Origin: Bacillota bacterium
GTDB lineage: Bacteria > Bacillota > Thermincolia > Thermincolales > UBA2595
NCBI GenBank assembly: GCA_021847735.1
Contig: JAJZQD010000019.1
Location: forward strand, 1 to 34,252
Length of the DNA stretch: 34,252 nt
Reading direction: 5' to 3'
Part shown: positions 1-34,252 of the stretch, in pieces
Layout of the letters: every line of letters begins with the position of its first letter
Numbering within the stretch: position 1 is the first letter of the stretch
The notes under the pieces: generated by a model
The model's database searches: none
What the model was told of the DNA's origin: nothing
The model's input: only the letters and a program-made list of their open reading frames with translations
Program-made: the position numbers and the translations under genes

Positions 1-782
1 GCTTGCGTAACACTCCTGCTTCCACAGCTTCATTACTTTTGAATTTTGAGGGTGTTGCTACTACTTTAATCGCTTACCTTGTTTTTAAAGAAGCGGTTGG
101 TAAACGTATTTGGTTGGCGGTCGCATCCATAACAACCGCAAGCATTATACTTTCTTGGAATACAGGTGGCGGGTGGGGTTTTTCTTTAGGTGCTGCAGGT
201 GTAATTGGCGCTTGTATTCTTTGGGGAATGGATAATAATTTTACGTGTAATATTTCAGCAAAAGACCCGCTTGTAATTGTAACAATAAAGGGTTTGGTAG
301 CGGGCAGCTTTTCTTTGATATTGGCCTTATTACTTCACAATAACTTACCCAATTTCAAAATCATACTATTGGCTATGCTATTTGGTTGTCTTAGCTATGG
401 CTTGAGCATTATTCTGTTTATTCTCGCAATGAGAAATCTCGGAGCTGCAAGAACAAGTGCCCTTTTTGGTACTGCTCCGTTTGTAGGTGCGCTATTGTCA
501 TTTGTACTGTTTAGAGATTTGCCGGGGATTCCGTTTTTTATTACACTACCTTTCATGGTTATAGGTGCTACCTTATTATTAAGTGAGGAACATACTCACA
601 ATCATTGTCATGATATGATTAAGCACGAACATCGTCATAGCCATGATGATTGTCATCATACGCATCACCACTCCGGTGAGGTTGTTTTGGTCAATGATTG
701 CCATTCGCATTTTCACATTCATGAAGCTATTGAACACTGTCATCATCATACTCCTGACATTCATCATTGGCACGACCATTAA
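1..782 (+). CDS. DMT/EamA-family transporter with His-rich tail, 5'-truncated by window edge
   Basis: The reading frame is open to the left edge, so the N-terminal part lies outside the window; the TTG at base 3 is probably an internal Leu codon. About 195 residues of hydrophobic protein with roughly seven membrane segments remain, including the RNTPAS...NFEGVATTLIAY region and the AMRNLGAARTSALFGTAPFVGALLS segment typical of EamA drug/metabolite transporters. The last ~65 residues are a hydrophilic tail with 25 His and 4 Cys, many as HxH or HHH runs. Family knowledge: DMT members export small metabolites, and related proteins with similar tails exist. The tail suggests metal binding, but the substrate is unknown. 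A hairpin terminator follows at 905-936. Confidence 0.85.
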   Translation, partial: LRNTPASTASLLLNFEGVATTLIAYLVFKEAVGKRIWLAVASITTASIILSWNTGGGWGFSLGAAGVIGACILWGMDNNFTCNISAKDPLVIVTIKGLVAGSFSLILALLLHNNLPNFKIILLAMLFGCLSYGLSIILFILAMRNLGAARTSALFGTAPFVGALLSFVLFRDLPGIPFFITLPFMVIGATLLLSEEHTHNHCHDMIKHEHRHSHDDCHHTHHHSGEVVLVNDCHSHFHIHEAIEHCHHHTPDIHHWHDH

Positions 783-904
783 AAAGTTAATTACTCGGAG
801 CTAAATTTGGTTTAGTAAGTAGCTAGTGTTTAATCCGAAGGGCGGGAAATTACTTAATTTTGTTTATCACTGGTTTCTGTGTATAAAAATTGAATGAAAT
901 GCAA

Positions 905-936
905 ACGAGAGAGCAATTACGCTCCCTCGTTTTTTA
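905..936 (+). terminator. Intrinsic terminator after DMT transporter
   Basis: ACGAGAGAGC (905-914) pairs with GCTCCCTCGT (921-930) with one mismatch around a 6-nt loop, followed by a run of six T. It closes the transporter gene about 120 bp after its stop. Confidence 0.75.
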
Positions 937-1021
937 TTTGAGTAGGCAGCAACTGTAATAAATAACGGCGGGAAATTTCGGGAACAATTAAATTAATCAA
1001 AAATAAAGGAGTTGTTCAAGT

Positions 1022-3026
1022 ATGATTGTTAAAACCGATAGAGAACCTAACCGCTTAATTAACGAGAAGTCACCTTACCTTTTACAACACGCTCACAACC
1101 CTGTGAACTGGTATCCTTGGGGTGAGGAAGCATTTGATAAAGCGAAAAAGGAGGATAAGGCTGTGTTCTTATCAATTGGATACTCGTAGGTGGCATCTTT
1201 CGACATGCCATTGGTGCCATGTCATGGAACGCGAATCCTTTGAAGATGAAGAAGTTGCAAAAATATTAAACGAAGATTACGTTTCAATAAAAGTAGACCG
1301 CGAGGAACGCCCCGATATAGATACTATCTATATGGCAGTTTGCCAAGCGATGACAGGCCATGGAGGATGGCCCATGACTGTTATTATGACCCCCGACAAA
1401 AAGCCGTTTTTCGCCGGGACTTACTTCCCAAAGGAAAGCTCCCGGGGGATGCCAGGGCTAATGAACATATTGCAACAGATTGCTGATATGTGGAAAACGG
1501 ACAAGGATAGGATTATTGGTTCCGGCGAAGAAGTCGCCGAAGCGGTCCGGACATCGATGTTTAAACACGAAGCCGGAGAAGTGACAGAAAATGCCCTCCA
1601 CAGGGCCTTCAGGTATTTTGAAGATTCCTTTGATAGCAAATTTGGAGGTTTTGGACGTGCACCAAAGTTTCCGACACCACATAATCTGATGCTTCTGCTA
1701 CGGTACTGGCAACTTACAGGCCAAAGCAAGTCCCTTGAAATGGTGGAAAAGACCCTTGATTCAATGTACCTCGGCGGTATTTACGATCATGTCGGATTTG
1801 GTTTTTCTAGGTATTCTACTGACCAAAAATGGCTAGTGCCACATTTTGAAAAAATGCTATATGATAATTCACTTTTAGTAATTGCTTACCTAGAAGCATA
1901 TCAGGCTACAGGCAATGAGCGTTTCGCCAGGGTTGCCAGGGAAATATTCACCTACGTACAGCGTGATATGACTTCTCCAGAAGGAGCCTTTTATTCTGCG
2001 GAGGACGCTGATTCCGAGGGCGAAGAAGGTAAGTTTTATGTTTGGACCCAGGACGAAATAAAACAGGTTCTTGGGGAAGAACTTGGTAACAGATATTGTA
2101 TGGCTTACAACATAACGAAGCATGGAAATTTTGAAGGTAAAAATATTCCTAACCTTATAGAAAACAGCTATGTTGATGGATTCGAAGATGCCAGGAAAAA
2201 GTTGTTTGAATACCGGGAACAACGGGTGCATCCATTTAAGGATGACAAAATTTTAACCTCCTGGAATGGTCTGATGATCGTAGCATTGGCTTATGGTTCA
2301 CGTGCTTTGGATGAACCAAAATATTCCAAGACGGCGGAACGGGCAGTTCAATTTATACTAAAACACTTGAGGAGAGATGATGGCCGTCTTATGGCCCGTT
2401 ATCGCCATGGCGAAGCAGCGCATCTAGGGTATGTCGACGACTACGCGTTTCTTGTTTGGGGACTTATTGAACTCTACGAAGCAACCTTTAAGCATGAATA
2501 CTTACAGCAGGCTCTTGACCTGAATAAAGACATGCTGGAACTGTTCTGGGACAAGGATGGAGGCGGGTTGTTCCTTTACGGCTCAGATGCCGAAGCCTTG
2601 ATAGCGAGGCCCAAGGAATTATATGATGGCGCAATACCTTCCGGCAACTCTGTGGCTGCCGTTAACTTTATACGTTTGGCAAGACTTACAGGGGACAGGG
2701 ATCTGGAAGAAACAACGGAATCGCAATTCAAAGCTTTCGGTGGCTCAGTTAATGAGATGCCCATGAGTCATACTCACTTTCTTATGGCAGCTTATTTGAA
2801 TATTACACCGCCCATCGATATCACTCTTGCGGGGGAACCGGGAAGAGATGACCTAATTCGGCTTACTGGAGTAATTAACAGTGGTTTCAGACCAAACATG
2901 GTTGTATCGTTAAATCAGCCTGGCAAAATTCCAGTTGATGGGAAGGCTGCTGCTTATATTTGTAAAGACTTCTCTTGTATGCCCCCGATAACTGATAACG
3001 AACAACTAGCAGAAATACTTGACTGA
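1022..3026 (+). pseudogene. yyaL: YyaL/DUF255 thioredoxin-domain protein, disrupted by 16-bp insertion
   Basis: The natural start is ATG 1022, preceded by AAAGGAG at about 10 nt. The frame encodes [20 protein letters not shown] and onward to LSIGYS, then hits TAG at 1187. The protein resumes in another frame at 1203 with TCHWCHVMERESFEDEEVAK and runs to the stop at 3026. Removing the 16 bases 1187-1202 (taggtggcatctttcg) restores GYS-TCHWCHVME, the conserved thioredoxin-like site of this family, and gives a protein of about 662 residues, near the usual length (~680). The rest shows the family's alpha/alpha-barrel-like C-terminal part without other breaks. The 16 bp are bounded by TCG on both sides. 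As sequenced, no full-length product is possible; translation from an internal start would lack the N-terminus. A sequencing or assembly artefact cannot be excluded. Confidence 0.85.
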
Positions 3027-3296
3027 TAAAACTAACTATTTCAACAAATCAATACCGGAACCAGCCGTTACATCAAAAGGATGCATAATGTTTCTTCATC
3101 TGGGGGCTGACAGGCTGTTTTCCAACATTTATAATTTAAGCCTCTTCAGGGAATAAAAAGAACAAGGCTGTTGTTAGGAGAGTTTAAAAAGCAGCCGCAG
3201 CAAAAAGGCATCAACTCAACCTTTATGAGTTCCAAATGGGCTCGCTGCAGAACGAGTATGTGGAACACGCCTATGAACGAATAGGGGGTAATTTCG

Positions 3297-3746
3297 TTGT
3301 TAAAAGACCGAATTTTGGCCGGAAGTGTCGCCGGCATGATAGCGACACTTGTCAAAGCTGTTCCCAACTTTATTCTTTGGAAGCTCGGGATTGTAAAATA
3401 CCTGTATTTTCAAGTTGCCGCTTCCGCCCTGGTCACCCCACAGGATGTTAATACAACGTTAGGTTTGGTGGTTGGTTTCATCACCGATATTATCACAGGG
3501 GGAAGCCTTGGTTTACTGATTGTATTCTTGTTCAGGTATACCGGGCGAGACTACTGGTGGTATAAAGGGCTGATTGTCGGGAACCTGATTTGGCTTTGGG
3601 GTCTGGGTGAATTAATTAATTTTGGGGCAGCCCGAATTATCCCTCTCCAGCCGGCATTCCGCCTTGCCTCCTTAGTCGACCACCAAATATTTGGGCTCAC
3701 AGCCACATACCTGATAGTAAAATGGTATCCCCGGAACGAAAAGTAG
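3297..3746 (+). CDS. Small membrane protein of unknown function
   Basis: A 149-residue protein starting at TTG 3297, chosen because AGGGGG lies 8 nt upstream. It has about four hydrophobic segments: residues ~5-25, ~38-60 (QVAASALVTPQ...), ~62-82 and ~92-112, with a final amphipathic stretch ending in VKWYPRNEK. I recognise no motif. It stands alone between the broken yyaL gene and a palindromic repeat element that begins 12 bp after its stop. Confidence 0.7.
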   Translation: MLKDRILAGSVAGMIATLVKAVPNFILWKLGIVKYLYFQVAASALVTPQDVNTTLGLVVGFITDIITGGSLGLLIVFLFRYTGRDYWWYKGLIVGNLIWLWGLGELINFGAARIIPLQPAFRLASLVDHQIFGLTATYLIVKWYPRNEK

Positions 3747-3757
3747 GAACGCGTACT

Positions 3758-3877
3758 AAAAGAGGCAGGTATGTTCCTTCGAGCGGCAACAACGCCCGTT
3801 GGCAAACCAATCCCGCTTACGCGGGAAGGTTTGCCGACGGGCGTCAGACCGCTCTCCGGAACACACCTGCCTCTTTT
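3758..3877. repeat. Long palindromic hairpin element, copy 1 (120 bp)
   Basis: The outer arms (3758-3777 and 3858-3877) match as inverted repeats at 19 of 20 positions; the core is GGCAGGTATGTTCC. Inside, further nested arms pair in order: GAGCGG/CCGCTC, ACGCCCGT/ACGGGCGT, GGCAAACC/GGTTTGCC and TCCCGC/GCGGGA around a TTAC loop. The whole element can fold into one long stem. A second copy with the same outer arms and the same nested order lies at 5146-5311. Confidence 0.85.
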
Positions 3878-3891
3878 GGTAAAACGATAAA

Positions 3892-3931
3892 GAAAAAAAG
3901 ATGAAGCTGTCCTAATCTATTTTAGGACAGC
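3892..3931 (-). terminator. Intrinsic terminator of the triheme cytochrome gene
   Basis: GCTGTCCTAA (3906-3915) and TTAGGACAGC (3922-3931) form a 10-bp stem. On the minus strand it is followed, a few bases on, by a T-rich run (complement of 3892-3899). Confidence 0.75.
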
Positions 3932-3941
3932 CCCTTTGTCA

Positions 3942-4580
3942 TTACGGTGTAGGAGTTGGTAGCTCCTCTGGCGTTTGGCTGGTTTTGGGTTGAGCCTGCT
4001 CGCTGCGCTGTTTGGCAGGTTTGGTTGGCTGCACCGTTTTGGGTGGGGTTAATTTTTTGGGTTCCGTTGCCGGACCCGGTACTGATTTTGGTTCAACAGG
4101 CTTTTCGGCAGCGGTCCCTGATCGGTATCCCGCCAGGGGATAACCTTTAATCCCGGATACCCCGTTGGTCTCCACGGTATGACAGGAAAAGCACTGGCCT
4201 TTCATTTTGGTATAAAAAAGCCCGCTTCCCCAGTGGGTTTTATGAATACCCCGGAAAAACCGTTTATACAGGTCATAGTTCTTTTGGGCTTCGTGACAGG
4301 CATAGCAAGCATTGACGCTTGTTTCTTTTACTTCCGGGTGACCCGAAATTCTACGCACATAAGCCGATAACGAGCGGTCAACATCTGCCGTTTTTTTGTG
4401 ACAGGAAACGCAGCCGTTTTCGTAAGAATCTCTGCCTGCCGCTTCCATCAGGTTAGCTGCCGCCGGGGGTTTAACCGGATTCGGGGAAGCGGGCTTCCTG
4501 ACAGCACTCTTCTGGCAGCCGGCAATAACCAAAATTGGAATCAGTAATAGTAGTGTTAAAGGTACAATCCGACGATACAT
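3942..4580 (-). CDS. Triheme c-type cytochrome lipoprotein
   Basis: A 212-residue protein starting at ATG 4580, with AGGAGG 7 nt upstream; the TTG three bases earlier is too close to the ribosome site. Residues 1-22 are a lipoprotein signal ending in VIAGC, so Cys22 would be lipidated and the protein anchored outside the membrane. Three CxxCH heme motifs follow: CVSCH, CYACH and CFSCH, with several further His as possible distal ligands. The last ~60 residues are low-complexity, rich in Pro, Lys, Thr and Gln, and may span the cell wall. Likely role: extracytoplasmic electron transfer. No enzyme is encoded next to it; it is monocistronic with its own terminator. Confidence 0.88.
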   Translation of the reverse strand: MYRRIVPLTLLLLIPILVIAGCQKSAVRKPASPNPVKPPAAANLMEAAGRDSYENGCVSCHKKTADVDRSLSAYVRRISGHPEVKETSVNACYACHEAQKNYDLYKRFFRGIHKTHWGSGLFYTKMKGQCFSCHTVETNGVSGIKGYPLAGYRSGTAAEKPVEPKSVPGPATEPKKLTPPKTVQPTKPAKQRSEQAQPKTSQTPEELPTPTP

Positions 4581-4674
4581 CAATATACCTCCTTTTGGTT
4601 TTTATCTAGTTTCTCCGGTCTTTCGGAATTAATGCTAATTACCGGTAATTTCGATTTGATGAATAACGGTAGGC

Positions 4675-4732
4675 AGCTCAAGTATAATTTTTTAAAAATA
4701 AATAATACTAAACTTGAGCTTTAAAAAATTAT
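4675..4732. promoter_or_regulatory. Interleaved inverted repeats (a-b-a'-b') with a TATAAT box
   Basis: AGCTCAAGT (4675-4683) is inverted at ACTTGAGCT (4712-4720), and the directly adjoining ATAATTTTTTAAA (4684-4696) is inverted exactly at 4720-4732. The order is a-b-a'-b', which in RNA would be an H-type pseudoknot and in DNA could be overlapping operators. A perfect TATAAT lies at 4683-4688, with only a poor -35 region. It sits just upstream of the ribosome site GGAGG (4736-4740) of the next gene. Confidence 0.5.
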
Positions 4733-4752
4733 TTTGGAGGTGTTCTATCCTA

Positions 4753-5112
4753 ATGCATCAACAAATGAGCCTGCTTCAGCAGAATCTTAACCAGATTGCC
4801 CAAATTTGCAACCAGCTAAGCCAAAATGAACAAGCCAACGCCTCAAAACTTATCCAGATGCAGAATGCCGAACGTACCGCCGCTCAACAACTGCAGCACT
4901 GTGCCCAGCTTTGCAGCCAGGTTAGCCAGCAGATGCAGCAGGTAGTTGGCAGTACACAATTTGGCAATGTCAGCCAGCAAGCTTTTTCACCGAGTACCAG
5001 CGACTCCCTTGGTAACATGCAAAGTACCAACTGGGCAAACCGCCCTGTGAGCACCGGCCAATTTTCCACTGCTCCTAATATGGGATCGATTCCCCCATAC
5101 AAAGCCTACTAA
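4753..5112 (+). CDS. Gln-rich small protein, function unknown
   Basis: A 119-residue protein from ATG 4753, with TTGGAGG ending 12 nt upstream. The first ~70 residues are Gln/Asn-rich and predicted helical (MHQQMSLLQQNLNQIAQI...), with heptad-like Leu/Ile spacing and Cys residues in INQL/CAQLC-like positions. The C-terminal ~45 residues are Ser/Asn/Pro-rich and disordered-looking, ending in IPPYKAY. It has no signal peptide. The composition resembles small spore-coat-type proteins of Firmicutes, but I cannot assign it to a family. A clean terminator follows nine bases after the stop. Confidence 0.7.
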   Translation: MHQQMSLLQQNLNQIAQICNQLSQNEQANASKLIQMQNAERTAAQQLQHCAQLCSQVSQQMQQVVGSTQFGNVSQQAFSPSTSDSLGNMQSTNWANRPVSTGQFSTAPNMGSIPPYKAY

Positions 5113-5120
5113 ACCGGCAA

Positions 5121-5146
5121 AGCCCCTGCAAAAGGGGCTTTTTTTG
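5121..5146 (+). terminator. Intrinsic terminator of the Gln-rich protein gene
   Basis: AGCCCCT (5121-5127) pairs with AGGGGCT (5133-5139) around GCAAA and is followed by an unbroken T run. It directly abuts the left arm of the second palindromic element. Confidence 0.9.
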
Positions 5147-5311
5147 GAAAGGGCAGGTATATTCCTTCGGGCGAGCAACAACTCAGCCGGCAAAACTGCT
5201 CCCGCAAACGCGGACCGCAGGCCGGCGGACGTCACAGGCTGTTGAAAAACTTCGTCTAGCTTTGTCACCAGGCCCGTCAGCCTCGCTCCCCGGAACATAC
5301 CTGCCCTTTCC
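5146..5311. repeat. Long palindromic hairpin element, copy 2 (166 bp, with internal insertion)
   Basis: The outer arms 5146-5165 and 5292-5311 match as inverted repeats at 19 of 20 positions and share GGGCAGGTAT..TTCC with copy 1. The interior keeps the same nested order (GGCGAG/CTCGCT, CCGGC/GCCGG, CCGC-aaac-GCGG). It carries about 45 extra bases (roughly 5233-5279) bounded by GTCA on both sides at the place where copy 1 has a single GTCA. Confidence 0.8.
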
Positions 5312-5323
5312 TCTTTTCGAAAA

Positions 5324-5350
5324 CCAAAAAAACTGTCTCTTTGATACAGT
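5324..5350 (-). terminator. Intrinsic terminator of the VanW-family gene
   Basis: On the minus strand ACTGT and ACAGT (complements of 5346-5350 and 5332-5336) form a short stem with inner TC/GA pairs, followed by seven T. Confidence 0.65.
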
Positions 5351-5366
5351 GACTAAAAAATATTGC

Positions 5367-6239
5367 TTAGGGGCCCACGGAAACCAAGCGTGGTGACGGG
5401 CGGTAGGAACTGACCCCTAAATCCCTGGTTATTTCTTTGCCGGTAGATTCGCTGATGACAATCCGGGAATGGACTGATATTCCTTCAGAGCCCTCATATT
5501 TTACTTTCTCCACTCCCTTGGGCAAGGTAGGGTCAAATACACGCTCAGTCCAGGTCTTGGTCCGGCTGAGGGTTTCGTGAACCCACCTGATGTGCGGGGG
5601 TTTGGAAGTCCCGTAAAAGGCGATATATAAAGTACCACCTGTATTTTTTGCCCAGATAAGGATAGGGGCGCCGGTTGTATTCTTGAACTTGAAATCCTTC
5701 GTCCCGTACGATATTGTAGCATCCTGACCCGGTGGAACGTAGGGGACGGTCATGGAATGGGGGTGCCTTTCCACAATTTTCTGGTTAGCCAGGATGGCCA
5801 CATTGTATATTACTGAAGCAATCTTGCATACCCCACCGCCTACTGTGGAGACAATTCGGCCGCCGCTATACATTGGCCCGGGTTTAAATCCCCGGTGGGC
5901 GGAACGCCACCCTACCCTGGAATTCAGGGAAAACACTTCGCCCGGCTTGATTACAGCCCCACGCAGGAAGTCGGCCGCCAGGGAAATGTTATGACGTTCA
6001 TCCAGGATTGGGTCAGGAAGGGTAGCATGGTATTCAGCCATGAGCAGGGGTGTACCGTGCTCTTTTTTGGCCTGCGCAAATTCAGGGTCATTATGCCAGG
6101 GAAGCTGCACGGTGTTTTCACTCCCCGCGGCATTCGGGGGCTGGGGCGCAGGTTTTTTGGCAGGCCCTCCAGCCGCACACCCTGTTGACAATAGAATTAA
6201 TAAAATTATCGGCAAAACCCTGATTCGCACTCCCATCAT
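5367..6239 (-). CDS. VanW-family lipoprotein
   Basis: A 290-residue protein. It begins with tandem ATG codons at 6239 and 6236, with GAGGAG just upstream; the second ATG has the better spacing. The signal ends in LLSTGC, so Cys21 is a likely lipidation site. A Pro/Ala-rich linker follows, then the VanW core: GEVFSLNSRVGWRS, FKPGPMYSGGRIV and VGGGVCKIASVIYNVAI. The last is the family signature with GGGVC and a following YN pair. Family knowledge: VanW occurs in some glycopeptide-resistance clusters and widely in Firmicutes; its biochemical role is not settled, and no van genes are nearby. Monocistronic, with its own terminator at 5324-5350. Confidence 0.88.
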   Translation of the reverse strand: MMGVRIRVLPIILLILLSTGCAAGGPAKKPAPQPPNAAGSENTVQLPWHNDPEFAQAKKEHGTPLLMAEYHATLPDPILDERHNISLAADFLRGAVIKPGEVFSLNSRVGWRSAHRGFKPGPMYSGGRIVSTVGGGVCKIASVIYNVAILANQKIVERHPHSMTVPYVPPGQDATISYGTKDFKFKNTTGAPILIWAKNTGGTLYIAFYGTSKPPHIRWVHETLSRTKTWTERVFDPTLPKGVEKVKYEGSEGISVHSRIVISESTGKEITRDLGVSSYRPSPRLVSVGP

Positions 6240-6505
6240 CTCTCCTCTAAAATCAATCTACCGGTTAGTCTACCCCTCCCGGCCCAAAAATATTGTCATA
6301 GGTTTCCCCGCTGAAGTCGATCTGAAAGGAACTGCCAGTCCTCCAAAGACAAGGGCCAGAGGCGGGGGTTTCTTCTGACCGCCAGGGGGTGGTAAGAGAG
6401 TTTCCCTGCTGCCCCCTGCGAAAAAATAATCAAGACTTGATGTAAAAACAGGAAACAAATCCCGCATTTTTAACGTCAAACAATAAAGCAAAGGGGGTAG
6501 AATGA

Positions 6506-8542
6506 ATGAACAAGTTAATGCTGCGTGTTTACCCGGTTGTTGTCCTGCTTCTTTTTGTCCTGGCCTCAACATCTCCCATGGCATCTGTTACTCCGCCCGG
6601 CCCGCCTGTCAGCCACAAGGTCTACGATGCTCAGCCGCTGCCTGTGGTTGGTTCGTTGGAGAACCTCAGGACTCTGTTGTCCAAAGCGCAAAGCCCCGGG
6701 GTTTACCGGCACAGGGACATGGGACTTAAGTCAGAAAGAATGGTGAACACAACATTTGGTGCGGGTCAAGCGGCAAAATCCATACGGGAACCACAGGAAA
6801 ACGCCAAGGATTTCTCCACTACCAACGTACAGGTACAGGGTGTTGACGAAGCAGATGTTGTCAAGACCGACGGAAAATACATTTACCAGGTTAACAATAA
6901 CCGGGTAATAATTGCTGAAGCCTATCCCGCCAAAAAATTAAAAATCGCCAATATCCTAAAATTTGACGATGGGAATTTCACACCAAGTGAACTCTATATA
7001 GACGAAACCCACCTGGTGGTTATCGGCAACACATATTACGATTCTTCTCCGCCGGCCGTACCGGCACCGACCAACCCTGAGGGCACATTAAAACCCGAAA
7101 AATGCCCCCCTATTTTTATCCACAATACCGTTAAGGGAATCATCTATGATATCAGAGATAAATCAAGCATTAAAAAGCTGCGGGAAATAGAACTTGAAGG
7201 AGACTATGTTTCTTCCAGAAAAGTTGGGTCCGCACTGTACCTGGTGGCCAACAAATATATTGATGTTTACCGCATCATGGACCCGGAACCACCGGCCCCC
7301 GCTTATCGCGACTCAGCCGGCCGGGACAGGTTTGTCGGTGTGGACTACCCGGATATCCGGTATTTTCCCGGTCCGGTGGAGCCCAATTACCTTATGATTG
7401 CAGCATTAAACCTGGACAAACCGGATAAAGAGGTGCAGGTTTCCACCTATCTTGGTTCCGGAGAAGCCATTTACGCTTCGGAAAAGAACCTGTATGTGGC
7501 GGTGAGCCAATACCGTGCTGCCACAAGGCTCCTGCCAAACGGAAATATCAAAATGAAACGGCAGTTCACGATAACGCCGATGCCGGATTATAAAACAGCG
7601 ATTTTCCAATTCGCCCTTGACGAGGGCCAGTCTGAATATAAAGGCAGAGGGGAAGTGCCCGGTACTATCCTGAACCAGTTTTCCATGGACGAGGATAAAG
7701 GCTTCTTCCGGATTGCCACTACCCAGGGTGAAATATGGCGGAATGATGAGTACACTTCCAAGAACAATGTTTATGTCCTGGATGAGGGCTTAAAAATCAC
7801 TGGTAAAATAGAAGACATTGCCCCCGGCGAAAAGATTTATTCCGTGAGATTTATGGGAGACCGTGGTTATATGGTCACTTTTAAAAAGGTGGACCCCCTG
7901 TTTGTGCTTGATTTCAAAGACCCGCAAGCTCCTAAAATACTAGGCACCTTAAAGATTCCCGGATACAGTGACTACCTCCATCCTTATGACGAAAACCACA
8001 TTATCGGTTTTGGCAAAGACACGGTGGAGATGGAGCAGGAAGGTGGGGGCAAAAACCTGGGCACCATGGCATTTTACCAGGGTATGAAAGTAGCCGTTTT
8101 TGATGTGAGTGATGTTCAACACCCGGTGGAAATGTTTAAAGAGATTATCGGTGACAGGGGAACAGACTCGGAGCTGCTGCACAACCACAAGGCATTATTG
8201 TTTGCCAGGGACAAAAACCTGCTGGCTTTCCCGGTTACTGTCATGGAAATAAAAAATAAAAAGGCCGAAAATGCAGGTGTGCCTGAGTACGGCGAGTTTA
8301 CCTTCCAGGGAGCCTATGTCTACAATATTGACCTGATTAACGGCTTTCGCCTTAAAGGACGGATAACTCATATCGACCAAGCGAGCTACGAAAAGTCGGG
8401 GTACGGATGGTATAACGGGGTCAAAAATGTTGATAGAATTCTCTATATCGACGACACACTGTACACCCTGTCCAAAGGAATGATTAAAGCCCACGATATC
8501 GCGGGCTTAAAAGAAAAAAGCAGTCTGGAGATTATACAGTGA
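6506..8542 (+). CDS. Secreted beta-propeller domain protein (PF09826/COG4880 type)
   Basis: A 678-residue protein starting at ATG 6506, behind AAGGGGG. Residues ~5-27 form a signal peptide (VVVLLLFVLASTSPMA). The hallmark of the family, VQGVDEADVVKTDG, stands at about residues 109-123, followed by repeated blade-like segments such as KYIYQVNNNRVIIAE, NLYVAVSQY, KIYSVRFMGDRGYMVTF and DPLFVLDFKDPQAPKILGTLKIPGYSDYLHPYDENHIIGFG. Long linkers are Pro-rich. Function is not known for this family; it is thought to be extracellular or surface-located. It is convergent with the degraded kinase gene, with only 7 bp between the stops. Confidence 0.85.
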   Translation: MNKLMLRVYPVVVLLLFVLASTSPMASVTPPGPPVSHKVYDAQPLPVVGSLENLRTLLSKAQSPGVYRHRDMGLKSERMVNTTFGAGQAAKSIREPQENAKDFSTTNVQVQGVDEADVVKTDGKYIYQVNNNRVIIAEAYPAKKLKIANILKFDDGNFTPSELYIDETHLVVIGNTYYDSSPPAVPAPTNPEGTLKPEKCPPIFIHNTVKGIIYDIRDKSSIKKLREIELEGDYVSSRKVGSALYLVANKYIDVYRIMDPEPPAPAYRDSAGRDRFVGVDYPDIRYFPGPVEPNYLMIAALNLDKPDKEVQVSTYLGSGEAIYASEKNLYVAVSQYRAATRLLPNGNIKMKRQFTITPMPDYKTAIFQFALDEGQSEYKGRGEVPGTILNQFSMDEDKGFFRIATTQGEIWRNDEYTSKNNVYVLDEGLKITGKIEDIAPGEKIYSVRFMGDRGYMVTFKKVDPLFVLDFKDPQAPKILGTLKIPGYSDYLHPYDENHIIGFGKDTVEMEQEGGGKNLGTMAFYQGMKVAVFDVSDVQHPVEMFKEIIGDRGTDSELLHNHKALLFARDKNLLAFPVTVMEIKNKKAENAGVPEYGEFTFQGAYVYNIDLINGFRLKGRITHIDQASYEKSGYGWYNGVKNVDRILYIDDTLYTLSKGMIKAHDIAGLKEKSSLEIIQ

Positions 8543-8549
8543 ATAAACC

Positions 8550-9748
8550 TTAAACCGGCTTGGCACTCCGCGGTAAAACTACCGTGATTGAAGCGCCCGA
8601 AATATTATTTCGGGCTTTAATTTTTCCGCCGTGTTTTTCTACTATGGCCTTGGTGATTGCCAGGCCCAGCCCGGTATCTCCCTTCCGGCCGACAAAAAAC
8701 CGTTCAAAAACTCTTTCGGTTTCCTCTTCCTTAAAACCCGGGCCGTCATCATTGAATTCGATATATACATTGCTGCCGTCGTATTTAAGTAAAACATCCA
8801 CCCGGGATTCTGCATACCTGATCGCATTACTGAACAGGTTAATGAAGGCCCGGGAGATTTTTCCCCTGTCTAAGTTTACCGCCACCGGGAACTCCGTCCC
8901 TTCAACATTGATTTGCACACTGCTTTGATTAGCCAAACTGCCCACCTTTTCGCTGCTTTCCAGGATTACCCTGCCAATGTCATCTTCCTGAAAATCGTAT
9001 ACCTCCTCCATGGTCTCCAGCTTTGCAGCTGAAGGGCAACATTGTTAAAAGTATTGCCCAGTTGTTCCAACTCGTCCCCGGTACGGATTGTCAGCCTGGA
9101 ATCAAAATCCCTTTCCCCCAGACGGCGCGCCCCGGCTTCGAGCATCTTTACCGGTTTGGAAATTGACCTGGCCAGGAAAATGCCTATTATTATGGTCAGT
9201 AAACTCACGATCAGCAGGACTCTCATCAGCACCCGGATAATGGAAGTGCCCAGCACCTGCACCCCTTTCAGTTCCGTATACATTACCAAAGCGCCTTTAA
9301 TTACCCCGGCCTCACTCTTAAAAGGCAGGGAAACCGTAACCAGTTGTTTGTCATTAACCGGGAACACCCCATTGGCCACTTTCCCCGTGATAATCTGCCT
9401 CATCGGCGTCACTGCAGCGATAGAACCGATCCTTACCACTGCCGGGCGGTTGCTGAATACGACCTTACCGGCTAAATCGGTAATAAAATAGTTCCCCTCA
9501 AACAACCTGTTGACAAGCCTAAAGGTAACCCTTTTCCCCGTGTAATCTGTCTTCAGGCTTCCCAGGGGAGTCTTTTTAAATAACCCGACCAGAACTGCCC
9601 CCTCTTTTTGCATGCTATTCTGGACTTCCCTGACTAGGAAGGTGCGGACCATCGAGTTAAAGAGAAATCCCGAAGCACCCAGGGAAACAACCAGAATCAC
9701 CAGATATGTAGAGATTATCTTTGAACTGATAGACCTTTTCATTGGCAT
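8550..9748 (-). pseudogene. Sensor histidine kinase, HisKA domain deleted and frameshifted
   Basis: The N-terminal frame (9748 to 8966) encodes a membrane sensor: a first TM segment (~residues 10-30), an extracytoplasmic domain with FEGNYFITDLAGKVVFSNRP, a second TM segment (~170-192) and a HAMP domain ending in ELEQLGNTFNNVALQLQ. The frame then turns to nonsense. The ATPase half continues in another frame from about 9026: KLETMEEVYDFQEDDIGRVI, then N box INLFSNAIRYAES, DDGPGFKEEE and GDTGLGLAI to the stop at 8550. Between HAMP and the KLET...DDIGRV element there should be ~60-70 residues of HisKA with the phospho-acceptor His (SHELRTP type); nothing of it is present. So the gene has a deletion whose length is not a multiple of three. 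The start overlaps the regulator stop (TAATG). Confidence 0.85.
8595..8625 (+). terminator. Terminator of the beta-propeller gene, lying inside the opposing kinase remnant
   Basis: GCCCGAAAT (8595-8603) and ATTTCGGGC (8607-8615) form a 9-bp stem with an ATT loop, followed by TTTAATTTTT. On the other strand these bases are part of the C-terminal codons of the kinase remnant. Confidence 0.8.
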
Positions 9749-10440
9749 TATCCTTCCATTTTATAACCGTAACCCCATACTGTTTTTAACTCAAAAGTGC
9801 TGCCGGCAGTCTTAATTTTCTTGCGGATTCTTTTCACCAAGTCATCAACAGCCCGGTTATCCCCAAAATAATCAAAGCCCCAAACCTGGTTGAGGATTTG
9901 TTCCCTGTTGAAGACTTTGCCCCGGTTGGCTGCAAGGAACTCCAAAAGCTCAAATTCCTTTGTGGTGAACTCAACTTCTTGCCCGGCCGCCAGTACCTTC
10001 CTCTCGTCAGGAAAGATTTTCAGGTCCCCGATAACAATTTCTCCGGATTTCTCCGGCGGGAGCGCCACCGCGCCGACCCTGCGAAAAATGTTTTTAACCC
10101 GGGCTACCAGTTCCCTGGGGCTGAACGGTTTAGACAGGTAATCATCACTCCCCAGCTCCAAACCCAAAACCTTATCAATTTCGTCATCTTTGGCAGAAAC
10201 CATGATTATTGGGGTCTGGCCCTGGCGGCGAATCTCTTTGCAGAGTTCATAACCGTCAATGCCAGGCATCATTATGTCAATAACAAACATGTCCGGATAA
10301 ACTGTTTTCATCCTGATTAGGACATCTTCGGCACAGCCGAAGGTTTCCACCAGGTAGCCTTCCCGGACCAGGTATTTTTTGATTAATTCAATTACATTGA
10401 CATCATCATCAACTATAAATATTTTTTTTGCTTCTTCCAT
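9748..10440 (-). CDS. OmpR/PhoB-family response regulator
   Basis: A 230-residue protein with ATG 10440, GGAGG 7 nt upstream. The receiver domain (residues 1-~118) has the acidic pocket D11-D12-D13, phospho-acceptor Asp55 (MFVIDIMMPG), and the SAK and SKPF motifs around the conserved Thr/Ser and Lys. A winged-helix domain (~130-228) follows with EFTTKEFELLEFLAANRGKVFNREQILNQVWGFDYFGDNRAVDDLVKRIRKKI. It is translationally coupled to the sensor kinase gene (overlapping TAATG), but that kinase is broken in this copy, so the regulator may lack its phosphate donor. The nearby secreted helical protein gene upstream might be a target; this is only positional inference. Confidence 0.95.
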   Translation of the reverse strand: MEEAKKIFIVDDDVNVIELIKKYLVREGYLVETFGCAEDVLIRMKTVYPDMFVIDIMMPGIDGYELCKEIRRQGQTPIIMVSAKDDEIDKVLGLELGSDDYLSKPFSPRELVARVKNIFRRVGAVALPPEKSGEIVIGDLKIFPDERKVLAAGQEVEFTTKEFELLEFLAANRGKVFNREQILNQVWGFDYFGDNRAVDDLVKRIRKKIKTAGSTFELKTVWGYGYKMEG

Positions 10441-10493
10441 AGTGCAACCTCCAAACCGGTCTTACCTGTATTGTACACTATTTCTTTCCTTAG

Positions 10494-10548
10494 AAAAAAC
10501 CAAAAACTTACCCCATGACCGGGATAACTCCGGGTCAACGGGGTAAGT
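10494..10548 (-). terminator. Large intrinsic terminator between secreted helical protein and regulator genes
   Basis: ACTTACCCC (10506-10514) pairs with GGGGTAAGT (10540-10548); inside, TGACCGG pairs with CCGGGTCA with one bulge. On the minus strand the stem is followed by TTTTTGGTTTTTT, so it ends the gene upstream and insulates the regulator. Confidence 0.85.
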
Positions 10549-10562
10549 CAAAGTACTGTTCT

Positions 10563-11057
10563 TTAGCTCAGCGCCTTAATCACGTCAAGCTTTACCTGTA
10601 TCAGCTCATTCAGTTTCTGGTCAATCTGTTTTTGGATATCCGCTATTTTTTGAATATCGGCGGCCACGGCATCCTTGTCGCCATTTGTTTTGTCCTGGCG
10701 CAATTGGGCCACTGCATCCTGGCGGTCTTTCCGCAGGTCCTTAACGGCTGTCCGGATTGGCGCTGCCTGCTCATTGATGGTCTTGGCGTTTTGTATCTTA
10801 TCTGTCTGTCCGTTTTTCCTGGCCTTTTTTAGCAGGTTTTTTATCCTGAGATTTTCTTTTCGTATCTGTATCTTAAGCTTTTTATCAATTCTCACGATCT
10901 TCTTTACTTCTTGCTTAACTGTATGTGCCGCTTGCTGACCGGCCTTTACCGCTGCCGCCGGCTGTGAAGCGTCACCGGTTGTAGCCGCCAGCACCGTTGC
11001 GGCCGTGGCCAGGGTAAAAACCAACACCATAGCCATTGCTAACCATCGCTTCTTCAT
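10563..11057 (-). CDS. Secreted, highly charged helical protein
   Basis: A 164-residue protein. ATG 11057 is chosen since GGAGG lies 8 nt before it; the GTG nine bases earlier overlaps the ribosome site. Residues 1-~25 are a signal peptide (WLAMAMVLVFTLATAATVLAATT). The mature part is almost wholly Lys/Gln/Asp/Ala-rich and predicted to be long helices or coiled coil (KQEVKKIVRIDKKLKIQIRKENLRIKNL and ADIQKIADIQKQIDQKLNELIQ). It resembles in style the small Spy-like or periplasmic helical stress proteins, but lacks a clear LTxxQ signature. A candidate promoter CTGAAA-18-TATACT lies upstream (about 11080-11110, minus strand). Confidence 0.75.
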   Translation of the reverse strand: MKKRWLAMAMVLVFTLATAATVLAATTGDASQPAAAVKAGQQAAHTVKQEVKKIVRIDKKLKIQIRKENLRIKNLLKKARKNGQTDKIQNAKTINEQAAPIRTAVKDLRKDRQDAVAQLRQDKTNGDKDAVAADIQKIADIQKQIDQKLNELIQVKLDVIKALS

Positions 11058-11216
11058 CGCTGTCACCTCCTTCCACTAAAAGTATACAAGGATAATTTGT
11101 TTTATTTCAGGCGAAATTAAGGAATTTCTGTGTAATTTTCGTTTAATTCGGCAGTACTTTTCATAAAAAATTCGCCCCTCCGTATTATACACATCCCCCT
11201 GAACAATTTTTGAATT

Positions 11217-11891
11217 TTACCAAATTAATGGAATCAAATGATAACGTGTCTTTAAACAATAGTCTTTGTACCCCGGCAGGTCTCGTAAAAGAGTTCCCTC
11301 TTCGATTTTTATCCTAATTACAGTCCATGGTATAGTGAGAAGAAAAGGTATTATCGCCCAATAAGAACCAAGCGCCAGAGGAGTAAACAATGACATAATT
11401 AACATCCCCAGGTACATTGGATGGCGAACTATGGCGTAGAGGCCGGTTGTTATAACCTGCTGTTCTTTCTCAACCTGGATGACAGTTGAAGCATAACTAT
11501 TTTGCTTAAAAACATTGATAATAAATATATAACCTAAGAAAACAATAGCATTCGCTGCAATTACAATCCAAACAGGCACAGCCGACCAATGAAATCGAAA
11601 ATCAAGGCCGGGAATTAAGTAACCGAGCAAAAACAAGTTTAAGAAGGCGGGAGGTTTTTGCGTATTTTCCTGGTCTTTAACCTTCATTCGTCTCGATAAA
11701 AGGTCGGGATCTTTCTTCAAAAAGTAAGCAGTAATAAAAAGCGTCAGGGCAGAGATTCCCAACCAAAAAATCCATGCCTGCCAATACCTTAGCGAACCTG
11801 CCGGAACAAATAAAACAAGACCCATCACAATCATAATAATTGCCGGTATTCGATAAGCTTTTGACGTGGACAGATTAGTCTTTCTTTCCAT
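11217..11891 (-). CDS. Isoprenylcysteine carboxyl methyltransferase-like (ICMT/PEMT) membrane protein
   Basis: A 224-residue protein. ATG 11891 is chosen from the AGGGAG site about 9 nt upstream; it overlaps the end of the MerR gene by 17 bp, so the two are co-translated. It has five or so TM segments. The C-terminal half carries the ICMT/phospholipid-methyltransferase pattern: TGLYAIVRHPMYLGMLIM followed by a TM region and IKIEEGTLLRDLPGYKDYCLKTRYHLIPLIW (His-Pro-x-Tyr and Glu-Glu with PGYxxY). These residues bind S-adenosylmethionine in the family. Substrate unknown; in bacteria these enzymes often modify lipids or small hydrophobic compounds. Likely induced by whatever ligand the MerR protein senses. 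Confidence 0.85.
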   Translation of the reverse strand: MERKTNLSTSKAYRIPAIIMIVMGLVLFVPAGSLRYWQAWIFWLGISALTLFITAYFLKKDPDLLSRRMKVKDQENTQKPPAFLNLFLLGYLIPGLDFRFHWSAVPVWIVIAANAIVFLGYIFIINVFKQNSYASTVIQVEKEQQVITTGLYAIVRHPMYLGMLIMSLFTPLALGSYWAIIPFLLTIPWTVIRIKIEEGTLLRDLPGYKDYCLKTRYHLIPLIW

Positions 11892-12711
11892 TGAAACCAC
11901 TCCCTTCCCTGAGATATTGTTCAACAAGCCGCTTGTGCTTCATTCGGGCCGGTGAAAGAACACCTGCAACCATTCCATTATATAAGCTTTCCATAGCTTT
12001 GCTCAGTGACTGGTTAACCCCCTCGAGCAAAGGTATACTCTTCATAATTTCAGCAGATTCCCTGGCCAGAGCTTCGACCTCCGGATCATCTTCAGACAGC
12101 TGGTCCAGCCTGGCCAAACGCTTTGCACTATCCAAAGACATTTGGTACTTTTCGGGATGAGCTTTAAAGTAATCGGCCAATGACAGAAACGTTTCCCGGT
12201 AATTCTGGCCCCACTGGAAATCATCCAGGATGCCAAACAATTTCCGCTGCTGATCATATATTTCCGGGCAGGTCTGGACATATTTATCAATTTGATCCTG
12301 TCCCAGTATCTCTTTGACCATTTGAAAAGAAGGAGATTCGAAGGTATTTTCATCCAGGAGTACCGCGTCTTCCGTATCTTCACTTAGCAATTTCTCAATC
12401 TTCGCCACCCGTTCTTCAAGAGTTTTTTTCTCGTTCAGAAGCTCAGTTCGCAAGGACTGTAAGACTTCCCGCAGGGTTCTTGAATTGTGCATCTCTCCCA
12501 GTATTTCCTTGATGCGTTTTAAGTCCAGTCCCAGGGATTTTAAGCGTTTGATTGACTGCATACGAGTCAGTTCGGCCGGTCCGTACAAGCGGTATCCCCC
12601 CGGAGAACGCGCCGGTTCCTGCAGTAAACCGATCTTGTGGTAATAGATAATTGTTTTTAATGTACTTCCGGTTAATTTGGCAAAATCACTGATTTTTATC
12701 CTATTCTCCAA
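11875..12711 (-). CDS. MerR-family transcriptional regulator with large ligand-binding domain
   Basis: A 278-residue protein starting at TTG 12711, with AGGAGG 7-8 nt upstream. Residues 1-~70 are the MerR winged helix: KISDFAKLTGSTLKTIIYYHKIGLLQEPARSPGGYRLYGPAELTRMQSIKRLKSLGLDLKRIKEIL. A long dimerisation helix follows (~80-112), then ~165 residues of all-helical effector domain rich in Asp/Glu, comparable in size to drug-sensing MerR proteins of the TipA/Mta kind, though I cannot confirm the subfamily. It has no Cys pair for metal binding. The operon promoter has the MerR-type 19-bp spacer, so autoregulation with the downstream methyltransferase is likely. Confidence 0.9.
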   Translation of the reverse strand: MENRIKISDFAKLTGSTLKTIIYYHKIGLLQEPARSPGGYRLYGPAELTRMQSIKRLKSLGLDLKRIKEILGEMHNSRTLREVLQSLRTELLNEKKTLEERVAKIEKLLSEDTEDAVLLDENTFESPSFQMVKEILGQDQIDKYVQTCPEIYDQQRKLFGILDDFQWGQNYRETFLSLADYFKAHPEKYQMSLDSAKRLARLDQLSEDDPEVEALARESAEIMKSIPLLEGVNQSLSKAMESLYNGMVAGVLSPARMKHKRLVEQYLREGSGFNGKKD

Positions 12712-12732
12712 CGCTATCCCTCCTCCATAATC

Positions 12733-12763
12733 AGTATAAACCCTGCCCCTAGGGTCGGGTCAA
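12733..12763 (-). promoter_or_regulatory. MerR-type promoter with 19-bp spacer and operator dyad
   Basis: On the minus strand -35 TTGACC (12763-12758) and -10 TATACT (12738-12733) are separated by exactly 19 bp, the elongated spacer that MerR activators untwist. The spacer contains the dyad ACCCT-N6-AGGGT (12740-12755). The ribosome site of the merR gene starts 10 bp downstream. Confidence 0.85.
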
Positions 12764-13152
12764 CTTAAACCTGGACATTTGGCCAAGATACTAAAAATTT
12801 TAGATTGAGAAAACTGGGCTGAAAAAAGGCGCAGAGAATAAAAGAATTATACGTAAGTGTTTGGGCCGCCTTTAAAAACTCTTTAGCAAAAGTTGGCTAA
12901 CTAATTAAAACAAGAGGTTTACCCTTCGGCAAACCTCTTGTTTTATGGATTAGGAGAAGTTTATCAGTATCACTTACTCGTGAATTTAGTGTGTGTGATC
13001 AGCCGTGAAGCTAATCAGTAGTGTTCAAGCCATTGAACTATTGCAACAATTTGATCCGCATACAAAGAATTCGTTAACTTGGTATGTTTGTCACTTGCAA
13101 CACCCGTGAGTAACTCGTACATTTCCAAAAAAACTGTGCTTCAAAGAAACCC
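12764..13152. other. Gene-poor stretch beside the merR promoter
   Basis: Apart from the hairpin at 12907-12944 I see no gene with a start and ribosome site. Bases ~12990-13107 hold an open stretch of 36 codons (SAVKLISSVQAIELLQQ...) without a start, ending at TGA 13105. It could be a gene remnant; I do not recognise it. Confidence 0.4.
12907..12944. terminator. Perfect hairpin, probable bidirectional terminator
   Basis: AAAACAAGAGGTTT (12907-12920) and AAACCTCTTGTTTT (12931-12944) form a perfect 14-bp stem around ACCCTTCGGC. A/T tails on both sides allow termination from either strand. No obvious gene ends at it, apart from the possible gene remnant described for 12945-13152. Confidence 0.7.
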
Positions 13153-13578
13153 TCAATGAACACGCCGAACCTTCGCTTCTGTAGCCTGGACACGCATAAT
13201 GTACGACCCTCCACTAGAATAAATTATTACCTCGGGCCGGTAGGCATACGTATACTCATACTTGTACTCCGCTTGTTCCCACGTCTGACCGTTAACCAAT
13301 TTGTAGATTGACTTACCATCCCATCCCTTGAATTCACCTTCTATGTAACTTTCGATAACACTATCGATACGGGTCACAGGGATCGACTGACCCTTTACAG
13401 TCAAAATGTAGCGCCCGCCTTCCTCTGTAATTAAAGCATCGGGTCGATACGCATAGTGATACCAATAACGATATTGGCCCTGAATCCAATACGTCCCGTT
13501 AGCCATCTTAAACAGCTTGTCCCCATCAAAGCCATCAAACTCTCCGTCAATTTTTCCATTGTAAATTATGCGTACCAT
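13153..13578 (-). CDS. Tandem-repeat protein (two aromatic ~62-residue units), function unknown
   Basis: A 141-residue protein. ATG 13578 is chosen, 6 nt after AGGAGG; the upstream ATG at 13584 abuts the ribosome site. The two halves are clear repeats: unit 1 IDGEFDGFDGDKLFKMANG...YAYRPDALITEEGGRYILTVKG and unit 2 IEGEFKGWDGKSIYKLVNG...YAYRPEVIIYSSGGSYIMRVQA. Shared features are GEFxGxDG, a K-NG turn, a run of alternating Tyr/Trp (YxYxYxYAYRP) and GGxYxxxV. The pattern suggests a beta-sandwich or SH3-like fold. Similar single or double units are found as accessory domains in bacteria, but I know of no assigned role. It lies just downstream of the HerA gene and may be part of the same accessory island. 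Confidence 0.75.
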   Translation of the reverse strand: MVRIIYNGKIDGEFDGFDGDKLFKMANGTYWIQGQYRYWYHYAYRPDALITEEGGRYILTVKGQSIPVTRIDSVIESYIEGEFKGWDGKSIYKLVNGQTWEQAEYKYEYTYAYRPEVIIYSSGGSYIMRVQATEAKVRRVH

Positions 13579-13653
13579 AATCATCCTCCTTCCCTGATTC
13601 TAGCCGTGAATAAATGATCCGTTAGCTGTCATTGAGGTCTTGTAAGTATGGAT

Positions 13654-13666
13654 AATGGGAAATTCA
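13654..13666 (+). repeat. Left 13-bp inverted repeat bounding the HerA island
   Basis: AATGGGAAATTCA is inverted exactly at 16780-16792 (TGAATTTCCCATT). The two copies enclose the HerA-nuclease pair with 85 and 126 bp margins. Confidence 0.6.
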
Positions 13667-13751
13667 TACTTGCAATGCAGACGATTCTTTTCACATCATG
13701 GACTGAAAACTTGACACCATCGCATACATGAACATTTTCGTTAACATTAGC

Positions 13752-15437
13752 TTAGTTTTTGCCCCAAGCTTCTTTTATCGCCACGATGTCCAAGTCCTTC
13801 CAACTTTCTTTCCACAACTGGAAATAAGGAATATCATTTGATGAAGGCCCTGGATTACATCTATCCATTAGAACAATCGAAGGTAACACAACGGCCTCCC
13901 CAATTAAAAGACACTCCCCAGCCTTCAACGACGGCATTTTATCAACCAAATTACCTAATGTATCAGGAAGAAGTCGTTTTACATAGTTTTGGTCATTTGG
14001 GTTTGTTAATCTCAATGCGAGAAAATTATTGCATTGAGAAAAAATAGTTTCCGAGATTTCTGATGGGCGTTGACTTGCCAACAGCAGAGAAACACCGTAT
14101 TTACGTCCTTCTTTTGCAATTCGTTCAATAGATTGCTTAGAAGCCCTGTACTTAGCCAAATCGCTGTTCGGAACATATTTGTGAGCTTCTTCATAAACTA
14201 GCAATATTGGCACATCGTTGTTTATTTTTTCATCGGGATTAGCTTCGTAGCGTAGGCGTTTATAATAATAGCCGTATTCAAACAGTATTCTCGAAATAAG
14301 CGAAACGGTAATACTCAACACCTCAAATGGCACACCGCTCAAATCAATTATTGTTATGTTAGAAGTCGATTCACCATAGCCAATGAGCTGCTTTAGAGTT
14401 TCCTCAAAAGAGATTTTTTTTGACTTTTCACCTACAAGAAAATCTAATCTTTTGTCGTTAATACGATTTTCCAACCTACTAACGAAGTTGGTTAATTTTC
14501 CATGAAGACTTCCTTGTGTTGTTTTTGGTTGACCCTTTTTTTCACCGGAAGCATATACTTCTCCAGTATCTATAACTTCTGAATTTTTTGTTCGTGCGTA
14601 CGTCAAAACATCGTCTATGTCAAAATATAAAGGTGAGTCAAAATGAATCCTATTCTTTTTTTCTTCCTCTCCATCAAAATGGTTAATTCTGCTGTTGATA
14701 ACAGCTTCCTTGAAAACATTTCTTTGGTTATGGTCATTTGCTTCGGTATCAATAAACAACTCTTGCAACTCATCACTATTCAATAGCCAATATGGAAGAA
14801 CTAAGTTAGAAATATCAATAAAGTTTGCGGCTGGGAATGCCGTCTTGTATTCAGAGTGAATATCAAAAATCACTATGTGGGAATTATTTAGCCCTTTGTA
14901 TTCACCCTCTTTAGAGCTAATGGCGTTTTGAATAATTTTGGCAACAGAGTGCGATTTACCCGAGCCAGTCGAACCAATAATTGCAATGTGTTTATTGAAA
15001 AATTTATCTCCATCGACAGGCACATCAATAGTTGGATTGGTTGACAATTTTGCAAAAGTGAATTTTTTGCCATCTTCTAAAGACTCAGTAAAAATCTTTT
15101 CAATTTCTTCTTGTCTTGCAGGTTCAACTTTTTTGGGAGGAATAGCGATGGTGTCTCCACCACGTTCAAATTTTCCATTACGAATAAGTCCCAATGGATT
15201 TGCTTCCAGAATGTATTTTCGGCGAGGTACTCCTTCAGGGGTAGTACCAACCTCAATAGTAAAATTCTCAATAATAGCAATTAGCACAGCATTGTCATTA
15301 TCGGCAATACGCAAATAAGACCCGACTTTTAATTTTTCTTCCGCAATCTGGAAATCTTCTAAATCATCAACTGAAATTCTAACTTTATTGGGGAACACAG
15401 AGATGACTTCGGCGTTCATCTTTTCTTGTTCAAGCAT
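13752..15437 (-). CDS. herA: HerA-like hexameric DNA translocase ATPase (defence-associated)
   Basis: A 561-residue protein from ATG 15437; its AGGAGG overlaps the stop of the nuclease gene 13 bp upstream, so the two are translationally coupled. An N-terminal HAS-barrel-like beta domain (residues ~1-95) precedes the FtsK/HerA RecA-like ATPase: Walker A GSTGSGKS (155-162), IVIFDIHSEY (~188-197), Walker B PILLVYEEAHKYVP (~410-422, catalytic Glu416/417), and the LLASQRPSEIS sensor/arginine element (~452-462). Family knowledge: HerA forms hexamers that pump DNA and, when paired with SIR2 or DUF4297 nucleases, makes anti-phage complexes. The gene is visibly AT-richer than the flanks, which fits horizontal transfer. 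Confidence 0.93.
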   Translation of the reverse strand: MLEQEKMNAEVISVFPNKVRISVDDLEDFQIAEEKLKVGSYLRIADNDNAVLIAIIENFTIEVGTTPEGVPRRKYILEANPLGLIRNGKFERGGDTIAIPPKKVEPARQEEIEKIFTESLEDGKKFTFAKLSTNPTIDVPVDGDKFFNKHIAIIGSTGSGKSHSVAKIIQNAISSKEGEYKGLNNSHIVIFDIHSEYKTAFPAANFIDISNLVLPYWLLNSDELQELFIDTEANDHNQRNVFKEAVINSRINHFDGEEEKKNRIHFDSPLYFDIDDVLTYARTKNSEVIDTGEVYASGEKKGQPKTTQGSLHGKLTNFVSRLENRINDKRLDFLVGEKSKKISFEETLKQLIGYGESTSNITIIDLSGVPFEVLSITVSLISRILFEYGYYYKRLRYEANPDEKINNDVPILLVYEEAHKYVPNSDLAKYRASKQSIERIAKEGRKYGVSLLLASQRPSEISETIFSQCNNFLALRLTNPNDQNYVKRLLPDTLGNLVDKMPSLKAGECLLIGEAVVLPSIVLMDRCNPGPSSNDIPYFQLWKESWKDLDIVAIKEAWGKN

Positions 15438-15450
15438 TTCGAAAACCTCC

Positions 15451-16653
15451 TCAAATAATGGAACTAATATTCATTGTTTCTTCAACTTGAATTTTAATAT
15501 GCTTGTAGTTATTATTCGTGTAATATGTTTCGGTAATATAAAACTGATATAACTCTCGTGTCGTGCAAATAGAGTTCAGAATATCATCGATTTGATCAAT
15601 GTCGTTGATGATTTTCAATTTCACATTGTTATGAGCAGTTGCCTTTCTGCATAGCGACTTTGCGCAAAAATCTGCGTCCTTAAAGTCATAACCGTCCCAA
15701 AAATAGAAATCATCCGATTGAAGTGCCTTTTTTAAGTTTAGCAAGGTAGGTTCCGAAACATTTTGCAAGTAAACATAAGGGCAGAATGGTTTACTCTCCC
15801 TAAGCGAAAGTTTGCTCCAGTTTTTCGAAATGTTGAGTAATAGTGATTTCAGCTCTGCTTCCGTCGTAGTATTATCACACTCAATCAGAAAGAACCTTTC
15901 AAAAGGTGAAACATTTCTTGGAGAAAAGTATTGAACTTTTACCGATTGACAGTAAATTTTAATTCCCTTTTTCTTCAAAAACCATAGATTAAACAAGGCA
16001 TTTTTATTGTTGATTTTGGCTAAGAACTCACTTTTGGATATAGTTCTTTCGGTAACATTCTGTTTTGTAGATAACTCTTTTACTACTCGAAGAGCATTAT
16101 TGTAGTAATAATGCTCCGCTTCAAATGCGTTACAGGAAAAAAGAACTTTAATCTTGTCAATTATTTTTCTCTCCTGTTGAGTAAAGTCAAGAGCGTATAC
16201 ATCAATGCTCAAATGACTCAAAAAATCAATAATTTCAGTATCCGTCAATCCTAAGTCAACATGGTATTCATGCTTTGTTTTTCCTTCTGTATAAGTAAAG
16301 AACTTGCTTTTAGCGAATGCTAAGTCAATATTTGATGGCAATTTTTCCTGCCCTGATGAGTAGTATCCATATATTTTGTACTGCAATGATCTACTTATTG
16401 AGCTTGATGCTGCATAGTGGCTTAACATCAAGCGAATGGGTTTGGCGATGACAGAGTGATTGTATTCTGTTTTTGAATAATATTTACATTGGACAGCTAT
16501 GGTTTCATCAACGTTTTTTATATCAACATCCTCGATGCCTTCAATGCAAACGCTATCTGAACCATTTTGTTGTTCTAACAGTTTCAAAATATAGTAATCA
16601 AATTGATAGTAATATCCTGTTATGGTATCTATAGCAGATCTGTCATTCTCCAT
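15451..16653 (-). CDS. DUF4297/Cap4-like PD-(D/E)xK nuclease partner of HerA
   Basis: A 400-residue protein starting at ATG 16653, with AAGGAGGG 5 nt upstream. The N-terminus shows the DUF4297-type nuclease fold: SAIDTITGYYYQFDYYILKLLEQ (helix), then CIEGIEDVDI (acidic residues Glu38, Asp42, Asp44) and AVQCKYY (Gln55-x-Lys57), the D...QxK active site of restriction-like enzymes. The remaining ~300 residues are helical with many Tyr/Phe/Asn and no recognised domain; in relatives this part contacts HerA. It is the first gene of a two-gene operon with herA. The expected role is cleavage of invading or host DNA in a HerA-nuclease supercomplex. Family assignment is from motif pattern and context, not a search. 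Confidence 0.8.
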   Translation of the reverse strand: MENDRSAIDTITGYYYQFDYYILKLLEQQNGSDSVCIEGIEDVDIKNVDETIAVQCKYYSKTEYNHSVIAKPIRLMLSHYAASSSISRSLQYKIYGYYSSGQEKLPSNIDLAFAKSKFFTYTEGKTKHEYHVDLGLTDTEIIDFLSHLSIDVYALDFTQQERKIIDKIKVLFSCNAFEAEHYYYNNALRVVKELSTKQNVTERTISKSEFLAKINNKNALFNLWFLKKKGIKIYCQSVKVQYFSPRNVSPFERFFLIECDNTTTEAELKSLLLNISKNWSKLSLRESKPFCPYVYLQNVSEPTLLNLKKALQSDDFYFWDGYDFKDADFCAKSLCRKATAHNNVKLKIINDIDQIDDILNSICTTRELYQFYITETYYTNNNYKHIKIQVEETMNISSII

Positions 16654-16668
16654 TTAAACCCTCCTTAT

Positions 16669-16686
16669 GGTTACTATTTTGTAACC
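16669..16686. promoter_or_regulatory. Perfect dyad GGTTAC-N6-GTAACC before the nuclease gene
   Basis: An 18-bp perfect inverted repeat ends only 7 bp upstream of the AAGGAGGG ribosome site. AT-rich TATTATAAA sequences just upstream (minus strand, ~16690-16705) can serve as -10. It could be a repressor operator or an RNA hairpin that limits translation of the defence operon. Confidence 0.5.
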
Positions 16687-16779
16687 TTTGTATTTTATAA
16701 TAGTACAAACTATTCCATACATAACTTGCAGTGCACTTCTTTAACAGCTTCCAATTATTAGCCTTTAAGTTTATTTATC

Positions 16780-16792
16780 TGAATTTCCCATT
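16780..16792 (-). repeat. Right 13-bp inverted repeat bounding the HerA island
   Basis: Exact inverse of 13654-13666. A 12-bp element ACTTGCARTGCA also occurs in direct orientation near each copy (13668-13679 and 16726-16737, one mismatch). Confidence 0.6.
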
Positions 16793-17533
16793 GTAGACAA
16801 TAGCGGCTGTTAGCATTTTTTGTTTCCCCAGCCTACTCCCCACAATTGTAAATCATAACCGTGAACCGAATGAACCCTATTTTGACAAGGAAGGGCGTCC
16901 CTGCCCTTACGCATCATCTCTTTTTATCACCATTATTCGACTTAACACAAGTCAAATCCTTTTCCTGGAAAGTTATGAATTGCGATATTAATCATGACCA
17001 CCATTTACTAGTTCTATTAAGTAGTTAAAACTCATCCTTTGTGTACTTTGTGACTTAGTGGTAATAATCCCCCGTCTTTTATCCGCGTAACATCCGCGTC
17101 CATCCGCGGCTGTCTCCCGTTTTTCCTGTTTCTTTTGGTTAACCGGCCATAAACAAAAAACGTGACTTAATCGGTCACGCTTAATCTCTGCGCCTTTGCG
17201 CACTGCGGTATCTTTTTCGGTTTTTTCCCCTTTTTTAGTTTACTTGGCCTGTTAAGTAATTAAAACTCAGACTTTGTGACTTAGTGGGACTTATCCCCTG
17301 TCTTTTATCCGCGTCATCCGTGTTCATCCGCGGCCGTTTTCCGTTCTATCTGTTCCTTTTGTTTAACCGGTCACTCTCCATCTCCGCGCTCTAGGTACGG
17401 GTACGGTTTTAATTGTCAATTTTCAATTTTCAATTATCAATTGTCAATTGTTCTCTGTGTCCTCTGTGCCCTCGTGGTTGCCCTTTCTTTCTATTTCCAC
17501 GAGGGCCTCCCCCCCTGCCTCTTACTTTTTTTA
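16793..17533. repeat. Non-coding tract of modular dispersed repeats
   Basis: No credible gene. Two ~125-bp direct repeats (17019-17148 and 17252-17373) share CTTTGTGACTTAGTGG, then TCTTTTATCCGCGT..CATCCGYGTYCATCCGCGGC, then GTTTAACCGG. Between and after them are TCTGCGCCTTTGCGCACTGCGG (17187-17208), a tandem TCAATTNT tract (17411-17449) and TCTCTGTGTCCTCTGTGCCC (17452-17471). A 10-bp stem GCCCTCGTGG/CCACGAGGGC (17468-17477 with 17497-17506) and the hairpin CGTGAC-N7-GTCACG (17161-17179) are also present. Peptide-like open frames here (for example 16988-17203 on the minus strand) are by-products of the repeats. Confidence 0.8.
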
Positions 17534-18883
17534 TCAGTGAATGCCGTGCTTTTCCATCCGGTAAATCAAGGCGGATCTGGTAATTCCCAACAGGCGGGCG
17601 GCCCTGGTTTGGTTGCCGCCGCTTTTTGCGAGGGCTTTTACTATCAAATCCTTCTCCAATTCTTCCAGGGAAACTCCCTGTTCGGGAAGGTCAATTAGCA
17701 GTGCCCCGGCAGTCTCGGCCTTGTCTGCCATCTCCCGCGGCAGGTAACCGGAGTTAACATAATCCTCACCACATAAAATCACAGCCCGTTCAACGGTATT
17801 TTCCAGCTCCCTGATGTTTCCGGGCCAGTGGTAACTACACATAATTTTGAGGGCTTCCGCTGTAAAACCCTTAATTTTTCGCCGGTAATCGTATTTCTTC
17901 AGGAAATGATCCACAAATTCCGGAATATCTTCCTTCCTCTCGCAAAGAGGGGCCAAATCAATAGGAATTACCTGTAAACGGTAATACAGATCCTCCCGAA
18001 AACCACCCTCCCGGACGGACTTTTTAAGGTTCCGGTTGGTGGCGGCAATTATCCTTGCCCCCATTTTGACTACTTCGTTTCCCCCAACCCGTTCAAAAAC
18101 CTTTTCCTGTAAAACCCTTAAAAGTTTAACCTGAATATGAGGAGGGATTTCTCCTATTTCATCAAGAAATATCGTCCCGCCGGAGGCTACCTCGAACTTC
18201 CCCTTTTTCCTGTTTATCGCACCTGTAAACGCACCCCGTTCGTAACCAAACAATTCGCTTTCCAACAGGTTTTCCGGGATAGCGGCACAGTTGACAGCTA
18301 TAAAAGGTTTATTAGCCCTGCTGCTCTGCAGGTGGAGCAGCCGGGCAACCACCTCTTTGCCGGTGCCGCTCTCACCCTCAATAAGAACCGTGGCAGGTGT
18401 GTCGGCAACTTTGGCTACGAGTTTTTTTATTTCCTCAACAGCTTGGCTTTTGCCAATTAAATCGGTGTTAAGTTTTTCACCCAGTTCCCCCCGCAGGTAG
18501 TCCACCTCACTGGCAAGCTCTACTACCTCCAGCGTGCGGCTGATTATTATCTTGAGTTCTTCCATATCAAAGGGCTTGGATATATAATCCACTGCCCCTA
18601 TTTTCATGGCTTCAATGGCGCTTTCCACCGTCCCATGGGCGGTGATCATGATTACCGGGATCCGGGGCTGTTCCCGCTTGATAGCCCGTAAGATGTCTAT
18701 TCCGCTTTCATCAGGCAGTTTAAGGTCAAGCAGTACCAGGTCAGGTCCCAGGGCCGCAAGCTTGGCCAAACCTTCTGCACCGTCAGCCGCAGAGGCGGTT
18801 TTATAACCCTCTTTGGCCAAAGCCTTCCCAATAATCCAGCGCATATGCTCTTCATCGTCAATAATCAATATCGTTGCTTCCAT
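17534..18883 (-). CDS. NtrC-family sigma-54-dependent response regulator
   Basis: A 449-residue protein from ATG 18883, 7 bp after the kinase stop. The receiver domain (1-~118) has Asp9/Asp10, phospho-acceptor Asp53 (LVLLDLKLPDESG) and the TAHG and SKPF motifs. The AAA+ domain (~135-375) has Walker A GESGTGKE, the sigma-54 contact loop ERGAFTGA, Walker B GGTIFLDEIGEIP and R-finger region FREDLYYRL. The C-terminal Fis-type helix-turn-helix is GGNQTRAARLLGITRSALIYRM. It is the last gene of the MacA/MacB operon. That operon has a sigma-54 promoter and two upstream dyads, so the natural reading is positive autoregulation by this protein. Confidence 0.97.
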   Translation of the reverse strand: MEATILIIDDEEHMRWIIGKALAKEGYKTASAADGAEGLAKLAALGPDLVLLDLKLPDESGIDILRAIKREQPRIPVIMITAHGTVESAIEAMKIGAVDYISKPFDMEELKIIISRTLEVVELASEVDYLRGELGEKLNTDLIGKSQAVEEIKKLVAKVADTPATVLIEGESGTGKEVVARLLHLQSSRANKPFIAVNCAAIPENLLESELFGYERGAFTGAINRKKGKFEVASGGTIFLDEIGEIPPHIQVKLLRVLQEKVFERVGGNEVVKMGARIIAATNRNLKKSVREGGFREDLYYRLQVIPIDLAPLCERKEDIPEFVDHFLKKYDYRRKIKGFTAEALKIMCSYHWPGNIRELENTVERAVILCGEDYVNSGYLPREMADKAETAGALLIDLPEQGVSLEELEKDLIVKALAKSGGNQTRAARLLGITRSALIYRMEKHGIH

Positions 18884-18890
18884 CCAAACC

Positions 18891-20366
18891 TCACCCCTCT
18901 GACCGGTCAACCGGCAGCGTGATACGGAAGACTGTTCCCCGCCCGGTGTCACTTGTCACTTCAACCTTGCCCCCGTGCATTTCAACTATCTTGTGCACCG
19001 TGGCCAACCCCAGGCCGGTGCCGGTGTTTTTGGTAGTAAAGAAGGGGTCAAACAACCTGTTAATATCCGATTCGGGAATACCATGCCCGTTATCAGCAAA
19101 ATCAATGACCACAGTATTGATATCCGCGCCGGTCCGCACCTGTAGTTGCCCCCCGTCAGGCATGGCTTCAACGGCATTGAAGATAAGATTTAAAAAGGCC
19201 TGCTTAAGTTTTTCCACATCTGCGTTAACTACGAGCGGTTCTACTGCCAAATCAATAGCTGTTTCAATTTTGTATTGTTGAAAATAGGACCTGGAAAAAA
19301 CCAGGATGGATTTTAGAATGTCATTAACATTAACCGGTTGAAATATCGGTGGGACAGGCTTCGCATAGTCAAGAAGCTCACGGATAATCTTATTCTGCCG
19401 TTCCACCTGTTCGTTTAAAACCATTAGATATTCCTGCATTTCGTCTTGTTTGCCGAACTCGTCCTGCATCACCTGGATTGTCGCCTTCATAATCCCCAGG
19501 GGGTTCCTGATTTCGTGGGCAACCCCCGCCACCAGTCGCCCCAAAGCCGCCAGCCGCGAAGATTTTTCCAGCTGTTCCTCCAGCATTGATTTCTGCTCAA
19601 CGGCATCTGCCATTTTATTAATGGCCGCCGAGATTTCGCCCAATTCTCCTGCCGTGGGCGGGGTTAGCCTGTAACCGGCGTCGTTTTCAAGTACTGCTAA
19701 GCCGGAAGTGACTTCTTTGACCCCCCGCTTCAGACGGGCCAGAATCCAGACAGTTGCTACTATACCAACGATTAATGAACCTGTTACCAGGATAAAAACC
19801 GCTCTAGTTACAAACCTGAACACAGTAAGGCCAGACTGGACCTGCTCCGCAATAAGAACGGCGCCTTTTACCTGCCCGCCGCTGACAACCGGCTCCGCCC
19901 TGCCAAGGAAGATTCCGCCCCGACGGTCTTCCACAAAGGTTTTTGGTTCTTTAATCGAAGAAACCTTAATGTCAAAAAACTCGTCGTCTCCCTGCCCGTT
20001 CTGCTTTCGCGGGAGCACATAACGGTTTTCCCTTGACCTTTCCCCGTAGAAGTTATGCATACCCATCTCCGGTAAATATAACCCTACAATTACTCTGGGA
20101 TTGGTGCTAACTATACCGTCCGCCTGATTTGCAAAGTATTTCCTGATGTCTCCGGGGCTTTGGCCTTTTTGCATAAAAGTGGCCAGGCCCCCGCTTAATC
20201 CCCGCGTAATAACTTTAAGCTTCTCTTGCTTGTCAGCCAATACCTCCCGGTCATATCTGGTAGAAACCATGTGCATGGAGATAAAGGCCATCAACAAGAT
20301 GGCCAATACCAGCGAAATAATTGCACCTATTTGAAACCGCAGGGTTTTTCTGAGATTTGCCAACAT
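18891..20366 (-). CDS. NtrB-like membrane sensor histidine kinase
   Basis: A 491-residue protein starting at ATG 20366. TM1 is at ~14-34 and TM2 at ~188-211, enclosing a ~150-residue extracytoplasmic sensor with GLYLPEMGMHNFYGE and GRAEPVVSGGQVKGAVLIAEQ, typical of single-Cache sensors. A HAMP domain (~212-262) follows, then HisKA with phospho-acceptor His284 (GVAHEIRNPLG), N box NLIFNAVEAMPDGG, DNGHGIPESD, F box LFDPFFTTKNTGTGLGL and the final G box. It pairs with the NtrC-type regulator immediately downstream. The sensor probably detects an envelope stress or a substrate handled by the upstream export genes. All catalytic boxes are intact. Confidence 0.95.
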   Translation of the reverse strand: MLANLRKTLRFQIGAIISLVLAILLMAFISMHMVSTRYDREVLADKQEKLKVITRGLSGGLATFMQKGQSPGDIRKYFANQADGIVSTNPRVIVGLYLPEMGMHNFYGERSRENRYVLPRKQNGQGDDEFFDIKVSSIKEPKTFVEDRRGGIFLGRAEPVVSGGQVKGAVLIAEQVQSGLTVFRFVTRAVFILVTGSLIVGIVATVWILARLKRGVKEVTSGLAVLENDAGYRLTPPTAGELGEISAAINKMADAVEQKSMLEEQLEKSSRLAALGRLVAGVAHEIRNPLGIMKATIQVMQDEFGKQDEMQEYLMVLNEQVERQNKIIRELLDYAKPVPPIFQPVNVNDILKSILVFSRSYFQQYKIETAIDLAVEPLVVNADVEKLKQAFLNLIFNAVEAMPDGGQLQVRTGADINTVVIDFADNGHGIPESDINRLFDPFFTTKNTGTGLGLATVHKIVEMHGGKVEVTSDTGRGTVFRITLPVDRSEG

Positions 20367-20405
20367 GTGGTTTCACATCCTAGTACACTGAGAGTCAATC
20401 AACCT

Positions 20406-21170
20406 TTAACTATAAACTTTTTGCAGCAGGATTTCTAACAGGAAGTTGTAATCGCCTGAAACACGCCTTCCGAAACCGCGGCTCTGCCCAACCCTCAGTC
20501 GTTTACCTCTTTCGCCTTCTTCCCATTTATTCATACCCTTGCCTCCCCCCCGGCGTGCAGCCTTAAGGAGGTTATTGTTCTTTTCTACGGAGTATTTTCG
20601 GACTCCTGCCGCAGCCAAAACGGCTTTGATTTCTTTGGCCTTCTGGACCAGGTAGGCCTCGTCTGCGTTGGGTTTTTGGCCGATTTCCCTCAGGATGGGC
20701 AGAATAATATCCTTTTCTTCCTGGGTCAGGCTAACGGTTGGGTTTTGACTCCCTGACGTTAACTTTGTGTTGAAGATTCCCTTATCTAAGCGCTGACTGC
20801 CTTTAAAACCTTTGACTGCAGCTGTGTTTTTGACAAAGTCTTTCTGTTCCGGGGTCAACACACCCTGCATAGCTGCCGCTTTACTGCTGTCAGTGAAAGA
20901 GGAGCTGGGTTTATCGGCCAGTTCACGGACCAAAGGAAGCAGTTTTTGGGCCTGCTCTTTGCTCAGGGCAAGCTTTGGGAATTGCTCGAGATTAATGATT
21001 CCTAAAGCTGTCTGGTAGGCCTGGCTTGAGAATATCCGCTTCATTGTTCTAAACTGGTAGTATTTGATACCACCCGCGGTTGCCGCTACCGCAAAAACGA
21101 CCAGCAATACAGTGATAACCCACTTTCTGGATAACCGTCCCTGCAGCCTCCCCCATAAACCTTCTTCCAT
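20406..21170 (-). CDS. Single-pass membrane protein with two repeated helical units
   Basis: A 254-residue protein from ATG 21170 with AGGAGGGG upstream, 12 bp after the permease stop. A short cytoplasmic N-terminus precedes one TM segment (~17-36, WVITVLLVVFAVAATAGGIKYY). Outside are two similar units: LALSKEQAQKLLPLVRELADKPSSS...TPEQKDFV (~67-115) and VSLTQEEKDIILPILREIGQKPNAD (~146-170). The L(S/T)xEQ/EExxxxLPxLRE pattern recalls LTxxQ-type proteins. The last ~50 residues are Arg/Gly/Lys-rich. It lies between the permease and the sensor kinase, so it may be an accessory or signalling component of the export operon; no function is known. Confidence 0.75.
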   Translation of the reverse strand: MEEGLWGRLQGRLSRKWVITVLLVVFAVAATAGGIKYYQFRTMKRIFSSQAYQTALGIINLEQFPKLALSKEQAQKLLPLVRELADKPSSSFTDSSKAAAMQGVLTPEQKDFVKNTAAVKGFKGSQRLDKGIFNTKLTSGSQNPTVSLTQEEKDIILPILREIGQKPNADEAYLVQKAKEIKAVLAAAGVRKYSVEKNNNLLKAARRGGGKGMNKWEEGERGKRLRVGQSRGFGRRVSGDYNFLLEILLQKVYS

Positions 21171-21182
21171 GTCATTCCCCTC

Positions 21183-22346
21183 CTATTCAAACCTTAGGGC
21201 TTCTATCGGATTAAGTTTGGCGGCTTTGTTGGCAGGATACATACCGAAGACTATACCTACCAGTACAGCAAAACCGAAAGCCATCCCAACAACCTTTAAA
21301 GACATACTTATTTCAACAGCCATTAACGAGCCAATGATGCGGGATACAAGTGCACCGACAAGGATACCGATAATCCCACCGATACCGCTGACAACCACTG
21401 CCTCAATGAGGAACTGCCTAAGGATATCCCGCCTTTTAGCGCCTATGGCCTTACGGATGCCTATCTCCCGGGTTCGTTCGGTAACAGTAACCAGCATAAT
21501 GTTCATAATCCCTATCCCTCCGACAAAGAGGGAAATACCGGCGATTCCGCCTAACATCAAAGTGAGCATCCCGGTAACCTGGTTAACTGTGGACAGCATT
21601 TCAACCTGATTGGAGACCCTATACACATCGGTATTCTTGGTCTTCCTGTATAAATAGTTGTCCAGCTGGGCCACAACGGTGTCAACATCACCCGGGGTCG
21701 CAGCCTGGATATAAACAGACCTGACACCCTTGCTGTTCATCACCCGCTCTGCGGTCGTCAGCGGAATCACTACCTTGTCGTCATTGGATCCAAACGCGGC
21801 TGCGCCTTTTTCCACCAGTAGGCCCACAACTTTGAAATTGATACCATTGATTTTTATAGTTTCTCCGATAGGACTCCCTTGTGCGAATAACTGGCGCGAA
21901 ACCTCCGTTCCCAAAAGCACAACCTTTTGCCGGAAACTCAGGTCGATGGGCATGATGAACCGTCCCTCCTGGACGTGGGTATTGCGAACCTGTTCATACT
22001 CGCTGTTGGTCCCTTCCAGGCCGGTATCATACTTTTTATTGCCGTATTTAACAGTCACGTTACCGCTGATTACAGGTGCAATTCCCCGTATGCCGGGCCG
22101 GTTCTTCCACTCCATGACTTCATTATAAGTCAGTGTAATAGGGGTATTGCGCATGCTAATGGTCACCAGATTTGAACCCAAGCCCTGAATCGAGCCTGTA
22201 ACAGACTTGGTAGCCCCCTGAGCTAATGAAACCAAGACTATTACTGCCGCTACACCGATAATCACGCCCAGCATCGTCAGAATAGATCGCATCTTGTTGG
22301 CGCGGATACCCGCCACGGCAAGCTTTATGACCTGAATAAGATTCAT
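21183..22346 (-). CDS. MacB-type ABC transporter permease (FtsX fold)
   Basis: A 387-residue protein. The start ATG 22346 overlaps the stop of the ATPase (TGATG), so the two are translationally coupled. TM1 (~20-42, MRSILTMLGVIIGVAAVIVLVSLAQG) is followed by a ~210-residue MacB periplasmic core-like domain, and TM2-4 lie in the C-terminal 120 residues. The conserved MLVTVTERTREIGIRKAIGAKRRDI loop and the ending AAKLNPIEALRFE are signatures of the MacB/FtsX/LolCE family. Together with the ATPase and the MacA-like adaptor it makes a mechanotransmission-type exporter for peptides, lipids, toxins or drugs. Split ATPase and permease genes are usual in Gram-positive relatives. Confidence 0.95.
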   Translation of the reverse strand: MNLIQVIKLAVAGIRANKMRSILTMLGVIIGVAAVIVLVSLAQGATKSVTGSIQGLGSNLVTISMRNTPITLTYNEVMEWKNRPGIRGIAPVISGNVTVKYGNKKYDTGLEGTNSEYEQVRNTHVQEGRFIMPIDLSFRQKVVLLGTEVSRQLFAQGSPIGETIKINGINFKVVGLLVEKGAAAFGSNDDKVVIPLTTAERVMNSKGVRSVYIQAATPGDVDTVVAQLDNYLYRKTKNTDVYRVSNQVEMLSTVNQVTGMLTLMLGGIAGISLFVGGIGIMNIMLVTVTERTREIGIRKAIGAKRRDILRQFLIEAVVVSGIGGIIGILVGALVSRIIGSLMAVEISMSLKVVGMAFGFAVLVGIVFGMYPANKAAKLNPIEALRFE

Positions 22347-23032
22347 CAGGCTACCTCCCCGTCATGAACGATGCGCCCGTCATGCATTCTAATAACCCGC
22401 CCGGCCTGACCGGCAATCTGCAAATCGTGGGTGATAAGGATGACGGTTTTCCCGTCCCTGTGGAGCCCTTTGAGAATTTCCATGATTTCCAAACCCGAAC
22501 GCGAATCCAGGTTGCCTGTAGGCTCATCAGCCAGGATAACCGGAGGGTCACCTGCTAAAGCCCTGGCGATAGCCACCCTCTGCTGCTGACCGCCGGAAAG
22601 CTCAGTCGGGGTATGCTCTAAACGGTCAGATAACCCGACCAATTCCAGGGCTTTGGCGGCACGTTCCCGCCTTTCCACTGCCCCCATCCCCTGGTAGATC
22701 AAAGGTAATTCCACATTTTCCAGGGCGGTCAGCCTGGCCAGTAAATTAAAGCTTTGGAAGACGAACCCTAGCTTTTTGTTTCTGATATCAGCCAAATCGT
22801 CTTCGTCCAGCTTGCTGACCTCTTTGCTGTCAAGAAAATACTGGCCGTCTGTCGGCACGTCCAGGCACCCGAGCATATTCATAAGAGTTGATTTACCTGA
22901 ACCGGAAGGGCCGATAATTGCGACCATCTCTCCGTTTTTGATATTCATGCCCACTCCGTCAAGGGCCTTAATTGTAACGGGGCCGGTCTGATAATACTTA
23001 CATATATTAACAAGTTCAATCAAGACTTTCAC
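22346..23032 (-). CDS. MacB/LolD-type ABC transporter ATPase
   Basis: A 228-residue ATPase with Walker A GPSGSGKST, Q loop FVFQSFNLLARLTALENVELPL, ABC signature LSGGQQQRVAIARAL, Walker B VILADEPTGNLD and H loop ITHD. It is the standard MacB/LolD/FtsE-like cassette that drives the downstream permease. The start is uncertain: GTG 23032 sits within the AAGAAGG ribosome site, and TTG 23023 has better spacing, so the N-terminus may be three residues shorter. It begins 18 bp after the MacA-like stop. Confidence 0.95.
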   Translation of the reverse strand: MKVLIELVNICKYYQTGPVTIKALDGVGMNIKNGEMVAIIGPSGSGKSTLMNMLGCLDVPTDGQYFLDSKEVSKLDEDDLADIRNKKLGFVFQSFNLLARLTALENVELPLIYQGMGAVERRERAAKALELVGLSDRLEHTPTELSGGQQQRVAIARALAGDPPVILADEPTGNLDSRSGLEIMEILKGLHRDGKTVILITHDLQIAGQAGRVIRMHDGRIVHDGEVA

Positions 23033-23050
23033 CTTCTTTTGATACTGGCT

Positions 23051-24712
23051 TTAATGTAAACCGCCGAACCCGCCACCACCGCCCATGCCGCCGCGGTTCC
23101 CGTTGGTGCCGCTGCTTCTCACAACAGTTGGCAGAACTACCTTGTCTCCTTCACTTAGACCGCTGGTTATTTCAATATTAGTTTCATTGTAAAGACCGGT
23201 TTCCACAGGCCGGAGTGCGCCCTGCCGGGCCCCGGCATTTTTTTGCTGACTGGTATTCTGTCCCGTTGCCAACATGACAAACTTTTTGCCCTGTCTTTCC
23301 TGCACCGCTTCTATCGGTACCACTAAAGCTTGGTCTTTGCGGTTAACCAAAATTTCCACATTGGCCGTCATCCCAGGTTTCAGACCGTTGGCTTCGTCCA
23401 ACAACACAGTTACATCAAAGTTGGCGACATTGTTTTGCACTATTCCCTGGTTTCCCACCTCAGTGACGGTGCCCCCGAACTTGCTGTCAGGCAGGGCATC
23501 AATAGTGACACTGGCCTTCTGCCCTATCTTAACCTTGGCAATATCAACCTCATCCACAGGTACAGTAACACTCATGCCGGATGTACCGTCTATAATTGCC
23601 AGAACCTGGCCGGGTTTGACCTCATCCCCAACCAGCGGCCCGTTTTGTACCTCGGAAGCAGAACTGTTACTCGATCCTGTCGAAGTATCCCCGGTTCCTG
23701 TCTGGTTGAAGCTCAAAATGCCGGTGACAGGAGCATATATCTTGTAGTCCGTCAGCTGTTTTTCGATGTTTGCGATACCTAACCGCGACTGCTGCAGCTT
23801 TAAACTCTGGCTGTTCTTCTGAACGTTCAGGGTATCATTGTTGACACTGGCCAGCCTCTGCCCTTTCTTGACATTAGAGTTTTCGTCAATAAACAGGTTC
23901 TGTACGGTGCCGGACACGCCGGCCGTTACAGTTCGTATTTCCGCCCAGTCAAATGGCCCCAGCCCGTAACCATATTCAGTACCCTGTTTCGTATGTACAA
24001 CCGCCTGACCTTTAACTCCCGGCGCCAAACCACCCGGATTGGCCACTGCCACTGTAACGTTATACAGCCGTGTGCCATCAGGGTCCGCCTTACCACCCCG
24101 GTCAACTTTTTTTACCCAGCCGGGTAAAACCGCCAGCGACAAATCGGGTACAGTGACATCGGCTTTTTGGCCTACTTTAATATTTCCCACGTCAGTGAAC
24201 GGGATTACCAGGATTAAACTGCTGGTATCCTGTACAGTCATTAAAGCTGAACCCTTCTGCACATCCTGACCCTTACTAACCTGAATAGATGTTACCTGTC
24301 CGCTGATGGGCGAATATACTTGCTGATCTTCAATCTCTTGACCTGTAGTGCCCATATCGAGCTCCGCCTGCCTTAGGTCTAACTGAGCTTTGGTAACTTC
24401 CGCCTGCACACTGCTTGAATCGAGTTCAAAAAGCAGGTCCCCTTTTTTTACCTGCTGCCCATTCGAAAAACCAATACTTGTAATGGTACCACTAACTTTG
24501 GAAGTTATGTTTCTGGTAGCTACGGGTACAACCGCGCCGTTGGCTGATACGGTCACCTCAATGGATTCCTTTTTAACCGCAACAGTAGCCGTCGCCACTT
24601 GGGAAGACCCCCGGCTCCCCAAAAAATACCATCCCAATAAGCCTATCAGGATAATTCCGACCCCCCCGGCTAATACCAACTTCCGCTGCTTTTTGCTTAG
24701 ATTAAATGCCAT
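23051..24712 (-). CDS. MacA-like membrane fusion protein with doubled lipoyl/hairpin module
   Basis: A 553-residue protein. ATG 24712 is chosen because GGAGGGG lies 6 nt upstream and the sigma-54 start site (~24742) would exclude longer starts. TM anchor ~13-31 (LVLAGGVGIILIGLLGWYFLG). Then come two HlyD-type modules in series: lipoyl-like NGQQVKKGDLLFELDSSSVQ plus SPISGQVTSIQVSKGQDVQKG, and again AGVSGTVQNLFIDENSNVKKGQRLASVNN plus YAPVTGILSF...GDEVKPGQVLAIID, followed by the beta-barrel and membrane-proximal domain (DALPDSKFGGTVTEVG, GLKPGMTANVEILV). It is ~150 residues longer than typical MacA (~370-400). The tail GGMGGGGGFGGLH is glycine-rich. First gene of the sigma-54 operon. Confidence 0.93.
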   Translation of the reverse strand: MAFNLSKKQRKLVLAGGVGIILIGLLGWYFLGSRGSSQVATATVAVKKESIEVTVSANGAVVPVATRNITSKVSGTITSIGFSNGQQVKKGDLLFELDSSSVQAEVTKAQLDLRQAELDMGTTGQEIEDQQVYSPISGQVTSIQVSKGQDVQKGSALMTVQDTSSLILVIPFTDVGNIKVGQKADVTVPDLSLAVLPGWVKKVDRGGKADPDGTRLYNVTVAVANPGGLAPGVKGQAVVHTKQGTEYGYGLGPFDWAEIRTVTAGVSGTVQNLFIDENSNVKKGQRLASVNNDTLNVQKNSQSLKLQQSRLGIANIEKQLTDYKIYAPVTGILSFNQTGTGDTSTGSSNSSASEVQNGPLVGDEVKPGQVLAIIDGTSGMSVTVPVDEVDIAKVKIGQKASVTIDALPDSKFGGTVTEVGNQGIVQNNVANFDVTVLLDEANGLKPGMTANVEILVNRKDQALVVPIEAVQERQGKKFVMLATGQNTSQQKNAGARQGALRPVETGLYNETNIEITSGLSEGDKVVLPTVVRSSGTNGNRGGMGGGGGFGGLH

Positions 24713-24741
24713 GCATTTCCCCTCCGAAATAGATTTCAACA

Positions 24742-24768
24742 TAATTATACCAAGCAATTTCCGTGCCA
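24742..24768 (-). promoter_or_regulatory. Sigma-54 promoter of the MacA/MacB/two-component operon
   Basis: On the minus strand, TGGCAC (24768-24763) and TTGCT (24757-24753) are separated by GGAAA, matching the sigma-54 consensus TGGCAC-N5-TTGCW with correct GG-N10-GC spacing. Transcription should begin near 24742, giving a ~30-nt leader with its own ribosome site before ATG 24712. Confidence 0.9.
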
Positions 24769-24800
24769 GACAGGGAGTCCCTTGTCCTGCACGGATACTA

Positions 24801-24827
24801 AAGAAAGAACCCGGGTTTATACCGGGT
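24801..24827 (-). terminator. Probable terminator of the MFS gene, inside the enhancer-promoter spacer
   Basis: On the minus strand ACCCGG (24827-24822) and CCGGGT (24814-24809) pair around a 7-nt loop and are followed by TCTTTCTTT. It would stop reading from the MFS gene before the sigma-54 promoter. Confidence 0.6.
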
Positions 24828-24831
24828 CATG

Positions 24832-24868
24832 TGTCTGAAAACAGACATTTGTCGTCTAAAAACAGACA
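24832..24868. promoter_or_regulatory. Two tandem 16-bp dyads, candidate enhancer (UAS) for the NtrC-type regulator
   Basis: TGTCTG-AAAA-CAGACA (24832-24847) is a perfect dyad. A near copy, 14 of 16 identical, follows at 24853-24868 with the CAGACA half conserved. Starts are 21 bp apart, two helical turns, so both lie on one face of the helix. Centres are about 98 and 119 bp upstream of the predicted sigma-54 start site, the normal place for NtrC-family enhancers. Confidence 0.8.
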
Positions 24869-24878
24869 GTGGGTTACC

Positions 24879-26369
24879 TTACCCTTTATTGATGTTAGAA
24901 TTCAACGGGCCGCGGACCAGTGAAGTAATCACGGCGGCACAGGCCAGAGCGGCACCCACCAGATAGGTGAATTGCATCGCTCCTGTGAAAGCCTGAACCT
25001 TTAACTCTGCACCGGCAAGGCCTTTTGCCGTCAAAACCCTATTGAGATATTCCAAGCGGCCGCTGAAGAGAGCGCCAGAAATTGCTACCCCCAGTACCAT
25101 GCCAATATTGCGCATGGTGGCAAGAAAACTGGAAGCGATACCGCGCCTGTTGGGAGGAACCGTACCCATTATAGCACTGTTGTTTGGGGTCTGAAACATC
25201 CCCCCACCCAGCCCGATGATAACCAGGGCAACAATAATGCTCAGAGGGCTCGAATTGATATGCAAATTACTCAAGAGCCACATCCCGAACGCAGTAACAG
25301 CCATTCCGAGAGAACTCAGGTAGCGCGTATCTACCCGGTCGGATATGGCGCCGCTGATTGGCGCTACTATCATTGTCGCCAGGGGTGTGGGAATAAGCAT
25401 CAGGCCCGCCTGGGAAGGGGACATTTGGCGAAGCTGCTGCAGGTAGAAAGGCATAACCAGAATAACGGAAAAGGCGGCCATGTAATTTATCAAGGCTGAT
25501 AAGTTGCCCATAGCAAACAGGCGGTTGCGGAACAAGGAAAGGTCGACCATAGGGAATTTTATTCTATTTTCCATAAACACAAACAAAACCAACAGGCCCA
25601 GGCCCAAGGCCAGAGACCCAAGGATATACGGGTTCCGCCAGCCAGTCTTTTCGGCATAACTGAGGGGAATTAACAGACTGATAAGGGCCAGGAATATTGT
25701 AACAGCGCCCTTTATGTCAAATGACTCAACCTGGCGACCCTTGATACTTGGGATAACTTTGGCGGCCCAGAGAGAACCTATAATTCCTATAGGCAGGTTG
25801 ATAAAAAAAATACTCGGCCAGCCAAAGCGGGCAGTCAGGAACCCGCCCAGTACCGGCCCGGTTGTAAGGGCAACGGAGACCGAAACAGCTATGATCCCCA
25901 GAGATTTGCCCCGGTTCCGGGGAGGTGTAACATCAGTGATAATGGCTGGTCCCATAGCCATCATCATGCCGGCGCCGATTGCCTGCAGGGCCCGAAAGGT
26001 AATAAGCAGGGCAATTGTAGGCGCCATACCGCAGAGTAAGGAACCCGCAGTAAAAATAACAAAACCGGAAAGGTAAATCCGTTTGTGGCCGTACAAATCA
26101 CCCAACCGCCCGTAAGTAAGGATAAGGCTGCTAATGACGAGCAGGTAGGACATAATAACCCACTCCACAGTACCCAGAGAAGTATGAAAACCGGCCCTGA
26201 TGGTCGGGAGAGCTATATTCACCACACTTGAGTCCAAGGGACCCATAAAGGTCCCAATAGCTATGGCTATAAGGATTTGTATTCGCCTGCCCCGGGTCAG
26301 ATTGTCATATAGGCCATGTGCCGGTTTGGCGGCATTGGGCTGGGGCATAGAGGCGTTGTCTGGATTCAT
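24879..26369 (-). CDS. DHA2-type (EmrB/QacA) MFS drug exporter, 14 TM
   Basis: A 496-residue protein starting at ATG 26369. It has about 14 TM segments. Motifs: D1-type LDSSVVNIALPTI in TM1 (~44-56), motif A GRLGDLYGHKR in loop 2-3, motif C-like GPVLGGFL in TM5, and a second motif A-like ISDRVDTRYLS. These mark the proton-coupled DHA2 family that exports drugs and other toxic compounds. Its likely repressor, a MarR protein, lies immediately upstream (26842-26417) on the same strand, about 50 bp away. The substrate cannot be told. Confidence 0.93.
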   Translation of the reverse strand: MNPDNASMPQPNAAKPAHGLYDNLTRGRRIQILIAIAIGTFMGPLDSSVVNIALPTIRAGFHTSLGTVEWVIMSYLLVISSLILTYGRLGDLYGHKRIYLSGFVIFTAGSLLCGMAPTIALLITFRALQAIGAGMMMAMGPAIITDVTPPRNRGKSLGIIAVSVSVALTTGPVLGGFLTARFGWPSIFFINLPIGIIGSLWAAKVIPSIKGRQVESFDIKGAVTIFLALISLLIPLSYAEKTGWRNPYILGSLALGLGLLVLFVFMENRIKFPMVDLSLFRNRLFAMGNLSALINYMAAFSVILVMPFYLQQLRQMSPSQAGLMLIPTPLATMIVAPISGAISDRVDTRYLSSLGMAVTAFGMWLLSNLHINSSPLSIIVALVIIGLGGGMFQTPNNSAIMGTVPPNRRGIASSFLATMRNIGMVLGVAISGALFSGRLEYLNRVLTAKGLAGAELKVQAFTGAMQFTYLVGAALACAAVITSLVRGPLNSNINKG

Positions 26370-26416
26370 GTCATCCCTCCGTTGCCAAATAAGATTTCTA
26401 ATATTCTTACTCTACT

Positions 26417-26842
26417 CTAATCAAAATTGAAATAAATTCTATTAAGCAAATTCTTCAGCTGTTCGACTTCTTCTGTCTTAAAACCCTTCAGCGCAACTTC
26501 CAGTGTCTCTTTGACAACCGGTATCAATATGTTTTTAAGTTCCCGTCCTTCTTTGGTCAAGAAAATTAAAAAAGCTCTCCTGTCATCGGGGTCGACTTCA
26601 CGCCTAATAAACCCTTTATCTTCAAGCTTATCAAGAATCCTGGTTATGTTGGGCTGGTCCTTAAAGCTTTTCTCTGACAGCACTTTTTGGGAAACCCCGT
26701 CTTTTTCCCACAGGCGGTTCAGCAAACCCCACTGTTCAGTTGTAATGTCATAGGGTTTAAAGTTTTGGTGCAGGCAGTTCTTCATTTTTGATGCTGTCCT
26801 GCTGATAATAAACCCCACTGAGTCATCCAGAACAAACTTCAT
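26417..26842 (-). CDS. MarR-family transcriptional regulator
   Basis: A 141-residue protein starting at ATG 26842 with AAAGGGAG 5 nt upstream. It shows the MarR winged-helix layout: dimerising helices at both ends, helix-turn-helix around VSQKVLSEKSFKDQPNITRILDKLEDKGFI (~residues 50-80), and the wing RREVDPDDRRAFLIFLTKEG (the conserved D-x-R-D/RR wing). It presumably represses itself and the MFS exporter downstream until a toxic ligand binds. Confidence 0.95.
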   Translation of the reverse strand: MKFVLDDSVGFIISRTASKMKNCLHQNFKPYDITTEQWGLLNRLWEKDGVSQKVLSEKSFKDQPNITRILDKLEDKGFIRREVDPDDRRAFLIFLTKEGRELKNILIPVVKETLEVALKGFKTEEVEQLKNLLNRIYFNFD

Positions 26843-26871
26843 AATGCTCCCTTTCTCTTATTATACTAATT

Positions 26872-26885
26872 ATTGTTATGACAAT
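26872..26885. promoter_or_regulatory. Candidate MarR operator
   Basis: ATTGT-TATG-ACAAT, a perfect 5-4-5 dyad, 30-43 bp upstream of the marR start and next to TATAAT on the minus strand (about 26859-26866). Position and form fit MarR autoregulation. Confidence 0.5.
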
Positions 26886-26926
26886 TATATATTGGGGTAA
26901 CGGCTGTTGTCAAAGAGTTTAGTATA

Positions 26927-27007
26927 CATATGTCATATTGCCATGTCATATGTCCCAAAATTCATGGCAACTGACAGGAAGATATGTGAGAGATAACACT
27001 CTATAAT
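26927..27007 (+). promoter_or_regulatory. Activator-type promoter region of the decaheme cytochrome
   Basis: TATAAT at 27002-27007 has no good -35 at 16-18 bp. Upstream are two CATATGTC elements (26927 and 26947) exactly 20 bp apart and CAACTGACA at 26968. The same CATATGT and CAACTGACA strings recur upstream of the NarL-type regulator (34175-34188). This fits a promoter needing an activator. Apart from the MarR operator, the 26843-27149 gap holds no gene. Confidence 0.45.
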
Positions 27008-27149
27008 AGTATTAACAAAAACTGAATATGAAGCAAAATAGCTGGTATAACTGATGTTGTCAACCCTAACCATTTTTGGGATAGGGTCACGTCAGCCACA
27101 AACCAGATTAGATTGTCAGTTGCAACTATTAAACAAGGAGGTCAGTAGG

Positions 27150-28184
27150 ATGCAGGATCGTCGGAAAACCATTCTTGCTATCTGCGGTATTTTATTATTT
27201 TTGGTGTTTTTTGCGGTGGCCTTTTCCAGTGTAACGGCCAAGGACAGTAAATCGTCCTCCAAACAGGGTAACAGCCAGGACGATAATAAAAGCTGTACCG
27301 GCTGCCACGAAATGAACCCGGAAGTAGCGACCTGGCAGGTATCCTCTCACAGTAAGATACCCTGTACCGCATGTCATCAGGTAAAACCTTCTGATTTTCA
27401 GGCCCAGCATGACAGTCAAAGTTTTACAAAGCCAATTAAGATGACAGACGCTATCCCCAGTAGTGTTTGCGAGCAGTGCCACTCACCTAACCGGGTAGCA
27501 ACTACCTCAGGTGACCTGATAATCCCCCATGACAGGCATGCCGCCGCCGGAGTTGCCTGTGTCAAGTGCCATGCCGGTGTGGTCCACGGCAAGATTGCGG
27601 AACGCGGCTCGGCATCCGATGGGAAATACGAATCCTGGGATCAGGATTTTGCTAAAAAACAGGCTACCATGTATTACCGGGAACCCAGTATGTGGACCTG
27701 CATCGGTTGCCACAGGCAGCTGAAAGTAACCCGTAGATGCGGCGTCTGCCACACTGAAATACCCAGCCTGCCTTCCCATGATAACCCCACTTGGAAGTCA
27801 GACCACGGCAAGTCTGCACGGGCCGATATCGGAGTATGTACCAAGTGTCACGTAACCCCAGGTTCACCCACGTTTGTGACGCCTTCTACCGGGGATAAGG
27901 CCGCAGATTTCGCCCGGGCCCAGGAGTTCTGTTACAGTTGTCATTTGCAGCGGCCTGCAATGCATGAAAATTCAATGATTCCAGTTCACCCAAGCAAGGT
28001 GGCACAGAGAGGCATCCAAAACTGCCTGACCTGCCATAACCCGGATCCACCTAAGCCGGAAGCCAAGGTAACAGGCACTTATTGTAACCAGTGCCACTGG
28101 TTACCGACCACCCAGCAATCTAAAGCCGGGGCTGCTCCCGCCGGAGCCCAAAATGAAACTGCACAAAAACAGGGTTCATTATAA
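27150..28184 (+). CDS. Decaheme c-type cytochrome with N-terminal membrane anchor
   Basis: A 344-residue protein from ATG 27150, with AAGGAGG 7 nt upstream. An uncleaved or signal-type TM helix (~8-27, ILAICGILLFLVFFAVAFSS) places the rest outside the membrane. Ten CxxCH motifs: CTGCH, CTACH, CEQCH, CVKCH, CIGCH, CGVCH, CTKCH, CYSCH, CLTCH and CNQCH. The first pair and spacing (CTGCHEMNPEVATW...SSHSKIPCTACH) resemble NapC/NrfH-type quinol-linked cytochromes. Many free His could be distal ligands. The C-terminus is Ala/Gln-rich. Likely role: carrying electrons from menaquinol across the cell envelope. No reductase gene is beside it; a nested hairpin follows at 28227-28262. Confidence 0.93.
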   Translation: MQDRRKTILAICGILLFLVFFAVAFSSVTAKDSKSSSKQGNSQDDNKSCTGCHEMNPEVATWQVSSHSKIPCTACHQVKPSDFQAQHDSQSFTKPIKMTDAIPSSVCEQCHSPNRVATTSGDLIIPHDRHAAAGVACVKCHAGVVHGKIAERGSASDGKYESWDQDFAKKQATMYYREPSMWTCIGCHRQLKVTRRCGVCHTEIPSLPSHDNPTWKSDHGKSARADIGVCTKCHVTPGSPTFVTPSTGDKAADFARAQEFCYSCHLQRPAMHENSMIPVHPSKVAQRGIQNCLTCHNPDPPKPEAKVTGTYCNQCHWLPTTQQSKAGAAPAGAQNETAQKQGSL

Positions 28185-28226
28185 CAGGCCCGGACTGTAC
28201 TAACTGAACAAAATAACTAGACTGGT

Positions 28227-28262
28227 AGCCAAGGTATTTCCGTAAGGAGTAATACCTTGGCT
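28227..28262 (+). ncRNA. Perfect 12-bp hairpin with nested GNRA-type loop between two genes
   Basis: AGCCAAGGTATT (28227-28238) pairs fully with AATACCTTGGCT (28251-28262). The loop TCCGTAAGGAGT can itself form TCC-GTAA-GGA with a GUAA (GNRA) tetraloop. No T run follows, so it is a structural element (processing or attenuation) more than a terminator, located 43 bp after the decaheme stop and 25 bp before the next start. Confidence 0.55.
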
Positions 28263-28287
28263 GCTGTTTAAAAAGGCAGTGACTAAT

Positions 28288-29355
28288 ATGCGCATACGGC
28301 TACGCCTGATTTTTACCCTTTCTATACTGTTGGGCTTAATGGGGAGCCAGGTATTTATTACTGTTGGCCTAGTGAGCCATCTGGGCATTACCTTTGCTGA
28401 CATTTCACAAAAACACCTTGTTCAGATAGAAAGAATTAACCGGATAAATCAGAAGCTGGTAATGACTATGGCGGACCCCGCCAGAGGGATGAATTCCAGT
28501 TCCCCGGAAGCCGTGGACCTTAAGGAAATGGATTCGCTGGTGGCATCTTATAAGAAAAACTATGTAGGGTCACCCGAACAACTGGCCGCCCTTCAGGACA
28601 GCTACAACGAATTTAAACGCAATTATGGGTCATTCAGGCACCAAATTAAAAACGGCCTGCCACCGGGCGGGCAGACCTTTAGTTCTTTACAGGATAGCTA
28701 TTTCAGTCTGGTAGTTGCGGTAAACAGCTTACGGGATCAAAACATTTTACAGGTGAGAGAAGCTTTGGCTAGTAACTACCTGGTGGCGAAACAGACTTTT
28801 TATTTATTGTTAATCGCGCTTTGCCTCGTATCGGTTATCGGAATTGTCTTTGGTTGGTATGTGGCCCGTTCCTTTAGTCAAGGATTGAATACGATGTTCA
28901 CTGCTATTCGCAACGTAACCAAAGGCGACCTGTCTCAACCGGCACGCTGGGACAATCCCGATGAATTCGGCCACCTGGCCAAAGCTTTTAATGTGATGCT
29001 GGGCTCTTTACTGAGGGCCCGCCAGGAAACCGACCGGGCCCACGAAGAGGCCTTGGAGAGTCGTGACGAACGCATTCAACTACTTCGGCAGCAGCTTACC
29101 GAAACTGCCCAGGCCCAGGACTACCGCGAAACTGAAAGGCAGAGAATGATACAGGAAATCCGGCAGCAGACCACCCTCGTATTAACAACTGTCAGCCAGG
29201 TACTGAGCAGTTTGGAACAGCAAATGCCGGCTTCCGGCCCGCAGACAGGTGAAATAGCCGCCCTTAAGGCCCTGACCGTTTCTGCCATTGATAATATTGG
29301 CAGCCTGGATTCAAGCAGTTTGTTGGAAGAAGAGGATTACCCGGAATTACTGTAA
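28288..29355 (+). CDS. HAMP-domain sensor protein without kinase or chemotaxis output domain
   Basis: A 355-residue protein; ATG 28288 is preferred to GTG 28279, although its ribosome site (AAGG) is weak. TM1 ~5-28, then a ~145-residue all-helical extracytoplasmic domain like the 4HB-MCP sensor (ISQKHLVQIERINRINQKL...), TM2 ~171-193 (FYLLLIALCLVSVIGIVFGWYVA), and a HAMP domain (~195-247) with NVTKGDLSQPARWDNPDEFGHLAKAFNVML. The rest is coiled coil (ARQETDRAHEEALESRDERIQLLRQQL) and a short Leu/Glu tail. Neither HisKA/HATPase nor an MCP signalling hairpin is present, and the stop is followed by a clean terminator, so it is not a truncation by frameshift. It may signal through a partner, or act as a cofactor of a kinase elsewhere. 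Confidence 0.85.
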   Translation: MRIRLRLIFTLSILLGLMGSQVFITVGLVSHLGITFADISQKHLVQIERINRINQKLVMTMADPARGMNSSSPEAVDLKEMDSLVASYKKNYVGSPEQLAALQDSYNEFKRNYGSFRHQIKNGLPPGGQTFSSLQDSYFSLVVAVNSLRDQNILQVREALASNYLVAKQTFYLLLIALCLVSVIGIVFGWYVARSFSQGLNTMFTAIRNVTKGDLSQPARWDNPDEFGHLAKAFNVMLGSLLRARQETDRAHEEALESRDERIQLLRQQLTETAQAQDYRETERQRMIQEIRQQTTLVLTTVSQVLSSLEQQMPASGPQTGEIAALKALTVSAIDNIGSLDSSSLLEEEDYPELL

Positions 29356-29370
29356 CGGTAACTAATACAA

Positions 29371-29401
29371 GAACTCCTTTTCTTAGGGGGTTCTTTTTTT
29401 T
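29371..29401 (+). terminator. Intrinsic terminator of the HAMP sensor gene
   Basis: GAACTCC (29371-29377) pairs with GGGGTTC (29387-29393) with one G-T pair, followed by eight T. Confidence 0.85.
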
Positions 29402-29765
29402 GCCCCATTCTACGGTAGTCACACTCTGAAAGAGATGCCGCCTAAAAGGAAAACACCGAGTACACTGATTACACAGAGAGTTTAGGGAACCGGTATCTCT
29501 CCGCCTTACGGCTCCGGGAAGGCAGGAGGTTTGTTCCACAAACTTTCCAATTGTATATATAAGGAAATGCCAATTACCTCTCTGTTCTCATCTTTTCTCT
29601 GTTGCCCTCTGTGTTACATTCTCCGCTCTTATCAGCGTGTATCCGTGGCTAAGTGAACTCGTTCAGCTAAAGCTGAACATCGAAACTTCAGTGGGGGACT
29701 CTACCCCCACTGAAGCAGAAAAGTGGAAACTCCACCTAATAGAAGGTGGAGTCTTGGAATTGGGA
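29402..29765. repeat. Non-coding tract: dispersed repeat modules and three tandem hairpins
   Basis: No gene seen. 29441-29485 (CACCGAG/CACAGAGAG) and 29575-29650 (TCTCTGTTGCCCTCTGTG; ATCAGCGTGTATCCGTGGC) are members of the same repeat family as 16.8-17.5 kb. They are followed by three clean hairpins: GTTCAGCT/AGCTGAAC (29661-29678), a 12-bp stem CTTCAGTGGGGG/CCCCCACTGAAG (29686-29715) and ACTCCACC/GGTGGAGT (29729-29752). The hairpin series resembles the right ends of IS200/IS605-type elements (which encode guide-like RNAs), but no tnpA or tnpB is near. Confidence 0.6.
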
Positions 29766-29788
29766 TAAAAAAAGCCCAATAAAGGGCT
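29766..29788 (-). terminator. Intrinsic terminator of the NrfD respiratory operon
   Basis: On the minus strand AGCCC and GGGCT (complements of 29784-29788 and 29773-29777) pair around a 6-nt loop, followed by seven T. It lies 28 bp after the last gene of the operon. Confidence 0.85.
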
Positions 29789-29815
29789 CAAGGTAACCAT
29801 TTTTCATGCCAATTT

Positions 29816-30127
29816 TTAGTTGGGAAATAGTTTTTCACCCTCCTCAGTTAGATCGGCAGTATTTGTGGACCTTACAAAATACAGGACGCTAAGTACGAGT
29901 ACCACAAAGCCTAAAGTCAAAACAAAGGATATGACATTATAGGGGGGCCAAATTGCAATGATAATCAAGACCATACTCACGGCAGAGATGGCAACCCCCA
30001 ATAACCCCACCAGGAAATAACGGGCGATATTTTCCCAAAGTCCCTGGCGGTAACCGATTACGAGTCCTCCAACGCTAAGGCCTAGTGCCAGCGTCAAGAT
30101 GAGGGCCATAATTGTCCAAATCCTCAT
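29816..30127 (-). CDS. Small membrane protein, paralogue of its upstream neighbour
   Basis: A 103-residue protein; ATG 30127 is chosen 6 nt after GGGAGGA. Three TM segments (~3-25, ~38-62, ~66-88). It shares a pattern with the gene upstream: G-x-x-G/S-A-V-x-M-V before a WPPxN motif (IIIAIWPPYNVISF). Function unknown. Last gene of the operon with the tetraheme cytochrome, ferredoxin and NrfD; perhaps an assembly or structural subunit of that complex. Confidence 0.75.
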   Translation of the reverse strand: MRIWTIMALILTLALGLSVGGLVIGYRQGLWENIARYFLVGLLGVAISAVSMVLIIIAIWPPYNVISFVLTLGFVVLVLSVLYFVRSTNTADLTEEGEKLFPN

Positions 30128-30452
30128 TGCCATTCCTCCCATCCTGGGATATGCAGGCGCCGACAGTCCCGGTTACAGCTGCTTTGCCGGTTTTCCCTTT
30201 TCCACCCAATGCAACCGCAGTCATAATACCGGCAAACGCCAGTACGCCCAGGGTTAACATAATATTGAGTGGCGGCCAAAGGACAAGAAAAGTTACCCCG
30301 ACCATGAAGACCGCTGAGACTATTCCTCCTAGTACCGCTGCAACCCAACGAATGGATGGACTGAGGTTAATCCGGTAGAGGAAGAAATAGACACCCAGGA
30401 AGAAACCAAACACCGCAGCAAGACCGATAATCAATACCAAACTTGTAATCAT
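30075..30452 (-). CDS. Small membrane protein with WPPxN motif
   Basis: A 125-residue protein from ATG 30452 with GGGAGG upstream. Three TM segments (~3-25, ~35-58, ~60-82) and the motif LVLWPPLNIMLTL aligned with WPPYN of the next gene; the two look like a tandem duplication. The last ~40 residues (GKTGKAAVTGTV...) are hydrophilic and overlap the start of the next gene by 53 bp, which is unusual. A late frameshift may have extended this protein. Placed 49 bp after the NrfD gene; role unknown. Confidence 0.7.
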   Translation of the reverse strand: MITSLVLIIGLAAVFGFFLGVYFFLYRINLSPSIRWVAAVLGGIVSAVFMVGVTFLVLWPPLNIMLTLGVLAFAGIMTAVALGGKGKTGKAAVTGTVGACISQDGRNGNEDLDNYGPHLDAGTRP

Positions 30453-30501
30453 TTTTCATACCTCCCTTCATATTGTCGAGGGGGAATTACCGGCAATTTT
30501 T

Positions 30502-31806
30502 TTATAGCCGGTCATCCTCCCGCCACTTCCCAAACAAATCTGTCCTAGCTATATACCGTTGACTGGCAGTTGAAGTATACCTCTCCCTGACGGTGGCAAG
30601 AACCCCTTCTTCCAAGGGTTCGCCCAATTCCGGCTCGAATCCCCTGCGCCTTTCGGGTTTTGCTTCTTCGCCATCCATCCAAGGTGGCAGAATATAGGCC
30701 AGGACTGCCAGAATCAATAACGGAAGTATCAGGAACCCTATTGTTGGCACAATACCTTCTGCGAAAATAGGGAAGTGAAACTGGGAATAACCTGAGAGAC
30801 TTTTGGAAACCAACTGCCCGCCGACCACCACATTAAACCTCATGGCCAAAACACCGACAAGCACCAGTGACCCGGAAACGATTGTTCCAATCTGCCTGAT
30901 TTTAACCGGCAAACGTTCCATCCGGGAAAACATCAATAAGAAGAAGGGTACTACCATGCCCATCGACAACTGAATGCCAAAATAACTGAAAGGAATAATT
31001 TGTGTAATTAAACCGCGAACCGCTGGCCATTCTTCTTTACCTTCATACCCTAAATGGATAACTTCCAGTATCTCCAGGACAAAGGCGAAAATCAGGAAAA
31101 CCCAGAGATACTTATTCATCGACATAATGCAAGCAAAATCAATCTTCTTACGCCTAATCCAACAGGCAGCAGCATAAACCACAATCAGCAGCGCGATACC
31201 TGATACAATTGCTGACAGTAAGAATATAACAGGCATTAGAGGTGTTGCCCACCAGGCGTTGGCTTTAATGGCCCCAAAGATAAACCCTACATAACCATGT
31301 AAAAATGCCGCTGATGGAATCCCGAGAATAGCCAGGAAAGTTATAACCTTGTGATCTGTATGAAGCGCCTCCTGGGAAACATCTTTGGCGCCTAAGGTCA
31401 GTAAATTGTAACCGGTCTTGGCAAAACCGGTGCGCGTTTCAGAGAATCCTATGATGTCCGGCCGGTAAATGAACCATATTTCCAACACTACGATAATCAA
31501 ATAAAAGCTGTAAATATAGCCGAACCCCGCCATCGCCGACGTGGGATTGGGTGTCCACATCAGGTTTAGGGCTCTTAAAGGCTGCCCAAGATGAGAAATC
31601 AGGGCCAGAGGCGCCACTACCAAAACAGCAAGAGCTGAAATTAGTGACAACCTGGAAACAGGCTTCAGGTCAGACACTCCGAAAACATGATAGAGAGAAG
31701 AGACAATAAATGCTCCGGCTACTAAGCCGGTAAGGTAGGGATACAGTACGATAAACAAGCCCCAGTTAATTTCAATTTCGTTAGGATAAACATAGCCAAA
31801 CAACAT
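30502..31806 (-). CDS. NrfD/PsrC-type membrane subunit of a quinone oxidoreductase
   Basis: A 434-residue membrane protein starting at ATG 31806, which overlaps the end of the ferredoxin gene. It has about 9-10 TM segments. Typical NrfD elements: WGLFIVLYPYLTGLVAGAFIVSSLYHVFG in TM1, PLALISHLGQPLRALNL after TM2, TPNPTSAMAGFGYIYSFYL, and SAAFLHGYVGFIFGAIKANAWWATPLMPVIFLLSA. Family knowledge: NrfD subunits bind menaquinone at the outer face and pass electrons to or from an iron-sulfur partner. The C-terminal ~65 residues are charged and cytoplasmic. With no catalytic molybdoenzyme, the acceptor is likely the cytochrome encoded two genes upstream. Confidence 0.93.
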   Translation of the reverse strand: MLFGYVYPNEIEINWGLFIVLYPYLTGLVAGAFIVSSLYHVFGVSDLKPVSRLSLISALAVLVVAPLALISHLGQPLRALNLMWTPNPTSAMAGFGYIYSFYLIIVVLEIWFIYRPDIIGFSETRTGFAKTGYNLLTLGAKDVSQEALHTDHKVITFLAILGIPSAAFLHGYVGFIFGAIKANAWWATPLMPVIFLLSAIVSGIALLIVVYAAACWIRRKKIDFACIMSMNKYLWVFLIFAFVLEILEVIHLGYEGKEEWPAVRGLITQIIPFSYFGIQLSMGMVVPFFLLMFSRMERLPVKIRQIGTIVSGSLVLVGVLAMRFNVVVGGQLVSKSLSGYSQFHFPIFAEGIVPTIGFLILPLLILAVLAYILPPWMDGEEAKPERRRGFEPELGEPLEEGVLATVRERYTSTASQRYIARTDLFGKWREDDRL

Positions 31807-32582
31807 TATTTCACCACCTCATCTAACCCAATATAGTATGCCTTCGGTTCTGTTCCCATGTCAGGTTTTAACACTCTAATCCGTTGTTTTTTAACTATTT
31901 GTGTGACTTCACTGTTAGGGTCTTTGAGGTTCCCGTATTTTCTTGCCCCTACTGGACAAACGGTGACACAAGCCGGAAGCATTCCTTTCTGTGTCCGGTG
32001 GTAACACCAGGTACATTTATCAGCTACCTTTAGCTCGGGGTGAAGGAACCTGGCCCCATAAGGACAGGCCTGAATGCAGTAGCGGCAGCCGACACAACGC
32101 TTGTTGTCAACAAGTATCACACCGTCCCCGGTCTTGTAGGTTGCACCAACCGGGCAAACCTGGACACATGGCGGGTTTTCACATTGGTTACAGAGCTTAG
32201 GTACAAAAAACTGTTTCCCATCTGTTTTTTCAGCGGGCTCGAAATCAAGTCCGCCGTTAGGTGAGTCTATGTTAACCTGACCCTCTCCGGACTCCACATA
32301 CCGCTCAACCCAGGTTCGGAAAACTTCCTTATCTAGTGGCACGCCGTTTTCAAGCTTGCAGGCCTTCACGCATCTGGCACAGCCAATGCACTTTTCAGTG
32401 TCAACTACGAAACCCCACTCTTTTCCTGCCCAAATCTCCGGCCATGATTTGCCTTTCAGTACTTCCTGGGCCACAGATGTTTTCTGTAACACAGCGAGGC
32501 CGCCAAGCGGGGCTAAAATACCTGCGGCTACAATCTTACCTGCGGTGGCTAAAAAATCCCGACGAGATACTTCCTTTTTCAT
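31806..32582 (-). CDS. Tat-exported four-cluster [4Fe-4S] ferredoxin (DmsB/PsrB/NrfC type)
   Basis: A 258-residue protein from ATG 32582, overlapping the preceding stop. The N-terminus carries a twin-arginine signal SRRDFLATAGKIVAAG (Arg7-Arg8), so the folded protein is exported. Four Cys clusters are visible: CIGCARCVKAC (~65), CNQCENPPCVQVC (~131), CVGCRYCIQAC (~163) and CTWCYHRTQKGMLPACVTVC (~192). The third and fourth are spaced as in NrfC/PsrB. It should relay electrons between NrfD and the tetraheme cytochrome on the outside of the membrane. All cluster ligands are present. Confidence 0.95.
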   Translation of the reverse strand: MKKEVSRRDFLATAGKIVAAGILAPLGGLAVLQKTSVAQEVLKGKSWPEIWAGKEWGFVVDTEKCIGCARCVKACKLENGVPLDKEVFRTWVERYVESGEGQVNIDSPNGGLDFEPAEKTDGKQFFVPKLCNQCENPPCVQVCPVGATYKTGDGVILVDNKRCVGCRYCIQACPYGARFLHPELKVADKCTWCYHRTQKGMLPACVTVCPVGARKYGNLKDPNSEVTQIVKKQRIRVLKPDMGTEPKAYYIGLDEVVK

Positions 32583-33082
32583 TAACTTCTCCCCCCTAAC
32601 TTAGCCCATGGCTGATGCGGGTCGTGACAGCCTACACAGGCAACGCCGCCACTGTGCATCTGCAGCGTAACTGTGGCAATTTGCTGATCTGTTCTTCCGG
32701 CGATATCCTTATGGCACGCGCCGCATAACTCCGCATTGCCTTCAATTTTGGGAGATTGCTCTGAGGGTTTCGCTACGTGTTTTGCCGCCGGACCGTGGCA
32801 GGTCTGGCAGTCCATCTTTCCGTGTTCTGCCGAAGACAGGGCCTGAAACACGTTCTGGTGACACTGACCACATGTACTGTTGCCGCCTCCTGCGTAATTT
32901 ACCGGTCTGGAAGCCACTTCACTTACGCTGTCTCCCCTGTAGCGCCCGTACTGCCCGAAGGATTTCGGAATAATCATCTGCCGGGCAAAGCCGAATAACA
33001 CCACTACAATGACCAGTATCATTGTTATCCTACCAAGTGCACTCTGAATAAATGAACTTCCACCCTCTTTTCTTCCTGCCAC
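32582..33082 (-). CDS. Membrane-anchored tetraheme cytochrome c
   Basis: A 166-residue protein; GTG 33082 is preferred, 8 nt after AAGGAG, over GTG 33091, which abuts it. TM anchor ~18-36 (ITMILVIVVVLFGFARQMI). Outside are four CxxCH motifs: CGQCH, CQTCH, CGACH and CVGCH, with further His such as HGKMDCQTCHGPAAKH as possible sixth ligands. It resembles the small cytochrome subunit that begins Nrf-like and cytochrome-FeS-NrfD operons. First gene of a five-gene operon; its promoter is probably the TATAAT on the minus strand at ~33228-33233, with CTGACT 18 bp upstream. Role: electron exchange between NrfD and external carriers. Confidence 0.9.
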   Translation of the reverse strand: MAGRKEGGSSFIQSALGRITMILVIVVVLFGFARQMIIPKSFGQYGRYRGDSVSEVASRPVNYAGGGNSTCGQCHQNVFQALSSAEHGKMDCQTCHGPAAKHVAKPSEQSPKIEGNAELCGACHKDIAGRTDQQIATVTLQMHSGGVACVGCHDPHQPWAKLGGRS

Positions 33083-33091
33083 TGTTTCCAC

Positions 33092-33432
33092 TCCTTATCG
33101 TTTACTCTTGTTCATTACTTATTGCCTGGTACCGGTGGAGTGAGTGTCCTTAGTCCCGGGATTGATTTTTCCTATCCTGAAGGACCTTACACCATCCCCA
33201 CATTGTAATTGCTTTTGTTAACAATATTATAATTGGGACGGAAAAGAAAAGTCAGGGTCAACAGTACCCAAAAAACTCTAGGATGTCAGGGGTAATTGTC
33301 CTTTTTATCATAGTCCGGCAGGGGCACTTGCCTCGGGTATATTGGGAACCTTTTTTGATATTAAAGGGCACTGGAAATGCGCGCATATTTCAGTTCCCTC
33401 TGTGCGCGCCTTTCTGTACTACATACCTTGCA
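33092..33432. other. Intergenic region between cytochrome operon and response regulator
   Basis: No gene seen. It holds the likely promoter of the cytochrome operon (minus strand CTGACT-18-TATAAT, about 33228-33257) and an imperfect 25-bp palindrome with a GCGCGC centre (33369-33393, ACTGGAAAT...ATATTTCAGT) of unknown use. Confidence 0.45.
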
Positions 33433-33463
33433 TAAAAAAAAGAGCCTGACACATTGTCAGGCT
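33432..33463 (-). terminator. Terminator overlapping the stop codon of the NarL-type regulator gene
   Basis: AGCCTGAC (33443-33450) and GTCAGGCT (33456-33463) form an 8-bp stem; on the minus strand it is followed by CTTTTTTTT. The stop codon TGA (33459-33457) lies in the stem. Confidence 0.9.
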
Positions 33464-34107
33464 TGATTCTGTATGCTTCTCTTGGCAGCATATGCTGCTG
33501 CCTCGGTGCGGTTAACCAGGTTTAGCTTGGCCAGGATACTGCTAACATAGTTCCGCACGGTCTTTTCGCTAAGGTATATCTTTTCTGCTATTTCCTTGTT
33601 GGTTTTCCCCTCGGCGATAAGAACCAGGACTTTTTTCTCCTGTACAGTAAGTTGTTCCAAGGCATCATGGGTCTTTTGCCCGTTGCGGCGCATCTGGTCC
33701 AGAAGTTTTTTTGTCACCACCGAATCCAGCAATGACTCATCCCGGTACGCTGCCCTGATTGCCCTGATTATCTCGTCACTCCCCACATCCTTGAGGACAT
33801 ATCCTTTGGCCCCGGCAAAAATAGATTCCATCAGCATATCTTCTTCGCCGTAAGAGGTCAAAATAATAACCTTGGTTTGGGGAAAACAACTGCAGATTTC
33901 ACGGCAGGCATCAATACCACTGCTCTTTTTAAGGCAGATGTCCATGGTTACCACATCGGGACGGAATTGCTCTGTCTTTAACAGTGCCTCTCCCAGGCTA
34001 TTGGCCCCGTCTACAACTTCCATGTCCGGATACTGCTCGATAAAATGCGTCAATCCCATCCTGACAATTTCGTGATCGTCTACAACCAGAACCTTGATTT
34101 TTCCCAT
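33457..34107 (-). CDS. NarL/LuxR-family response regulator
   Basis: A 216-residue protein. ATG 34107 is chosen from AAAGGAG ~10 nt upstream; the longer frame to 34236 has no homologous sequence. Receiver domain: Asp10-Asp11, phospho-acceptor Asp56 (VVTMDICLKKSSG), conserved Thr (ILTSYG) and Lys (YVLKD). The usual Met-Pro after the phospho-Asp is replaced by LKKSS. The C-terminal LuxR helix-turn-helix is LTVQEKKVLVLIAEGKTNKEIAEKIYLSEKTVRNYVSSILAKL. No kinase adjoins inside the window; it may lie to the right. Likely target: the neighbouring respiratory genes, since its upstream DNA shares CATATGT and CAACTGACA with the decaheme promoter. Confidence 0.94.
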   Translation of the reverse strand: MGKIKVLVVDDHEIVRMGLTHFIEQYPDMEVVDGANSLGEALLKTEQFRPDVVTMDICLKKSSGIDACREICSCFPQTKVIILTSYGEEDMLMESIFAGAKGYVLKDVGSDEIIRAIRAAYRDESLLDSVVTKKLLDQMRRNGQKTHDALEQLTVQEKKVLVLIAEGKTNKEIAEKIYLSEKTVRNYVSSILAKLNLVNRTEAAAYAAKRSIQNQA

Positions 34108-34174
34108 ATAAATCGAATCTCCTTTCATTTCCAGAAGGATTGCCTTAAATTTATCATAACGGCGGTACCGGTGA

Positions 34175-34188
34175 CAACTGACATATGT
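34175..34188. promoter_or_regulatory. Shared motif upstream of the NarL-type regulator
   Basis: CAACTGACA (34175-34183) runs into CATATGT (34182-34188). Both strings also occur upstream of the decaheme gene (26968-26976; 26927 and 26947). On the minus strand TTGTCA (a weak -35) lies just downstream, so a protein bound here would sit next to the promoter. Confidence 0.4.
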
Positions 34189-34252
34189 ACCATATTCACA
34201 GCAAATCTGACACCGATGTAAAGTCACCCGCTCCACGGAAATCTACATTACT

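Follow-up and report, generated by a model that had tools for sequence, protein, structure and literature searches.

A class-wide family of probable palindromic mobile elements in Thermincola and its relatives, met as two long hairpins behind genes

The window (the whole stretch of 34,252 nt analysed here, from a 2.18-Mb MAG, G000, that is 61.8% complete) carries two long nested hairpins behind genes, which raises the question of whether these are ordinary terminators, structured RNAs or copies of something that moves. Both are probably members of a class-wide, non-autonomous family of MITE- or REPIN-like mobile hairpins; the assignment of the window copies is made by their sequence and structure.

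The two window copies and their surroundings

The hairpins described in an earlier note on this DNA are real and lie where it put them (Table 1). Copy 1 is bounded by arms of 33 nt with 85% complementarity (3754-3786/3849-3881; inverted-repeat scan, item I1) and copy 2 by arms of 30 nt with 83% complementarity (5146-5175/5282-5311; item I3), and within the 20-bp outer arms 19 of 20 positions pair in each copy, as claimed. When compared with covariance models of the family, copy 1 matched model R3 over the core (3756-3879) with 92 bits on the minus strand (E 1.4e-18) and 60.8 bits on the plus strand, and copy 2 matched model R1 at 5144-5313 (E 1.2e-16). The plus-strand folds reach -91.9 kcal/mol (z -14.1) for copy 1 and -80.9 kcal/mol (z -7.0) for copy 2, all shuffles being weaker. 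The minus strand beats the plus strand in both (-97.6 kcal/mol, z -15.0, and -94.5 kcal/mol, z -8.2), a point that goes beyond the earlier note.

Each copy sits between convergent genes, a few to ~35 nt beyond the plus-strand stop codon and so, as first described, just past a gene end: copy 1 between gene ends at 3746 (plus) and 3942 (minus), copy 2 between 5112 (plus) and 5367 (minus). This position 3' of genes, together with a short minus-strand match of the terminator scan within copy 1, is what two ordinary chance or terminator hairpins would show. The neighbouring genes have separate terminator-like hairpins that adjoin the copies (Table 1), so the elements are not simply the terminators of these genes. 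As the hairpins also belong to a conserved, covarying family of tens of copies, we regard the chance or terminator reading as refuted, with next to no probability left to it.

Copy 2 was said to carry ~45 extra bases between short repeats; there are 40 between two copies of CGTCA, hence ~45 with one repeat counted, and relatives that lack the insert have a single CGTCA at the corresponding place. The first 35 nt of the insert are the same, base for base, as those that open a ~240-bp repeat at G000:C38:4449, of which the first 15 nt recur at C101, C147 and C163 of the same genome. Judged by this identity, the insert derives, in truncated form, from another repeat family, again a point beyond the earlier note. 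That other family, also palindromic, measures ~160-240 bp in G000, starts with CAGGCTGTTGAAAAAC (L292 at G000:C38:4449; L314 at G000:C101:6387) and has an end that resembles the TGTTGACAAAG end of Thermincola copies.

Elsewhere in the window, a 44-nt direct repeat (17045-17088 and 17271-17314; 91% identical, 226 nt apart) lies in a gene-poor stretch. Two adjacent minus-strand ORFs at 13752-16653, one ATPase-like (561 aa, with a GSTGSGKS motif) and one of 400 aa, are possibly a defence pair, judged by eye.

Table 1. Positions of the hairpin elements and adjoining features in the window
Feature	Position	Strand	Basis
Hairpin element, copy 1	3754..3881	- (better-folding strand)	inverted arms, covariance match, fold
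Hairpin element, copy 2, with extra insert	5146..5311	- (better-folding strand)	inverted arms, covariance match, fold
Terminator-like hairpin of minus-strand gene 3942-4583, adjoins copy 1	3903..3934	-	terminator scan, 13 pairs then ATCTTTTTTT
Terminator-like hairpin of plus-strand gene ending 5112, adjoins copy 2	5121..5145	+	sequence read: AGCCCCTGCAAAAGGGGCT then T run
Terminator-like hairpin of minus-strand gene 5367-6239, adjoins copy 2	5332..5350	-	sequence read: ACTGTATCAAAGAGACAGT then T run on minus strand
40-nt insert in copy 2, CAGGCTGTTGAAAAACTTCGTCTAGCTTTGTCACCAGGCC, truncated piece of other repeat family	5235..5274	+	identity to repeat starts elsewhere in G000
CGTCA, left direct repeat of insert	5230..5234	+	sequence read
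CGTCA, right direct repeat of insert	5275..5279	+	sequence read

Family range, covariation, strand and location

A DNA search with copy 1 found ~40 further places in G000. The genome-wide covariance search that had been suggested for this locus likewise turned up many copies: model R1 gave 64 high-scoring places in G000 and, at E<=1e-4, ~15 more that are partial or weaker (about 79 in all); under stricter filters it gave 7 to 53 matches in each of nine out of nine relatives of the same class, and none in the 51 genomes tested that represent other families of the phylum. A second model, R3, for the folded strand, matched in all ten class genomes, with at least 12 matches per genome when both strands are counted. 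Where matches in GTDB contigs carried names, these were Thermincola ferriacetica and HGW-Firmicutes MAGs, and 12 of 12 such loci fit R3; a lone pattern match in Catenulispora does not fit R3 and was rejected. Carriage by viruses was considered from a 14-base motif present in 117 stretches of viral contigs, and was dropped: none of the 80 loci listed fits the model, so those motif matches are taken as chance. The element had no match in Rfam, either in the window or at loci of five relatives, nor in phage and plasmid collections, and the papers searched for repeats in Thermincola or Desulfotomaculum gave no description of the hairpin family.

This is a previously unlisted family of palindromic mobile elements of ~125-200 bp that extends through the class (Thermincola and relatives); the core measures ~125 bp, or ~200 bp with the ends, and has no coding capacity. 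The earlier note's candidate, a new MITE/REP-like or RNA element, is supported by a class-wide, multi-copy family that is mobile, as empty sites and target duplications in relatives show (see below), and its counter-case, which would require that further copies and covariation both be lacking, is far from holding. In G002, a selenocysteine tRNA (L066:1877-1970) lies close to one copy.

Among 47 diverse copies, 92.2% of cells pair over 50 base pairs. Changes on both sides occur at 36 of the 50 pairs (312 cells, against 91 in shuffles), and the covariation score is 0.422, compared with 0.085-0.108 when the partner is slid. The outer arms read approximately GGCAGRTRTRTTCC plus the pairing partner; an internal motif, CUGAC with GUUGU, is conserved, and one U-G pair is present in 47 of 47 sequences. 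The arms carry no constant tag, and CGTC occurs within an inner conserved motif of many copies, not at a unit end; REP units are 20-40 bp long and tagged GTAG or CGTC. Paired changes had been read as selection on structure or renewal by copying, and this pair of causes stands, since covariation lies far above controls and exchange between copies is seen in relatives. Copying, from arm to arm or from one copy to another, may account for part of the covariation in place of selection. Such extreme covariation and the conserved wobble motif would also suit a functional structured RNA, a 3'-UTR element or small RNA held by selection after an ancient spread, with mobility incidental.

The same element strand folds better in 112 of 114 distinct copies, with a mean gain of 10.6 kcal/mol, and G-U pairs number 495 on the better-folding strand and 135 on the other. 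Near-fixed wobble pairs make up much of this difference, and the strand preference at conserved positions is clear. At 40 mostly Watson-Crick pairs G-U exceeds A-C (91 vs 45 cells), and by pair the count is only 19 vs 10 (p 0.14); this modest preference counts against the mobile-element reading and does no more than hint at ongoing strand-specific selection, and strand-biased deamination could add to it. In G005 the preference is larger for copies whose folded strand has the sense of the genes (14.0 vs 7.2 kcal/mol), which favours a structured RNA, but G000 shows no such difference between sense and antisense copies (p 0.66). In 32 of 46 copies the folded strand runs against the strand on which most of the local genes are coded (p 0.011); we dropped replication-strand bias as an explanation, this excess being too weak to build on. 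A folded-strand promoter was also rejected: since it is confined to a TTGACA-ended sub-family and found on both sides, it was not counted as evidence of transcription.

Gene context, assigned by a simple ORF method to 105 copies with two flanking genes, was convergent for 41, tandem for 60 and divergent for four. Compared with G007 intergenic gaps of at least 180 nt (39 convergent, 232 tandem, 74 divergent), divergent contexts are depleted (p 6e-6) and convergent ones enriched (p 1e-9). In tandem contexts the median distance to the 3' end of the upstream gene is 39 nt where the folded strand is antisense and 66 nt where it is sense. REPs have a comparable location preference (PMC3733652). Orientation in tandem contexts is mixed (39 antisense, 21 sense to genes), which argues against a structured RNA. 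An integron attC site was rejected because orientation is not uniform and copies are dispersed over many contigs and not in arrays.

Insertion at terminator-like hairpins and later reworking

Recent copies in G005 end in CAGGCTGTTGACAAAG / GTTTGTCAATAAGCTG, which are terminal inverted repeats; G007 copies end likewise, and one G009 copy has related ends. These repeats are defined for the G005 and G007 copies rather than for those of the window. Recent G005 copies have an identical terminator-like hairpin on either side, as a direct repeat. At L150@3997 (G005) both flanks read GGATTAGGGCAGCCTAAGGCTGCCCTAATC, one being short of a base, and the empty sites (G007:C1:17694-17731 and G008:C17:30832-30863) hold a single hairpin without the element, the neighbouring genes aligning on both sides. 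G005 thus has two hairpins around the element where the related species G007 and G008 have one, which shows transposition with a target duplication of unusual length. At L150@12742, G005 and G007 carry the element and G008 does not. Direct hairpin repeats of 17-38 nt flank 6 of 8 clean, end-bounded copies and 0 of 2000 mismatched pairs, and near-identical copies at separate loci (L135, L142, L150, L156) show recent spread. In G005, the target duplication is the whole terminator-like hairpin. The check for target-site duplications that had been proposed was thus positive in relatives of the genus Thermincola (G005, G007), the one genus in which duplications are shown, and negative in the window, where none is visible at copies 1 and 2. 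The family has the structural features of a MITE, with the target duplication found in the sister genus only. Two apparently orthologous loci, L284 (G005:C19:170583) and L265 (G007:C18:13840), consist of the two ends only, the core missing.

In a synteny comparison, 17 G005 copies were placed in the examined 1.59 Mb of G007. Among the pairs inspected, the core is inverted and the outer arms retained at L131@13875, where the inner part is near-identical after reverse complementing, and also at L138 and L132@4118. At L141, L143 and L152 the inner hairpin has been swapped, both arms jointly, with the outer arms kept. L145 differs from its orthologue by an internal deletion, and at L146 the element is present at one of the orthologous places and absent from the other. 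Palindromic inserts were seen as well: one of 52 nt, TACCCCAAGGGTAC, in the apical region (L139 compared with G007; a similar piece in eight copies) and one of ~70 nt, GGGGGTCCCCCC, between GACGT and AGCC in the G007 counterparts of L131, L132 and L138. These two pieces are optional and occupy fixed element positions, with examples at L106:2869-3043, L134:3987-4161, L281 and L283. Because the genomes are MAGs, single rearrangements may be assembly errors; with so many loci reworked, assembly error is unlikely to explain them all.

Orthologous copies are often kept in place. Those at L142, L144, L153 and L155 are nearly unchanged, some being closer to each other than their flanks, which counts against a mobile element and fits a maintained function such as that of a structured RNA. 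Recent transposition, and the inverted, deleted or newly inserted parts of orthologous copies, speak against the RNA explanation, and altogether we consider it unlikely.

Candidate moving enzymes and known systems

Gene searches of the class genomes led us to drop IS200-type, RAYT and reverse-transcriptase enzymes as drivers. The Y1 transposases tested were of IS200 type, and an IS200/IS605-derived element was rejected since G002 and G004 (75% complete) have copies and no Y1_Tnp match. The IS200/IS605 mechanism is not known to leave a target duplication. A retroposon, in which a reverse transcriptase places an RNA copy in the genome with a long target duplication, would account for the folded-strand preference and the long, variable duplications. 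However, no reverse transcriptase was found in G008 (99% complete, with copies) or G004, G005, where copies are recent, has a fragment only, and the terminal inverted repeats are a sign of a DNA transposon, making a retroposon very improbable. A true REPIN/REP system moved by RAYT would explain the inverted doublet folded into a single long hairpin, its compensatory changes and the copies behind genes (PMC3116915, PMC3733652), but RAYT (NF047646) was above the curated cut-off in 0 of 10 class genomes, the Y1 enzymes are of the type just given and a target duplication is present; this reading is largely refuted and its residual probability slight. Searches for an autonomous partner gave deleted, partial or chance copies only (single-arm search) and no coding partner with the element's ends in the genomes searched (end-sequence search); this counts against the mobile-element reading, although such a partner may be gone from these genomes or sit in sequence missing from the assemblies. 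As no RAYT, reverse transcriptase or coding partner accounts for the movement, we infer a transposase supplied in trans.

In G005, then, the complete ~200-bp element with its two ends has transposed, presumably by means of that transposase, into intrinsic-terminator-like hairpins behind genes and has duplicated the entire hairpin of 17-38 nt. Orthologous places show that the hairpin is reworked later with its pairing kept: cores are inverted, inner cassettes are exchanged, internal parts are deleted, and palindromic inserts arrive, precise and nested. Since conserved G-U wobbles favour the same strand class-wide, the recognised form may be one strand, as single-stranded DNA or RNA. Copies might persist behind genes because insertion is harmless there, or because it adds terminator or 3'-end stability. 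A bolder version, which we hold to be unlikely, has the element spread in a single-stranded form, RNA or ssDNA, that is folded on one strand only and goes into terminator hairpins, the whole hairpin being duplicated. If true, transposition would follow a new mechanism: the hairpin elements would live as parasites of intrinsic terminators, and cassette exchange and inversion would renew their stems.

In this hairpin-transposon family, related genomes record the choice of target (terminators), its duplication (the whole terminator) and the reworking that follows, and selection, gene conversion between copies and flipping can be compared here as sources of compensatory change. Ambiguity over such change touches covariation-based RNA family discovery in general, and a large covarying repeat family would otherwise pass for an ordinary non-coding RNA.

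Among known systems, mitochondrial repetitive or double hairpin elements are mobile hairpins that stay paired as their sequence changes, and long target duplications have been reported for IS families such as IS1634 and IS1182. Compared with the mitochondrial double hairpin elements (PMC2800124), the present elements are bacterial, larger and accompanied by a terminator-hairpin target duplication. Rickettsia palindromic elements are likewise palindromic, ~150 bp long and present in many copies, but often lie within genes in frame, whereas the present elements lie behind genes (PMC10969869). Palindrome-targeting insertion sequences also use hairpins between genes as targets (PMC1525189); unlike these and the long-duplication IS, the element is non-coding, and the searched genomes yielded no such IS with its ends. 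REPINs and REPs with RAYT (PMC3116915, PMC3733652, PMC2817692) share the inverted organisation, the single long hairpin, the compensatory changes and the numerous extragenic copies, which lie behind genes in convergent or tandem arrangement; the present element differs in its larger size, in the lack of RAYT in the class and in its duplication of a terminator hairpin. Finally, prokaryotic MITEs, including BOX, RUP and SPRITE of Streptococcus pneumoniae, are similarly non-coding and multi-copy, with terminal inverted repeats, target duplication, insertion into one another and terminator-like features (PMC10969869). No parent IS was found for the present family, which is set apart from MITEs by a duplication that comprises a whole 17-38 nt terminator hairpin and by a deeply covarying core with class-wide motifs.

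Follow-up and report, generated by a model that had tools for sequence, protein, structure and literature searches.

Introduction

In Bacillota, sigma-54 has mostly been linked to carbon, amino-acid and fermentation metabolism, via one-component activators. A survey of Clostridiales distinguished 39 groups of sigma-54 activators and reported that the activators of Bacillota adjoin their targets and that about 10% of them carry receiver domains; neither MacA/MacB nor any other drug-type exporter is a target among those 39 regulons (PMC6615313). An autoregulated sigma-54 system is ZraPSR from E. coli, which has few targets: the genes of the system itself and that of a helical accessory outside the cytoplasm (PMC7657598).

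Exporters of the MacB type have been described under other forms of control. YknWXYZ from Bacillus and SpMacAB from Streptococcus are made up of an adaptor, a separate ATPase and a MacB-fold permease encoded in one operon, and the source describes no kinase or sigma-54 regulator within those operons (PMC5985334). MacAB from E. coli and Salmonella is under PhoPQ, and in the BceAB-BceRS systems of Firmicutes an exporter of the MacB superfamily has a membrane kinase and a regulator dedicated to it (PMC5985334).

The present analysis deals with a window (the whole stretch of DNA that was analysed, 34,252 nucleotides) from a member of the Bacillota, in which a self-contained sigma-54 circuit very likely controls one MacAB-type (YknXYZ-like) exporter. 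An earlier note on this DNA had regarded MacA/MacB operons under sigma-54 in Gram-positive-like bacteria as no standard theme. In the open-licence literature, no paper connecting sigma-54 or RpoN with MacB or MacAB in its full text was found. The parts and the regulatory logic are known, and their combination appears to be unreported.

Organisation of the operon

Six co-directional genes run along the minus strand from 24712 to 17534 in the order macA, macB (ATPase), macB (permease), helical protein, kinase and response regulator, and they are joined by overlaps or by gaps of no more than about 40 bp:

23051-24712, minus strand: macA-like membrane fusion/adaptor protein, 553 aa, N-terminal TM; Pfam HlyD_D23 and HlyD_3, TIGR01730 above cut-off
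22346-23032, minus strand: MacB-type ATPase subunit, 228 aa; Pfam ABC_tran, top NCBIfam match MacB over residues 1-225
21183-22346, minus strand: MacB-type permease, 387 aa; Pfam MacB_PCD and FtsX
20406-21170, minus strand: membrane-anchored helical accessory protein, 254 aa; no Pfam family
18891-20366, minus strand: sensor histidine kinase with two TM helices, an extracytoplasmic CACHE/PAS-like domain and HAMP
17534-18883, minus strand: NtrC-family response regulator with receiver, sigma-54 AAA+ domain with GAFTGA and Fis-type HTH; PF00072, PF00158, PF02954

The start codon of macA is the ATG at 24712; for the regulator, a GTG at 18952 was rejected in favour of the ATG at 18883. The exporter is of the MacAB/YknXYZ type, with an HlyD-type adaptor, a MacB-type ATPase and a permease carrying MacB_PCD and FtsX, all within a single operon. 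Like YknXYZ, which has the co-transcribed membrane accessory YknW, it is accompanied by a membrane accessory. As a candidate for the exported substrate, a membrane-active toxin, an antibiotic or a metabolite is most likely.

The sensor kinase and the regulator

The regulator belongs to the sigma-54-dependent NtrC family, as judged from its receiver, AAA+ and Fis-type HTH domains, its GAFTGA motif and the conserved target promoter and sites described below. The two-component genes had been read in the earlier note as an NtrB/NtrC pair. Assignment to the nitrogen pair was rejected, with 459 bits against an ntrC cut-off of 558.6 and 104 bits against an NtrB cut-off of 240; instead of NtrB, the kinase is a membrane-spanning sensor of the AtoS/ZraS type (NCBIfam scores of 340 bits for AtoS and 211 for ZraS). 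Its TM helices lie at about residues 13-31 and 190-208, and the extracytoplasmic domain has a predicted CACHE/PAS-like fold (pLDDT 75), for which the nearest solved structures, with modest scores, are the sensor domains of WalK and of chemoreceptors.

The likeness to ZraPSR consists of a membrane kinase and an NtrC-family regulator, the regulators being 44% identical over 445 aa and the kinase cores 35%. Nevertheless, the proteins are not equivalogs of ZraR and ZraS (413 bits against a cut-off of 760, and 211 against 479), the sensor domains are unlike, and the output here is a MacAB exporter encoded in one co-directional operon. The locus also differs from BceAB-BceRS, since the MacB-type permease is accompanied by a separate adaptor, the kinase has a sensor domain of its own and the regulator is sigma-54-dependent, whereas BceR is an OmpR-type regulator.

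Distribution of the operon

Homologous operons were sought by means of the sensor domain of the kinase, and the operon was found in 5 of 399 sampled genomes of the phylum. A scan of the species-genome collection with this domain gave three carriers, namely Firmicutes bacterium HGW-Firmicutes-8 (G002), Bacillota bacterium SKS3.bin89 (G132) and Carboxydocella thermautotrophica (G059); the scan of the same collection with MacA as query gave zero matches. The operon of exporter, kinase and regulator is known from two other families of Bacillota and from another genus of the window's own family. The contig of G132 stops inside the kinase gene, and no regulator can be read there. The readable regulators share GAFTGA, which is invariant across three aligned homologues, and a nearly identical C-terminal helix.

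The genome of the window contains a second, truncated copy of the operon on another contig (C30), with downstream genes about 50-76% identical. That contig begins within macA, and the promoter region of the copy is absent from the assembly.

In four members of the window's family (G001, G005, G007, G008) the orthologous exporter, with a permease 69-71% identical, stands together with an OmpR-type system: the kinase lies upstream of macA, the OmpR-type regulator precedes the kinase where the locus reaches that far, and these operons are without a sigma-54 box and without an exact dyad. The tree of ATPase plus permease has two changes, and the NtrC-type operons formed a single clade in 24% of its bootstrap trees. 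As the same exporter is found under different control systems in close relatives, the exchange of control systems can be compared directly.

The promoter and the paired upstream sites

The following elements lie between macA and the gene upstream of it:

24744-24752, minus strand: extended -10-like TGGTATAAT overlapping the promoter, a possible basal sigma-A element
24753-24768, minus strand: sigma-54 promoter TGGCACGGAAATTGCT, with -24 TGGCAC and -12 TTGCT, no mismatches
24808-24828, minus strand: hairpin resembling a weak terminator, past the end of the upstream MFS gene; it separates the upstream sites from the promoter
24832-24847, minus strand: UAS1, the proximal predicted regulator site, a perfect 6+6 dyad TGTCTGTTTTCAGACA
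24853-24868, minus strand: UAS2, the distal predicted regulator site TGTCTGTTTTTAGACG, whose tandem partner is kept in G002, G132 and G059

The sigma-54 box is located about 40 bp upstream of the macA start. The 2.18-Mb assembly contains only 4 perfect -24/-12 sites and not one match to the pattern when reversed. The two upstream sites, of 16 bp each, are 21 bp apart, and when the 200 bp upstream were shuffled 2000 times with dinucleotides preserved, an equally good pair never arose. The box before the MacA-like gene, the two dyads and the unbroken six-gene operon ending in an NtrC-type activator with intact GAFTGA had all been pointed out in the earlier note, and all are present in the sequence.

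In the relatives, a sigma-54 box likewise stands immediately before macA (TGGTATGAAAATTGCA in G002, TGGCACGCAAATTGCT in G132 and TGGCATGCAAATTGCA in G013 and G059). A tandem pair matching TGTCTGTTTTCAGACA is found in all four lineages, with spacings of 21, 20, 22 and 23 bp; in each of them the third-best match is at background level, and 0 of 2000 dinucleotide shuffles reached the observed pair. Besides, the window and Carboxydocella, which belong to different families, have an identical 16-mer, placed at -79 and -78 respectively when counted from the box.

Dyads starting about 10 bp past the stop codon of an MFS gene could also be taken for the terminator of that gene. It is extremely unlikely that they are such a terminator rather than regulator sites, even though the separate hairpin just downstream of them is itself weakly terminator-like. 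The dyads are not followed by a T-run in the window, the site unit is tandem in all four lineages, and in Carboxydocella the same 16-mer stands at the same distance from the box while the upstream gene is divergent, for which the terminator reading was rejected. The dyads are best read as candidate sites of the regulator.

The exact 16-mer occurs in one copy per genome in the window's genome (G000), G013 and G059, each time before the MacAB operon. Six relatives in which a different two-component pair, or none, goes with MacAB have zero copies; no sigma-54 box was found at the MacAB loci of those six either. Promoter and paired sites are kept with the operon across three families and missing from MacAB homologues with another or no two-component pair. 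This conservation, which the earlier note had proposed as a check, supports its reading of a self-contained, autoregulated sigma-54 circuit driving the exporter.

Regulators of the NtrC family often have several targets. The pair might for this reason be a global regulator with the exporter as one target among others, and the presence of two paralogous pairs in the window's genome, whose regulators probably share a site, would fit such a role. This is nonetheless unlikely, because there is one exact site per genome and because sites with two mismatches are no commoner elsewhere than in genomes free of the pair, a comparison made on an incomplete assembly from which the promoter of the paralogue is missing. 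Very probably, the gene block controls only itself.

The rpoN gene and the choice of sigma factor

Searches for rpoN, the gene for sigma-54, gave no hit in the assembly to which the window belongs (62% complete) or in that of G002 (91%). It is present in 7 of 8 family members, and it stands intact alongside the operon in the genomes of Carboxydocella and G132. The gene order in relatives is whiA-rpoN-cggR-gap-pgk-tpi, and in both rpoN-negative assemblies whiA lies near a contig end; the beginning of rpoN was expected after whiA in both genomes, but the little sequence left there does not belong to rpoN. As gap, pgk and tpi, which adjoin it, were likewise not found in these two assemblies (in a search without a positive control of its own), the absence of rpoN is probably an assembly gap. 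A missing piece of the assembly would explain it, the loss of all these genes being much less likely. The presence of rpoN, on which the earlier note had made the circuit depend, is seen in two carriers and not in the incomplete assembly of the window itself; the circuit is not taken to be refuted on this ground, though the organism of the window may conceivably lack the gene.

The undetected rpoN and the position of TGGTATAAT, directly 3' of the -12 element, would both suit transcription mainly by sigma-A from this extended -10, with a class II-like or inactive regulator and the sigma-54 box as a relic. Such an arrangement is very unlikely: the sigma-54 box is kept in G002, G132 and G059 and the extended -10 is conserved in none of them, the regulator retains GAFTGA, the motif that contacts sigma-54, and two carriers have an intact rpoN. 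The extended -10 may still provide basal expression in the window's organism, next to the sigma-54 promoter that is favoured here for the operon.

Perfect boxes are also found elsewhere in this genome. A second gene for a sigma-54 activator, whose product has both GAF and PAS domains (4180-6437 of locus L009, contig C5), has a perfect box TGGCACGGAATTTGCT about 235 bp downstream, the target of which lies past the contig end. Another perfect box, TGGCACTGATTTTGCT (3172-3187 of locus L010, contig C55), stands after a transporter gene and about 0.5 kb upstream of a gene for an APC-type permease. One of the four perfect boxes falls within a protease-like gene, where chance is its probable origin.

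Proposed regulation

From what is known of these protein families, the membrane kinase would sense an extracytoplasmic signal through its CACHE/PAS-like domain and phosphorylate the co-encoded NtrC-family regulator. The regulator would then bind both sites of the tandem, which are centred near -98 and -119 with a distance of about two helical turns, and its AAA+ ring, acting through GAFTGA, would remodel the sigma-54 RNA polymerase at the -24/-12 box. In this manner the whole operon, its own kinase and regulator included, could be switched on from near zero. Because the kinase-regulator pair closes the operon, a positive feedback loop is predicted, and the circuit may represent a stress response.

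The operon represents a conserved, probable instance of an exporter placed under a sigma-54 two-component pair; its candidate sites are known to the base, and one target per genome is predicted. Since one of its carriers, Carboxydocella thermautotrophica, is cultured and has a complete genome, the circuit can be tested.

The helical accessory protein

The fourth gene had been described in the earlier note as an unknown repeat protein belonging to the response. The repeat holds in part, as the module L[ST]xEQ..LLP.LREL...LTPEQ recurs in part within the protein; its place in the circuit has to be revised, for it is an accessory, anchored in the membrane, that the operons of the other carriers lack. 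In G002 and Carboxydocella, where the permease gene is followed directly by the kinase gene, searches gave no copy, and the operon of G132 leaves no room for one. Owing to this absence, the protein is dispensable for the basic circuit; as an optional accessory it may tune the kinase or the pump.

A paralogue is encoded in a second locus (L012). A profile built from the two proteins detected weak homologues in other Bacillota (E from 1e-4 to 0.01), both TM-anchored ones beside OmpR-type two-component genes and lipoproteins, with the common module L[ST]xEQ..LLP.L..L..........LTxxQ. Two loci, L091 and L095 (in G157 and G153), encode membrane-anchored helical proteins with an LTxEQ..LLP module, divergent from OmpR-type two-component genes. 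Possibly, these are members of a kinase-associated extracytoplasmic family that has yet to be described.

The shared module is reminiscent of ZraP/Spy/CpxP. Membership of this LTXXQ family was considered and rejected, as there is no PF07813 match and hhalign gave 17.7% probability over 17 columns; by profile, the accessory thus differs from that of ZraPSR. PF13801 gave a single weak match (E 0.03) in one homologue, and a fold search with the predicted structure, which is too uncertain (pLDDT 57), gave no matches.

A wider reading, tentative and rather doubtful, is that of an envelope-defence module in which the sigma-54 pair would act on a single MacAB exporter, as a self-amplifying switch of the all-or-none kind. 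In such a module the helical protein would be a new extracytoplasmic modulator of the kinase, similar to ZraP/CpxP in function and separate in ancestry, that also serves OmpR-type systems.

Genome surroundings

Directly upstream of the MacAB operon lies a second, ordinary drug-export-like unit (24879-26842, minus strand), in which the MFS transporter gene is preceded by one for a MarR-type regulator and a perfect sigma-A promoter stands at 26913-26884. Further on, positions 27054-33091 encode multihaem c-type cytochromes and a membrane complex of cytochrome, Fe-S and NrfD proteins, which indicate anaerobic respiration.

On the other side, the minus strand at 8550-9748 contains an apparently split kinase, next to an OmpR-type regulator (9748-10440). 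One ORF of this kinase, of 260 aa, stops after HAMP (8966-9748), and the other, of 153 aa, overlaps it (8550-9011); the arrangement suggests a frameshift or a sequencing error. Past the regulator gene of the operon, at 17400-17500, there are AT-rich repeats and an inverted repeat of 10 bp (GCCCTCGTGG ... CCACGAGGGC).
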